In this document: positions 1 through 64,000 of the stretch, in pieces
How positions within the stretch are numbered: the first letter of the stretch is position 1
Layout of the letters: the number at the start of each line of letters is the position of its first letter
DNA from: Ectocarpus siliculosus
Taxonomy: Eukaryota > Sar > Phaeophyceae > Ectocarpales > Ectocarpaceae
Length of the DNA: 64,000 bases
Direction of reading: 5' to 3'
Assembly (NCBI GenBank): GCA_000310025.1
Contig: FN648499.1
Coordinates: 115,731 to 179,730, forward strand
Made by a program: the position numbers and the translations under genes
Notes under the pieces: model-generated
Told to the model about the DNA's origin: nothing
Seen by the model: only the letters and a program-made list of their open reading frames with translations
The model's database searches: none

Positions 1-1790
1 TACCCACTGTTGTGCGATTGTGTCTGATGAGTGTGAGGGGAACTACCACCGTCGGAACGGCGATTCCCAGCGTGGTTTCGCTGAGAGGACGAAGAGGAAG
101 AGCGCTGGTGGCGTCTACCCTGATTGTTTGGGCGGTTGTCCGCACTTTTTTGTCGAAAAGACCGCATACGGCCTTGCCAACGTCTAAAAGCAGCAGAATC
201 GTCATTGAGGAGACCCAACTCGGGGTTCAACAACCCACTAGAATTCGTGAACGGTGCAACGCATTGCTTCATGGAATGGTCTTCACCCGAGCAGTTCAGA
301 CAGCGATTCCTGTTTTCGTGGAAGGCTTGCGAACGAGCCTCTTGTGTCAACAAAGGAGTCCACAAAAAAGGATCCTCCGTGTTGCGAAAGCTAGAAGTGA
401 GAGCGTATACATCAGACCAATCGGCTAGCGAAGCAGGCGAAGAATTATAGTTGCGTGTGAAAGGGTCAGCATCGTGCGATTGTACCGGCAAAACTACAGG
501 GTTCTGAGCGGAACCTGGTGCCCACTGGCCCGAAGGCGCGGGGGCGCGGTGTTGGGACCGCCGAGGCTGCGAGGAGCCACGCGTCGAAGACAACGAAAAA
601 TAAGATGAACCGCCGATAGCCGGGGTTTTATTTGTCGCTAGAGGCGCGAACGCCTCCCACATATCCGCAATCGACGCAAAGGGAGCGACGGCCGTGGCCA
701 GAGCACCCGGGTACAAAATCGGAGACAAACTCGGGAATTGCTTGCAGACCGAATGCCGCACTATTTCTAGCACCATGGATACGCTAGGGGCCAAAGTACG
801 CTCAGAGCCAGTCACAGACGAAACCATCAAAAGAAAAGCACGAAGGTAACCCGCGAAAGAAGTACCATCTGCTACTCCAAATTGTTGTAGCCTCAAAAAA
901 GACTCTTGACGGTCGCCGACATCAAATTGCTCCGCAAGATGACGCAACAGCAACTGAAAAGCTTCTGGTCCGGTGGCGCCACCGTCCAAGCTTCTCTTCA
1001 CCTGCTGAAAGTAATCAGCAATGGAAAGGACAAGATCGGCAGTAGAGGGCTTGTCAGGGGTGATCGCACCCGAAAGTTTCTTTTCGAGAGGCCGTTCCCA
1101 TCCAGGCACGTAATCAGTACTGTCCAACCCTTCGCTTTGGTCATCACACAGCAACAATATGTCGGACAAGGCCGTTCGTGTTGTGCGGATGAGCTGTTGG
1201 TAGCCGTCCCCAGGCAACAAAGTTGAAGGGAAGGGCATGGTAGCGACATTTCCAACTTTTTTCAAGTTCAGAGTGATGTACGCCCGTTGGACAGTAACTA
1301 CGTGAGCCTTGCGAACTGCCGAAGCAGCCGCATCTACTGTGGCTTGGCGAGCATGTGCGATGTTGGAAGAAAGTGGCAAGACACTATCATCCGAAACGAC
1401 AGGGGGTGCAGCAGCTGCAACCGAAGGAGCAGCAGGCGGAACACGATCCCAAGACGGTACAACATGATGAACATCTTGTACGGGCACAAAAGTCGAAGGG
1501 GGGGTGGGGTTTGAGAACCCGGGGTGGTGTGCGATTCCTGAGCCTACAGCATAATCAGCGGTAGAAAAAACAGGAGGTGCAACAGTTTCCGAAGAAACGG
1601 GGGGGGCCGAAGCCGGTGGCATGTTCGAAAACGCAACACGAGTTTCCGAAGAAACGGGGGGGGCCGAAGCCGGAAGGTTCGAAAACGCAACACGAGTTTC
1701 TGAAGAAACGGGGGGGGCCGAAGCCGGAGGGACAAAATCATCACGCAAAAAGAAACGAGCACCCGAAGTCGCGTCCATAAGAGACGGAAC
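1..1790 (-). CDS. Gag C-terminal half of E1 copy 1 (partial)
   Basis: This minus-strand frame corresponds to the 674-residue gag ORF of the full element (47570-49594). It contains the same zinc knuckle of CX2CX4HX4C form near 240-330. The frame appears open to the window edge, so the 3' end is missing. Differences from the other copy seen by eye include substitutions, a 3-bp in-frame deletion near 85 and a 6-bp deletion in the 57-bp repeat near 1670. All three G8 tracts in the repeat (1590-1720) have the in-frame length, unlike the full copy. The family role would be capsid/nucleocapsid assembly. Confidence 0.6.
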
Positions 1791-2051
1791 TACTTGCCTT
1801 TGGCGGCCCGACTTGCGGGACAAGCTGGTGTCCGAGCCCGGCCCGGTCCTACTCTTGTTCTTGGAGCCACGAGCGCCATCCCCGCCACGCTGGCCACCTT
1901 TCTCTCCCGGCTACCACCCACCGAAGAGGACGAAGGCGCCGGGGGTCGACGCGATGCTCCGGCCGAGCTCCAGCCCGACTCCTCTCCCGAGCTACCAGGA
2001 CCACTCTCCCGACTCGGTTGCGCCTGCTTGACACGACCCGGCGCCGGCTGC

Positions 2052-2949
2052 GTGGGTAGAAGCGGAGCTAAAGGGATTGGGCAAATACACCTACAGCAGT
2101 CGAGACCGCAGGAACAGGCACATTAGCAGCCGAAACTGCACGTGTAGTCGAAACTACTGAAGCTAAAGCATAGGAGGCAAACGAAATGGCCTGTGTGGGC
2201 GAAACCACGGGATCAAATGCAGTATAATCAACCGAAAGAGCTGTGGTAGACGAGGCTACTGTGGGGAGTGTACCAGAGGCAATCGAAATCGCCCGTGTAG
2301 TCGAAACTACTGGAACAGTGGGTGGTGATGCGGCGGAATCTGCAAGCGGTGATGTCACTGAAGCAGATGCACGACGGTCACGAAGCCGTTGAGCGCGAGC
2401 CGCTGCTTGTACACGATCGCTACGAGAAGAAAAAGGGGGAATCGCCGACTGGACAAGCGTGGTACTACAGGGCCAGCAACACGGTCGAAACCGATGTCGG
2501 TCCCAAGAGCAGAGTGCTCAACGGTGGATGGGGCGAGAGGAAAATCCGAGTCGACATGTGGTTCACGCGGGAATTCAGAAAGCTCATCACCAGCAGCCGT
2601 CGAGACGGACTGCTGTTGTGCACCCAAAGGCACAGAGGCAGAAACCGAAGTTCCAGGTGTGGGTGCTGGCGGTTTGAGGACAGCACCCACGGGGTTAGCG
2701 TCGGCCGAAACCGGCGAGGCGAACCTCTCCCGAATGCGTTGAGCGCGAAGCTCTGACAAACGAGCGGCATCGGCAACAGGGTCAGCGGCACGAGCACGTC
2801 CGAAGACAGCAGCAGCTGTGTGGCCTGACGACCAGCTGCCGGGGACCCGAAGGTCGTTACGCGAGGCGGTGACACCGGCGAACGCGAACGTTCAGAATGC
2901 TCAGGGCTCGCCGAAGCGGAGTCCGATGAGCCGACGCTAGATTGAGACA
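2052..2949 (-). pseudogene. Gag N-terminal region of E1 copy 1, deleted and frameshifted
   Basis: This matches the serine/threonine/alanine-rich N-terminal part of the large gag ORF in the full element (49326-52724). The probable initiator ATG is on the minus strand near 2949 (MSQSSVGSSDS). A missing base near 2795 breaks the frame, and about 1.9 kb encoding the coiled-coil centre is absent. It cannot make the full protein. Confidence 0.7.
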
Positions 2950-3085
2950 TACCGATAAGCGAGGCAAAGCTAAGCTGTGGTTGGGACGAAAGCGCAAAAA
3001 ACTGCAGCAGCAGTCTAAAGCACCAAACCGCGCCAAGACACAACCAACTCAGACAACACCGTACGAATAAGCCGACAACGCCAAG

Positions 3086-3354
3086 TGTAGTGGTATGCAC
3101 GCGTGATGAAGTCTGGTTGACCCGTGAAGAAGAACTCACTTGTTGTTACTCTTGTAGAACAGCAGCAGCAGTAGCTGTTTGCCTTGGGTATCGGTAGGAA
3201 TGACACCGAGGGGCACAGGATCCTCTGCACAAGCAGGGGCTACTAGATCCTGTCCCCTGCTTTTTATCCTTCCGCGGAGAGTTACATCTCTCCGCGCCTT
3301 CTAGAAGGAACCAAGCTCTTCTATGTTCCGTCTACACATCTGAATCCTATAACA
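3086..3354 (-). repeat. 5' LTR of E1 copy 1
   Basis: This 269-bp sequence starts TG and ends CA. It matches the two 268-bp LTRs at 39001-39268 and 52861-53128 apart from an extra T near 3178 and one substitution. It contains a perfect 9-bp hairpin (CGCGGAGAG, loop TTACAT) at 3273-3296, probably part of the transcribed R/poly(A) region. The flanking base pairs to the right belong to repeat R1. Confidence 0.9.
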
Positions 3355-3910
3355 AAAAGCTGATCTCGAGCTATAGTGCACATCTCGTGGCGCCTCGAGT
3401 ATGGTTCGGTGTGGAATCGCAAATCACGAGCCGTCCCCGAGTTTGAGCAGCTTCCGCCTCCTGTGGCCGGCAAGAGTCGGCGTTGACTGTTCCTTGCCTG
3501 TTTCGCCATGGAAACGGCCGGTTGAACAGCGAAAGAGGGTCCTGCGTGCTGCGCGCCATTTTTTTATTTTTGCGTTTGTTCTTGAGTGACCATTGTACAC
3601 ATGCGGCTGCTGCTGCGCTGCTATTATGCTCGGAGTGTGCTGCAACGGTCGTACGGTGATCGTAGTAAGGTTTGATAACAGTCTGCTCGTTCGTATAGCG
3701 GTAGCGGTGCGCATCTATGGCGACGGCAAGCGCATTGAGATATTAGTTCGTCCGTCGTGCTTCAGTCTGCACAGATATTATTGTCGTGTTCTTCTTTGTT
3801 GCCACTTCATACCAGAAAAGAAAGAAAGTCTCCACCAACTTCAAGCAGTATCTATCTCCACAGCAGTTCGGAATATGAAAGTTTGTTGTCGAAGACGGAA
3901 TAAACTGTAG
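3355..3910. repeat. Dispersed repeat R1, copy 1 (uninterrupted)
   Basis: This stretch matches the two halves of an R1 copy (38829-39000 and 53129-53516) that is split by the full-length E1 element. It runs through the insertion point of that element near 3518-3525, so it shows the pre-insertion state. A more diverged third copy lies at about 54020-54220. No convincing ORF or terminal structure was found, so its nature is unknown. Confidence 0.75.
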
Positions 3911-4321
3911 CTTATTGTGCACGGAAGAATTCGGAACATCTCCAAGATCTACGGTTGTATTTGGGTTCTTGTTGTGCCGCCTCGGAGGCGTGTGGGTTGT
4001 GTTGTCTTGGTTTGGTTTTCTGGGGTCTTACAAAAAGAAAGGTCTCACGGAGTTCTCATTCTGCTGCCTCGCTGCTTCTGCACCAAGGGTTTGATTGACG
4101 CGTGTCTACTGGACCAAGGGCCACGTGTTGAGGAATGCACAGTGTGTAACACGCAGCCCGCGTCGGGGGGTCACGCGGGAAGGAGGGCAGCAGCTAGCTA
4201 CATCGAATTCTGGACCCGTAGCTAGCAGAAATTCGTAGCTTTTCGGGGGTTGATGATGATGGAACACGCTCGGCTGGAGCGACCAGCGGTGGAACTGCGA
4301 GGGGACTACTACCTACTCTGG
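3911..4321. other. No gene seen
   Basis: Unique-looking sequence with no convincing ORF, splice structure or repeat. Confidence 0.4.
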
Positions 4322-4800
4322 TGTTGAAATACAGTGCATTACTGCTGTAGGATGTGTGTATTATTGTAGAATAGATGCAGCTGTATGATTGCTGTATGCA
4401 ATGATACATACATGCGGTGTGATATGTGACGTTTGGTACAACGTAACATGTGTGACGAGTTCTAGCGAGGAGCTCACGAATGAATTGATGGTTGAGCAGA
4501 GGATTGCAATTGTAGCGAGATCACGAGGTGTTGCGAGCCCCACCGGGTTCACTCCCCAACTATCCCTCAACATTTCACCTCTGCAAGTACGCTGAAGAAG
4601 AAAGAAAGTACAAGTCCCAAAAACGGCATCTAGAAACAACATCGACTTCGGTCACTGTCTCAACAGACTTCGGTCTACACAGACTTCGGTCTGCACATCA
4701 CACAGACTACTGTCTGGAACTGCACATAGGCTTAACCGCCTGCAGACACGACCCTTGGGTACAGGGCACCTCGACACGACACATTTCTACATGGATAGCA
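4322..4800 (+). repeat. Possible 5' LTR of copia A
   Basis: The stretch starts TGTTGAAATACAG, like many copia LTRs, and ends CA at 4800. A tRNA-primer-like TGG begins at 4808. It lies upstream of the copia A leader and gag. No matching 3' LTR was found after 9640, where the element is broken, so the boundaries are a guess. It contains a cluster of short hairpins at 4644-4693. Confidence 0.25.
4644..4693. repeat. Three tandem TTCG-loop hairpins
   Basis: Three copies of a GAC-TTCG-GTC core occur within 50 bp, at 4644-4653, 4665-4676 and 4680-4693. The last is a perfect 5-bp stem (CAGAC/GTCTG) closed by a TTCG tetraloop, a very stable RNA loop. Confidence 0.7.
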
Positions 4801-4807
4801 CGCTAAC

Positions 4808-4823
4808 TGGTGTCTGAAGAAGC
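4808..4823 (+). promoter_or_regulatory. Candidate primer-binding site of copia A
   Basis: TGGTGTCTGAAGAAGC begins with the TGG expected opposite a tRNA CCA end and follows the possible LTR. The primer tRNA was not identified. Confidence 0.25.
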
Positions 4824-5786
4824 AACGAGGCCTCGGCAGAACAAGACCTTCGTCGAAGCAGCGGACCAGCGAGGACTGAAGACCGCCGACAACATCAGCA
4901 GAGGAGATAAGATAGTACGCCCAGTGGCAGCAGGGATCGCTACCCTACTGCGCTGAACAAGCACCCCCGGGAGTGGGCTGGAGACTGCTCGGCGGAATAC
5001 AAGTCTAACAACTGTGTTCACGCTAGACGAAGACTTGAAGCAGCAAGCACCGGACGGGCGTTGAGGGCCCTCACCCCGTGACCGGTAAGTCATAGGCCAG
5101 CGGGAGCGTGATCATTTCACCCCGTACACGACGGACGTCAGGAAAGTCCTGCCGTGAGTATCGGCTCTGTGTAGTGGCAACCTCTCCGCTGACAAAACTT
5201 AAATTGTTGCGCCGAGATAAGGTCACGCGGCAGGCAGGTATGCCACCAAACCGAGTCTATAGCCTGTACACTATACACTCGGGTGAGCGGTAATCCCTAC
5301 GGGCAGTAAAGCGGCGGGGGTGGAGCGAGCGCGATTCCCAACCGGTGTAATCGAGAACTGTGGTCGGTGCAATTTGAGTCCTGATCCGGCTAAATTCACA
5401 CGACGTCTCGGTGGAATTGGTGACGCTGATCCCGTCACAACCACGCGAGAACCCCATCGGTAGAAGAAGATCTCCAATCGGCGCGGGTCTAGGCCCTGAC
5501 AGAGTAGACAGCGCGGCTGCGGACCACCCTACGTTAATAAGGAGCTACTGTAGGTGCTGGGCAACAAATTTCCTTCATCGAGAGCAGCAGGAGTCACTGC
5601 ATCTACAGAGAAAGGAGGAGCTGCATCATCAGCAGCAGAAGGATATTCAGCCAAGACTAGAGATAAGTCTTATCATCAACCATCAAGGTCTCACCGAGTG
5701 GGTTGCCGGCACACATACGCATCTCAGGAAGTAAGCCGTTAAGCCGAAGAACTCAGCAGTCACACTACGCACGGAAAGCTGCAGTT
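4824..5786 (+). other. Copia A untranslated leader, first part
   Basis: About 960 bp between the candidate primer site and the leader tandem repeat. ORFs here are short and look like chance. It includes a small CAG-rich stretch near 5580-5640. Confidence 0.3.
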
Positions 5787-6145
5787 GGAATTTTCCCCCG
5801 AACCCTGAAGTTTAAGCTGGTGGATTGGCGAGCGCTTCACAAAAGGGTTGCGCGAGAAAGAAGGGACTGTACGACATTTCCCCGGACCCTGAAGAGAGCT
5901 GGAAACTTGTGCAGCACTTCACAATAGGGTCGCGGTGGAAGACAAGAACTGTTCGAGACACGAAAAGGAGCAGTTCGACGTCATTGGAATTTCCCCGAAC
6001 CCTGAAGGCAAGCTGGTAACGTGGACAGCACTTCGACAAATAGGGTGTCGCTGGAAAATATCGAGAGAGCTGTTCGAAAAGAAATTTCCCCGAACCCTGA
6101 AGGAAGCTGGTAACTTGGACAGCACTTCGACAAATACGGTGTCGC
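5787..6145 (+). repeat. Imperfect tandem repeat in copia A leader
   Basis: Four degenerate copies of a roughly 90-110-bp unit. Each carries a TTTCCCCGAACCCTGAAG-type core (near 5790, 5878, 5990 and 6090) followed by AGCTGGTAAC and CAGCACTTCGACAAATA-like words. The last two copies are most alike. Confidence 0.75.
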
Positions 6146-6323
6146 TGGAATACGAACCGAGCTCGAACGACGACAAGTACGCCACTCTGAGCACCGGAGG
6201 TCGCGCGGAAACAAAAATTGTGCCAGGTTTGGCCACCTGCATCAGCATTTCAAGTCGACATTACAACGAAGAGTACAGTTCTGGAAAAGGAAGCCTCAAC
6301 ATCTGAGCAAGGAGCCTCAACAT

Positions 6324-7360
6324 TTGAGCAAGGAATTTGACGGAGAAACAATTCAAGGGAATTGGAAAAGGAGAAACTACTGGAAGGACAGCCTCGGCAT
6401 CAGCACCTGGCACCAGTACCCACAAGGATCGACCATGGTCCACGACAGCAAACACTTCCAACTGCTGAGGAGCCTGCATAAGTTCAGCGGCAGGGATACG
6501 GAGTATCCAGAGTGGAAGTACACGACGAGGAGGACTTTGGCCTTGTATCGGCCCAACATCAACAAACTACTAGGGGAGAACTGGCGCCCTACTCCTATCT
6601 ATGAAATACACGACGAAAATGATGACGGTGATCAAGATGATGGAGATGAAGATGGTGGAGACCAGGAACATGATGATGACGAAGACACTGGAGACCGTGA
6701 TGACCAAGACTCTGCTATACCAAGGAGCTCTACAGCAGCTGCGTTCAGCGGAATCAGCATCTGTGGAAGCTCGAGAAAAGGCGGCACTCGCCCGCAAAGT
6801 GCTTACTGATTGATGCTGACGAAGAACAGAACACCATCACACGAGCGATGAAATACGCATCGGATACTGCTGAACGACTCGCTGTTCAAGCTGAGACCAT
6901 CGTTCGTCTGTTCAAGGAGCAACTACCTCGGAAGCGTTTTTCGCAAGGCCCACAGGAATCACGAACGAGACGAACAGCTCTACGGTCATCATCATCAATC
7001 GGACGTTCCCGTTCTATCGTGAACCAGCAAGAGCTGGACGATTTTGAGGACGCTGATTCTCAACTATTCAATATCCTCTATCAGGTATTGATTGGGCCAG
7101 CTAAATATGTGTTATGGAGACACGCTCCTGTGGATGAATCGAGTGGAAACGGACTAGCTGTTTTGAAGGAGCTGGAATCTAAATTTCAGCCTGCCGATGA
7201 ACACCGGCGGAGAAACCTGGAACGAGAATTGGAATCAGCTACCATGCGAACTGGTACTGATCCAGACATACATATTCATCACCCATGTCTGGCATCTCGC
7301 GGAGCAACTTCGCTTCATCGGAGGGACAGTCACCGATGAGAAACTTGGGGACATCATACT
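6324..7360 (+). pseudogene. Copia A Gag, N-terminal part (frameshifted)
   Basis: Two ORFs in different frames (6324-6809 and 6848-7339) together resemble a copia Gag. The second carries the helical core, with a Trp-containing segment and a LAVLKELESKF-like stretch of the UBN2/Retrotran_gag type. The frame then moves to the ORF starting at 7197. The first ORF has an Asp/Glu-rich stretch near 6620-6710. At least two frameshifts make this non-functional as written. Confidence 0.6.
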
Positions 7361-9050
7361 ACAAGGACTGCCAGCAGAGTACCACCTGAGTCGTTACCAT
7401 GCTAGTTCGAGGAATGAGTACAACGATCTGGCAGACATCACTCAAACGGCGCGGAACATGTGGTACAACCGAAACCGTAAAGATGGCGCCATCACGTCAT
7501 TCAAGGATAGGAGGAGTTCCGCTCGTGACGCGTGGTATTCAGCCATAACGGAAGCACCTCGTCAGTCAAGACGCCGAGATGGAGGTTATTCGACGCCTCC
7601 ATACAACAGAGATGCGGTGGAATGCTACAACTGCCACCGTTCGGGGCATGTTCAACGGAACTGTCCGGAGCTGTATTCAGGGAGTGGCCGAGCTCCTACA
7701 CGGAACTACAGCAGCAGCGGCGGAAACAGGCGAAATGGATATTATTTTCAACAGCGATCTCGGAATAACAATGGGCTTCGAGGATCCAACAACGGTTATC
7801 AGCAGCGATCGAGATCAAGCCGACCTGTACGACAAGTGAGAGACCGTCCTACGCAACGGCGGCAACAACAAAAGCAACGGAAGTGGTGTTCGTTGCACAA
7901 CACCCACTTGCATGCCGATTCAGAGTGTCGTGCCCAACAACAAGATGGTATGGGCACACGACATGCATCAACAGGACGAGAAGGGCCGATAACGGAAGAA
8001 AGACAAGGGACGAGACAGGCTAACCATGTTCGCCACCAAGTCCAAGACAGGGATGGTACATGGACCTTCAATCCAAGATTGTACAACGGTGATCATCGGA
8101 CTATCGACAGAGCTACAACAGCTCATGAGGAGACGAGGGGGTCTGCTCACAACCGGAATGTCCGAACTACGTCGCAACCAACTGAAGAAACAGTGATTGA
8201 AGGTTATAATGGGAACCTTGGATACCCATGCGTCAGCCGCATGGAGATGGCAGCACAACGAGCTGCTTATGTGGAATTCGATCAAGGAAATTTTAATTTA
8301 CTGGTGGATAGTGGAGCATCGGGCCACTACTTGGACAGCGACCTGTTACCGGATCTGGAAAACATTTTGGATGACTTCACGTACATCACTACGCCAACGA
8401 AGATCATTGGTGCTGGAGGAATTGAGCTTGAAGGGATCAGTGAAGGCATCATCAACGTTTTCGCCACGGATGAAGAAGGAAACGACAGGAGAGTGCGGTT
8501 CAAGTGCACAGTGGTTCCAGGGCTAGGGCAGCACCTGTTCTCTACTGGAACAGCTCAGAAGAAAGGTGCGAATACGATCATGTCAGATCAACCTCGAATC
8601 GAGTTGCCGAGTAGGTCGAGAGATGGATCAAGAATCGCCCTGGTGTTACGAGAAGTGGGGACGCTGTATTTCGTGGATGTGCGACTTGACACAAGCCAAC
8701 GTGAACGGAGACAGAGGATTCACGAGGAAAATATGAACACGTACGAGAAAGCATATATTGCTGCCCCACACGCGGAGCCATACAATCTTTGGCATCGGCG
8801 TTTGGCGCATTGCCACAAGGGCATCATTGAGGCAGCAGCGCGCATTAAAGAAACTGGAGTTAAGCTCACGGACAACTTGGACCCGTGTGAGACCTGCAAA
8901 CTTCAGAAGAGCACCCAAAGGAAGCACCCCAAAACGGCACAGCACACTGCCGTTCAACCATGTCAACGGGTGTACACGGATGGATCTGCTGGGACCAATT
9001 TCGCCACCTGCAAAGGGCGGATTCAACTGTGTCAGCAAATTCACGGATGA
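7197..9050 (+). CDS. Copia A Gag-protease-integrase (N-terminal) ORF, 617 aa
   Basis: A Ty1/copia polyprotein fragment in the usual order. It has the end of the Gag core, then a zinc knuckle CYNCHRSGHVQRNC (residues about 143-156). A second metal-binding-like motif follows, CSLHNTHLHADSEC, of CX2HX4HX4C form. The retropepsin-like active site VDSGASGHY is at residues about 370-378. Next come the GAG-pre-integrase motif LWHRRLAHCHKG and the CX2C pair CETC. The ORF leaves the integrase frame near 8990, where the continuation lies in another frame (8758-9630). Confidence 0.8.
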   Translation: MNTGGETWNENWNQLPCELVLIQTYIFITHVWHLAEQLRFIGGTVTDEKLGDIILQGLPAEYHLSRYHASSRNEYNDLADITQTARNMWYNRNRKDGAITSFKDRRSSARDAWYSAITEAPRQSRRRDGGYSTPPYNRDAVECYNCHRSGHVQRNCPELYSGSGRAPTRNYSSSGGNRRNGYYFQQRSRNNNGLRGSNNGYQQRSRSSRPVRQVRDRPTQRRQQQKQRKWCSLHNTHLHADSECRAQQQDGMGTRHASTGREGPITEERQGTRQANHVRHQVQDRDGTWTFNPRLYNGDHRTIDRATTAHEETRGSAHNRNVRTTSQPTEETVIEGYNGNLGYPCVSRMEMAAQRAAYVEFDQGNFNLLVDSGASGHYLDSDLLPDLENILDDFTYITTPTKIIGAGGIELEGISEGIINVFATDEEGNDRRVRFKCTVVPGLGQHLFSTGTAQKKGANTIMSDQPRIELPSRSRDGSRIALVLREVGTLYFVDVRLDTSQRERRQRIHEENMNTYEKAYIAAPHAEPYNLWHRRLAHCHKGIIEAAARIKETGVKLTDNLDPCETCKLQKSTQRKHPKTAQHTAVQPCQRVYTDGSAGTNFATCKGRIQLCQQIHG

Positions 9051-9630
9051 ATATTCCAGAATGAATATGGTGTACCTGATAAGGACCAAGGACGAAGCCA
9101 TCGACACGCTGGAACGATTTACTGGCGACATCGTCATACCGAATGGTTTTCGACTGGAGCTGCTTCGGAGTGACTGTGGAGGAGAGTACACAGCTGAGTA
9201 CTACAAGAAGTTCTGCAAAACAATTGGAATCGTCCAAGAATTTACGGCACCGGCAACACCGCAACAAAATGGGATAAGCGAGCGTGCTGGACGGACGCTC
9301 AGGAACATCGTTCGATGTTTAATGCAAGGCGGACAACTACCGGAGCATGTATGGGGCGAGTTGTGCTGCACGGCGGTACACATCACGAATCGCCTGACGC
9401 ATGTACATCTGAACAACGAGACGCCTTACTACACCGGATGTTTGGAAAAAAAGCTTCTCTACGACATCTACGGGTTATCGGATAGTCAGCGTTCGTACAC
9501 GTCGAAACGTACAAGTCTAAGCTTGCAAATCGAGCTTGCCCCGGAATACTGGTTGGGTACAGCCCCAACAGCAACGCTTATCGGATTTATAATCCGCATA
9601 CCAAGCGCATCGTTCCATCGAGAAACGTGA
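8758..9630 (+). pseudogene. Copia A integrase catalytic core
   Basis: From about residue 75 this frame holds the integrase core that continues the upstream ORF after a frameshift near 8990. The first Asp is in RMDLLGPI, the second in RSDCGGEY, and the Glu in QNGISERAGRT, giving the DDE triad of retroviral integrases. The final part is degraded. No reverse transcriptase or RNase H follows, so the element is truncated at about 9640 and could not move on its own. Confidence 0.8.
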
Positions 9631-9832
9631 CTTTCATCGAACCAATGGACGCGGCCATGCCGCCGGTCATACCGACCATTGAGGAACTACATTACGCGAC
9701 TACGAACCGGAAACGATATAAACACTATATTGGCGAAATGGAGAGTAGGGAGATACACTCTTTCAATTGTGTATCGTTGGACATCGATCATTATGACAAG
9801 CTGCAGGGGGAAACATGCGGCAGAGGGCGTTG

Positions 9833-9868
<36 letters not shown>

Positions 9869-10078
9869 GCAGCTGCAGCAGAGTTGTCTCCCGATCTGCG
9901 AAGTCGAATACACGCAGCCATCTACATACGGAAGATGATCGGAGGATGTGATTTATCACCACACCTTGAGAGTATACACGTTGTACAGAGAGAAACTGAA
10001 TTGTCTCTCTCCTCCTCGTATCCAAAGCTGGTGGTTTACACTGGCACAACCCATAAGCACAAAGCTGTGCCAGAGACA
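9630..10078. repeat. CA and CAG microsatellites after copia A remnant
   Basis: A (AC)n run at about 9833-9846 leads straight into a (CAG)n run to about 9873. The rest, up to the copia B target site, shows no gene. Confidence 0.7.
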
Positions 10079-10083
10079 AAACG
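10079..10083. repeat. Target-site duplication of copia B (left)
   Basis: AAACG, repeated at 17154-17158 directly outside the right LTR. Five bp is the usual length for copia insertions. Confidence 0.8.
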
Positions 10084-10414
10084 TGATCGATAATTCGGGT
10101 GGCTCAGTTCTTTGTGTTGGGAGTGTAGAGCAGCTGGGCCATGACGGGCCGTGGTAGGGTAGGGACGTATAGGAAAACGTGTTGTAAAACGTATAATGGT
10201 CATCGGGGGCGTGCTTCAGCTCGTCAATCGGTCACGGCATGGAGTCACGGGTCACGCTCATCACGCTCAAAGTACCTAACGAATGTCCATGATTCTCCAC
10301 CATTGCATCACACTCCCAAGGAATATATGAAGAAACTTCCTGTTCCTCCGCACTCGTCACTACATCAATACGTAAGATATCACCCACCATGCTATGCCAC
10401 GAGTATATCTTATA
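10084..10414 (-). repeat. 3' LTR of copia B
   Basis: A 331-bp sequence matched by an equal-length copy at 16823-17153, with only a handful of differences seen by eye. On the minus strand it follows a G-rich polypurine tract (AGCAGGGGGGC, plus-strand 10415-10425). The plus-strand ends are TG and TA rather than TG and CA. Confidence 0.85.
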
Positions 10415-10660
10415 GCCCCCCTGCTCGTATGCATCACCATGCACCGGCAAAATATCAATATTACCCTCACCGTTACCACCATCTCCAAAACAAGAAAAAC
10501 TCCTCAAAGACAATCAAGAAAAATTCCAACACAACCAATACTCCTCCAAAATGACCAAGAAAAAATATACCAACACAACCAAAACTCCTACGACCTTCAC
10601 CAGACTCTCTCTTTCTGTTGTCCAATCTCGTCTTTCTCTTTCTCCCTCCACTACAGAATA

Positions 10661-11431
10661 CTAATCGACCCCAAAACACTTCCTTGACTGCAAGTTCACC
10701 ACAAAGTCACGGTGCAACGCAAAAGACTCCTTGCTAATAGCCTTCGTCAAGAAGTCTGCATGCTGGAATTGCGTCGGCACATGAGTAATTGAAATCTCCT
10801 TCCTCTCTACCAGCTCCCTGATAAAGTGATGCCGTACATCGATGTGCTTCGAGTTGGAGTTCGTGATCGGGTTGTGCGCAATCTGAATCGCTCCCTGATT
10901 ATCCTCGAACACCGGGATGCACGGCATACCCGCATCTGGCAACATAAAACGCCACACCTGCCTTAAGAACAACACTTCCTTCAAGACGTCGGCAATTGCC
11001 ACATACTCTGCTTCCGTGGTGGAAAGGGTGACGCATTTCTGCGTTCGGGAAAACCAAGTCACACCCCCACACACACACGTCACTAGCCCCCCTGATACAG
11101 ACCTCCGGTCTGCCGCCTTGCTTGCATAGTCGGCATCGACAAACACCTGCATGCTCATACCTGTCACGACGCCCCTCTCAAATGTAATCCCCATCCAACT
11201 CGTCCTGCGTACGTACCCTAAAATACCGAGTGCTGCCTTCCAGTGCACCATCTTGAGAGACGCGCAATACCGCGCTACTGCTCGAATTGCATTCGCGATG
11301 TCCGCCCTTGTTTGAGTGGCCAACCACATCAGGGATCCTACCAACTCGCGAAAAGGGACGTCAGCCCTCGCTTCATTCACGTCAAAGTCGGTGAGCTTAA
11401 CGCTAACCGGCAGAGGCAACTCTGCCCCCAC
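10661..11431 (-). CDS. Copia B RNase H / end of reverse transcriptase
   Basis: This 256-residue frame carries the C-terminal part of the copia RT and the RNase H domain. LVGSLMWLATQTRADI is the typical RT thumb segment. RNase H has the first Asp in VFVDADYAS, the second acidic position in TEAEYVA and the third in FEDNQGA. The KHIDVRHHFIRE motif that ends most copia polyproteins is also present. RNase H removes the RNA strand during cDNA synthesis. Confidence 0.9.
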   Translation of the reverse strand: MGAELPLPVSVKLTDFDVNEARADVPFRELVGSLMWLATQTRADIANAIRAVARYCASLKMVHWKAALGILGYVRRTSWMGITFERGVVTGMSMQVFVDADYASKAADRRSVSGGLVTCVCGGVTWFSRTQKCVTLSTTEAEYVAIADVLKEVLFLRQVWRFMLPDAGMPCIPVFEDNQGAIQIAHNPITNSNSKHIDVRHHFIRELVERKEISITHVPTQFQHADFLTKAISKESFALHRDFVVNLQSRKCFGVD

Positions 11432-11913
11432 TCAACGCCATACTCTGCAGCCAACTCTTCGGCGCACTTCTGTTGTGAAATCTTCAGCAGCCCCCTCTCT
11501 ACGTCTCTCTCGTAAAAGCACGCGGAGTACCACCTCAACTCTCCGAGGTTCTTCACGGGGACCATCTCGTTGAGATCCCTGCCAAACTTGTCACACCTCT
11601 CCTTCTGCCCTACGGCAAAAATGTCATCCACGTGGACCACGATGATCATGATCACACGTCCCTCCTCCATCAATCGAAAAACACATGCATCCGCCAGACA
11701 CTGCAAAAAAACTAAAATTAACAAACACCTCGTCAGGTGCGCATGCCAATGTCGTGATGCCTGCTTCAAACCATACAGACTCTTGCATAGCTTCACGATC
11801 AGGCCAGACAACCTACCACAACCCTGCGGTAAGCGCATGAAAACATCCTCATCAAGCTCAGACTGCACAAAAGCCTGCTGAATATCGAAATGGCAAGTCA
11901 AGATTCTGCTCAC
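11377..11913 (-). pseudogene. Copia B reverse transcriptase (central part)
   Basis: RVT_2-type reverse transcriptase fragment. It has the first catalytic Asp in FDIQQAFVQ, then LCKSLYGLKQASRHW, and the catalytic VHVDDIFAV where yeast-like copia RTs have YVDD. It overlaps the RNase H frame by 55 bp in another frame. The sequence upstream (11914-12250) shows RT residues in broken frames. Confidence 0.85.
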
Positions 11914-12103
11914 ATGCTAATGCTGCCAACAAGCGCACACTAGACACTGATACGGTGGGTGCAAACAATTCTCCAAAATTAATCGAAGCCCTCTGCATGT
12001 CCCCCCGTGCTACAAGTCTTGCCTTGAATTTTGTCGGCCATCCGTACTCGTCTGCTTTACAGTTGAATACCCACTTGGCATTGATGGCGTTCTCTACTGG
12101 TTG

Positions 12104-13495
12104 CTACACCGGACTAAAAGTTCCTGCATCCAGCAAACCGAAACACTCTCGACCGACTGCATCATCCCACAACTCTAAATGTTGAGACCGCATGGCCTCC
12201 TTCAACGTTTTCGGCACTCGGAGGTCGCTGGCGATCCAGTGAGGAAGGTCCGGCATCTTGTCAGGAGGACGCTCGGCGCGAAGAGCATCGTCCACGTCCT
12301 CGCGGGTGGCGAACATCGAGGCGAAGATGTGCGGTCTCCTCCCCCCCCGGGAATCCACGCGCCCCCCAGCTCCCACTGCCCCCCCGCTCTCACGGCCTCC
12401 AAAGCTCGGATCCGGCGGCGGCGGAGGCGGTGGGTCACACCGTCCTTGGTCGACGGCCTCGCGGGTGGCCAGCGACGAGATGAGGGAGTCCTTGTCCATC
12501 ATCGCTAACAGTCCAAGGCGGTGGTGGAGAGCGGCGCCGCCACCTGACCCTAACCGCACTCCATCGCCGCGCGTGCGGCCGTGGACCCTCGTTTCCTCCC
12601 GTCCCAACTCCTTGACGGCTCGTTTCGAGAGCGGCGGGTGCGGAGGAGCGGGGGCGGCGGCGCTGGCGGGCTGCGGCGGCAGGCCCGGGGGCGAACGGGG
12701 CGGCGTGGCTGCGGTCGACGGTGGGGCTGATGATGGGGCGTCGGAGATCGGCGACGGGGCTGATGATCCTGTGAAGATCGGCGGAGAAGCGGGCGGCAGC
12801 GGTGCGGTGGTCGCTGGTGCAGGCGGGGTGTACCTGTACGTCCTGGATAGCGGGGGCGGCGGCGGTGCGGCATCCGCCGCAGGTACGGCCGCGGCCGGCA
12901 AGGGCGCCGCGGTGACCGAAGAACCCCCCCCGATGCCCGGCACCGGGGCCGGCGCTCCTGCCCGGCGGTTGACCCACACGACGTTGTTGGTGAGGGCGAG
13001 GCGACCGGTGTCAGCGTGAAGAACGACAGCGGTAGACGTCGAGTGGTTGTTGGCGCCGTGCAGGTAGAAGCACCGCGCGGATTGGACGTCCGCCTTGGTA
13101 GCCCGCTTCACGCGCATCATCCCTCCTGGAAAACAGGGACGACGGTGAGGGGCGGTTTCCGGCCGAAGAACGCCTCGAACGGCGACACCCAGCCCAGGTT
13201 GGCCTTCGTCACCGAGCGGTTGAAGCAGGCGGATGCCCACAGCGCCGACGCGAGCCACAGGCGGTGTCCGTTGACGCCGACGTTGGGGATGGAGGAGAGG
13301 TCGACGTGGCCCATGGCGAGGATGTGGCGGCGCGCGGCGTGGCCCCCCTTCATGGCGCGCCATATGGCGCTCTCGACCACCGCGTTTTGCTTGGGGGTGT
13401 CGGGGGCGGTGTACTCGCGCCGAATGGCAGCAGCGTCGCAGAACGAGGTGAACGCGGAGCCGGTGAACTCGCCGCCGTTGTCCATGCGGAAACAA
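12104..13495 (-). CDS. Copia B integrase C-terminal region, linker and RT start
   Basis: A 463-residue frame with little similarity at first, because the integrase core is in neighbouring frames. A recognisable integrase tail follows (ARCFYLHGANNHST, then VVWVNRRAG). A proline/alanine/serine-rich linker comes next, then the RT start (LPHWIASDLRVPKTLKEA). The linker is very GC-rich (plus-strand 12390-12960), unlike the flanks. Confidence 0.65.
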   Translation of the reverse strand: MFPHGQRRRVHRLRVHLVLRRCCHSARVHRPRHPQAKRGGRERHMARHEGGPRRAPPHPRHGPRRPLLHPQRRRQRTPPVARVGAVGIRLLQPLGDEGQPGLGVAVRGVLRPETAPHRRPCFPGGMMRVKRATKADVQSARCFYLHGANNHSTSTAVVLHADTGRLALTNNVVWVNRRAGAPAPVPGIGGGSSVTAAPLPAAAVPAADAAPPPPPLSRTYRYTPPAPATTAPLPPASPPIFTGSSAPSPISDAPSSAPPSTAATPPRSPPGLPPQPASAAAPAPPHPPLSKRAVKELGREETRVHGRTRGDGVRLGSGGGAALHHRLGLLAMMDKDSLISSLATREAVDQGRCDPPPPPPPDPSFGGRESGGAVGAGGRVDSRGGRRPHIFASMFATREDVDDALRAERPPDKMPDLPHWIASDLRVPKTLKEAMRSQHLELWDDAVGRECFGLLDAGTFSPV

Positions 13496-13769
13496 CCCGG
13501 AGTGCCATGCCGTTCATGTCGGGGAGGAACCTCTGCACGAACTTCAGGGTGTCGCTCTTCGCCCGCATCCCGTACCCCCGTTGCCACCGCGATGCGCTGT
13601 CCACGAACATGATCAGGTACCGGGAGCCGTCCAACGCGTCAGAGAACGGGCCCGTGAGGTCGATGTGGATTTTGCCGAACGGTACCGCCGCGCGGGTGCC
13701 ACGCCGCGGCACCGGGGCCCGCCTACCCTTCGCTTCCACGCAGCCCACACACGGCTGCATCTCCCCCAC
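13117..13769 (-). pseudogene. Copia B integrase core (two overlapping frames)
   Basis: The integrase core is split by a frameshift near 13500. The upstream frame (13350-13769) has the zinc-finger end CVGCVEAK and the first catalytic Asp in HIDLTGPFSD. The downstream frame (13117-13587) has the second Asp in RMDNGGEF and the catalytic-Glu region in PKQNAVVES. As written it is broken. Confidence 0.8.
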
Positions 13770-15039
13770 CTATCGTACGCCCTGCTGCTTGGCCGTTTCA
13801 CGCATCAAGAATTCGTTGACATGGCCGGTGGAGGCATGGAACAAATTAATATCGATGGTGGGCGTGGATTTTCCTATCGAAAATGGGGAAGCACCGGGGG
13901 CGATAAGCGCCAAGGCATGCGAGAGGGAGCGGGGAACGACGGTTTGTTGCTCATTGCATCCAGCAACAAAACCTTTCAGGCACTCCAAGTAATCATTCAT
14001 CACCGGAAACGCGGGGGGAGTGGTGGTTGCGGAATCGCAAACATCAAGGGCATCTGGAAAAAAATCACCCTGTGGGACCGAGTCTTTTCCATCCATCAAG
14101 CCAACATCAAGGAACAAGCTCATATCCATGAGAGGCAATTGGTCCTGGGGGATGAGGGGGTTGATCACAACTTCACGAAAATCACTCGGGTCAACGACGG
14201 AGGGAGAAACAATCTCAGACGATGCTACGGCAGCCGTAATTACAGGCTTGAAGTCGGCAATAGTCGTTGGCACTACATCTACGTCGATGGGCGGGAATGC
14301 ACAACGCGGAAGCACTACACCGGCAGTGGCACCACCGGCGGACTGGAAGCTCGGATTCGCACTCGAACTCGAAGGTACAACACACCGGCAGTGGCACCAC
14401 CGGCGGACTGGAAGCTCGGACTCGCAGGTGTGCCCGCTCCTGTGTTTGGGGGGAAAGGGGGGTTCGCCACAACAAGGCCTGTTCCAACGCTAGGCGAGGG
14501 AGCTTGGGGAGACACACGAGGGAGGGCATTGGGACCGAAGGTCACAGCACTACCGGTATACGTGGGAGGCAAGCGAGTGGCCCAAAGAGAACATCCTACA
14601 TCGGAGTAGGCAAAGGAAAGCTGGCCATTGAAAAGATGCACGCCATTCTCGTCCAAAGTAATTTTCTGCCTACGCTGCGTATGGTGCAGAGAAAACAGAT
14701 TGAACGTGATGCCGGGGACTACATACTATACACGTCCGACATCTGCACGCAAAAATCGGTCTCGCCCGAAGGGCCAGGCATGTGAAATGCCATGTTGATG
14801 CTACCAACACATTGCACGCGCAGATAGGCACAATTCCCTACTTGGATGAACTCTTATCCTGCTGGGATCGGCTTCATGTCGAACATGTTTTCGGTACTGC
14901 TGACAAACGTGTTGCTTGCGCCGCTGTCGGCCCAAAATTGCTCTCTACCAATCTGCGAAGGGCGACTCTGAACAGACAAAGCGAAACCACCACCATTCTC
15001 ACGCGCTACCACACTTGGAAAGATTTCGCCTTGTGACAC
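13770..15039 (-). pseudogene. Copia B protease and GAG-pre-integrase region
   Basis: The protease active site FWADSGASNTFV lies in the frame 14854-15039. The pre-integrase motif LFHASTGHVNEFL lies at the end of the frame 13770-14315. Between them (about 14315-14440) is a direct repeat of about 60 bp encoding a Pro/Ala-rich stretch. Frames change at least twice. Confidence 0.65.
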
Positions 15040-15329
15040 AAAACGTGTCTTGAGGAAGTGAAGATGCCCAGGGGATCCGGCTGCGTCGGGAGGAGACGAA
15101 TGGTACGGGGCATGGGTCTAGCGCTGCTGCTGCTGCTGGAACGACGGCGGTGGCGGAGGCTGCGGCGGTGGCTGCTGCTGCTGGTAGTACGGTGTCGGAG
15201 GAGGGTAGTACGGCTGCTGCTGGTAGCTGTAGTCTGGCGACGGTTGCGGATACTGTGGCGGCTACTCCCACCCCCCGTACTCGGTGCCATACGCGGGCCC
15301 CCCATGGGGCGCAGCACCATACGTTTGAC

Positions 15330-16763
15330 TCACATTTTCATGCCCGTGCGCTGGCCGCCACTGCTGCTGCGGTGTGCGGGGGGGAGCTGGATGTTCGTGA
15401 TGCTGCGGTCCTCCGTAGCCGCCGTGAGGTCCGTGCTGGGGCCCACCACCCCAGCCCCCCCCACTGCGGCTCGGCTGCTGTGGCGGCGGTCCCCGAGGTT
15501 GCTGTTATTGGGGCTGCTGCTGTTGCTGTTGCTGTTGCTGAGGCTGTTGCTGAGGCTGTTGTTGCTTGGGCTGCTGCTTCTTCCGTTGGCGACGCTGGGT
15601 GTAGCACTCGCTGTTGGTGTGCGACGAGTACGGATGATAGTCGCAGCGCTTGTCTCCGTCCGCCCCGTTGTTGCTGCTCCGACCGCCTCCATTGCCGTCC
15701 TGACCCCCGCCGTTCCCACTGGACCCATTTTGGACACGTCCGTCGCCCCGGTTCCCACCGGCAGCGACGAAAGCGTGCCCCGCGCCATTCTGCGGCTCCC
15801 CCTCCCGTGCGGTCACCATATCCTGATGGGCATCTTTCACGACCTTTTCAAGGTGCTGACGGGTTAAATTGGGGGGCAGAAGGGCACGCAGCATGGCTTT
15901 CTCCATCTTTTACTCTGAAGACAAGTTGTACGCAACGTGCAAATTGGCATCATCGTCGGGGTATGTGACGCCGTGTGAGGCTAACCTACTGCGCAAAACA
16001 GCAAATCTTCCGAAATATTCTTGCGGAGTTTCACCCACTCGCATTTTGATGGGATGGTATTCTGAAGTCAACCGTGTTTTCTCTGCTCTCGCCTGGGGTT
16101 CGTAGTATGCTAGAAATAACCCCACTGGGACTACCATCAGCGATAATCTGGGTCAAGACAGGCATGTAGGTGATTGTCGTGATGATCAAATTCCACGCCG
16201 TGATCGCCTTTTCTACCGTTTCAGGCGAGTGCATCCTACGTAAGTCCTCCATGTCTACTCCTTCTAGCCCAACTGGAATTCTGCAGTCACTCAATACCAC
16301 TTCCCGGACTCCTTCTTGCGCAAACATCGCAGTCATATTCGATCGAAAAATCAAAAACTTTGCCTGCTTATCCTCCCCGAATCACACCATCCCACGGCGC
16401 TAGGCGCTTAACCTCAGTCATCCTAAGAGTCGCTGCGCTACTTGGTACTCTACCCATGTCTCCGGGTGACATCTGAAGACGGCTGGTCAGGGCGTCGGCG
16501 AGAGTGCGGGCGATGTCGTCTGTGGACGGGTCGGGCGATGGTCGCCCCGCATGTTGCTGGTGGCGTGTCTCGTGGTCGTTCCCGCTCCGGACGTGATCTG
16601 TCCTCTGCTGCTGCTCGTCTTGTTCCCTTGTAATCTCGGCCAGTCTTGCTGCTACCCTCTGGTTGACCAAGTCGTTGATCCGGGCGTCCTCCTCTGCTAG
16701 CCGGGCGCTCACTCGATCTTGCTCGGTGTCGCTCATCGGTGGCTGCTGCTGATCGCTGCAAAG
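15330..16763 (-). pseudogene. Copia B Gag
   Basis: Gag spread over several frames. The N-terminus (16368-16736) starts MSDTEQDRVSARLAEEDARI, charged and probably coiled-coil. The core is in 15910-16354, with HPIKMRVGETPQEYFGR typical of copia Gag. The C-terminal part (15505-15906) has a CDYHPYSSHTNSEC motif of CX2HX4HX4C form and a long Gln-rich tract from CAG/CAA codons. Frameshifts separate the parts. Confidence 0.65.
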
Positions 16764-16822
16764 CGATGTAACTCCAAACTAAGCTCGACGCGAATTCGTT
16801 GACGACGTGTCATAGGCTAGCG

Positions 16823-17153
16823 TGATCGATAATTCGGGTGGCTCAGTTCTTTGTGTTGGGAGTGTAGAGCAGCTGGGCCATGACGGGCCGTGGTAGGGTA
16901 GGGACGTATAGGAAAACGTGTTGTAAAACGTATAATGGTCATCGGGGGCGTGCTTCAGCTCGTCAATCGGTCACGGCATGGAGTCACGGGTCACGCTCAT
17001 CACGCTCAAAGTACCTAACGAATGTCCATGAATCTCCACCATTGCATCACACTCCCAAGGAAAATATGAAGAAACTTCCTGTTCCTCCGAACTCGTCACT
17101 ACATCAATACGTAAGATATCACCCACCATGCTATGCTACGGGTATATCTAATA
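16823..17153 (-). repeat. 5' LTR of copia B
   Basis: 331 bp, the partner of 10084-10414, followed outside by the AAACG target duplication (17154-17158). No clear TGG primer site follows it on the minus strand, so the element may use an internal tRNA segment or an altered site. Confidence 0.85.
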
Positions 17154-17158
17154 AAACG

Positions 17159-18700
17159 CTCGGTGTGCGTGCTTGGTGGGTTCGGCCACAGGACGGCGAT
17201 TGATTGTCCTTTTTCATCGAGATGGCGGCGGGTGAACTTTTTTTTTGACTAGTCGAAAGGGGCACGCCCGTGTTCGCACCTAGAACTCACCCATCTCTAC
17301 GCCTACACACCCAAGACTCGCTACGCCCAGAGAGCCACATATCACACCACCAGTGTCCTGATTATCTTACGCAATACCGGCCATCCACTGTGCAGTGTCG
17401 CTGTTGGTGTTAGGGTTATGTCTCGACGATGTGCGTTGGCCCGTTGGTGCATATTCATACGATATGCATACCACGTTCTGCGGATTTTTCAGACTGACCT
17501 CCGCACATGCGTGCACTTGTTGTGCACAAGTGCACTTATCCCATGGTGCCTGTGGTAACTACAGGCCCGTCAGTCATTCTCGCTGAAGAAACGAATGGAA
17601 ATGAGGGTGCAGCTTGTGACAGGGAAAGAAGCGTTGAAAAAGTACATGTACGCCCTTACCACAGTATCATGTATTTTTTCGATGGTAGACTTGTTCCCAT
17701 ACCGTTCCCGCGGGCAAGCAGTGTGGCGCGCGTACTCCCACCTGACTAATCCTGGGGTCTACGCGGCCTGCATAAACATTGCACACTGTACTTGCACGAC
17801 CTAATACACACTGTGTTCCAGTTTTCTGCTATTGTTTCGAAGCCTGTGCCTTCTCTGCCTACAGTCTACTGCTGTAGACCTGACCCGTGCCCGGTCGAAA
17901 ACAGTACTGAAAATTTGACGACGTTCACCCTGCGGTGCTGGTACGTCGTGCGCGACGAAGTGCGCGTGCAGTAGCGCCGGGATTTGTTGCTGCTATTTGC
18001 CGTGGGTGCATCTACAGTTGCTTACTGTCATTATCACAAATAAATGTACCACATGCACAACTCCATTTCGCGGACACAATACAGCATGTTTCCACCAAGC
18101 CGTTACAGAGCACCCGAGGTTGCGCCGCTTCCGGTGGAGTAGAACTGATCGCTGTTCCCGACGTATAGTTGGGGGCGGATGGAAATATGAAAGCCCGTCT
18201 TGTAACGAACTCGGGTGTCAATCAAAGCCGACGAGGGATGTTGGTCACCGCTTGTAAGCCTTCTGTCGAAAATATGTATATATGTATGAATGCAGCGCAG
18301 TCGACTATCCAGTATCCACGATCTAAATATGCAATTATAATACATGTATTAGGAAAGATAAATACAAACGAACACATACAATGCTGTTGACCCACATTTG
18401 TTACCAGCCTCGGCATAGCCCCGGGCGCTTGCATGGCAGCACGTGCGTGCCGCGTTGTTGAGCAACCCGTAGATGTCACTTCACAAGCTATCCTTATGTC
18501 GCCGCCGCTGCTCTGACAGCTTGTCAACTTTATCTTAGTTTCGCGCAGCGCAGGCGCTTGACAGTCCCGCGGCGGAACTGTGCCGGTGCGTCGGATCTCA
18601 TTTCCTCTAATCCACCGATACGTTGCAGACGTCCGTCCCCGTCAATATCTATCCTCTAGCTATGGACGGCGTCATATATCCCTGACTTTACATACTCAAA
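17159..18700. other. No gene supported
   Basis: About 1.5 kb with only short ORFs and no clear exon. The opening sequence should be the continuation of the locus left of copia B. Confidence 0.35.
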
Positions 18701-18747
18701 CATGCCATGAAATGTCTACCTTTTGTACACAACCACTTTAGCCATGT

Positions 18748-18996
18748 ATGGTCTACTCGTTCCGCGTTGGAGGTTCGGTAGCGCAGTCGCTTGACGGAAC
18801 GGCGATGGACGCTATCATGAAAATTGCCGGGTGGCGTACGGAGAGTGTAGCGAAGCGATATGTTGGCGCCACTACTAGTGTGGGGGCAACGGGTTCCAAG
18901 AGGATCCGGAGCGAGCTGTACGCAGACTCAAACGTGTTGCCGTTGTCGGCTGACTTCACATGCGATTTCTCTGCGTGTGCTCGCCGCGAAAAATAA
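18748..18996 (+). pseudogene. Tyrosine recombinase, C-terminal fragment
   Basis: An 82-residue frame resembling the C-terminal catalytic part of tyrosine recombinases from DIRS/Crypton-like elements. YSFRVGGSVAQSL holds the second catalytic Arg, with Tyr where His is usual. IMKIAGWRTES holds the conserved Trp in the His/Trp position, and AKRYVG holds the nucleophilic Tyr. The N-terminal part is not recognisable upstream. It is a different subfamily from the recombinase at 31441-32683. Confidence 0.6.
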
Positions 18997-19101
18997 GAAA
19001 GTTTGGGTGGGCGAGACCTAGCTTAGAGGCGTGAGTGGTCAATAAATAAGATGTGACAGATCGGATAATTAACAAGAAAGTAATGGGCGGGACCACAGAC
19101 C

Positions 19102-19177
19102 GGCGCAGGAGGCCTCACCCAACCAAATCCAATACTTACATTGAATGATCTGGGTAAGGGATAAGAATACAACAGTA
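19102..19177 (+). repeat. 76-bp direct repeat, copy 1
   Basis: Starts GGCGCAGGAGGCCTC and ends ACAACAGTA. It is matched at 19445-19520, 343 bp downstream. Confidence 0.85.
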
Positions 19178-19444
19178 ATCTCGGATTTGAGACGCATCTA
19201 GATTTCGGAACGAAATCGAGAAGAGTCAGATATTCCAGAAAGGATGTTGGAAAATGACCCCACCTAGTTCAGTCCCCCTTTTCTCTCCCGAAATACGCCG
19301 GAGCAGAGAAGAAGGGGTATATTTGAGACCATCCCACCCGCCCTACACAATGCTTACTATATTCATGAACTTGCTGATCATTCAAACACTTTGGGCCTGG
19401 GTACACCCAGCCCAAAGGGTTACTTGTGGCGAGGCCCTCCTGCA

Positions 19445-19520
19445 GGCGCAGGAGGCCTCACCCAACCAAATCCAATACTTACATTGAATGATCTGGGTAA
19501 GGGATAAGAATACAACAGTA
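19445..19520 (+). repeat. 76-bp direct repeat, copy 2
   Basis: Partner of 19102-19177. The 267 bp between them show no ORF of note. It could be the trace of a small insertion or a recombined repeat. Confidence 0.85.
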
Positions 19521-19933
19521 TACATGTACATCAGAACTAACTGGTGCGTAGAACCGGACCGAGTGCCGGCATGCCGGCATACGGGTAGGCGGTCGGGTAG
19601 GCGGGTAATAAGAAGAACACGCAGCTTGCCCGACCCGGAGTGTTCCGATGCTTTCGCCTGTCTCGTGTTCCTGCTGCCGTGGCCCGGTCAAGCAAAGTGA
19701 CACATATAGAGCAACAGACTTGCGACACACACAATCAGGGTATCACGTTAATTCACCACCTCGTTTGGTTGTGTACCCCGGAGCAAGGTTGAAATTTTAA
19801 TTTTTACCATTTATTCAACGGCATGATGGTTGTTGAAGTTTGGCGTTGTTTTTCAACGGTCCCCTCACGTCCTTCATTGACTCTTCATTGCTTCATCAAC
19901 GCTCAAACCGCCCGCCCTGTGTCTCGGCCCCAG

Positions 19934-20719
19934 AAGTGGGTGCACCCGATGGCATTTTTACAATGATGAACTGTAGCGTGCCAGACCCGCCTCGCGGCGA
20001 AAAGATGATCATGACACACAACAACATGTTTGTGTATCTCGCCAACAACTCGACGGTGGTCCCGGGAGGGGAGATGGATGGAATGAACACCAACTTGCCA
20101 AGAGCGGAGTGTATTCAAGTCCTTGCGGCTTCGTTCGCTGAGGGTGTTAAAGAGACCACGACGATCTGTGCCCTGGCGGCGGCGTCTCCGGAGCAAGGCA
20201 CCGCTCGGAAGTATCTTGAGGGCACCAGTCGGGCGATCTCCGCTACCATCGACGAAGATCAAAAAGTGAGAGATATAATAAGAACCTGTAGTGCATGTAG
20301 CTGGTGCTGTTTTCGTTACATGTCCACTCGACCTGAGCAATACTCGCCATGTGACCGCACAACAACAATTCAGTCTCCTGCATCTGCGCGCCCTACGCCT
20401 AACTAACGATAAACGCACACACGTATACTGAAACACATTTTGCTTTGTACGAGCAATGTGTACGCAGCGTTCGATGCACTTTAGCGTTCCGTTAACGAAC
20501 AAAAAGTCGATATCTTCGCTTGTCACCCGCAGTTTTTCAACTGACCAGTAAACGCTGATTCCAAAATGTGTCCGTGCTGCTTGTCGGCTTTTGCTTGTGC
20601 TTGTGCAGCTCGGAAAGGAAACCCTCGAGGGTTTGCGCGGATTGCAGGGCGGCATCGAAGATCTCCTTCACGGCACATCCGAGCCGACTTGGGAACAGAG
20701 CTTGAAGGTGGCGATGTGG
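19934..20719 (+). CDS. Candidate host gene, two internal exons
   Basis: Exon 19934-20265 follows a good acceptor (CTCGGCCCCAG) and ends at a donor AAA/GTGAGAG. Exon 20609-20719 follows a strong pyrimidine-rich acceptor (TTGTGCTTGTGCAG) and ends TGG/GTGAGT. Both junctions are phase 0 and the joined frame stays open. The protein segment has MIMTHNNMFVYLANNS and IEDLLHGTSEPTWEQ stretches. I do not recognise the family. The first and last exons were not found; a copia element starts soon after and may interrupt the gene. Confidence 0.45.
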
Positions 20720-21316
20720 GTGAGTCTTGGGTGTTGCATGCATGATTTTGTGAAAGCTCTGTTTTGCGGACTTGAGCGTTCTCACGAGCGTTGACATGTC
20801 AGGCACAAGAGCACCCAAACGAATGGGTGGTCTTTCTGTGAGATTATGTGTACTTCCTCAAAAGAGCACCGAAACGGTTGGTCGTTGTTTGGGGTGCTCA
20901 GCAGGATACTGATCTACGGGGCCTCCGGGGGTTACGTGGATGATGTTTGTGTATGATGGACATGATACGTGCGGGGCCCCTCGTGCCTCCGCCGTGCATG
21001 CCACTCTCTAATCAACCAAAGGTCTTGAGTCAACCTTCTTTCTCTGTCGGCCTCTGACGGGCTACCGCACCCAAACACAATATATTGGGCCTGGTGTTGG
21101 TAGTGGGTATTGACGTCTGAGCTGTGTGAGCCGGGTCAACGGAGCGGTCGACACTTTTCTTCCATATTTCTTCTAGCAGGAATCGCGGCCAACGGGGGCG
21201 AGGACAGCAGCATTGTGTAGCTGGTGCGGTGGCCATTGCGGGGACCGGGACAGCAGGTTTTATAGCTGGGACAGTACTTCGAGGCTGCGACAGCAGGTTT
21301 AGGGTTTTAGTTAGAT

Positions 21317-21973
21317 ATGTCGGATGGTGGGGATACGGAGGATATTGCAGCTGTGCGCGCGAGGCTGGATGAGGCGCTGCGAGCTATAGAGGCTGCTAAG
21401 GCTGAGACGGCGGAGGTTCGGGCAGCACAGCAGCAGTCGGCGGGTGCACCTGCCGGCAGCCCAGGAGGCGACGGTCTAGTTGCTACTGGAGGGGCTCCAT
21501 CTGCATCGGTGGGGCCGACGGGGCCAGGTGGGGTGAGTCACGGTGGTGGTACTGGTGTGCCGGGTTTGCCTTTGGGAGGTACCATTGTCAGAACTCCTGT
21601 GCCTAGACTCCCGTCAAATTGCACCGCCGACGCTTTTCTTAGTTGGCGGAGACGGTTCCGAGTCTACGCGGACAACCATGATCTCCTGCATACCATCGCC
21701 GGCAGTGCTGAGGTTCCCCTTGTGAGTTGTCAAGACGTCGGATACCTGACTCGCCAGTTCGGCTCAAAGCTTGTTGGTGAGCACAAGAGGATGTGGGGTT
21801 TTATCTTGGAGGCAGCGGTGGGGGCCCCATTTGAGAACACCCTGTACTCTTGCCATTCCGTGGCCGATGCGTGGAGGATGATGGAGGATTGGTTTTTGCC
21901 GAACCACCCAGCTCCAGCCGATTGTCAGCTTCTTGTCGCCGAGCTTGACAACATCACAATGAATGAAGGATGA
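21317..21973 (+). CDS. Copia C Gag, N-terminal part
   Basis: A 218-residue frame with a charged Ala/Glu-rich start, a Gly/Pro-rich linker and a copia Gag core (FLSWRRRFRVYADNH, then DAWRMMEDWFLPNHP). It stops at 21973. The Gag reading continues in another frame (DPKVFFSRVAQLETK, from about 21974) and meets a stop before rejoining the ORF at 22161. An upstream LTR was not identified. Confidence 0.75.
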   Translation: MSDGGDTEDIAAVRARLDEALRAIEAAKAETAEVRAAQQQSAGAPAGSPGGDGLVATGGAPSASVGPTGPGGVSHGGGTGVPGLPLGGTIVRTPVPRLPSNCTADAFLSWRRRFRVYADNHDLLHTIAGSAEVPLVSCQDVGYLTRQFGSKLVGEHKRMWGFILEAAVGAPFENTLYSCHSVADAWRMMEDWFLPNHPAPADCQLLVAELDNITMNEG

Positions 21974-22160
21974 TGAGGACCCCAAGGTGTTCTTCTCGCG
22001 CGTTGCACAGCTTGAGACCAAGTTGCGGGCTGTGGGCATTGTCAAGAGTGAGCTGGAGGTTGTGCAGATTCTCATCCGTCAACTCCCTGCACGCTAGGAT
22101 GTCGAGAAGCGCAGTAGCCTTTCCAAGCGTGATCTAACCCGCGCTGAGCTGCAGGACGTC

Positions 22161-23964
22161 GTGCGTGGTCGGTATGCTGCGCTCAAGGCTAGCGAGATGA
22201 GGTCGGCGGCTGTGACACCGGCGGTTTCCGCCAACCCGCATGCTCTTGTTGTTGGCCGTGGTTTTGGGCACGGCGGCAACGGGGGGGGCGGGGGGGGCGG
22301 AGGCCAACGGCGGAATGGTAACAGCGGCGACGGCCGTGGGCAATATTGGTCCTCTGGGGGAGCTGTTGCCCAACATCAGCAGCAACCGCGGCAACAGCAA
22401 CAGCCGCAGTCGCAGATGCAACAGTACCGACAGCCGCAGCAGCCGCAGGGGCAAATGCAAAAACCGTACCAACAACCGCAGCAGCAGATGCGACAGCAAC
22501 AGCCGTACCAACAGCAGTCGCAGATGCAGCCGTACCGGCAGCCGCAACAGCAGCAGCGGCAGCAGCAGCAGTCCGCCATGATCGGGGTTGGCGGGATCTA
22601 CGAGTGCGGTAGTAACGCCGTGTACTACCAGCCGGAGTCACCACCTCCGCCCGGCGCGCCGATGGGTACAGTGCACCGATGCATGCGGTGTGGGAGGCAC
22701 GGCCACCACGCCGGGCATTGCGCCGCCCCCCGCAGGTTCGAAGGTACGTGCGGCGCCTGCGGCCAATACGGCCACATGTGGCGCAGTTGTGTCAAAAGTA
22801 ACCGGCACCCTCACCTCAACGTCGTCACTTCTGCTGGTGCTGTCGATCCGGAGTACGCGTACGCCACCACGGATGCATCGACCGCCCCATATCGTGATAT
22901 CCCGGCGGCCGATGGGATGTACTACAGTGACGCCATGATGGCCGGTGGCGGTGGTGGCGGCGGCAGCGGCGGTGGCGGCAGCGGTAGTGGGGGCGGCGTT
23001 GGCAATGGGGCGATCGTACAGCAGCAGGTTGTGACACCGGCCAAGCCCTTCTTTGAGTTTGTCGACATTTTCCACGGCGGCGGTGGCGTGGACGGTGGCG
23101 ATGACGGATTGGAGCCCAACGGTGCCATGGCGACAAGTGACTCGGCGGGAGCGGTTCCTGAGGTGCTTGGCGGCGACGGCGAGGTTACCTTTGGTGGCGG
23201 TCTCTTCGCGATGCACCTTGTCTGTTCCGTCTCCTCATCCCCCCCTGCGCGCGAAATATCCAACCTTTTCCCGCATCGCCCGGGTTCCACAGTCTTCCTC
23301 GGAGACTCTGGCGCCGTGGTCCACGTGGTCCCTTCCGGGGAAAAGGTGTACAACAGGCGTCCACCGCGCCCGGAGGAGCGGCTACTCATGCTTGACGACG
23401 GCAAGCTTATCCCGGTAGAGTTCTTCGGTGATTTGGATATGATTTTCCATTGCCATGAGGATGTGCGTGTTACGCTGAAGAATGTTGGCGTGGTACCGGA
23501 CTTGGCGCTAGATGTTCTGTCGCTGAACCAGATCCAGGAACGTCATGAGATCAAGCTCAACCGGTATGGGGCATCGATTTGGGGGGGGCTAGTGCAATTC
23601 ACCAAATTCCCGCACGGAAACTACATCCAGGGGACTCGCGTCGATCCACTACCCCACCACGTCAAATCCCCCGCGATGGTCGCGGCGATGCTACGGCCTG
23701 GCCTGCAGTCTAGTATCAACTACAACGATCTTCACTGCTCCCTCGGCCATGCCAACTCCAAGACCGTATACGAGACCGCTAAGCAGATGGGCATCAAGGT
23801 GACCGGCACTCCGGAGTATTGTGATGGATGTGCGGAGTCGAAGGCGATCCAGCGCTCGGTCCCCAAGGTCATCTCCCCTTCCCGCCGGACGACGCGGCCT
23901 CTTGAACGTGTCGCCATGGACCTAGCGGGTCCTTTCGGCTCATCCAGCCGTGGTGCCAAGTACT
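22161..23964 (+). CDS. Copia C Gag zinc knuckles, protease and integrase start
   Basis: Continuation of the copia C polyprotein. A Gln-rich segment is followed by two CX2CX4HX4C zinc knuckles in tandem (CMRCGRHGHHAGHC and CGACGQYGHMWRSC). A Gly-rich linker and the protease active site FLGDSGAVVHVV come next. The GAG-pre-integrase stretch (LHCSLGHANSKT, then CDGCAESKA) and the first integrase Asp (VAMDLAGPFG) follow. Similarity stops abruptly near 23964, after which the frame runs into the 111-bp minisatellite. The element therefore lacks most of integrase, RT and RNase H. Confidence 0.85.
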
Positions 23965-24039
23965 CCGAACACTGTGCCATTGGCTTCAGCAGCGAGGGCT
24001 TTCGGGGGGATGGACGTTCTTGGGGGTCGGTAGGAGGGA

Positions 24040-24785
24040 CGGCCGGGGTCCCCGCGGTGGCGGCAGGAGGGGCGGCATCGGCAGCAGCTCCGGCGGCGAC
24101 GGTGGCGACCTCTGGCGGCAATGTTTTCCCCGCGGCGGCGGCGGGGGGAACGGCCGNNNNNNNNNNNNNNNNNNNNNNNNNNNNNNNNNNNNNNNNNNNN
24201 NNNNNNNNNNNNNNNNNNNNNNNNNNNNNNNNNNNNNNNNNNNNNNNNNNNNNNNNCTCCGGCGGCGACGGCGGCGACCTCTGGCGGCAGTGTTTTCCCC
24301 GCGGCGGCGGCGGGGGGAACGGCCGGGGTCCCCGCGGTGGCGGCAGGAGCGGCGGCATCGGCAGCAGCTCCGGCGGCGACGGCGGCGACCTCTGGCGGCA
24401 GTGTTTTCCCCGCGGCGGCGGCGGGGGGAACGGCCGGGGTCCCCGCGGTGGCGGCAGGAGCGGCGGCATCGGCAGCAGCTCCGGCGGCGACGGCGGCGAC
24501 CTCTGGCAGTAGTGTTTTCCCCGCGGCGGCGACGGGGGGAACGGCCGGGGTCCCCGCGGTGGCGGCAGGAGCGGCGGCATCGGCAGCAGCTCCGGCGGCG
24601 ACGGCGGCGACCTCTGGCGGCAGTGTTTTCGCCGCGGCGGCGGCGGGGGGAACGTCCGGGGTCCCCGCGGTGGCGGCAGGAGCGGCGGCATCGGAGCGGC
24701 GGCATCGGCGGCAGCTCCGGCGGCGACGGCGGCGACCTCTGGCGGCAGTGTTTTCGCCGCGGCGGCGGCGGGGGGAACGGAGCAC
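24040..24785. repeat. 111-bp GC-rich minisatellite
   Basis: Tandem copies of a 111-bp (37-codon) unit. The GGAACGGCCGGGG word recurs at 24317, 24427 and 24538, a near copy at 24649, and a longer last unit ends near 24776. Because the unit is a multiple of three, long ORFs run through it on both strands (Ala/Pro- or Gly/Arg-rich). These are not genes. The array lies exactly between copia C and gypsy C and contains an assembly gap. Confidence 0.9.
24157..24256. other. Assembly gap (100 N)
   Basis: One hundred N inside the minisatellite. The round number suggests a gap of unknown size, so the copy number of the repeat is unknown. Confidence 0.98.
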
Positions 24786-25259
24786 GTGTCCCAGAGGTTC
24801 CTCATCGAAACAGATAACATCATCCAGATAGGCAAGCACACGCTCCAGACCGTGCACCACTCTGTTGATGACCTTGACGAACCAAGACGGGCTGGCGTTG
24901 GCTCCTTGCGGCATCCGAAGCCATTCGAACAACTGCGTGGGAGTGCAAAAGGCGGTGAGCGGGACAGTGTCTTCGTCACAAACGATCTGGTGGAAGGCCG
25001 AATTGAGATCGAAGATGGAGAACACTTTCCCGGTGTAGAGAGAATCCAAGATACCGTCCACCCGAGGGAGAGGTTGTCCATCCAAGTCCACCAGGGCGTT
25101 GAGTCGTTTGTAGTTGACGGTGATGCGAACCGATCCGTCCTTCTTGGGGATGACGACCAGGGGAGAAGCCCAGGGAGAAGTGGAATGCTGAATGAGCCCT
25201 GCCGCCAAATACTGGTCCAAGACGGCATCCACTTTCTTCTGCATTAACGGGTCAATACG
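24786..25259 (-). pseudogene. Gypsy C reverse transcriptase, first half
   Basis: Classic Ty3/gypsy RT motifs are present: LVVIPKKDGSVRITVNYKRL, then SIFDLNSAFHQI with the first catalytic Asp, FEWLRMPQGANASP, and the catalytic VLAYLDDVICF. The match ends a few residues after YLDD, where the minisatellite begins. The frame is the same as the protease ORF upstream but is separated from it by an in-frame TAA at 25260-25262, where E1 has Tyr. Confidence 0.9.
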
Positions 25260-26650
25260 TTACGGGCGTGATGCGACGGGCTTCGTCCCTGCGGGGACAG
25301 AAAGAGTGAATGGCATGACGGTGCAGGAACCAAAATCGGTTTTCGAAGTAGAGAACACGTCGGAATACTCAACAAGGGCGTCGGCCAAACGATCAATAGC
25401 TACCGGTGTCCATCCCGGGTTGTGTAGATCGAAAGCGATGTCGTGCATATGTGCGGGTAGCCTAGTCCACAATCGCAGAAAACTGGAGCGCTGGGCCTCG
25501 GAGAAGCGGTCAAGCAGTTCTTGTGGAGGCGGCTTCGGAGGAGGCGGGGCGGAGGCTGGGTCCGGAGAGCGGCGAGTCCCGGACTTGGGGCCAACGGCGT
25601 TGACCCGATGCGGTGATGTAGAGGACGGGGGGGCGGTGGGAGTCGAAGATGGAGCCGCCTTCAGGGTTTCTACCGGTACTCGTAATAGCGGTGCAGCAGA
25701 CACGCCAAGAACGTCGCCCGGCTCCAATTCGGCACAACCTGCAAGGGTAATACGCTGAAGACCATTGGAAACAAATGCATCGGGGGACGAAAGTGCACCC
25801 ACTTCAGGTCGGAACGATACGAGATATTCGCCGATCAGCGCAGGCATGCCCGAAGAACGGACGAGGTCCACCTCAACAAGGGCAGGCTCCGGCCCCAAGG
25901 AAATACCCGAGCTCCCTGCATATTTGAGGTGAAACGAAGAGGCAGGAGCGTCGTCGTGTGTAGCGTAAACACAAGCGCCAGCGGCGAAACGTGGAGAGAG
26001 CGTGAGCTCGCCCATAACCCGGCCGTCTGGTCCAGGGTGGGGGAGGGTGGTGAACACGCGAGAGTTGAACCGCATCCAGCTATCACGACCCAGAAGCACG
26101 GCGTGCCCCATGGCGGCATCTGGAACAACGCAGGCCCAGACCGCCAAAGAAGCGGTACCTCGAGCTCCATGAAGAAAATTAACGGTGAGACGAACTGACC
26201 GAGTGGTCACAAGGGCGGGTCCATCACCAAACCCACCCCAACGACGAGAGGGCGAAACACGAACGCTGCCAGCTGTCAAGGCTCCAGCGGCGATCATGGC
26301 GGTGACCACGGAGTCGGACACAAAAGACGCAGGAGACCCAGAGTCCAGCAGTGCCACTCGCGCGAGTTGAGAAGTGGCTGTAGGTCCTCCATGCAGCAGA
26401 ACCCGGGTGGTGTAAGAGTCCGAGTCCAACAGGAGCGTGCCGCCGACCAGATCGGGCCCGTGTTCCAGAAGAGGAGGTTGGTCTGCACAAGCGGAGGTCG
26501 AGGCCACCAGATGAACACCAGGAGCATGGTCCCCCGGAGCGTCCAAACGGAGACAAGCTGGGTCTTTACCCCGGTCCTCCCGTGACGACGAACCGGCCGC
26601 GGTAGCAACCTCGTGGATGCGTCTACGGCCATGGGGAAGAGGCACATGAA
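25260..26650 (-). CDS. Gypsy C protease and pre-RT region
   Basis: This frame holds a retropepsin with active site LLDSGSPASF and the flap-side GHAVLLGRDSWMRF. A conserved region shared with E1 (LEPGDVLGVSAAPLLRV) and the segment before RT (FDLHNPGWTPV) follow. The order and spacing match E1 Pol. It ends at a premature TAA directly before the RT frame. Confidence 0.85.
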
Positions 26651-27618
26651 TAACGTACCCCCAGTACGTCAAAAGCCGAGGGAGTCCATTGCGAGAACAC
26701 AGACGGAGGTTTCCAGAAGAGGAGGACGTCATCCGAAGCGTACTCCCATTTGTCATCAAACGGCGGAGCCGGTGCAGGGCGGAGGGGCAAAGAGCGGGCA
26801 CCAGGCACGGGCGGGGGTGAGCCAAGCGGACGGGTCCTCATCTCCGACGGGGAGGACCCAGAAAGCGAGGGAGGAGCGGGCGAAGTCGTTCCGGTCCATG
26901 ATCCGGAGGGCGGCCTACGAGCGGCGGCTCCGGCGAGGTCAATGTTAGCAGAGGCCATTCTGCTATGAGAGACCCGTTCGTTAGGAGAAGTCTTTCCTGC
27001 GGCAGACGGATGTGTGTGAATGAACGCAGGGCGCTCTGGACTACTCCCCCGTGACAAAGGAGCCGAACCTTCCACAGAATGGTGGGCACTACCATCCGAT
27101 CCCGATGGCAGTGGTGCAGTCAGCACGTTGTGGGCAGCAGAGGAAGACGCATTCGTATCAGGTGCTGTCACACGGGGGCAGCGGACGGTCGAAGACAACG
27201 AAAGCTGCGAAAGAGAAGGAGAATCGACGGGATCCCCGGCGAATGTAGAAGAAGGCTCGTGTGCTATCCGAGAAGAGGCCCGGCTGACAACACCAGAAGA
27301 GTCTTGGCGAACAGTAGTAGACGAGGTTCTTGTTCCTTCTGTAACCCGAGACGACGAGGTGAGCAGGGGTGAACCGCTCGACGTCTTACCTCCCTGTCGC
27401 CCACACCACAAAGGTTGTGCCGGAGTGGGTTTGTCATGTCCAATACCAGCAGACGATGAGGCGGGCGACGAGGAGGCGGGCCGAGAAACTAAACGTGATT
27501 TGGGGACATCGGGAGTATCCAAAGAAGTAGGCTGTACACGAACATCTTGGGAGACTCCAAAAGGGTGCACGGTGGTTGCTGTTGACGGTAGTACCGGCTG
27601 AACTCCGCCATCGGCAAG
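26623..27618 (-). pseudogene. Gypsy C Pol N-terminus with truncated NADAR domain
   Basis: A low-complexity Ser/Pro-rich frame that directly continues the gag frame after a TGA. Near its end it has DDVLLFWKPPSVFSQWTP and VRYSCA, the start of the NADAR domain seen in E1 Pol. It then breaks off, and the next recognisable sequence is the pre-protease region in another frame. More than 100 residues of the domain are missing. Confidence 0.7.
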
Positions 27619-28290
27619 TCATTTCTTACCCTTCCAGCCCCTCTTAGCCGAAGTGGAAGTCTCCGACGAGGATTCTGTGTGTGAGGACTGTTTCATGTCC
27701 GATGTGTCAAATGAGCGGCGGGCTCGTCCGGAGGAGTGATTACGGGGTGGGTTGCGTCCTGTAGGGCGTCTATACGAGGTCATGCGCTTTTTCCACCAAC
27801 TCCAAAGTGCGGGATCTTTTTCCATGCAGAGCTTGATGTCATTGTTAAGCAGGCCTGTGGCGTTAATGAAACCACGAGTACAGGATTTGAAGGAGTGATC
27901 TTCGCCTAAGCAGTTGAGGCACTTGCCCTTGTACAGCCGAAGCGCGTTGCGGCGGTCTTCAGCTGAGACCAAGGGGGTGAACAATGGCGGATCATTCTTG
28001 GTTAGAGCCATCTCACTAGCGACATTGTACACCTCTTGAAAGTGTCCTTGCAACGGCCAGTCGCTGTAGTGCAACAGAAAAGGGTCCCGATCATCATTAG
28101 GCAGAGGGTCAACACTCATCACCGCAGCCGAAGAACCTCGGCTCCACGAAGGGGTCACCGACGAATGCAACGCCGAGGAAGCTACAGCACGCGAAACAGC
28201 AGACGAACTCCTAGCATTCGTGGAAGACACCGAAAAAAAATCGTCCCCATGTACCGCCGGCGTGTGCGCGAATGCACGCTTGTCCAACAC
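27619..28290 (-). CDS. Gypsy C Gag, C-terminal part
   Basis: A 223-residue frame with a Gag core end (HFQEVYNVASEMALTKNDPP) and a zinc knuckle CLNCLGEDHSFKSC. Both align with the E1 gag ORF (CLNCSGEDHSMKQC). A basic, Ser/Arg-rich tail ends WKGKK. The stop is TGA followed by CTT, and the pol frame continues without a shift. The N-terminal part lies in another frame (28182-28721). Confidence 0.8.
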   Translation of the reverse strand: MLDKRAFAHTPAVHGDDFFSVSSTNARSSSAVSRAVASSALHSSVTPSWSRGSSAAVMSVDPLPNDDRDPFLLHYSDWPLQGHFQEVYNVASEMALTKNDPPLFTPLVSAEDRRNALRLYKGKCLNCLGEDHSFKSCTRGFINATGLLNNDIKLCMEKDPALWSWWKKRMTSYRRPTGRNPPRNHSSGRARRSFDTSDMKQSSHTESSSETSTSAKRGWKGKK

Positions 28291-28721
28291 AAGAAATCCG
28301 CGGACATCGGCCGGTACGCCGGCATGAATGCAGTAGAGGTGGTAGCGGACGCGGGAAGCATGCTATCATCTCGAGTCCCACTACACAAAGGCAACAACTC
28401 CGGTTGCTGCATGCAAAGCGTGTCCGCCACCGAAATAACTTCATGGACCGCCGATGCAGACAAAATAGCTCGGGAGGGGCGGCGAACGTAGGAAAAACCA
28501 CCTACAACATCGCGATGACCGCCGAGGCGCGTATCCTTCGCAAGGTCCCAGTCCCGCGGACGCTTAGCAAACGCATCGCAAGCCAGCATCTCGACAGGAG
28601 AAGAAGCAGAGAAGGCTATGTCTAGATTCTCGTGGGTGGTGAGACCAAATAACCAACAACCCAGTGATTGTGAAGAAAGCGTGACAACAACACACAGCAG
28701 TGTGGAGGCCGCGTCCAGCAC
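28291..28721 (-). pseudogene. Gypsy C Gag N-terminus (frameshifted)
   Basis: A frame of 180 residues starting near 28721 that overlaps the Gag C-terminal frame and reaches it only by a frameshift near 28290. It is far shorter than the E1 gag upstream region, so most of the large E1 N-terminal ORF has no counterpart here. Confidence 0.45.
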
Positions 28722-28754
28722 CCGCTTACCGTGTAATGCCAGCTGACGCCAAGT

Positions 28755-29006
28755 TTAAAGGAGGGGAAGCCGTGGGCGGTAGCTTGCTCCTAGAGATAGA
28801 TGAAGGTAGGTTCTGTCGTTGACACGCTTGTCCACGATCACGTTGAGATTAGAAAGTTGCTTGTTATTGCTGAGAGACGATCAGCAAGGGTCTGAGGTGA
28901 AGTGGGGATCCAACTTCACCTCAGGGGGTACGCAGACTAGACAAATCCTAAGAGGGTAGGTGTCTGAAGGGTATACCTCCTGGGACCGACCCACATCCTA
29001 TCAACA
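28755..29006 (-). repeat. Candidate 5' LTR of gypsy C
   Basis: Both edges resemble those of the E1 LTR. The inner edge is preceded (plus strand) by GACGCCAAG, where E1 has AACGCCAAG, giving a TTGGCGT primer site on the minus strand. The outer edge CACATCCTATCAACA resembles the E1 edge CTGAATCCTATAACA. It contains a 12-bp hairpin (CTGAGGTGAAGT, 28890-28922). The partner LTR is lost. Confidence 0.5.
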
Positions 29007-29039
29007 ATAAGATGTACCCTATTTAAGCTAGCAGCCACA

Positions 29040-29166
29040 CTCCTTAACAGTGACCCATGGGGGACCATGGGTCCCATGGGCCCCATGAGATCAATCTCAT
29101 GGGAACCCATGGGCCCCCATGGGTCCTCATGAGGTCCAATGAGAATCTCATGGGACCCCATGAGAA
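29040..29166. repeat. Cluster of CCCATGGG/CCCATGAG palindromes
   Basis: More than ten copies of CCCATGGG, CCCATGAG or its complement CTCATGGG occur in about 125 bp on both strands. They form nested hairpins such as CCATGAGAT-CA-ATCTCATGG. There is no ORF. The cluster ends directly at the AT-rich block. Confidence 0.85.
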
Positions 29167-29480
29167 ATATATATATTATATTTATTTATAATAATATTTA
29201 TTTATATATATTTATATATATATATATTATTTTTATTTATATATATTTTATTTATATATAAAAATATAAATATAAATATATAATATAAATATATATATAT
29301 ATTTTATTTTTATTTATATATATTTTATTTATATATAAAAATATAAATATAAATATATAATATAAATATATAAATTTAATATAAATATTATCAATTATTA
29401 TATTATATAAGGTAATTTTCTGAAAACAATATGATTATTTTAAATATATATGTAAATATTATTATGATAAATATATATTC
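29167..29480. repeat. AT-rich low-complexity block
   Basis: About 300 bp made almost only of A and T, with (AT)n and TTTATTTATA-like words. A segment of about 75 bp is repeated in tandem (about 29230-29300 and 29305-29375). The base composition contrasts sharply with the flanks. Confidence 0.95.
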
Positions 29481-30059
29481 ATCATTGTTATTATAATACA
29501 AAGGAACTACGTGTGTGTATTTTAATAAAGAAGAGCTGCGGAAAATAAAGTTATAGTTTCTGTTATTATTTTCGATGTACAAAATAAATGTAGATGCCTC
29601 GCTTAGTTCTGTAGTAATATTCGCCTTAGTTGGGTTGATTTTAGCTTAGTTTGTTTCTGCTTTGCATTATATCACGGAGAATATTCAGAGTTCGTGTGGA
29701 GTAACGGACTCCGTTCCGAAGAACGGTCCGGAACTACTGTAACCAACCGTGATAATTAATTCCGAGAACAACGGAAAGACATTCAACACGGCATTGCATT
29801 ATCGGAGACACCGCACACCGCACGTCCAAGCTCCCAAAGAATCGACTGTCCGCGTCGGCGCTCCTACCGGGCGCAGGTAAGTCCCTACCTTTGTCGTGTG
29901 CATGCTGTGGTACCTGGTTGGCAGACATCCTGCCGTTGTTTTAGAGTGAGCAGCAGCACCGTACCCCCCATGGGAGGAACAAACGTATCTGAATCCTTGC
30001 GTCGCCGTATTTAGAACGAGCCCTTTTTTTGTACACCTGCACAACAACAAGCCGGAACG
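29481..30059. other. No gene seen
   Basis: Transition from AT-rich sequence to the duplicated segment. Only short ORFs. Confidence 0.35.
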
Positions 30060-30234
30060 GGTGTGACGTCCTACACGGCGTGGACGTCGGAGACTATATC
30101 TCGCCTCCTCACACACGCCCCAAACGAATCACATACACACGCAGCACGTCGGTTAGCCTAAAGACGGACACGCAGCAGCAGTAGGGATGGAAGAGAGCAG
30201 GAAGAAGGATAACGGTATGTAGGCGCGACAGGCG

Positions 30235-30519
30235 GTGCGGTCCAAAACAAAGTCAGGAAAGATAGCAGGAAGGCCGCGCAACGTAGAATACTCCACAGTC
30301 CAGAGGGAGGTGGGTGATGTCCACTACTACTGCTGTACATGTGAACGCCACCAGCAGCAAGACGTTACCGCCCGTCTTACTTGTGGCCCTGCCGGAACCC
30401 TCTCTTTCTGTATAGGGATATGGCGGTCTACAGTACACATCCAAATTTTTTATTCCCGCCTGATCTCGGGTGCTGCTGCTGCTCTCTCAACAATAGCGAG
30501 TACACGCGGGCAAGCGTGA
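30235..30519 (+). CDS. Candidate conserved ORF end (duplication copy 1)
   Basis: This frame ends AAALSTIASTRGQA before a TGA. The inverted copy at 63558-63749 reads AAALSTTASTRGQA before a TGA at the same place. Upstream parts also align (CTCERHQQQ with CTCERPQQQ, PAGTLS in both). Shared frame and stop hint at coding, but overall DNA similarity could explain it. No known family. Confidence 0.3.
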   Translation: MRSKTKSGKIAGRPRNVEYSTVQREVGDVHYYCCTCERHQQQDVTARLTCGPAGTLSFCIGIWRSTVHIQIFYSRLISGAAAALSTIASTRGQA

Positions 30520-30808
30520 CCTTGAAGTGAATGCAGCAGCTGTGAGGCCCGCCGCTAGCTCCTCCTGGTGCGCACTCTGTAGATCCGCTTGCGTTTCAGG
30601 CTTTGATGTATGGAGCTTAATTTTATCGATGGCGTTCGAGGTTCGAGAGTGTATACGGAGCGCCGGATGACCGACGGTGTTGGAGGGGCTACCTCGCACC
30701 TTGAACGTAATAAGCGGACAGGTGTGACCGTGTGTCAGCGTGAGAAAGCTCGCTGAGTGATGAGTGTCTTTCCTGGGTAGTCCCGCAACGTGACCCTGCT
30801 TTGCGCTA

Positions 30809-30927
30809 ATGTATTTTGTCTGTGCTTTCACTATTTGCACCGTCCCTATTCTGATCATTCTGAATATGTGTCTTGCGGCGTCCTCCATGGCCAGGGGTGT
30901 GCCGTCGCTTTCGCCGCCGCTTGGAAC
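30809..30927 (+). pseudogene. Small membrane/secreted protein gene, exon 1 first part (copy 1)
   Basis: The frame from ATG at 30809 starts with a strongly hydrophobic, signal-peptide-like stretch (CTVPILIILNMCLAA). It is cut at 30927 by the tyrosine-recombinase element. The remainder of the exon resumes at 33578. Confidence 0.4.
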
Positions 30928-31193
30928 AGGAAGGTTTGTTCGAAGAGCAGATAGAATAAACTGGTGTTTATTTTGTAACAGTCGAATTAGAATTTGGCTT
31001 CATTTTCTATCGGAAACCCAGGGTCACGGTGTTTGGATTTATTATTGTAGTCTATAGGTGGGGATGTCATTCCGTGATCGAGTCCACGCAGGGGCTGTAG
31101 CAAAGTCGGGTAACGTGTGAGAGCTACAGCGCGTGAAGCAACGGAAGGACAGCAGCAGCCGCCTAACGCAGTAGCGGCGGCAGTTTAGAAAAT
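30928..31193 (+). repeat. Split repeat A1
   Basis: 266 bp, almost identical to A2 at 33006-33271. The one difference I see is G/A near 31069. Confidence 0.9.
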
Positions 31194-31440
31194 GGACGGG
31201 ACGGGACGCGGCGCACGCATTGGGGAAGCGACCAGCGCGCGCTCGGGACCCTCCATATAAGGTGTGTAATCGGGTCCGTGTTCAACATCCATCGTGTCTG
31301 CCGTGTTCCTTCCCGCGTCCCGCTACTCTTGTGACCTCACCGCTGCGTGCATTAGTACGGGGGGGGGGAGGGTGCAGTAAGATAAGCTGCGTACCGCAGT
31401 CTCTCTCGCCACGCCGTTCAGATAGAGTACCCTCCCACAC

Positions 31441-32683
31441 ATGGGATGTGGTTCATCCCAACCGAGATGTACTATCGCTGAAAAAATATTTCAACGGAGA
31501 AAACGCGCTGCTGTACGTGCCACGATAGCAGCCATCGTACTGCACGGGGTGGGGAAACCTTGCGGCATCGGACATAACCGATCGACCCGCGGCAGTGGGG
31601 CACGTGGCGTGTGCTGTCAAGAGTATGCACATGGTGCCGGTGCGTTGTTCTCTGTTTCGAGCACTCAGTTGTCTAGAAGGACTTGCACGCCAGGCTTCAA
31701 CTCTTGGTGCACGTTTCGGAGGCTGACGGGGAAGCCCAAGTTTCTAGGGCAACGTGCCAGGGGCCTTCATGTGTGGGAGTTGATAGACTTCGTAGCCTGG
31801 TGTTTCGAGTCTGAGGGTAACCTAGCGAGTACTATATCCGGAAAACTCACGGCTGTGCAACTTTTTCATACTTGTAGGCTGGAAGCTTCGGTCGAGCTAG
31901 ACTTGTCGTCTCCGATGTTGAAATGTGCGCTAAGGGGGATGGCGAGGAACCACGTGGCTATGGGGACGGTACGCCGTGTGCGCCTGCCTGTGTTATGGCG
32001 TATGCCGCTGGACGGGGAAAGCGCAAGGCAGAACTGGGGGGAAGGGGGGCAGAGTGGTGTGGCTGTGTCTGTGCCTGTCCTATCTCTTCATCACACGGTC
32101 TGATGAGGTGTTCGCGAATGATGCGGGCAGGGTGCATGAGGCACACCGTCTTACGAGGGTGGACAAATCATTGTTTGCCGACGGGACGCAACTAGACTTT
32201 AGTCACTGTCGTAGAGCAGACCGTGTCGAAATGAGGTTTAGAGGGCACAAGGCCGATCAAGAGCAGAAAGGCAACATACGGGTTCGTACGCGAGACGAAG
32301 TCACCGGACCGCAGTCAGGTGTGAGAGCACGCGGCGGCGCGGTGGCTCTTGTGGTGGAGCTATTGTCGTGTCATGCGACGTTGCCTGACTCCGCTCCGTT
32401 GGCTCCGTACCGTAGTGGAAGAGCAGTGAGAGTATTGAAGTATAGTGCTGCCCTCCGCGCAGTAAGAGAAGTGGTAGCGAAGTCGGGGCGTAACCCCCAG
32501 GAGTACGCGTTGCACTCGTTGCGAATTGGAGACGCGACGGCTCTTGCATCGGGCGGAGACATCGCAGAACGAGTGATTCAGAGAGAAGGGAAGTGGAGGT
32601 CGAATGCCTACAAGCCGTATTTGCCAAACAATGTAGAGGATTCGCGGCGAGTGTCACGGAACTTACAGACGGCAGCAGGATAG
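31441..32683 (+). pseudogene. Tyrosine recombinase (frameshifted)
   Basis: Two overlapping frames, 31441-32103 and 31976-32683, make one recombinase. The first has the N-terminal core-binding region (TFRRLTGKPKFLGQR, then WELIDFVAWCFESEGN). The second has the catalytic domain: LHSLRIGDATALASGGD with His-x-x-Arg, VIQREGKWRSNAYKPY with the Trp and the probable nucleophilic Tyr, and VEDSRRVSRNL. A frameshift near 32000-32100 joins them. Such enzymes insert circular cDNA in DIRS-order retrotransposons. Confidence 0.8.
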
Positions 32684-32766
32684 TAATGAGACAGCCGGGG
32701 GAGGGGACCGTATGGGGAACGCATAGTTGAGTTATTCGGTAGTCGTCCAGAAACTGACCTCGATGT

Positions 32767-33006
32767 GGGTGTTGTAGAATGGTGTGTACCATTTGAGGAC
32801 TTGGTCAGTTTTGGGACTCCTGCGGTTGCAGTCGTAGTCCCCCGGCTAGTATTTATGAGGAGAGAGATGGATTTGTAACAGTTGACGCCGGCCTTCGCAG
32901 CTAACGCGGCCGGAGAGACGATTAGCGTTTCGTGCGTCTCTCTCCCCAACACGTAGCCTAGAAACCGAAGAAATAATGAAGCAATTCGAAAGAAAACAAA
33001 ATAAAA
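32767..33006 (+). repeat. Split repeat B1
   Basis: About 240 bp, matching B2 at 33338-33577 with at least four substitutions. It abuts A2 directly. Confidence 0.9.
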
Positions 33007-33271
33007 GGAAGGTTTGTTCGAAGAGCAGATAGAATAAACTGGTGTTTATTTTGTAACAGTCGAATTAGAATTTGGCTTCATTTTCTATCGGAAACCCAGG
33101 GTCACGGTGTTTGGATTTATTATTGTAGTCTATAGGTGGGGATATCATTCCGTGATCGAGTCCACGCAGGGGCTGTAGCAAAGTCGGGTAACGTGTGAGA
33201 GCTACAGCGCGTGAAGCAACGGAAGGACAGCAGCAGCCGCCTAACGCAGTAGCGGCGGCAGTTTAGAAAAT
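33006..33271 (+). repeat. Split repeat A2
   Basis: 266 bp copy of A1, placed between B1 and B2. Confidence 0.9.
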
Positions 33272-33337
33272 CCCGCCCTCCCATCCCTTTTCTTTCGAAG
33301 GTGGGGGCATAAGTTCGGGAGTATTCGGTATCTAGTC

Positions 33338-33577
33338 GGGTGTTGTAGAATGGTGTGTACCATTTGAGGACTTGGTCAGTTTTGGGACTCCTGCGGTTGC
33401 AGTCGTAGTCCCCCGGCTCGTATTTATGGGGAGAGAGATGGATTTGTAACAGTTGACGCCGGTCTTCGCAGCTAACGCGGCCGGAGAGACGATGAGCGTT
33501 TCGTGCGTCTCTCTCCCCAACACGTAGCCTAGAAACCGAAGAAATAATGAAGCAATTCGAAAGAAAACAAAATAAAA
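33338..33577 (+). repeat. Split repeat B2 (right end of element)
   Basis: Copy of B1. After it, ACAGGGG resumes the interrupted locus. The left flank of the element ends GGAACAGG, so ACAGG is shared by both junctions. Confidence 0.9.
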
Positions 33578-33930
33578 CAGGGGTTTGGGAGAGAAAATGG
33601 AAAGAGGCGACGCCTGGCGAAACCTTGAGCCCGGGTCCGCGACCGCCTCTGGTCGAATGGGGCAAGGCGAGGTGGTAGATGTTTTGGCTACCCTCGGATG
33701 GAAGACCGCTTGGTTGAAGTCGACTACTCTATAGTTTTCGGTTTGCAGAAGTAGGCGAGGCATTGATTGTCAACCTTTGCATGGGGGCTTGAAGGGTGGA
33801 GCTCACGCACGAGGGAGGACCCCTGCTCCGCGTGCGAGTTGGACGTACGGATAAATAGTGGTTTCAAGAGCAAGCTGGCGGAAGGTTCCGGGGTTGGCGT
33901 TTTGGTAGCGCCCTGAAGGTTGCTGTAATA
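33578..33930 (+). pseudogene. Small membrane/secreted protein gene, remainder (copy 1)
   Basis: Continues the exon cut at 30927 to a donor GCGAG/GTGGTAG at 33671. A 77-bp intron ends TTTGCAG at 33748, and exon 2 starts AAGTAGGCG. The protein of the inverted paralogue aligns (HGGLKGG and DPCSACE in both), but a frameshift between these two motifs separates them here. Copy 1 is therefore both frameshifted and interrupted by a 2.65-kb element. Confidence 0.45.
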
Positions 33931-34567
33931 ACCACAGGTTGGAAAGCGGCGGCATTATGTAAAAGGTCGACATGCAGCGAAATTATTGAAAATTCAAGGC
34001 ACGTTGATCGTGTCTAGGCGAGGGTTGGTTTGTTGGTGTCTCTGTAGGTCGCATGAGGTAAGTACGGATCTGAATTCTTGGCGGTCGTCTTTCGCGAACA
34101 CCATCCGTAGGTCAAGACTTCATGCAGGTATAGGCGCGTGCTCGGTTTCCACGCCTGCCGTACTTGGTGGTACGGTCCCCCACAATCTTAAGCTGGTAGC
34201 TTCACGTCGTCTTCCGTGGAGTTCTGTTCGTCCCCAACACGAAGGCCCCTTTTTTTACGTATATATTTATGTGTTTATCGAGCATGGGCCGATGGTCCAA
34301 CTCTGTACGTTTTGAGATGGCAAATGTATCAGGCATCAACAATCGAGGCAATGCCAACGCATCTAAGCCGCACAGGAAACCTCGACGTAAAACGTGTGTG
34401 TGTTGGGGTGTATGCATCTGTATTGAAATAAGACTCTCCCCCCGCATTTGGGAGTTCTGCTGCCCTCGCATGTCGAAAGCCGTAGTTTTAAGGACGGCAG
34501 TCCTGGAGAGGGTGAACCCTGCGCTCGTACAATTATATGCATCCAACAGGTTCGTATTTCTTCTCAC

Positions 34568-34952
34568 TATTTGCCAGCAGATCAGAATGAGAAGCTCCCC
34601 ATGGCTCGTTTGGGTCGAATTGGTTGGCACTTTGGGCTTCTGCGTGTAGCTCCGATATAAGAGACTGCCTTGTATGACGTGTCTCTGGTATTGAAGGTGT
34701 TGGGAAGTTGTCACACATCTCGAATGGGTAGTCTTTCTGTGTGTGTTTTTATTATTCCTTAATATACTTGATTCAATTTGCTGAAGTAGCCGGCCCTCTT
34801 ATTCCGATCAGCTATCGCAGCGGGTCGGGGTCCCTCGTCGCGCCCCTTTCGTATGGCGGAGCCGCGACCGTACCGGAGGTCCCGACAATTGGTACAGAGC
34901 GTTTTGTTGGGAGAGCCCTCTATCTGGGACCACGCTTGCTTCCTGTCTGTGA
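34568..34952 (-). CDS. Candidate host exons (34874-34952 and 34568-34684)
   Basis: Exon 34874-34952 follows acceptor ACTAATCCTCAG and ends CCTCCG/GTACGG, reading HRQEASVVPDRGLSQQ. Exon 34568-34684 follows acceptor TTCAATACCAG and ends AATA/GTGAGA, reading ELHAEAQSANQFDPNEPWGA. Each is open in one frame between good splice sites. Their phases do not join directly, so another exon or a different boundary must lie between them. Function unknown. Confidence 0.3.
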
Positions 34953-36032
34953 CTGAGGATTAGTGAAAAACGAGCACATGCCAACGTACGCACAGCGACG
35001 TGTGTCCAAGGGTTGGGGGTAAGCATCGTTTTTTAGACCGACGCCCTCACTAGGGATTCTAGCATGACGTTGCTCAAGAAGTTTATTTTAAAGTTGTGTC
35101 GCAGATCGTGCGGCCGACAAACGACAAGTCACACATGTCGGCCTCTGAAATCGTCCATCGTACAAAAACGCAGAGGCGAAAGCGCAACGTACTACTCACC
35201 CGCCCCCCTCACGGAGCTACAACATGAGAACATCGCGCATACGTCTGTCTCCCCCCGCTCGCGTAGAGCGAGGTCGAGCATAGAAAAACACCCAAGGAGG
35301 AGTAGAGAGAGAACGGGCCTACATAGTCCTTCAAATACATAAACGTACGGATATGACCTCAGCGAATTGGGCTCAATAGTCACCCCGCGAATGTCACAGG
35401 CTCCCACACACAGAGTCCATGATGGTCACCATCACGCTGCGCCACATCCTAAAGAAAACAGGAACAACAAAAAGTCTCACTAGGGTTTACTACAACAATA
35501 CCACCAGGCGGCGCGCGCGGTCTCTCTCTCTGCGGTACGCATGTGTGATGGCATTTGAGACATCAGCCAAACAACACGCGAGACGACCACGCCCATGGCA
35601 GCATGAACTACAGGCGACAACCGCGCCTGATTTTTACCACAGGGTGCACGTGAATAAAATAAAAAAACATGATGCAATAAACTCGGATATATTCTGCGAA
35701 CTTGTACAGAATATCAATACATCACATCTTTGTACACACTGATGTATGTGTATGTCACCGAAGATTCAAAAGAAATGGCGGAGCTACCAAAGAGGAAGTT
35801 GTACTAGATACTACAATCCGTCGGCACGCGCAGTCTCTCCGCTCCTGCAGTACCTTACCACCTTGTCTTAAACGCGCGAAGCCAAACCATACCACCGCTG
35901 CCCTATCACCCATGATGCGTTATTACAGGAAGGAAACACCATTTCATCACTACCCGCGCCTGATGATGCCGGCAGCGAAGCTACATCAGGGCGTGACCGC
36001 CTCGACAGCTTCTGCCACGCAACGTCGTTCAG
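34953..36032. other. No firm gene; one possible exon
   Basis: A minus-strand frame at 35192-35407 ends in a plausible donor (GGGGCGG/GTGAGT) after MLDLALRERGETDVC. No acceptor or partner exon was clear, so it is not called. Confidence 0.25.
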
Positions 36033-36138
36033 CTATTCGTCGTCGTCGTTCGCGCCATCTCCGAACCGGCCGCCCGTGCGAGGGGCTGCCACAAAAGCGG
36101 GCATATGTGCAACTTTGAGGAAATCATATGGTGAGAAC
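36033..36138 (-). CDS. Candidate terminal exon of a host gene
   Basis: It follows the acceptor CTGTTTCACTATTAG and starts with one base completing a codon. It reads FSPYDFLKVAHMPAFVAAP and ends GANDDDE before a TAG. The acidic C-terminus and clean acceptor support a real last exon. The preceding exon was not fixed: 36536-36670 ends in phase 0 and does not join directly. Confidence 0.4.
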
Positions 36139-36535
36139 CTAATAGTGAAACAGTCAAAATTGGAATGTGAGCGGATGTGCAGCTGATCAAAGTAAGGTCA
36201 ACGACGGCATTGGAAATCACTGGGTGAGGGTACAGGTGGGGTGCCTTCCGGGTATTCATGGGTAGCATGGGTATAGACATGAAAGCGATTGCGACTACAA
36301 AACCCAGAATAGATAATGCGACCGCTGCATATGTACACCATCAAAGAGTAGTGCGAGTGTTTGCTAAACTGTAATGCTAAACTCCCAAATAATGCTCTGG
36401 GGTGGCGATCACGTCGATAAACCTCTGATCAGATTTGCACAGCAATCCCACACAGGCGAAGCCCGGACATGCCCAACAGATAAGTACCACCCAGGCTTTC
36501 GTGCACCGCACAACATTTGGATTTCGAAAACGTAC

Positions 36536-36670
36536 CTCGCTTGGACAGGTAGGGGCGCGCGTGCTGGGTGAGATGCCAATCTTGCCAAACGCCTCCGCGT
36601 CAAAGTCGAGAGGCAGGGCTGCAGCGTCTGGTTCTGTCAAGTCACTCGTACGAAGAAGTTCTTGAAGAAC
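36536..36670 (-). CDS. Candidate internal host exon
   Basis: A 135-bp (45-codon) phase 0-0 exon between acceptor CTCAAAACTCGACAG and a near-consensus donor GCGAG/GTACGT. It reads VLQELLRTSDLTEPDAAALP then DFDAEAFGKIGISP. No family recognised. It could join a short last exon at 36377-36424 (RFIDVIATPEHYLGV, phase 0). Confidence 0.4.
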
Positions 36671-37035
36671 CTGTCGAGTTTTGAGAGGGGTTGCGGCGGG
36701 CAAGTGAAAAGGAGGTGCCACGACGAAAAGCCCGGCGAATGAAATGGTTAGGGGTAAGATGTGTGTAACAATATATAATATTGTTAGAAGGACTAGTTCA
36801 TGGGGAGTCGTAGCATCTCGCGAGAGCTGCGCAAGCGTCTACATGGATCCTAAAAACACAATCTGCTCCGGAGATAGTGTGGACGTATCATCTCGCATAA
36901 GGAGAACAAGGCGTGAGCATGAGAGGGCTTGCTTTGATTGGAAAAGCACAGAAAAAAAGGGCGACGCCCGACAACATGTTTTTGAGCGCGCTGAAGCATA
37001 CAGCTGCAGCGTTCGCTTTGAAGACAAACCTCGTT

Positions 37036-37143
37036 TTAGTTTTTCTCGTCTGTCTTGAAAGGCATGAGTTTCTTCAAGGTTTCAGGGGAAAGTATTCCGC
37101 CAACCCCGTGGTCAATGGAGGCGTTATACACATCAAGATGCGC
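37036..37143 (-). CDS. Candidate terminal host exon
   Basis: 36 codons after an acceptor TTTTGCTTGCGTAAG. It reads AHLDVYNASIDHGVGGILSP, then ETLKKLMPFKTDEKN and TAA. Codon use and the helical, charged C-terminus look like real protein. The upstream partner is not fixed. Confidence 0.4.
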   Translation of the reverse strand, partial: AHLDVYNASIDHGVGGILSPETLKKLMPFKTDEKN

Positions 37144-37703
37144 CTTACGCAAGCAAAATCACTGTGCATGCATATCGGCGGGCACCGTGGTGGACGTACC
37201 GAAAATTGTTCAATATTTCTTAGACGTAAGTTTATTATCGTGAAACTTTTGAGCTAGAACGCTAGCCTGACGCAAACGACGGCACGCTATCAGCCCATCC
37301 ACCCCGGATACAGTCAGGACCGCGACGGAATCGAACATAGTAAATTTGCTTTTAACGAATTCGCGAATCGTGGCATGCGTCTCCCCTCGCGCATCCCTGT
37401 ATTGTACGGATAGCTAGCTCTCGAGTAGTAACAACATGTGTCACGGAACGAGCCGGTAGCTAAGTATACTCAAGGTCAGCTCGAGGTCCAACCTCTAGTT
37501 TTGGTGTACTAGATGACGTCAAAGTGTTAATATTACTGAAATGGGGGTTCGGCACCGAGTTTCCCTGTATTCGCCATCCAGTTAAAACTCGGACCGCCTG
37601 AATTGCTCAAGAGAAGAGTGGATCTCAGCCTCTGAGCAGGCCTACCGCGTGCCAGGCTTACCTCGGTCATGACAGCCGCACTCAAATGTCCAAGGTTACT
37701 CAC

Positions 37704-37837
37704 CTCCTCAGATGAACAAGGGTCTCATGCCCCCCCCAGATCCTCCAAGTCCCAGACGGGTCCAGGGCATCCCAGCCTCCCGACATGTGGGCCTCAAGGT
37801 GCAGCTCGAGCGTACAGCCGACAAACTCCATCATGTC
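37704..37837 (-). CDS. Candidate internal host exon
   Basis: A 134-bp exon between acceptor TTTGTTCCCGCACACAG and donor GAGGAG/GTGAGT. It reads DMMEFVGCTLELHLEAHMSG then GWDALDPSGTWRIWGGHE. It starts in phase 0 and leaves two bases. A possible further exon lies upstream near 37915-37980 (FVGVDERSSPCGEEKLMR). Family unknown. Confidence 0.4.
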
Positions 37838-37983
37838 CTGTGTGCGGGAACAAAGGAGACGAGAGGATCGACGGGTTAGGGTTGCTAGGGGGCAACGTCA
37901 CATTATCACTTGCGTAAGTACGCATGAGCTTCTCCTCTCCGCACGGTGACGACCTCTCGTCCACCCCCACAAAACTGCACAAT

Positions 37984-38828
37984 CCAGGTGTGGGGGCTGC
38001 AAACTAGCTGTTGGTGCTCGTGCTGCTCTGTCTCGTGTACGATACCCAAACCGCGACAGGACCCACCCATGCTCCCTCCGCTTGGGGCACTACAGTGCAT
38101 GAAATACATACTCACGTCGCAGTGCATGAGAGTAGAGGTATCTTACGCCATCAGCCCGCGGCCACGACCCTCATCAGTCCGTACGCAGGCTTCTTGAACA
38201 CAAACTCGACCACGGCAGCCCGACGGCCTTGTGCCACTGTGCACGCGAAGATTGCAGTCGTGCGCGAAAGAATTACCATGTATGTGTTTTGAGCGGCGAG
38301 AAAACGAATCGACGACGATTCGAACGGACGTTCAGGTACACATAGATGGAGGGATATATTTAGTCTCAACGAAGGAACCACTGAAAACCCCGGTAGATAC
38401 ATCGATCTCTTGTGGACAGACGGATCGATGTACGTGGCGGGTACGTGTGTTTACTGGGTGCAGTATCACTGCAGCGATAAAGAAACCGTAATCACTCTCC
38501 AAGGCAGGCCAAGAGTAATCAGCCTGTCCGCACGCGTTCGGGAAGCGACTGGTGTACACGTGCAACGAAACAGGTCGTACGCCCGATTGCAACGCAAAAC
38601 ACCGGGCATTTTCAACAACTTGGTGTGCGACGCCCGAGCAACTCTGCTGCATGTCCAGACTCAAGTACGCGCTGAAGCAGCCCAAGCTACCGTAATTCTG
38701 TTGGAGAGAGAGGACACGATCACCGCAGCTGCCCCGTCAAGGATTTCTGAAGATTTAGCTTCAGTCTCATCGTTCAATATCCGTGGAAGTTTCATTCGCA
38801 TGCCCCACCCCTTGCCCGACCCTGTCAA
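37984..38828. other. No firm gene
   Basis: Open frames exist on both strands (plus 38410-39000, minus 38332-38685) and both look partly protein-like, so neither can be chosen. Confidence 0.25.
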
Positions 38829-39000
38829 AAATGCTGATCTGGAGCTACAGTGCAAATGTCGTGGCGCCTCGAGTGTGGTTCGGTGTGGAATCGCAAATCA
38901 TGAGCCGTCCCCGAGTTTGAGCAGCTTCCGCCTCCTGTGGTCGGCAAGAGTCGACCTTCACTGTTCCTTGCCCTATTTCGCCATGGAAACGGCCGGTTGA
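38829..39000. repeat. Repeat R1 copy 2, left half
   Basis: Matches 3355-3525. It is cut at 39000 by the full-length E1 element and resumes at 53129. Confidence 0.85.
38994..39000. repeat. Target duplication of E1 (left)
   Basis: CGGTTGA, repeated at 53129-53135. If one C belongs to the LTR the duplication is 6 bp. The uninterrupted R1 copy has this sequence once. Confidence 0.8.
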
Positions 39001-39268
39001 TGTAGTGGTATGCACGCGTGATGAAGTCTGGTTGACCCGTGAAGAAGAACTCACTTGTTGTTACTCTTGTAGAACAGCAGCAGCAGTAGCTGTTGCCTTG
39101 GGTATCGGTAGGAATGACACCAAGGGGCACAGGATCCTCTGCACAAGCAGGGGCTACTAGATCCTGTCCCCTGCTTTTTATCCTTCCGCGGAGAGTTACA
39201 TCTCTCCGCGCCTTCTAGAAGGAACCAAGCTCTTCTATGTTCCGTCTACACATCTGAATCCTATAACA
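39001..39268 (-). repeat. 3' LTR of full-length E1
   Basis: 268 bp, TG...CA, identical by eye to 52861-53128. It contains a perfect hairpin (CGCGGAGAG, loop TTACAT) at 39187-39210 and a GCAGGGG...CCCCTGC inverted repeat. A purine-rich tract (AGGGTGGGCTAG on the minus strand) lies just inside. Confidence 0.95.
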
Positions 39269-39829
39269 CTAGCCCACCCTGGAGGTTCTCATACGCAGAT
39301 ACTGTAAAACCTCGGAGTCTTGACAAGCAATTGTCGAGTCTCTAAATGAAAGTATCGAGGATGTGGAGCTCCAAAACAGCACAATTCACCCTCCCCCACC
39401 TCTCACTCGATGAGTCGCAAGACCATCGTTTGACTTCTAAAACGACAGAAAGACACAGACAGCAAGGAACTGACGGGGCTAAGAAAAGCCTACGACGACC
39501 GGAAGAAGGTCGGAACCAAAGAAAGGAAAACACAAAGAAGGAAGAAAAACAGAAAAGAAAAACAAAGGTCGTCAAAACGACAAAAAAGAAAGGATCACTG
39601 TAGGAACCACAACAAGACCGGTATCGTAAGAAAACGATCAGATACGCCATTCACGCAGTCGCCACGGCAGTGTAGAAGGGGCAACAATGGGCGCGAAACA
39701 CCTACAGGTCGTGACCAAACGCTAAAGGCACAAAATAAAGCGAGGAGAAAGCGAAAACCAACCAAGGCTAAAAAAACAACCCAAACAACGCTGAAAACAA
39801 GAGAAAGCCAAGACAACTAGCACGTCGTC
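39269..39829 (-). other. E1 3' untranslated region
   Basis: About 560 bp between the pol stop and the 3' LTR, A-rich on the plus strand. No ORF of note. Confidence 0.6.
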
Positions 39830-42800
39830 TTAGTGGGGGCGCGCCACGTTATCAGGCAACGAATCAGCCCCGGGGTCACCACGCGACATGTCGACGTTGC
39901 GAAGGATCCCCTTAAAAAGGGCACTGCCGCTGTGAACGTGAAGGCACCAGGATCCGGAGACGGCGGTTTCAGCGGTGGAGTAGCGAACATCAGGAAGGGC
40001 GAGCTTGACAGGGCCAGGATCGTCCAAGAAGCGGACGACGTAGAAGTCGGACGGTAGAGGCGGTCCAGTAATCTTGCCCAACCACCAGAATCCATCGCGA
40101 GCTTTGTACCATAAGAAGGCGCCTGCAGGTAGCGGAGTATTGGCGAAGCGACGGTCCCAAGTTGAACGAGAGACGAGCGAATAACCCGAAGGCAAAGCTC
40201 GCTCCCCTTTAGCGCGCGCCATCTCGCGGGTGGCCGCACCAATACGCATCGCCCGATAGCGACGATTCGTTTGGCGATGTTGATCAGGCGAACCCGTCCA
40301 GTACCGGAGAATGTGGGGCTTGGAATGCTGGAGGTCCATCTCACGTTCCCAAGAAGGACGAAGAAGACCTTTCCAATGCGTTTGGTATAAAACAGCGATG
40401 GTGCCACCACGGCCACGAACAGACTGATGGCCACTAATGCGGTCAACCTCGAGACGTTCGACCGGAGTCGACACGTCGTCTTCCGTAACATGGTAGGGAG
40501 GAGATTTATTCGCATAGGAGTTTAGCACATACGGTGTAAGGCCGGCAGGAAGGAACCGAGGCAAGTCTTCAGTGTCATGCGGATTAGCGCAAGGCTTGCA
40601 ACGCGCAACTGACACACGGTTTTTCGAGTCCGGACCCGGCAGATCCGATGGAAGGTCCAAATACAGTAATTTGGAAGCCAGAGGACAACCGTCGGGAGCG
40701 TCAGGACACGGACCCACGGCCAAGATCTTGAACGGACCAGTCCACAGGAAAGACAACTTAGCCTTGAGGACCTTGTCATCCGTGCCTGAACGAACACCTT
40801 GGCGAATGGTAGATTCGGTGTTGTACACCCAAACCCATCCACCGACGGTGTATGAGGGGACCTTGCGCAAAGCATCCGATAGGGCGGAGTTACGCCGCTC
40901 AATCCTCGAAACGGACAGGTTGTGCTGTTCGCGAACTAAATCGTAAGAACGACGTTGGCGATCAGCAGCAAGATCGCAATACTCAAGTTGATCGCGATGC
41001 AAGCTTTGGTGGCCTCGAGCATATGGATGCTCAAAAACCGTCATCGGCATGCGTGGCAGTCGGTTCATATGCACCTCGTTGGGCGCCAAACCAGTAGCGG
41101 CACTAACCGAATTGTTGTAGGCAAACTCAACGTGCGGCAGATGAATGTCCCAATCATCTTGCCTCTCATTGACGACCATAGCCAACATCTGAGCCATAGT
41201 GTGATTTACGCGCTCCACACCCCCATTGCCGTTGGGATGGTAAGAGCTGGTAGCCACTTTGCGTATAGCCAGACGGGCGTATACAGCCTGCGACAGTTTA
41301 GAACAAAACTGAGAGCCATTATCAGACAAGAGACTCAAAGGGCAACCCCATAGAGGGATATACCGATTGACAAGTACGTCAGCGGTGCCTTCGGCGGTGA
41401 ATTCTGCAGCCGTAACCGCGTACATGTCGGCACGGCGGCTGAAACGGTCAGTGAAAAGCAGAATATATGTGTTTCCGCGCGGTGTCAACGGGAGGGGACC
41501 GAAATAATCGACGCTCACCGATACACCAGGGCCCGAAGGCAGCGGAAGGCACAAAGTAGGCCATCGAGGCGTTTGACGAGATGACTTGCGAGCTTGGCAT
41601 CGCAAACAATGCCGTACCCACCACTTCGTGCAAACACTCATGCCAACCCACCAATAAAAACGTTCCAGCATGCTAAGCGTGCGAGCGGCACCGAGGTGGC
41701 AAGATGCATCAGCGTGACAGGCTTGCATGATCCACGGACGCATGAGCATGGGAACATAAATCCGAATGGGTTCGTCGTTGAGAAGGCGAGCAGCACGCCC
41801 GCCAGGACGTGTGGCCGTAGACGACGGGGGCGCTGTTTGCTTGCGAACAAGCAAGACCAAACCATCATCGTCAACATGTAACCGGCCTTTGTTAGACAGG
41901 TCACGAATCTCCGACAGAGGGGGTCGACGAGCGGACGGAAGATGATCCAGGAAATCCGGAGGGAGAGCCGAAGGCCGACCCATAAGGATGAAACGAATAG
42001 CTGCGTCACAAACAGGTTCGTTACGTTGCTCGCGAGCCCAATCAGCATGCGAGAAACGTTCGACAGACGCCCGGAAGGCTAAATCTGCCGAGGAATGTAA
42101 AGCCGCCTCGATAGAAGAGGGGGCCGATTCCTGAGGCTCCGGCTGCAATTCACCCGAAGGCAGAGTAGCAGCGGAAACCGAAGACGAAGGCGTATAAGTG
42201 GTCGAAACCAAATGCGTCGAAGATTCCGAAGAATCGGGAGCAGCAGAAGACTGCTGGGCAGGAGCAACCGAAGTTGCAGGATGCGTCGAAGACGCAAGAT
42301 CCCTTCCACGAGCCAGAGGCGTAGGAAGGTCCGAGATCGAAGGGTCAGCACCAGGAGTCGAAACCAACCTGGTCAAAACGGGGGGCGCCGTCGATGCTGA
42401 TTGTGCAGGCGGGGAACGTCGAAACGATCTGGGCGAAGCGGAAATCCGAGTAGGAGCAGGCGGGTCCTCAGAGAAACCATAATCCACGGGCGGGAGGGGC
42501 GTGCCTGCCACAACCGCCGTGCGACGGCGAGTTCGCGTGGAAATCAGTTGAGTAGGGTCGAGAGTCCGTCGTGATGCTGCAGTCGGCGAGACGGCCGGCG
42601 AAGACTCGGGCTCGAGAGCCAAAATGTCCTCCACCGAAGAATGTAAGGAGCCAGACCAATCGAGGGTCCTGTCACCCAGGCGTCGTAGCGAAGGAGACAC
42701 CCCGCGGGAGTTGATGGACGGCCAGGGTGCGATGTTCCAGATGCCAGACGGAGACGAAAGGCCTGACGGCGAGAGACGTGGACCATGCCGACGGAAGTCG

Positions 42801-45800
42801 ACAAAATCATCTGTAGAGGGGGCCAGCCCACCCAAGACCGAAGTCGGGGAAGCTGGGACGAGCCCACCCAAGCCAACACCCACGGCGCGATGGCCAGAAG
42901 GCGTAAGGCCACAAGAACGGATGAAGAATACGCTCTCCTCATCGTCATCCGGTGTCAAGCGACTGCGACCAGATCGGTCACATTCCGCCGCATCGATCGG
43001 AAGGCGAGAGAGGAAATCAGCGTTGCCATTTGCTGAACCCTTGCGGTACTCGAGAGTGTAATTGTAGGCGGTAAGAAATTCAAGCCAACGCTGAACGCGG
43101 GCATTGTTCTCCCCCACCTTGGCAAAATGCTCAAGAGATTTGTGGTCGGTAAAAATGCGAAATTTCGTGCCCCACAAATAACCGCGAAGTCGTTTGATGC
43201 ACCATACGATGCTACCCGCCTCGAGGTCGAGGGGAGTCCAATGACGTTCGGAGTCCAAAGTAGCTCGGCTGATGAAAACGATGGGCCGGATGGAGCCATC
43301 CGGCTTTTCTTGTTCGAGAGTCCCGCCGAACCCATCGCGACTAGCATCACAGTAGAGGCGAAAAGGTCGCGAGCCGTCCGTAACGGCATCCCAGTCTGGA
43401 TAAACCAAGACAGGAGGGTTGGCCAACTCAGACAGCAGGACGCGAACAGCTTGCTCCATGGCAGGGGTGAAGGCGAACGTCGCCTGCTTCTTGAGAAGAG
43501 TGGTCAGAGGCCGAATTCGCGTAGCCATGTTGGGAAGGAACTTGCGGTAGTAGCTGAGGCCGCCGAGAAGAGAGCGAAGTTGTTTAACATCCTTAGGCAT
43601 GGGCATTTTGGTGAGGGCCGCAACCTTGGCCCCGTTAGGCCGAACACCGTCAGGGGAGATGGTGTGGCCGAGGAAATCCGCTTCGGTAGCGCCAATGGTG
43701 GCCTTCGGTGGGGTGAGTTTCAAGTTGTGTGTGCGCAAGCGTTCAAACAGAGCGCGCATGGTATCAACATGATAAGCAGGGGTGTCGTCGAAAACGATCA
43801 AATCATCCAAGTACGATGCAACACCGTGGAGATTTTTGATGATTTCGTTGACCACCTTGGAAAACCACCCAGGGGCAGCAGAACTGCCCTGAGGCATCTT
43901 CAACCACTCAAAAAGCCCGGAAGACGTCACGAATGCCGTCAAAGGGATTGTATCACGGTGAACCGTGATTTGGTGGAACGAAGACTTCATGTCGAAAAGG
44001 GAATAGATTCGCCCTTTCAACAGCTTGTCCAAAGTATCATCAACTCGAGGAATCGGAAGCTGGCTCAAAGCACAAAGCTTGTTGAGCTTGCGATAGTTGA
44101 CAGTGATGCGAACACCACCAGATTTCTTCGGTATGACTACCAAAGGACTCGAGTAGGGCGAGGTCGAATGTTGGATCAGACCAGCCGCAAGATATTGATC
44201 AAGGATCGCGTCAACTTGTTTCGCCACCGGGGGGTTAACGCGGTATGGACGAGACGTGACGGGTGCACTGCCCGGAGGAACTGTAAGCTTGAAAGGAAAA
44301 AGCGAACAAGATCCAAAGTCGGTGGGGGAACTCGAGAAGACATCATGATAGTCGCACAGGACGTTACCAAGCTGAGTGATGACATCCGGAGTCCAACCCG
44401 GACCATGGAGATCAAAAGAAATCTCACGGAGATGGCAGGGGAGCTTGTCCCATACGTGGGAAAAACTCTGACGTTGTTCAGACGTCAACCGCTCGAGAAG
44501 AGCAGGCGGAGGCGACGAAAGAGAAGCACTGGCAGAACCAGGGTCCTCTTGGCCGGGCGGCGACGGCGTGGGTCGCTCATGCAAATTATACACGAAGGGG
44601 TCATCAATGCGATGCGTGGCAGACGAATCAATGCCACCTGTCGAAACAGGACCCGGAACCCAGCTGCCCGAAGCAGTGGTGGGATCTTGAGCCGCAGATT
44701 GAAGACCATCGCTCAAACTGTGGCGAGACACAGCACTGAGAGGCACGCGAAGAAGGGGAGCCGAAGCTGTACCCAGAACGTCGCCTGGTTCGAGTGAAGA
44801 GATACCCGCGAGCGGGAGTCGTTGGCAACCATTTTGCACAAAGTGTTCCTCGGAAGAAAACATAGCACATTGTGGAAGCATATCCACGAGATAGTTACCC
44901 ACGAGGGCTGGAGAGCCATCGCTGCGTACCAAATTAACCGGAACAAGGCTATGTTCAGGGTGAAGTTGGACGGAATGTTTTCCAGCATAGCGAAGCTGGT
45001 AGTTACCATCTGTGGAAGACAAATCGTGAGCAAATGCGGTGGCACCGCAACTGCTATGCTGAGCCAGGGTAAGCTCACCAAAAACACGGTCACCAGGGCG
45101 TTTGGCACGCAAAGTGCGGTAAGAGCGGTCGCTAAACCGCATCCAACTGTCTCTCCCAAGGAGCACGTCATGATGCATAACACCATCGGGAACAACGTAC
45201 GCCCAAACAGCGAGAGAGGAAGTAGGAAGGCGCTTGCGAAGAAACTGCACGCTCAAACGGACAATAGTCGAAGTTTGAAGCGGAGCAGATTCGCCGAAAC
45301 CTCCCCAACAGTGAGGTTGGGTTTGTTTCTCAGACAACGACGAAGCGGCCGAAGCGGCTTTCATGGATTCCCACGCAGATGCACTAATAAAAGACTGCGG
45401 GGAACCCGTGTCTAAAAGAGCAACACATCCAAACTGAACAGAAGCTGAACCACTGTGAGTGAGGATTTGGGTGGTGAAAGAGTCATCATCGATGGTAACA
45501 ACACCATCAACCAAATCCGGACCTTGCTCAGGAAGCAAAGAAGAGGAAGAGGATGGCTGAGGGCACCCGGAAGACACGGCCCAAACAGCGGTGTCATGAT
45601 CCGATGGAACATTCGCAGCGTATTGTGAAAACGACGCGAATCGTTCAGTCGACGGAGGGGTTGAGGCCATCCGAAGACGCTGGTGTGTAGAAGGGCTAAC
45701 TTCATAAACCGCGTTATGTTGAGACGACGTCGAAACGTGGTCGTTGGGGGGCAGCAAACGAGAGCTGCGCTCGGGCGGCGGGGCATTGCATCGCAAAAGA

Positions 45801-46708
45801 CTGCGTACTCGTTGAAGGGCGTTGCCCAAATTGAGGCCACGCCATCGAGAGGTGGATAGAGCGTCAGGATCATCGGCTTGAAGGCCAATGCCCCAAGTAC
45901 GGTCGTAGGGACTAGCTTCGGCAAGGATTTTGTCGCCAGATCCGAGAAGATGCTCGCGCAACTCGGAGTTTTGACTTAAATTTTGCGTAAGAGCCAGTGA
46001 GCACAATATTTTCGCGCTCCTGTTCCCAAAGTGATGGGTCGAAACCACGGACACCTCGGCCAAACCTCTTGTGTAAGGCAGGATCGGACACGCGCATGTG
46101 TTTTGTAAAGCGCAATGGTCTTCGAAAAGACGAGCTTTTTCCGCAGCAAAAAACTGCTCAGCACACGAGTATACCACTCCATCGACCACAAAAGTCGACG
46201 GGGTCCATTGGGAAAAGGGAGAGGGGGGCTGCCAAAAGAAGACCATGTCAGGAGTACAATACTCGTGAGACGGGTCGAAGACAGCGGGAACTGCAGGAGT
46301 CGAAACACCTGGAGTGCGATCAGCCGAGGCTGAGGTGGCAGCCGAAGCTGGTGTAGCCGAAGCGGAGGCAGCCGAAACGCCCGCATTGTAATTTACGGCG
46401 GGAACGTCCATGGGGACGGTCTCGGACATGCCAAAGACCGGCGAAGAATCGGCCGGAGCTGGATTGGTCGCAATAATTGGGCCAGCGACATGACGTTGGG
46501 TGCGCCCCAATTCTAAACCTGAAGAAACGCCTCGTAAGTTGTCATTCAACAGGTTGCTTTCGCTAGGAACGGCCGCCAAGGCCGGGTCGGTTAAAGAACC
46601 AAACCGGGCGTGGTGCTCCTGGCCATTCCTCCGTGACAAGGTACGCGAGACCGCCGGCTGTTCGGAGGTCACTCCGGAAGGGTCCTCTCGAAGCGGTGGT
46701 GTCAACAC
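39830..46708 (-). CDS. E1 Pol polyprotein (NADAR-PR-RT-RH-IN-chromodomain-Tudor)
   Basis: 2292 codons without a stop; the frame is open up to a TAG at 46871. Residues 1-150 are low complexity. Residues 151-306 resemble NADAR/YbiA (FFWQPPSPFSQWTP, CAEQFFAAEKA, DRTWGIGL, WRGLNLGNALQRVR). The retropepsin has DTGS at 433-436. RT has FDMK at 905-908 and YLDD at 966-969. RNase H carries Asp1121, Glu1163, Asp1188 and Asp1231. Integrase has an HHCC zinc site (His1665, His1671, Cys1701, Cys1704) and Asp1734, Asp1796, Glu1832 with DD35E spacing. A chromodomain lies at 2081-2137 (LYQTHWKGLLRPSWERE) and a Tudor-like stretch at 2196-2250 (FLWYKARDGFWWLGKI). About 45 residues inside NADAR are out of frame. 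Confidence 0.95.
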   Translation of the reverse strand: MLTPPLREDPSGVTSEQPAVSRTLSRRNGQEHHARFGSLTDPALAAVPSESNLLNDNLRGVSSGLELGRTQRHVAGPIIATNPAPADSSPVFGMSETVPMDVPAVNYNAGVSAASASATPASAATSASADRTPGVSTPAVPAVFDPSHEYCTPDMVFFWQPPSPFSQWTPSTFVVDGVVYSCAEQFFAAEKARLFEDHCALQNTCACPILPYTRGLAEVSVVSTHHFGNRSAKILCSLALTQNLSQNSELREHLLGSGDKILAEASPYDRTWGIGLQADDPDALSTSRWRGLNLGNALQRVRSLLRCNAPPPERSSRLLPPNDHVSTSSQHNAVYEVSPSTHQRLRMASTPPSTERFASFSQYAANVPSDHDTAVWAVSSGCPQPSSSSSLLPEQGPDLVDGVVTIDDDSFTTQILTHSGSASVQFGCVALLDTGSPQSFISASAWESMKAASAASSLSEKQTQPHCWGGFGESAPLQTSTIVRLSVQFLRKRLPTSSLAVWAYVVPDGVMHHDVLLGRDSWMRFSDRSYRTLRAKRPGDRVFGELTLAQHSSCGATAFAHDLSSTDGNYQLRYAGKHSVQLHPEHSLVPVNLVRSDGSPALVGNYLVDMLPQCAMFSSEEHFVQNGCQRLPLAGISSLEPGDVLGTASAPLLRVPLSAVSRHSLSDGLQSAAQDPTTASGSWVPGPVSTGGIDSSATHRIDDPFVYNLHERPTPSPPGQEDPGSASASLSSPPPALLERLTSEQRQSFSHVWDKLPCHLREISFDLHGPGWTPDVITQLGNVLCDYHDVFSSSPTDFGSCSLFPFKLTVPPGSAPVTSRPYRVNPPVAKQVDAILDQYLAAGLIQHSTSPYSSPLVVIPKKSGGVRITVNYRKLNKLCALSQLPIPRVDDTLDKLLKGRIYSLFDMKSSFHQITVHRDTIPLTAFVTSSGLFEWLKMPQGSSAAPGWFSKVVNEIIKNLHGVASYLDDLIVFDDTPAYHVDTMRALFERLRTHNLKLTPPKATIGATEADFLGHTISPDGVRPNGAKVAALTKMPMPKDVKQLRSLLGGLSYYRKFLPNMATRIRPLTTLLKKQATFAFTPAMEQAVRVLLSELANPPVLVYPDWDAVTDGSRPFRLYCDASRDGFGGTLEQEKPDGSIRPIVFISRATLDSERHWTPLDLEAGSIVWCIKRLRGYLWGTKFRIFTDHKSLEHFAKVGENNARVQRWLEFLTAYNYTLEYRKGSANGNADFLSRLPIDAAECDRSGRSRLTPDDDEESVFFIRSCGLTPSGHRAVGVGLGGLVPASPTSVLGGLAPSTDDFVDFRRHGPRLSPSGLSSPSGIWNIAPWPSINSRGVSPSLRRLGDRTLDWSGSLHSSVEDILALEPESSPAVSPTAASRRTLDPTQLISTRTRRRTAVVAGTPLPPVDYGFSEDPPAPTRISASPRSFRRSPPAQSASTAPPVLTRLVSTPGADPSISDLPTPLARGRDLASSTHPATSVAPAQQSSAAPDSSESSTHLVSTTYTPSSSVSAATLPSGELQPEPQESAPSSIEAALHSSADLAFRASVERFSHADWAREQRNEPVCDAAIRFILMGRPSALPPDFLDHLPSARRPPLSEIRDLSNKGRLHVDDDGLVLLVRKQTAPPSSTATRPGGRAARLLNDEPIRIYVPMLMRPWIMQACHADASCHLGAARTLSMLERFYWWVGMSVCTKWWVRHCLRCQARKSSRQTPRWPTLCLPLPSGPGVSVSVDYFGPLPLTPRGNTYILLFTDRFSRRADMYAVTAAEFTAEGTADVLVNRYIPLWGCPLSLLSDNGSQFCSKLSQAVYARLAIRKVATSSYHPNGNGGVERVNHTMAQMLAMVVNERQDDWDIHLPHVEFAYNNSVSAATGLAPNEVHMNRLPRMPMTVFEHPYARGHQSLHRDQLEYCDLAADRQRRSYDLVREQHNLSVSRIERRNSALSDALRKVPSYTVGGWVWVYNTESTIRQGVRSGTDDKVLKAKLSFLWTGPFKILAVGPCPDAPDGCPLASKLLYLDLPSDLPGPDSKNRVSVARCKPCANPHDTEDLPRFLPAGLTPYVLNSYANKSPPYHVTEDDVSTPVERLEVDRISGHQSVRGRGGTIAVLYQTHWKGLLRPSWEREMDLQHSKPHILRYWTGSPDQHRQTNRRYRAMRIGAATREMARAKGERALPSGYSLVSRSTWDRRFANTPLPAGAFLWYKARDGFWWLGKITGPPLPSDFYVVRFLDDPGPVKLALPDVRYSTAETAVSGSWCLHVHSGSALFKGILRNVDMSRGDPGADSLPDNVARPH
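45791..46258 (-). other. NADAR/YbiA-like domain within E1 Pol
   Basis: Residues 151-306 of Pol. The start and end fit the NADAR family, which acts on ADP-ribose or NAD-related glycosidic bonds. The middle (about 45975-46115) fits only in a second frame, which reads MRVSDPALHKRFGRGVRG, then FDPSLWEQERENIVL and TGSYAKFK, typical of the family. A pair of compensating indels has thus shifted about 45 residues in this copy. Known: family assignment by motif. Inferred: any function in the element. Confidence 0.75.
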
Positions 46709-47569
46709 TGTCGACGTCGGTCGCGGCGGCCTGGTATCGGGCGCCGTGGGGCGAGCGTGCGTCGGAAGGGATGGAGCGTCCGAAGACGATCCATGGTCGA
46801 AATATCTCGTGGCGGAATCTGATGATGTTCGGCGGTCAGGACCAAGAGAACAACGCGATTCGAAGCCAGGCTAATTTGACCCTGTAACTTGCCGGTCGAA
46901 ACCAGTCAATTTAGCTACCGGTGCAACAATCGAGGGCGAACCCTCAACGGAAGCGAGCACAGACGAGTTGAGCGTATCCGAAGATTCACCCGAGGTATCC
47001 AATTCAGGCGATTCCTCTTCAATCGTCCAAAGCGCATGGCTACGGCCGGTCTGATCTGCAGACGACGGGGGGAGCGAACGAGCGGTGCCCGACAAACGAG
47101 CGGTACTCGATGGCCCCGAAGGTCCTACGGTTCTGTTCCCACACCTCAAGACAGCACTCGCGCCAGACTGGTTAATTTCTGACGGAGAGCCAGCCCGAAG
47201 AGGCAGAGACGCAGAGGTGGCAGATGATAAGTGCGATGTAGAAGGTGGGACGAGAGCATTTGTCTGGATACCGACCTGATCGACACTGGGGGAAACAACG
47301 GGTACCGAAGTATGGTTGTTATTGTGCGGCACCGAAGTACCAGAAGGGATAACATTCACCGAAGTGTGGTTATCGTTGCGTAGGACCGAAGTGCTAGAGG
47401 CAACAGTGTGTGACGGCGCGACAGATACCGAAGTATTGTCGTTGTTGCATAAAACCGAAGTATTAGAGGCAACAGAGCGTGACACACGAGCGTCTTGTGA
47501 TGAACGAGATGAGGTCCCCGAAGATGCTGAAGGCGGTCCGGGGGAAGTAGGCGAACCACCACCGATGAG
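46709..47569 (-). CDS. E1 gag-pol linker frame (47485-46871 and on into Pol)
   Basis: Same reading frame as both the upstream gag ORF and Pol. It lies between a TGA (47570-47572) and a TAG (46871-46873). The sequence is Ser/Thr/Asn-rich with repeated TSVxxNxNHTSV units. In gypsy C the matching stretch has the TGA but no second stop. It probably forms the start of the Gag-Pol fusion. Confidence 0.55.
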
Positions 47570-49594
47570 TCATCCGCTGCGAGAACGACCACCATTTTGG
47601 AAGTTGCCAGGTTGACGGGCATTGTGATTGGTCGAAACCATGATGCCAGACGAAGGACCGGTGTGTGCATGTGTTTGTGGTTGATAGAGGGACAGAGCAC
47701 CAGTGTGGTTGGTGTTGATCGAAGGGTGTTGCTGAGGGTGAGAGTTACCCGCAGAATTTCCTGGGGCATACCCACCGTTGTGCAATTGTGTCTGATGAGT
47801 GTGAGGGGAACTACCACCGTCGGAACGGCGATTCCCAGCGTGGTTTCGACGCTGAGAGGACGAAGAGGAAGAGCGCTGGTGGCGTCTACCCTGATTGTTT
47901 TGGCGGTTGTCCGCACTTTTTCGTCGAAAAGACCGCATACGGCCTTGCCAACGTCTAAAAGCAGCAGAATCGTCATTGAGGAGACCCAACTCAGGGTTCA
48001 ACAACCCACTAGAATTCGTGAACGGTGCAACGCATTGCTTCATGGAATGGTCTTCACCCGAGCAGTTCAGACAGCGATTCCTGTTTTCGCGGAAGGCTTG
48101 CGAACGAGCCTCTTGTGTCAACAAAGGAGTCCACAAAAAAGGATCCTCCGTGTTACGAAAACTAGAAGTGAGGGCGTATACATCAGACCAATCGGCTTGC
48201 GAAGCCGGCCAAGAATTATAGTTGCGTGTGAAAGGGTCAGCATCGTGCGATTGTACCGGCAAAACTACAGGGTTCTGAGCGGAACCTGGTGCCCACTGGC
48301 CCGAAGGCGCGGGGGCGCGGTGTTGGGACCGCCGAGGCTGCGAGGAGCCACGCGTCGAAGACAACGAAAAATAAGATGAACCGCCGATAGCCGGGGTTTT
48401 ATTTGTCGCTAGAGGCGCGAACGCCTCCCACATATCCGCAATCGACGCAAAGGGGGTGACGGCCGTGGCCAGAGCACCCGGGTACAAAATCGGAGACAAA
48501 CTCGGAAATTGCTTGCAGACCGAATGCCGCACTATTTCTAGGACCATGGATACGCTAGGGGCCAAAGTACGCTCAGAGCCAGTCACAGACGAAACCAACA
48601 AACGAAAAGCACGAAGGTAATCCGCGAAAGAAGTACCATCTGCTACTCCAAATTGTTGAAGCCTCAAAAACGACTCCTGACGGTCGCCGACATCAAATTG
48701 CTCCGCAAGATGACGCAACAGCAACTGAAAAGCTTCTGGTCCGGTGGCGCCGCCGTCCAAGCTTCTCTTCACCTGCTGAAAGTAATCAGCCGTGGAAAGG
48801 ACAAGATCGGCAGTAGAGGGCTTGTCAGGGGTGATCGCACCCGAAAGTTTCTTTTCGAGAGGCCGTTCCCATCCAGGCACGTAATCCGTACTGTCCAACC
48901 CTTCGCTTTGGTCATCACACAGCAACAATATGTCGGACAAGGCCGTTCGTGTTGTGCGGATGAGCTGTTGGTAGCCGTCCCCAGGCAACAAAGTTGAAGG
49001 GAAGGGCATGGTAGCGACATTTCCAACTTTTTTCAAGTTCAGAGTGATGTACGCCCGTTGGACAGTAACTACGTGAGCCTTGCGAACTGTCGAAGCAGCC
49101 GCATCTACGATGGCTTGACGAGCATGTGCAATGTTGGAAGAAAGTGGCAAGACACTATCATCCGAAACGACAGGGGGTGCAGCAGCTGCAACCGAAGGAG
49201 CAGCAGGCGGAACACGATCCCAAGACGGTACAACATGATGAACATCTTGTACGGGCACAAAAGTCGAAGGGGGGGTGGGGTTTGAGAACCCGGGGTTGTG
49301 TGCGATTCCTGAGCCTACAGCATAATCAGCGGTAGAAAAAACAGGAGGTGCAACAGTTTCCGAAGAAACGGGGGGGGCCGAAGCCTGTGGCATGTTCGAA
49401 AACGCAGCACGAGTTTCCGAAGAAACAGGGGGGGCCGAAGCCTGTGGCATGTTCGAAAACGCAGCACGAGTTTCCGAACAAACAGGGGGGGGCCGAAGCC
49501 TGTGGTATGTTCGAAAACGCAACACGAGTTTCCGAAGAAACGGGGGGGGCCGAAGCCGGAAGGTCAAAATCATCACGCAAAAAGAAACGAGCAT
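47570..49594 (-). CDS. E1 Gag, capsid and nucleocapsid part
   Basis: 674 codons. It starts inside the 57-bp repeat (PQASAPPVSSETRAAFSNM units). A helical Gag core lies at about residues 170-390 (LDGGATGPEAFQLLLRHLAE, LRLQQFGVADGTSFADYLRA). A zinc knuckle CLNCSGEDHSMKQC and a basic Arg/Ser/Asn-rich tail follow. It stops at TGA followed by CTC. The frame differs by one base from the upstream gag ORF. In-frame with Pol beyond two stops. Confidence 0.85.
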   Translation of the reverse strand: MLVSFCVMILTFRLRPPPFLRKLVLRFRTYHRLRPPPVCSETRAAFSNMPQASAPPVSSETRAAFSNMPQASAPPVSSETVAPPVFSTADYAVGSGIAHNPGFSNPTPPSTFVPVQDVHHVVPSWDRVPPAAPSVAAAAPPVVSDDSVLPLSSNIAHARQAIVDAAASTVRKAHVVTVQRAYITLNLKKVGNVATMPFPSTLLPGDGYQQLIRTTRTALSDILLLCDDQSEGLDSTDYVPGWERPLEKKLSGAITPDKPSTADLVLSTADYFQQVKRSLDGGATGPEAFQLLLRHLAEQFDVGDRQESFLRLQQFGVADGTSFADYLRAFRLLVSSVTGSERTLAPSVSMVLEIVRHSVCKQFPSLSPILYPGALATAVTPFASIADMWEAFAPLATNKTPAIGGSSYFSLSSTRGSSQPRRSQHRAPAPSGQWAPGSAQNPVVLPVQSHDADPFTRNYNSWPASQADWSDVYALTSSFRNTEDPFLWTPLLTQEARSQAFRENRNRCLNCSGEDHSMKQCVAPFTNSSGLLNPELGLLNDDSAAFRRWQGRMRSFRRKSADNRQNNQGRRHQRSSSSSSQRRNHAGNRRSDGGSSPHTHQTQLHNGGYAPGNSAGNSHPQQHPSINTNHTGALSLYQPQTHAHTGPSSGIMVSTNHNARQPGNFQNGGRSRSG

Positions 49595-52500
49595 CCGAAG
49601 TCGCGTCCACGAGGGACGGAACTACTTGCCTTTGACGACCTGGCTTGCGGGGCAAGCTGGTGTCCGAGCCTGACCCGGTCTTGCTCTTGTTCTTGGAGCC
49701 ACGAGTGCCATCCCCGCCACGCTTGGCCACCTTTCTTTCCCGGCTACCACCGACCGAAGAGGACGAAGGCGCCGGGGGTCGACGCGATGCTCCGGCCGAG
49801 CTCCAGCCCGACTCCTCGCCCGAGCTACCAGGCCCACTCTCTCGACTCGGTTGTGCCTGCTTGACACGACCCGGCGCCGGCTGCTGGAACCCATAGGAAG
49901 CCTCTAAAGGCGGACCGCTGCAGCCAGGGTACACCACCGGAGCAGTGGCACGGGCGTTGGCCGTCCGCATACCAGCGAGGAAACGGCCGGCCAGATCCCG
50001 AAGATCCGGACGGGAGGCGTTAGCCACATCCACCGCCGCCTGTATGGTGGCGGCCGCCGGCAACGCGATGGCCACTTCCGTGGCCAAGTCCCTGACCGAT
50101 TGGCTATCTTCAGGAAGGAAGTTGAACTGCTGGTACTGCGCAACATCGGCTAGCTTAGCCGGGGTGAACCTGTAATCACCTGGCTCGAACGCGATGAGGC
50201 CACGTCGCGACGACGAGGAGCGGGTGACCGGGCTGGTCGAAGCTGCAGCCGCATACGTTCGAGACGAAGCGGCAGAGGTGGTCGGTGCCGAGGCAGCTCG
50301 CCTGCCGATTCCCGAGGCGCGGGACGACCGCTCCTCGCGTTCGCGGAGGTCCTGCTCCCGTCGTTTGCCGGCCTTACGGCCCGCTTCGACGAGCGCGTCC
50401 TCCTGGCGCCTGTCTGCCGTCAAGGTGGCGGCCAGTTGACTCCTCTGCTGTTCGCACTTCTTTTGAAGTGCCTCGAGGTCGATGATCTGCTTCGCATTCG
50501 AAGCGCGCGTCGCTCGGAGGAGCCTGAGCTCCTCCTCTCGGACGGAGACTTCCTGGTGGAATTCTGCGTCGGCGAGATCGTCCTGGGCCTGTCGGGCGGC
50601 CGCCCGGTCAGCATCGACGGCGGCGCCGCTCGCCATGCGAACGGCGTCCGTCCATGCGGTCGAGCGCGCATCCGCGGACATGACGTCCCACAGGGCGGCG
50701 GGGATCCACCGCGGGCAGGAGAGAGGTGCAGCCGTGGCCGGAGCCGTGGCCGAAGCCGTGGCCGAAGCCGTGGCCGAAGCCGTGGCCGAAGCCGTGGCCG
50801 AAGCCGTGGCCGAAGCCGGGGCCGAAGCCGTGGCCGAAGCCGGGGCCGAAGCCGTGGCCGAAGCCGGGGGTACTGCCGAAGCAGGGGTGGCGGCCGAAGC
50901 CGGGGGCGCCGCCGAAGCAGCGGTGGTGGCCGAAGCCGAGGGTGCCGCCGAAGCAGCGATGGTGGCCGAAGCCGAGGGTGCCGCCGAAGCAGCGATGGTG
51001 GCCGAAGTCGCCGACGCCGCGGGGGGTAGAACCATCTGGACAGGCTCGGCCGGCCGGCCGGTGACTGCAGACCTTGTTCCGCCGCCGGTGGCGGAATACT
51101 GAAGCTCGGGAGTCGAAAGCCGAACTGAAGATGTCGGATCGTGCTTGGGGGCCGGAGTCGTGGTCACCATGGTGCTAAGAAGGCCGTGGAGATGGCGATT
51201 GTAGCGCTCTGCGATTTCGAGACGATGCAAAGCCTCAGCCGTAGCAGCACGTTCATGCGAAGAAGAAAGCATGGGGGGGGGTGGGGGCACGGCGTAAGGG
51301 TAAGGGGAAAGGGTAGGGGCAGAGGGTACTGCTGAAACAACAGAGGTCGCAGCTAGGGGCGCTGAAGCAGGAGCTAGCATGGCNNNNNNNNNNNNNNNNN
51401 NNNNNNNNNNNAGCAGAGGCGTATCTACTGGCATAGAAACAGCGGTGTTTACAGCAGCCGAAGCCGCTGACACAGGGTTCTGTGTGGAAGTAGTGGGGGC
51501 GGGGAAAGGGGCAGACGACACTGTACGCAGGGTCGAAACGGTGCGAAGAGGCGGAGCTGCAGGAATAATAGCATCGCCAGCAGTCGAAACTGTGGGCAGG
51601 GGCGGAGCTAATGGAATGGGCAAAAGTACACGTGCAGCAGTCGAAACCGCAGAGACAGGTGCACCAGTAGTGGGAACATGATAGGCATGTGGGGGGGCAG
51701 ACGTCACAGCAGTACGCAGCGTCGAAACGGTACGCAAAGGTGGGGCGGCTAAGGCAGCAGCACCGCGAACAGTCGAAACTGTGGGTAGCGGCGGAGCTAA
51801 AGGGATGGGCGCAAACACACCAACAGCAGTCGAGACCGCAGGGACAGGCACATTAGCAGTCGAAACTGCACGTGTAGTCGAAACTACTGAAGCTAAAGCA
51901 TCGGAGGCAAACGAAATGGCCTGTGTGGGCGAAACCACGGGATCAGATGCAGTAGAATCAACCGAAAGAGCTGGGGTAGACGGGGCTACTGTGGGGAGTG
52001 TACCAGAGGCAATCGAAATCGCCCGTGTAGTCGAAACTACTGGAACAGTGGTTGGTGATGCGGCGGAATCTGCAAGCGGTGATGTCACTAAAGCAGATGC
52101 ACGACGGTCACGAAGCCGTTGAGCGCGAGCCGCTGCTTGTACACGATCGCTACGAGAAGAAAAAGGGGGAATCGCCGGCACTGTATAGTCGAACTGCAAC
52201 GTGCTGCGAGAAGCCGAGCGACTGGACAAGCGTGGTACTACAGGGCCAGCAACATGGTCGAAACCGATGTCGGTCCCAAGAGCAGGGTGTTCAACGGTGG
52301 ATGGGGCGAGAGGAAAATTCGAGTCGACATGTGGTTCACGCGGGAATTCAGAAAGCTCATCACCAGCAACCGTCGAGACGGACTGCTGTTGTACACCCAA
52401 AGACACAGAGGCAGGAACCGAAGTTCCAGGTGTGGGTGCTGGCGGTTTGAGGACAGCACCCACGGGGTTAGCGTCGACCGAAGCCGACGAGGTGAACCTC

Positions 52501-52724
52501 TCCCGAATGCGTTGAGCGCGAAGCTCTGACAAACGAGCGGCATCGGCAACAGGGTCAGCGGCACGAGCACCGTCCGAAGACAGCAGCAGCTGTGTGTCCT
52601 GACGGCCAGCTGCCGGGGACCCGAAGGTCGCTACGCGAGGCGGTGACACCGGCGAACGCGAACGTTCAGAATGCTCAGGGCTCGCTGAAGCGGAGTCCGA
52701 TGAGCCGACGCTAGATTGAGACAT
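49326..52724 (-). CDS. E1 Gag, large N-terminal ORF
   Basis: Open from the LTR edge. The first ATG is at 52724 (MSQSSVGSSDSASASPEHSE), so about 1130 codons. Very rich in Ser, Thr, Ala and Pro, with repeated PPLPTVSTxRxA units, a 12-bp minisatellite, and then a predicted coiled coil of about 130 residues (VREEELRLLRATRASNAKQI). A basic region follows. It enters the 57-bp repeat and goes out of frame at a G8 tract near 49486-49493, ending at 49326. Without that extra base it would continue into the 47570-49594 ORF. A 28-N gap lies inside. Confidence 0.8.
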   Translation of the reverse strand: MSQSSVGSSDSASASPEHSERSRSPVSPPRVATFGSPAAGRQDTQLLLSSDGARAADPVADAARLSELRAQRIRERFTSSASVDANPVGAVLKPPAPTPGTSVPASVSLGVQQQSVSTVAGDELSEFPREPHVDSNFPLAPSTVEHPALGTDIGFDHVAGPVVPRLSSRSASRSTLQFDYTVPAIPPFSSRSDRVQAAARAQRLRDRRASALVTSPLADSAASPTTVPVVSTTRAISIASGTLPTVAPSTPALSVDSTASDPVVSPTQAISFASDALASVVSTTRAVSTANVPVPAVSTAVGVFAPIPLAPPLPTVSTVRGAAALAAPPLRTVSTLRTAVTSAPPHAYHVPTTGAPVSAVSTAARVLLPIPLAPPLPTVSTAGDAIIPAAPPLRTVSTLRTVSSAPFPAPTTSTQNPVSAASAAVNTAVSMPVDTPLXXXXXXXXXXAMLAPASAPLAATSVVSAVPSAPTLSPYPYAVPPPPPMLSSSHERAATAEALHRLEIAERYNRHLHGLLSTMVTTTPAPKHDPTSSVRLSTPELQYSATGGGTRSAVTGRPAEPVQMVLPPAASATSATIAASAAPSASATIAASAAPSASATTAASAAPPASAATPASAVPPASATASAPASATASAPASATASATASATASATASATASATAPATAAPLSCPRWIPAALWDVMSADARSTAWTDAVRMASGAAVDADRAAARQAQDDLADAEFHQEVSVREEELRLLRATRASNAKQIIDLEALQKKCEQQRSQLAATLTADRRQEDALVEAGRKAGKRREQDLREREERSSRASGIGRRAASAPTTSAASSRTYAAAASTSPVTRSSSSRRGLIAFEPGDYRFTPAKLADVAQYQQFNFLPEDSQSVRDLATEVAIALPAAATIQAAVDVANASRPDLRDLAGRFLAGMRTANARATAPVVYPGCSGPPLEASYGFQQPAPGRVKQAQPSRESGPGSSGEESGWSSAGASRRPPAPSSSSVGGSRERKVAKRGGDGTRGSKNKSKTGSGSDTSLPRKPGRQRQVVPSLVDATSDARFFLRDDFDLPASAPPVSSETRVAFSNIPQASAPPCLFGNSCCVFEHATGFGPPCFFGNSCCVFEHATGFGPPRFFGNCCTSCFFYR
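49365..49560. repeat. 57-bp tandem repeat with G/C homopolymer
   Basis: Four units, each ending in a run of 7-8 G on the plus strand (tracts near 49370, 49428, 49486 and 49542). The third unit has one more base than the in-frame length, and this separates the two gag ORFs. E1 copy 1 has three units at 1585-1730, all of in-frame tract length. Confidence 0.85.
50736..50870. repeat. 12-bp minisatellite in E1 gag
   Basis: About ten tandem copies of GCCGTGGCCGAA and close variants, encoding Ala/Ser/Thr repeats on the minus strand. Confidence 0.9.
51384..51411. other. Assembly gap (28 N)
   Basis: Run of N inside the E1 gag ORF. The true sequence and frame across it are unknown. Confidence 0.98.
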
Positions 52725-52842
52725 ACCGATAAGCGAGGCAAAGCTAAGCTGTGGTTGGGGCGAAAGCGCAAAAAAACTGCAGCAGCAGTCTAAAGCACCA
52801 AACCGCGCCAAGACACAACCAAGCCAGACAACACCGTACGAA

Positions 52843-52860
52843 TAAGCCGACAACGCCAAG
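52843..52860 (-). promoter_or_regulatory. E1 primer-binding site
   Basis: Directly inside the 5' LTR the minus strand reads CTTGGCGTTGTCGGCTTA. The TGG matches a tRNA CCA end two bases from the LTR. The specific tRNA was not identified. Gypsy C has TTGGCGTCAGCTGG at the same place. Confidence 0.6.
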
Positions 52861-53128
52861 TGTAGTGGTATGCACGCGTGATGAAGTCTGGTTGACCCGT
52901 GAAGAAGAACTCACTTGTTGTTACTCTTGTAGAACAGCAGCAGCAGTAGCTGTTGCCTTGGGTATCGGTAGGAATGACACCAAGGGGCACAGGATCCTCT
53001 GCACAAGCAGGGGCTACTAGATCCTGTCCCCTGCTTTTTATCCTTCCGCGGAGAGTTACATCTCTCCGCGCCTTCTAGAAGGAACCAAGCTCTTCTATGT
53101 TCCGTCTACACATCTGAATCCTATAACA
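52861..53128 (-). repeat. 5' LTR of full-length E1
   Basis: 268 bp, identical by eye to 39001-39268. The hairpin is at 53047-53070. Confidence 0.95.
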
Positions 53129-53516
53129 CGGTTGAACAGCGGAAGAGGGTCCTGCGTGCTGCGCGCCACATCTTTATATATTCAATAATAGCGTTTGTTC
53201 TCTACAGTGACCATTATACATTGTACTCATGCGGCTGCTGCTGCGGTTGCTGCTGTTATGCTCGGAGTGTGCCGCAACGGTCGTACGGTTATCATAGTCA
53301 GGGTTGACAACAGTCTGCTCGTTTGTACAGCGGTAGCGGTGCGCATCTATCGCGACGGCAAGCGCATTGAGGTAATAGTTCGTCGTTCGTCCGTCGTGCT
53401 TCTAGTCTACACCGATAGTCGTGTTCTTCTTTGTTGCCACTTCATACCAGAAAATAAAGAAAGTCTCCACCAACTTACAGTATCGCCACAGGAGTTCGGA
53501 AACGGCAACTATTTTT
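53129..53516. repeat. Repeat R1 copy 2, right half
   Basis: Continues 38829-39000 after the E1 insertion and matches 3518-3880. It begins with the target duplication CGGTTGA. Confidence 0.85.
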
Positions 53517-55483
53517 AATTTGTCGTGTTTGTTGTTGCTGAGCGCACATCGGATGTTGCCCTTCCTTACACGTGTTCAAGCCTGCCTGCGGTGGGCCAGA
53601 GGGGTGAGAGTGGGTGTCTTCTCTAGAGTTCATGCCTTGTCGACTCGAGTCTCCCTTCCTTTAGTCTACCTCTCGCTCTTTGCTGCATTTTGGCCGTTAG
53701 GGTCCCCATGACGCCGAACGTAAATGGCAAGTGTTTTGCATCTTGCTGAGTAGGAGGCTACCCGTGTACCCGGTTGCTGTACGTGAGGCGATGGGCGCCG
53801 CCTCTTTCCGTCAAGCAATGCGCATGGCCCCTACGGTTCGCCGCACATGCAGCGCTGTTTGACACCTTCCAGCGGTTCAGAGCGACGACGATTTTTTTTA
53901 GACGGTAGGGCCCCAGAACTACGCGAACCGCGACTGTTTCATTGTTTTGGAGTCCCCCCAACCACCCAACCTACCCATGGATTTTGTTTTTCGTGTTTCC
54001 CTGCCGGCTAACTACCTAGGTTACTGCAGTGCAAATTTCATGGCGGTTCCGTAGGGGATTGCAAATCACGACCCCTCCCCGACTTTGAGTGTAGCTTCAA
54101 CCTCCTTCGGCGGATAAGACCGACGTGAAGCCATAGATTTTGTCTGTCTCCCCTTTCCATGTGGCCAGCCAATAACAGCAAGCCCCTCGAGAGTCACAAT
54201 AAAGAGGGTCCGCTTCGCCACCAAGCAAACAGTTTACGTTTCGATCCTTCTACAGCTGGATATGATGCTACCATGTATCGGCTCTAGCTGTGGTTGAGCT
54301 CGAGGGATAGGGTTCACGGCAGCATATTCTATGCGAGGAGTTAGCGCGTTCCTCGCGTAACGATGCGCATCTCCCACAGCAAGCGGAATGAAGTACGTAG
54401 TCATGACGGTATTTCTTGGGACTAAAAGTTCAAGTTCGCCCGGGCGTTCTTGTTCTTGCCGTTGAAAGAGACCAAACTTCTACCACAATACGTACCAGTC
54501 CGTGTAGTCTACCCGGGTACTGCATGTTGTGAGGTCGTGGGTGCTGCCCCTGCTGATTGCTGCGGTACATGGAAAGCTTCCGGTGGGTCAGACCGGCAAG
54601 GGGACCTTGTTTCTTCACTTATTTCTAAGCTCTGCTCTCCTCTACTTGTTTGTTTTCTGTCGCTGGCGGTCGCTCTTTTTTTATCGCCCTTCGTTGTTGC
54701 TTGCAAGAAACTGTGAGGATGTAAAATGGCTGAGTCTGGCTGTTTCTTTGGGTCCCCCGCCCACCCACGACCAACCTGTCGGTATGATCCGTGGTCTCCA
54801 TTGTTTTGAGCAGTAGTTACTTGTCTCCTACAGGACATGCGTTACTACTGCTGCCTCCGTCCATGGGTGGGGGCAACAGAAGAGCCCCGGGAACTGGTGG
54901 CCTTCTGACCTGTTCGCAGAGAGAGGTTCCTGCCACTACACTATACGACTCTTATAAAATGTCCATGACGGGGAACGCGTGTTTTGCCTTTTCTTTTTCT
55001 TTTTCTTTTTTCTTTTTCCCTCTCGCCCGTCCGGTTTTTTCGCTTCGGAGAGGAAACCTACTGTGAAAAGCGCATCTTCTGGGGTCCGCATTCATGTAGT
55101 CCCGGGTTCTTTCCCAGCGTGGGTAGAGCGCCTTCTGGTGTGGTCTCCTTTTCATTCGGGTGTGACGTGCGTACTACATGTATGTATGTCAACGAACGGA
55201 ACAGATCAACGATATGATTGGCGGCATTCTTTAAAGCATGGAGTCCCTCGGCACAAAAAACAGAATGCCCATGGGCGTAGTGAGAAGTGCCGGTCGAAGA
55301 CTGACGGTTTTTTCGGGTGCGCGTGAGGTTGCCTCTAATGTTTATATGTATATATACATATATATTTCTGAATAGGACACAACGAATGCATCTCTATCAT
55401 ATAAAAGAGTAAGAGACAGATAAGCAATGGATTCATAGCGTCAGAAGTAAAGGTTTTCTATTGCTTCATTGTCCAGTCTATGG
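53517..55483. other. No gene supported; diverged R1 fragment at 54020-54220
   Basis: Only short, conflicting ORFs. The R1-like part shares AGTGCAAAT, GATTGCAAATCACGA and AAAGAGGGTCC words with R1. A long TTC/TTT pyrimidine tract lies at 54985-55020. Confidence 0.4.
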
Positions 55484-56600
55484 TTACGAACTCGCACAGC
55501 GTATTGAAGCGAGCGGAGGGTTAGGGACTAATCTGTCGTTTACTTGCGGACCCTTGTTCGGGTCATTTTTATTTTCGTGGGACTTTTTTGGGTAAGTTAG
55601 CCTGTGACCACGGCGGCGGGAATCGCCCGCGTTAAGTGTCAGGGTTAGGTACATATAATAGTACGGACAGACGAAGAAGGTACTGGGTAGAGAGAGCAGA
55701 ACGAACGGGACTGTAATTAATTGTGAAGACAACAACAACGGCACTGCTGGGTTCGTCCATGGATAGTTTTTGCAGCAATTATGAAGTATTATGGTATGGA
55801 ACGACTTCTTCATGGATAGGTAATGAGAGGTTTCAATTCAACCACCAAATCAATGCAATTACTTGTACTGGAGTATGGAGGGTGCTCCTTGTTCTTCTGC
55901 ATGGCATGTACCGGCAGTAGGTGACATAGAATATCGCATCATCGATATTCGCAGGTAATAATGTTAGTCCACGACGACGAGGATGTGAAACGATAGGTTT
56001 GTTTCGGAAATTGAAAGCTATCGATGCAAACGCCGCCCGGCCACGCTTTCTGCTGTGGAGTATAATCGAGCTTTGAAAAAAAAAAAAAAAATGTTGAGGG
56101 GGTGTGACATGTTGTGTCATCTACTCTGTGTACATACCTCTTTGTCGTGCTCGGTGGGCGAGCGTGTCGCGGTGTGCGCCCTCTACTATTTTAACCGCTA
56201 AAAAACTGGAAAGCTTCAGACAGGCAACGCGACGATCCTCGTCGAGTTGCTATCACAATAGATATTATGTACACCGTCACGGTTTTTCTGGTACGCCACG
56301 AAGACAGAAACAAACCAACGAGAGCACTTACTCATGAAGGCCTCGTAGCCGAGATCCACGGGCTCCCATAATGCGCTCGTGCGCGCTCGTGTTGTTGAGG
56401 TTCGACGATGGCGAAGCTCCAGCCGTAAAGCCTCCTACCGCGCCTCCGGTTGCCCTGCCCCCCTGAACTGCGCCTCCCGGAGATTCGATGATGAGCTGCC
56501 GTCGCCGACGATAAGTGGCGAAAGCGGCCTTGATCTGTGATGCACGTTTTAGGCAAAATAACCGAGGACGGGACATGAGGGATATGTTGTAAGACAGCAT
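55484..56600 (-). CDS. Candidate three-exon host gene, about 202 aa
   Basis: Exon 1 is 56332-56600 (ATG at 56600), exon 2 is 55912-56052 and exon 3 is 55484-55682 with a TAA stop. Introns of 279 and 229 bp have donors CATGA/GTAAGT and TGCCG/GTACAT. The acceptors are TATACTCCACAG and CTCTCTACCCAG. All phases agree and the joined frame is open. Exon 1 is basic (FATYRRRRQLIIESPGG) then Gly/Ala-rich; a basic, hydrophobic N-terminus could be an organelle signal. Exon 3 is low complexity, so the last part is least certain. No family recognised. A MITE ends 37 bp upstream of the ATG. Confidence 0.5.
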
Positions 56601-56636
56601 GTTATAAAGTGACACTGAAAGACGTCAAAGGACAAA

Positions 56637-57069
56637 GGGAAAACGACACAACAGGGTATACCCTGGTCGAAAAGCGACACACCTGGGTACACAGTCATTA
56701 ACAGCAGTAAATGCACTCTTATCATTGGTCAGCGCCCAATTTCACCCCGGTACGTCCGAAAAGGCACAGGGTATACCCTGCCATGGCTACTTTTCTCAAC
56801 AACTGAACCCTGTTTTCGGAAATAAATGTACCCTGACCTGACGGGAAATGAGACCCTTTCATCAATTAATTCCCCCGCAGGAATCTTCCCAACTCCTTTT
56901 CTCCTCCACCGATGGGATACCAAAAAGTAGTCACGGTAGGGTATACCCTGCGCCTTTTCGGACGTACCGGGGTGAAATTGAGCGCTGATGAGTGCATTTA
57001 CTGCTGTTAATGACTGTACCCAGATGTGTCGCTTTTCGACCAGGGTATACCCTGTTGTGTCGTTTTCCC
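56637..57069. mobile_element. MITE-like foldback element with long inverted repeats
   Basis: 433 bp with terminal inverted repeats of about 135-140 bp (56637-56777 and 56936-57069). They start GGGAAAACGACACAAC and are nearly identical. The perfect palindrome AGGGTATACCCT occurs four times (near 56655, 56768, 56939 and 57041). No coding capacity, and no clear target duplication beyond A-rich flanks. Confidence 0.85.
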
Positions 57070-57958
57070 AAAAAAAACATGTGGAGTGGAGCACCTGCGG
57101 AAGGTGTCGAAACAAGATTTGAAAAGTTGGTCTGTCAAATTGCCAAATACCCTTCCTTTCTGACCATACGTACGTTCGGAGTTAGCCGCGTTTTGTACGT
57201 GTTGGAGGTGGATATATTATCGCTTTCGGGGTTGTTTGGAGATATTTTACGGCGTACGGAACGAGAACGTCATGAAGATTGTTTGAGGCCGACCCTTGGC
57301 CGACCACATGACCATTAATTGAACATACATGCGTAAATTCATTTATGCATGTAGTAGTGCCGATAAGAAAAATGGCATGTGCTTTTCATCTCTATTTTGT
57401 CACAAGAGGGTGACAGCCAGGCAATTCGGTAAAATTTACGGGGGTCTGACAGGTAAAATATATTAAGCACAGGTTGCCTCCCGAGAGTACGCAGATATGG
57501 CTACTGTAGGGAGCAATACAGAAAAATGCACTCATTCAGTTTGTGGCACAGCTTGATCCAACGTCACGGCATATCACAGCTATTAAAATGTTGGAGAAAT
57601 GAATTGACTGCTGTCTCGAGGCACCTCGCGGGTTGCACTACAGGTCGAGGTTTATGCAATGAGTGTCAGGGTCGGCTAAGGGCATGATGGGGTCGACTCA
57701 TGCAAACAATTACAAATCGAACAACGAAAGAGGGGGTCCCGGGTAGTAACTACAAGTTGTTGGTGTGTTAATACTCAAAAACACAGCACAGACAGGACTC
57801 GGGTGGCCGTTTGCTTTTTTCTAATGCTTGTGCTGTTTTCACATGTGTGAGTCAACGGGCGGAAACAGGGTGCAAACACCACACACTTGATACTACTTCA
57901 CCTACCTGCTGTGCTGGTGTGAGAGCTGTGGTTACGTTCACTTTGACATACAGGTTAC
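57070..57958. other. No gene seen
   Basis: Short ORFs only on both strands. Confidence 0.35.
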
Positions 57959-58088
57959 CCTCCCAACCCCCTCCCCCGTCCACATCTCGTCGTCGTACAT
58001 TCCCCCCGCATACTTCAGTAGTGCTGAACCCACTGTTTCCTCCTCTTCCAGCGAAACAGCAGGACACCAGTCAGGCAGGACTCGTCGC
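57959..58088 (-). CDS. Candidate internal host exon
   Basis: 130 bp after an acceptor TTTGGTGCGCTAG, ending at donor GGGAGG/GTAACC. It reads PAVSLEEEETVGSALLKYAG, then GMYDDEMWTGEGVGR. One frame is open throughout. A foldback element lies just upstream. Neighbouring exons were not found. Confidence 0.35.
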
Positions 58089-58103
58089 CTAGCGCACCAA
58101 ACG

Positions 58104-58393
58104 TCACCATCGCACCACTTCGAGCGTGTGCTCCATTGTTGTGTCATATAGCGTGACAGTTGTGTGAGGCATGGGTGCTGTGTGTGGCGAGAGCATCGTG
58201 GCGATGTGAAATCCGGTTTGGCTTTTTCGCCTGCCGATGCGACCGATGCGGCCCTCGTACCCGGGCCAAAACATAAAATGTCGGATTCCACGCCGCCACT
58301 GAGGTCTTCCCACACGCAGCACCCATGGGTAACACAACTGCCACGCTGTATGACACCACAATGGAGCACAAGCTCGAAGCGGTGCGATGGCGA
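58104..58393. mobile_element. Second foldback element
   Basis: About 290 bp with inverted arms of about 85 bp (58104-58190 and 58310-58393). Shared words include CATCGCACC, TGCTCCATTGT and CATGGGTGCTG. The two arms differ at several positions. Unrelated in sequence to the MITE at 56637. Confidence 0.75.
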
Positions 58394-59161
58394 TCGGCGT
58401 CCTGGTTTTCGAGAACTAATGTGCTGCTGTGCTCACATACCTGGCAGTTGAGCTCGGCGGTCAAAAAAATACATGCGCGACAGCAATACATAGCCTCATG
58501 ACACCACAGAGAATCCAGCGGCATCCAAAACAGATGCTGTCGCCCGCTGTGCGTGTGTGTCGCGTGTGATGCGTACGCTGTCTGCTGTGCGTGTGCTGAC
58601 AACGGGCGTGTGTTATCTGCTGCAATCCGCTGTGTCCCAAGGAAAAACAAAAGGTGCATCTGCTGACCCCTGCAGGGTAAAATCAAGTCAGTTGTCTACA
58701 AGCTAGATTAGGCGAACGGACTGTACAAACTCTTTCTTCTGGAAGGAGCATATCTTGCACTGTCTCCTCTGGCAATATTGGAAATATCGCTTTGCTTGGA
58801 TACCTAAATGACGTGAATTTTCAAGAGTAACCCATGAACACGGCAAAGCGGTACAGGGAATGTAGAAGAGGGCTCACCGTCTTCTGAACCGATTCCTCTG
58901 ATCCACGCGAGATTCCTGGCGTCCACGCAAAAGGGTTGTTTCACCTGACGGGAACGACATCGGCATCAGCATCAGCATCTTTTCAGTCACTCGCCGTAGG
59001 TCGGGTCGGTGTGTTGGGCGAGTAAGTTTGCCCAAACACTCGGTAGAACGACGAGAACGGCAACTGGGTGTCCAATAGTGACTTCAGTTAGGTCAGGGGG
59101 GGGGCTCTCTGCAACATGGGCCCTAAGCGTAACTTGACATGCCCAACGGCTAAATAAACGT
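58394..59161. other. No firm gene
   Basis: A good minus-strand acceptor (TTGATTTTACCCTGCAG) occurs near 58670, but no exon could be fixed. Confidence 0.3.
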
Positions 59162-59408
59162 CTAGCCAAGGCTATGAAATACCGGCGAAACACTAGCAGC
59201 ATCCGTACCGCTCGACTGCGGCGAAGACGTCAACCAAACAAGACAGTCAACCCAACCCTCGTCTAGCCGAGCACTGTCGTTTGAGCACTATCAACACTTC
59301 GCACCTCTTCGGTTACAACTGCTTCTCCTCCACTTACTTGATATAGTGTGCGGTAAGGATCTCCTCCCCATAAGTAAGCCACGCATTCCAACGCCAGGCC
59401 TGCGGTCC
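59162..59408 (-). CDS. Candidate host gene, last two exons
   Basis: Exon 59338-59408 reads TAGLALECVAYLWGGDPYRT then LYQ and ends at a strong donor CAA/GTAAGT. A 122-bp intron ends CGTCTTCGCCGCAG. The last exon 59162-59215 reads SSGTDAASVSPVFHSLG and a TAG. Phase 0 agrees. Upstream exons are unclear; a possible one starts MFRPWLVSGL near 59555. No family recognised. Confidence 0.45.
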
Positions 59409-60297
59409 CTGCGTCGCCGCAGCCGGGCAAACACCAGCAACAGCGGGAGGACCACATGCAGAAGGTGAAACAGACATGGAATCAGCCAGGGTTTTATATT
59501 GTACACTCACATCAAGCCTGACACCAGCCATGGGCGAAACATGTCCGTCTTGTAAATAGTCTCACTTTGGGTAATGGGGTTGGTTGTGCTGCCCCTACTT
59601 CTTCACACACCAGGTAATACATGCCGGATCCGGTGTGCGAGCTGAGTCGAACGCGTAGGAAGTGTATCTTCACCTGCTGCGGAGGAGTTTGATTTATTTG
59701 CTTGAGTATATCTCAAAGACTATAGTCTAGGGGGGGCAGCCTTTCCCTCACCGTGGTGGAAGGTAGACCGTGAATACAATGAATGGTAGACGGCAGACAC
59801 ATATGCTTCTTGGGCAACATCAAGGTGCCGCGTTGAAAAAGGATCGAAGCGGAAAAAGCACCACGCATATGGACGGGCGGCGTCCGGCTTCTCCACGGCG
59901 AACGCTATTTAGGGAACTCATCGTTCAGCAACCTTCTGCGGCCAGCATTCGTCAACGCATCGCTTAATGATGCATGTGTTCTTCGCAATCTCAAACGCCA
60001 AGGTTTGAACCATCGATTCCCATCGATAACCCCAAACCAAGAACAAAAATATGGACCTTCATCGTATTTGGGGAGGAAATGTTCCCACGGAAGAAGATTG
60101 GGGGGGGGCGTACAACTAAGTACGGGAGGAGTGGAAAACAAGCACGCGCCTAAACGTGCACGAAGTGTGGACCTACGGATGCTGTTCGCAAAAAACCACC
60201 GCCAATTTTTCAGATACCTACTTTCTGATACGACCTCCAGTTACGTCATCAAAACTAGCCCTCACCCTAACACGAACAACGTGCCTTTAATTTGTCT

Positions 60298-60758
60298 TCA
60301 TCGCTCCCTGTCGACCTTCAACAGAATGCCGCCGCTTACGACCGAACCCGTTCCGACGATAAAAAGCACGAGGGCGCTACCAAAGCCAATCACTAACCCT
60401 TCTGCCACACCACTGCTTAAACAACTATTTTTCCGATGCGCCCCTACTTCAACCTCGCACGCGGAGCAGGGGTCGTCCTTGCTTCCGCCCTTCAAACCCC
60501 CGTGCAGAGATTGCCAGTAAATGCATCGCCTAATTCTGCAACCCCAAAAAACGAGACTAGTGTACTCCTGCAACAAGCGTGATCCAGCCTCCCTTGAACT
60601 GGGAAACGGTCTTCAATCTCGCACCTCGCCCAGACGCTTCCCGCAGACGCGGCCTCAAAGATTTCGCGTAGCCTCTTTCCACGTGTATCCCCCAACCACA
60701 ATTCGAAGCGGCGGCCAAAGCGACGCCAGCCCTGGCCATGAAGCTGGCCTGTAGACAT
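60298..60758 (-). CDS. Small putative membrane protein gene (copy 2)
   Basis: Exon 60625-60758 (ATG at 60758) ends GGCGAG/GTGCGAG. An 89-bp intron ends TTTTTTGGGGTTGCAG. Exon 60298-60535 runs to TGA. Phases agree and give about 123 residues. Exon 2 has a Cys motif DPCSACE and a hydrophobic segment (LVIGFGSALVLFIVGTGSVV) likely to span the membrane. The intron position is shared with copy 1. An alternative frame from 60838 gives a hydrophobic N-terminus like copy 1, so the start is uncertain. Unknown family. Confidence 0.4.
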
Positions 60759-60865
60759 TGTGGCAGAATGATTAGAATAGACGAAGGGCAAAGATTGACC
60801 GCATGGTAAAAAACATCAGCCCGAAGCAGGGCGATCATGTGGGACTACACAGGAGTACACAGGAC

Positions 60866-61510
60866 AAACCCTCATCACACAGCGAGCTTACAGAAACGCT
60901 GACACCCAGTCACACGTGTACAGTGTTCGCTAATTCTACGCAAAGAAAAGTGATCCGGCCGGTATTCGAACTTCGTGCGGGAATCCTTTAATCGTTGTGA
61001 TTGAGCGTAGAGATCTCCGGGGACGGACCCCTCGCCAGACGCTGCGGCTCTGTCAATGGTAATTCTACGCAAAGAAAAGTGATCCGGCCGGTATTCGAAC
61101 TTCGTGCGGGAATCCTTTAATCACGGAACTAGACCATCCGGCTAGTCAGCGCTGACTCAGTGGTCTAATGGTCAAAGCGTTCTTACACAAGGTTCCACGC
61201 ACGGGTTCGAATCCCAATCGGTCCACTTACACAAGAACCGCCATTTGTTTACCAAACAGCGGCGTCTGGCGAGGGGTCCGTCCCCGGAGATCTCTACGCT
61301 CAATCCCAGTGATTAAGCTTCTAACAGCCTCAAGCCCATGTGATCCGGCCGGGTGCTAACGAGCTCAGCGCATATCTTTTAATCGCGGAACTAGACCATC
61401 CGACTAAGTCAGCGCTGACTAGCCGGATGGTCTAGTTCCGCGATTAAAACCCTCATCACACAGCGAGCTTACAGAAACGCTGACACCCAGTCACACGTGT
61501 ACAGTTTTCG
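60866..61510. repeat. Mosaic of tRNA-like and palindromic repeats flanked by a 64-bp direct repeat
   Basis: The flanks 60866-60929 and 61447-61510 are the same 64-bp host sequence with one mismatch. Inside lie a 64-bp direct repeat (60930-60994 and 61059-61122), an inverted repeat (61001-61041 with 61266-61306) and a 71-bp near-perfect palindrome (61378-61448). A tRNA-like segment is at 61154-61226. Confidence 0.8.
61154..61226 (+). pseudogene. tRNA-like sequence with pol III A and B boxes
   Basis: TGGTCTAATGG (61161) fits the A-box consensus. GGTTCGAATCC (61204) is a perfect B box, with tRNA-like spacing of 43 bp. The acceptor, anticodon and T stems do not pair well, so this is a tRNA-derived relic or SINE head rather than a working tRNA. 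Confidence 0.45.
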
Positions 61511-61655
61511 TTCATGGTGCGAATTAGCCCCTCGAACGCGGTCGGTCATGTTGCGCTCCGTATACACTCTCGAACCTCGAACGCCGTCGAAAAAATTACA
61601 CCCCATACATTTACATCCTCAAACGCAAGCGGACCGATAGAGTGTGTGGGTCTCT

Positions 61656-63539
61656 TCGTAGCGCTAGGCATGTATAACCTCCCTGGGGTGAGGCACACAG
61701 CGATATTACGCTGCCTCGAATGATCGTAAACATCCATATGAACATGGAAGGGTCTCGCCGCTTCCAAACAATACTTTTGACCTAATTCCCGCGAAGCGCT
61801 AAAAATAAGCGGGGAAGAGAGAGAGTTGAGGAGACGTAGATAACTATGGAAGGAACCTCAGACAGAGGCCACCACTGCCACTGCATAGGCTCACACATCA
61901 CCCGTCCACAGCAGTCTCCCGTGGACGCAGGACTGACTGCTGCTGGGCAGCCCGGGGACGAGTTCAAGTTTTGTTTGGTGTGGACGAACCTATCATCCAT
62001 CTTTGATTAACCAGCTGCTTCCCTGGTGTTGTGATAATGTGCAACACGTGCCCCCCTAGCTTAAGCTAGTAGCAACGGCAACGGGCTACAATAACAGCCC
62101 CCGACGCCTCGTATGTGGGTACTTAGCCGCCCTTTGGCCTACGGCAGTGTGTGTGCGTCTTGCTGTCTCTGTTTGAGGAGGGGCTCCATCTGTGTGGCAA
62201 GCTCGAAGACCAAACTGCAGATTACAGCAGAGCACGTTCAACTGCTGTGTCGCCTCGTTTGCTTGTTGTGGTGCCGCCAGAAGGCAACCGCCCATGACAG
62301 TCGAACCCGACGCCTACTACAACGCATGCCTTTCGCTGCCCTTTGTCCGAACAGCGGTCTCATGCACTGCTGTGCTGTAAGTCTGTGCTGTAAGTCTGTC
62401 GCCCGCCACACCCTCTCGCCAGCGTGACCGTCAGACAATCAGCTACAGTACCTCCCTCCTACATGATGTCCTACAGCAGTACATAAGTACGTTTTCGACA
62501 TGTGATTGGTGGGAGGACGGACATCTCCAAATCTCTACTCCTATGATTAGTTCTTCCGGAACAACTCCCGAATTGCCCTACAAAATGATATGCAGACGTA
62601 TCATACACGCATATCATGCCGGGGGGGGGGGCAGGGCAACAGCGAGGGCGGAAGCAGCGAGGGTGGAAGCCCCGCGAAGCACCCTCACGCCCCGCTTATG
62701 TTCCCTTCCCCATGTACACGAGTATACATACGGTGATGGTGAAAGGAGGTACGGGTGGGCTCATACAACACTCCAACGCTACTACTGCCGGTCCTATCAT
62801 TTAACTAGTGAAGGCGTAAGTTGAGTTGTTCTCGTGCACCTCGCTCTTCCCGCTCGAGTCGTCCCTCTCCCCCCCCCCAAATGAAAAGAAGAGAGTTCCA
62901 TTGCGTCGGAGGAGCGATGTCGCGGGAGAGCTTGGTATGTAGAGCATCTAAAATACTTCGAGCTCTGCCGGTGCCACCGCTTACGCTTATTGTCGCTTGC
63001 ACATTCACTGTTCGTGTCTTGCTACAGCATAGTATACGTTAAGCAGACCCACGTTGCAGAATGAATTGCAATTGCAGCTGTGGGAGATAAACACAATACC
63101 TGGCTTGCCCGTCGAAGCGCTTGTGTCATCTCCCCACTCCTCCAACAGCATGAGCTGTAGACATCGTGGTTTCCGTTTGTAGATGATCGCGGTTACGCAC
63201 AGACTCCCGTCACCTGGCCATGACTTTTCTAACCTGTCCGTGGTGGTTGATCGAGGAGGTGCATCTAGGTTATGCTCCATCACCCTTGCGGAGGGGTGCC
63301 GCCTGTTTCAATGTATGCATCGCATGCCTCTATCTTTGGAGCGGTGTAGTGTACGAGTCTGCTGTCACGCGCTCTTACACTAACGAAAAAACACACAAAC
63401 ATACTCACGCTGTCGAGCGTGGAGAGGGATGGGGAGAGGATCCTCCCCGTGCAAACTTCTTTCTTATACTACTATCCTCGCAACGATTTTACCACTGCAC
63501 GTTTGGGGAGCTCTCGACTCCCCCTGTGGGAGGTCAGCT
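61656..63539. other. Sequence absent from duplication copy 1; no gene seen
   Basis: About 1.9 kb present only in copy 2. Short ORFs only, with no repeat ends recognised. Confidence 0.35.
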
Positions 63540-63557
63540 ACTACCTGCGCTTCAAGG

Positions 63558-63749
63558 TCACGCTTGTCCGCGTGTGCTCGCTGTTGTTGAGAGAGCAGCA
63601 GCAGCAAGAACCTCAGTGCACACGGGAATAACAAAGCTGGATATGTACACCGCCATACACATATCTAGAGAGAGGGTACCGGCAGGGACACAAGTTACAC
63701 GGGCGGGTGCGTGTTGCTGCTGGGGGCGTTCACATGTACAGCCGTACAC
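63558..63749 (-). CDS. Candidate conserved ORF end (duplication copy 2)
   Basis: Counterpart of 30235-30519. It shares CTCER, PAGTLS and the C-terminal ASTRGQA before TGA. The upstream extent and function are unknown. Confidence 0.3.
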   Translation of the reverse strand: MYGCTCERPQQQHAPARVTCVPAGTLSLDMCMAVYISSFVIPVCTEVLAAAALSTTASTRGQA

Positions 63750-64000
63750 TGCTGTACGTCACCCACCACCCTATGGACCCTAGAGTACCCACCTCGCCTT
63801 CGTGCAGATTTTTATGTCTTATTCTTTGACCACTACATCTGTCGCGCCTTTTTCTCATTCTTCCTGTTCTCTTCCATCCCTACTGCTGCTGCCTGTCCGT
63901 CTATCCACTAACAACGTGCTGCGTACGTATGTGAGTGGTTTCGGGCATGTGTGAGGACGCGAGGGATAGCCTCCAAGGTCTACACCAGGTAGGATGTCAC

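Follow-up and report, generated by a model that had tools for sequence, protein, structure and literature searches.

The closest described system to the locus studied here is a NADAR-bearing Gypsy lineage of Ectocarpus (for example Gypsy-12_Ec32), reported in Genome Biology in 2025 (PMC12477816). As described in the available text of that paper, the NADAR domain of this lineage lies in the Gypsy Pol, as it does here, and a chromodomain is reported at the integrase end. The NADAR/Gypsy fusion itself is thus already known from that account, and the original prediction, which was aware of no described system of this kind, is superseded on this point. Our element, E1, which was compared with the published lineage by description only, may or may not belong to it; its own chromodomain-like stretch scores 13.3 bits against a cut-off of 25.1. 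No further account of NADAR in LTR elements was among the papers listed in our literature searches. New here are the site residues copy by copy, the evidence for selection, the agreement of NADAR and reverse transcriptase (RT) trees and the TGA-C at the end of Gag, and also the NADAR-containing Pols P0133, P0139 and P0140 and an intron-split host NADAR gene.

NADARs from Phytophthora, E. coli and phage hydrolyse guanine-ADP-ribose in vitro (PMC11543638, PMC11125620). The tested proteins vary in substrate, and E. coli YbiA works in riboflavin metabolism (PMC11543638); what eukaryotic NADARs do physiologically is called unclear in PMC11125620. The PDB entry 8bau is the Phytophthora NADAR with ADP-ribose (PMC11543638), and the same paper is the source of our list of its site residues, nine aligned residues in all. 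The best explanation that we can offer for the NADAR of these retroelements (retro-NADAR) is that it is a conserved and selected part of Pol, an ADP-ribosyl hydrolase that would be packaged and would clear ADP-ribose off the guanines of the element. Guanine-ADP-ribose is the proposed substrate because the tested relatives hydrolyse it, and by this analogy we favour the explanation tentatively, with a confidence somewhat short of even.

A Ty3/gypsy element with a NADAR domain in Pol

The window, to which all positions refer unless a contig is named, is the whole 64,000-nucleotide stretch of Ectocarpus siliculosus DNA that was analysed. Element E1 lies in it as follows.

39001..53129, minus strand: whole Ty3/gypsy LTR element E1, with identical 269-bp LTRs and a 6-bp target duplication
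52861..53129, minus strand: 5' LTR, 269/269 bases the same as in the 3' LTR
39001..39269, minus strand: 3' LTR, 269/269 bases the same as in the 5' LTR
38995..39000 and 53130..53135: first and second copy of the 6-bp target-site duplication
47570..49621, minus strand: Gag-type frame, 683 aa from stop to stop, in a common frame with Pol
48032..48073, minus strand: CCHC zinc knuckle in the Gag-type frame
47570..47572, minus strand: in-frame TGA at the Gag/Pol border, followed by CTC
46871..46873, minus strand: additional in-frame TAG, with no such stop in copies L025 and L030
39830..46870, minus strand: Pol frame, 2346 aa
45791..46240, minus strand: NADAR domain, Pol residues 211-360 (Pfam, Foldseek and sibling sequence match)
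~45970..46110, minus strand: out-of-frame middle of the NADAR domain, ~40 residues, from comparison with L030 and L025
45401..45418, minus strand: retropepsin motif LLDTGS, Pol residues 485-490
43658..44134, minus strand: reverse transcriptase (Pfam RVT_1)
43064..43471, minus strand: RNase H (Pfam)
41234..41755, minus strand: integrase, zinc-binding part and core (Pfam)
40298..40450, minus strand: chromodomain-like stretch, below the Pfam cut-off (13.3 bits against 25.1)

The order RT, RNase H, integrase, together with the LTRs and the target duplication, identifies E1 as a Ty3/gypsy element, and the best PDB match of the whole Pol in a sequence search is Ty3 Gag-Pol (E 3.1e-99). NADAR, RT, RNase H and integrase all scored above their Pfam cut-offs. 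The Pfam scan of Pol listed no protease family; LLDTGS is the motif that we take to mark the retropepsin. The upstream frame is named Gag because of its CCHC knuckle alone. The element contains a run of 28 Ns at 51384-51411. An array of a 12-nt unit (50670-51029), 5' of the Gag-type frame, lies inside a long frame (P0002, 49326-52910) in which no Pfam family was found. Elsewhere in the window, positions 1-3355 hold repeats in common with E1 (D3, D5-D7, D11-D13, D17), which suggest part of a second element copy; a further NADAR match is located on contig C89 at 113825-114190, immediately outside the left edge of the window.

The original prediction had placed a NADAR domain in a Ty3/gypsy Pol, ahead of the retropepsin. 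The profile search agrees, as the segment matches Pfam PF08719 with an E-value of 1.3e-24 (87.8 bits, where the cut-off is 35.1), upstream of LLDTGS, and all four motifs quoted in support were found where they had been placed, on the minus strand. The location was thus right, and the residue numbering needs correction, from 151-306 to 211-360 of the 2346-aa frame. It is the additional TAG that sets the start of the frame originally called Pol. A chance resemblance to NADAR was rejected in view of this E-value and of relatives in the same genome that score up to 169 bits.

The proposed comparison of a predicted structure with YbiA gave the same answer, with Foldseek matching the E1 model to 8bau (E 6.8e-7) and to 2b3w. 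For an intact database relative, P0013, the Foldseek matches were 8bau (E 2.7e-12, 27% identity in the alignment) and 2b3w (E 1.1e-7), and an intact sibling (P0005, from L030) matched 8bau (E 1.1e-18) and 2b3w by sequence. When the whole E1 Pol was searched by sequence against the PDB, no NADAR chain was among the matches at E 0.01. By its glutamate, the E1 domain is assigned to the YbiA subfamily of NADARs.

The NADAR domain of E1 itself is damaged

Compared with L030 and L025 of the same family, the NADAR of E1 lacks three bases and carries two one-base frame shifts that compensate each other, separated by ~120 nt. Of the Phytophthora site residues, K75, R79, W89 and R93 have lost their counterparts in this copy, and E43, K50, E125, D130 and W133 have kept theirs. 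In the genome profile search it scores 94 bits, versus 161-162 for L030 and L025. Its predicted model has pLDDT values of 55-67 at model residues 61-80; in the model of P0013 they are 94-98 throughout the domain. NADAR activity has probably been lost from this copy. The insertion is recent, because the LTRs are identical, and a recent insertion with a broken NADAR could be either a defective copy mobilised by the proteins of others or a product of sequencing or assembly errors.

The middle of the domain is likewise out of frame, over a stretch similar to that in E1, in a copy of subfamily D (L064, contig C46, 327197-327646). Such like lesions may be either coincidence or a common weak spot of the assembly. 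Damage as the norm of the family was considered and rejected on the site residues of the fetched copies, given below.

NADAR is widespread and its site residues are conserved

The genome searched comprises 189,456,909 bases in 492 contigs; judging from P0003, of Ectocarpus sp. CCAP 1310/34, it is likely that of Ectocarpus or a near relative. At least 150 NADAR matches were found in the profile search (150 scored among 230 candidates), and all 150 lie above the family cut-off. There is no stop inside the match in 129 of the 150, and 24 are stop-free and within frames of at least 2000 aa, although at 6365 and 10887 aa two of the frames are too long to be plausible. For likeness to the E1 RT, the best 97 of 693 candidate RTs were scored, and genome counts are accordingly lower bounds. 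A listed NADAR lies upstream of 88 of these 97 RTs, at a distance of 955-2987 nt (median 1917), where pairing made use of the 150 scored NADAR places and 9 further ones; for the remaining 9 RTs, the NADAR may be outside the list or the RT at a contig end. Seven subfamilies were named A, B, C (which includes E1), C2, D, E and E2.

Site residues were read from 51 fetched copies, namely the 30 best-scoring of the 150, 20 picked for long frames or lower scores, and E1. All nine aligned residues are present in 46 of the 51 (the exceptions are E1, L064, L065, L072 and L073), so that the intact domain looked for in related elements does occur. The YbiA-type catalytic glutamate in the last strand, aligned with E125, is found in 51/51 copies, as is E43, and K50 in 50/51. 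The ADP-ribose contacts R79, W89 and R93, all three absent from E1, are kept in 49/51, 48/51 and 49/51 copies, respectively. Among 11 database relatives, checked because they group with retro-NADARs or bear a Pol-like tail, only 6 have all nine residues. R93 is missing from P0139 and P0138, R93 and E125 from P0120, R79 from P0034, and K50 and K75 from P0014.

A pure ADP-ribose binder would keep nearly the same residues, which counts against the hydrolase reading. NADAR could then be a reader that anchors either Gag-Pol or the preintegration complex at DNA damage sites or at chromatin bearing ADP-ribose, acting with the chromodomain-like integrase end. Conserved ligand contacts fit such a role, as do the chromodomain-like stretch (below the cut-off) at the opposite end of Pol, the short PARP matches in the genome, and the chromatin readers that PMC12477816 describes in all four Ectocarpus Gypsy lineages. 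We nevertheless consider a reader unlikely, since every fetched copy has the glutamate that aligns with E125, beyond what a reader needs, since NADAR and integrase sit at opposite ends of Pol, and since the NADARs tested in the available sources are hydrolases.

The domain is under purifying selection

Pairwise dN/dS of NADAR is about 0.06-0.07 between subfamilies C and C2 (3 pairs) and 0.17-0.19 between E and E2 (2 pairs). For C versus C2, the underlying values are dN 0.16-0.17 and dS 2.5-2.8 in NADAR, and dN 0.08 and dS 2.2-2.4 in RT; dS is close to saturation here, so that this ratio is rough. For E versus E2 they are dN 0.17 and dS 0.93-1.03 in NADAR, and dN 0.05-0.06 and dS 1.7 in RT. dS was not computable for 6 more distant pairs, and YN00 gave no result in 9 of the 11 pairs. 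NADAR dN exceeds RT dN in 11/11 pairs. As read from these alignments, the retro-NADAR domain is under purifying selection.

In bins of 25 residues, mean pairwise identity is 0.54-0.68 in NADAR, versus 0.05-0.30 over the preceding 250 residues and 0.22-0.24 over the next 75, and it climbs again to 0.38-0.71 across the protease region beyond. This profile has rows for five of the seven subfamilies, and in the row for D (L020) the identity in that region is lowered by frame breaks that lie over 235 residues ahead of the domain.

The damaged domains of E1 and L064, and the three more of 51 copies without a site residue, could be taken to mean that NADAR is a passenger without function for the element. 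We give this almost no credence in view of a dN/dS well under 1 between close subfamilies, the conserved active-site residues and the sharp edges of conservation. Both the conservation of its active site and the selection on it are consistent with retro-NADAR being an enzyme.

Probable expression through the Gag stop codon and a proposed mechanism

Gag ends were located by tail motifs. Among 31 copies of subfamilies A, B, C, D and E, the end was located in 25, the other 6 being without a tail motif. In 25/25 copies, from five subfamilies, Gag ends in TGA and the next codon starts with C: CTC in A and C, CAG in B, CAC in D, and CTT or CAT in E. The TGA is in the NADAR frame in 17 of the 25, and a frame break lies between the two in 8. 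UGA followed by C is a leaky stop context. Its recurrence at the Gag end of five subfamilies makes it probable that NADAR is made by stop-codon readthrough. RNA structure after the Gag TGA was tried as a signal and rejected (z -1.3 to 0.55 in six copies). A UGA also separates gag and pol in Candida Tca2 (PMC2194720). The words 'readthrough' and 'stop codon' are absent from the main text of PMC12477816.

Readthrough of this TGA would produce a Gag-Pol that carries NADAR. Because the domain sits behind Gag, it would then be packaged in the virus-like particle, where it could strip ADP-ribose from the guanines of element RNA or cDNA, and this removal would shield the RNA or DNA of the element.

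NADAR would share the particle with RNA, and it might process or repair the RNA intermediate in another way, as an N-glycosidase or in an RNA-processing step. Such a role was suggested in PMC12477816 by analogy with the NADAR domains of RNA viruses, and those of roniviruses have been linked to RNA repair (PMC11287256). The accessible parts of our sources describe no tested NADAR activity of this type, the tested one being guanine-ADP-ribose hydrolysis, and we think the alternative quite improbable.

Origin of the domain

Trees of RT and NADAR (29 rows, each copy represented by a single unbroken RT piece) recover the same subfamilies with no well-supported conflict; the NADAR tree does not fix how A, B, C, C2 and P0133 branch. 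NADAR is also combined with RT and RNase H in the Pols P0133, whose RT is 86% identical to that of E1, and P0139 (126 member sequences) and P0140, whose RTs are 63-64% identical. Since the trees agree and selection is purifying, NADAR was probably captured once, early, before the subfamilies split, and was then kept and co-inherited.

Brown-alga-type retro-NADARs group together in three trees of 127, 62 and 66 rows (supports 99/89, 90/76 and 89/83), the clade of the 127-row tree including P0092 and P0124. Rows of the 62-row tree were picked from the listed matches, and the 66-row tree was made without the long-branch sequences P0134 and P0147. The sister group of the retro-NADARs differs among the three: in the 127-row tree they adjoin standalone brown-alga NADARs and Chrysoparadoxa (99/75), which is not so in the 62- and 66-row trees. 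A joint clade of retro-NADARs with the standalone brown-alga NADARs was not rejected (p-AU 0.349), nor was one with the P0137-P0140 group (p-AU 0.446; 0.255 with the 66-row set).

The host genome has a standalone, intron-split NADAR gene of its own (contig C24, 2125206-2127066, within locus L076, 2124900-2127400), with four exon pieces that are 62-95% identical to an Ectocarpus sp. 13 protein (P0018). The locus shows at least four exons, and an N-terminal stretch of it is rich in cysteine and histidine. At the position of R93, which most retro copies keep, the host gene and five standalone proteins (four from brown algae and one EukProt entry) have a K. Host capture and direct transfer from bacteria are both possible sources of the domain, because the trees leave the sister group unfixed, neither joint clade was rejected, and the standalone proteins and the host gene have K at R93. 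PMC12477816 inclines towards horizontal transfer. Eleven viral contigs carry NADARs that are at most 52% identical; of these, six were placed in the 66-row tree and none grouped with the retro clade.

A stress-induced Ectocarpus protein of 391 aa, Esi0017_0056, has NADAR at 132-291 (PMC7922944) and could be a host paralogue or a derivative of this Pol. Elsewhere, P0142, P0143, P0145, P0146 and P0144 (Oopsacas minuta) are long proteins in each of which a single NADAR was the sole Pfam domain at E 0.01, possibly LINE ORF1 or host proteins, and a 958-aa protein of the limpet Patella caerulea (P0134) has four NADAR stretches.

The glutamate that places retro-NADAR in the YbiA subfamily would also suit small-molecule housekeeping, in which a toxic or inhibitory metabolite (a riboflavin intermediate or a free ADP-ribose adduct) is hydrolysed during reverse transcription; riboflavin intermediates are substrates of E. 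coli YbiA (PMC11543638). Why an element would keep NADAR for a soluble pool of the host is hard to explain given the NADAR gene of the host itself, and we rate this as very improbable.

Possible ADP-ribose chemistry of the host and possible counter-defence

In exon-by-exon searches that disregarded introns, neither DarT (PF14487) nor Tpt1/KptA had a match in the genome, and the Pfam scan of the E1 Pol gave no DarT either. No known guanine-ADP-ribosylating partner was thus found here, which counts against the explanation that we prefer, hydrolysis of guanine-ADP-ribose by a packaged domain. The genome does contain four short PARP matches, two with an internal stop, and one short macro-domain match, on which basis the host may possess ADP-ribose chemistry. 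A counter-defence role of retro-NADAR, as put forward in the original prediction, is possible. In its specific form, brown-alga cells would ADP-ribosylate the guanines of retroelement RNA or cDNA and so block reverse transcription, and the NADAR of packaged Gag-Pol would reverse this in the particle; we regard this form as doubtful.

Comparison with known systems

If active, retro-NADAR would be a nucleic-acid de-ADP-ribosylase owned by a eukaryotic mobile element, and nucleic-acid ADP-ribosylation would be something that eukaryotic retroelements must survive. This is directly testable, as the active site is defined and intact in many copies, and the same genome offers a host NADAR gene for comparison.

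The NADAR of Phytophthora nicotianae (8bau; PMC11543638) has the fold, the ADP-ribose site residues and the YbiA-type glutamate in common with retro-NADAR; it is a tested guanine-ADP-ribose hydrolase and a standalone protein, whereas retro-NADAR is part of a polyprotein. NADAR domains are also found in other RNA-based elements, namely the Tx1 LINE ORF1 of oyster and the roniviruses, which are of other element types and are likened here by description only (PMC12477816, PMC11287256). In the DarT1-NADAR (DarTG1) toxin-antitoxin system, NADAR likewise clears ADP-ribose from DNA guanine; as described in the accessible text of PMC11543638, it belongs to the BC4488 subfamily, has an aspartate and is paired with DarT1, in contrast to the glutamate of retro-NADAR and a genome with no DarT match. 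Read as a packaged counter-defence, retro-NADAR would be a eukaryotic counterpart of the bacterial and phage contest between DarT and NADAR.
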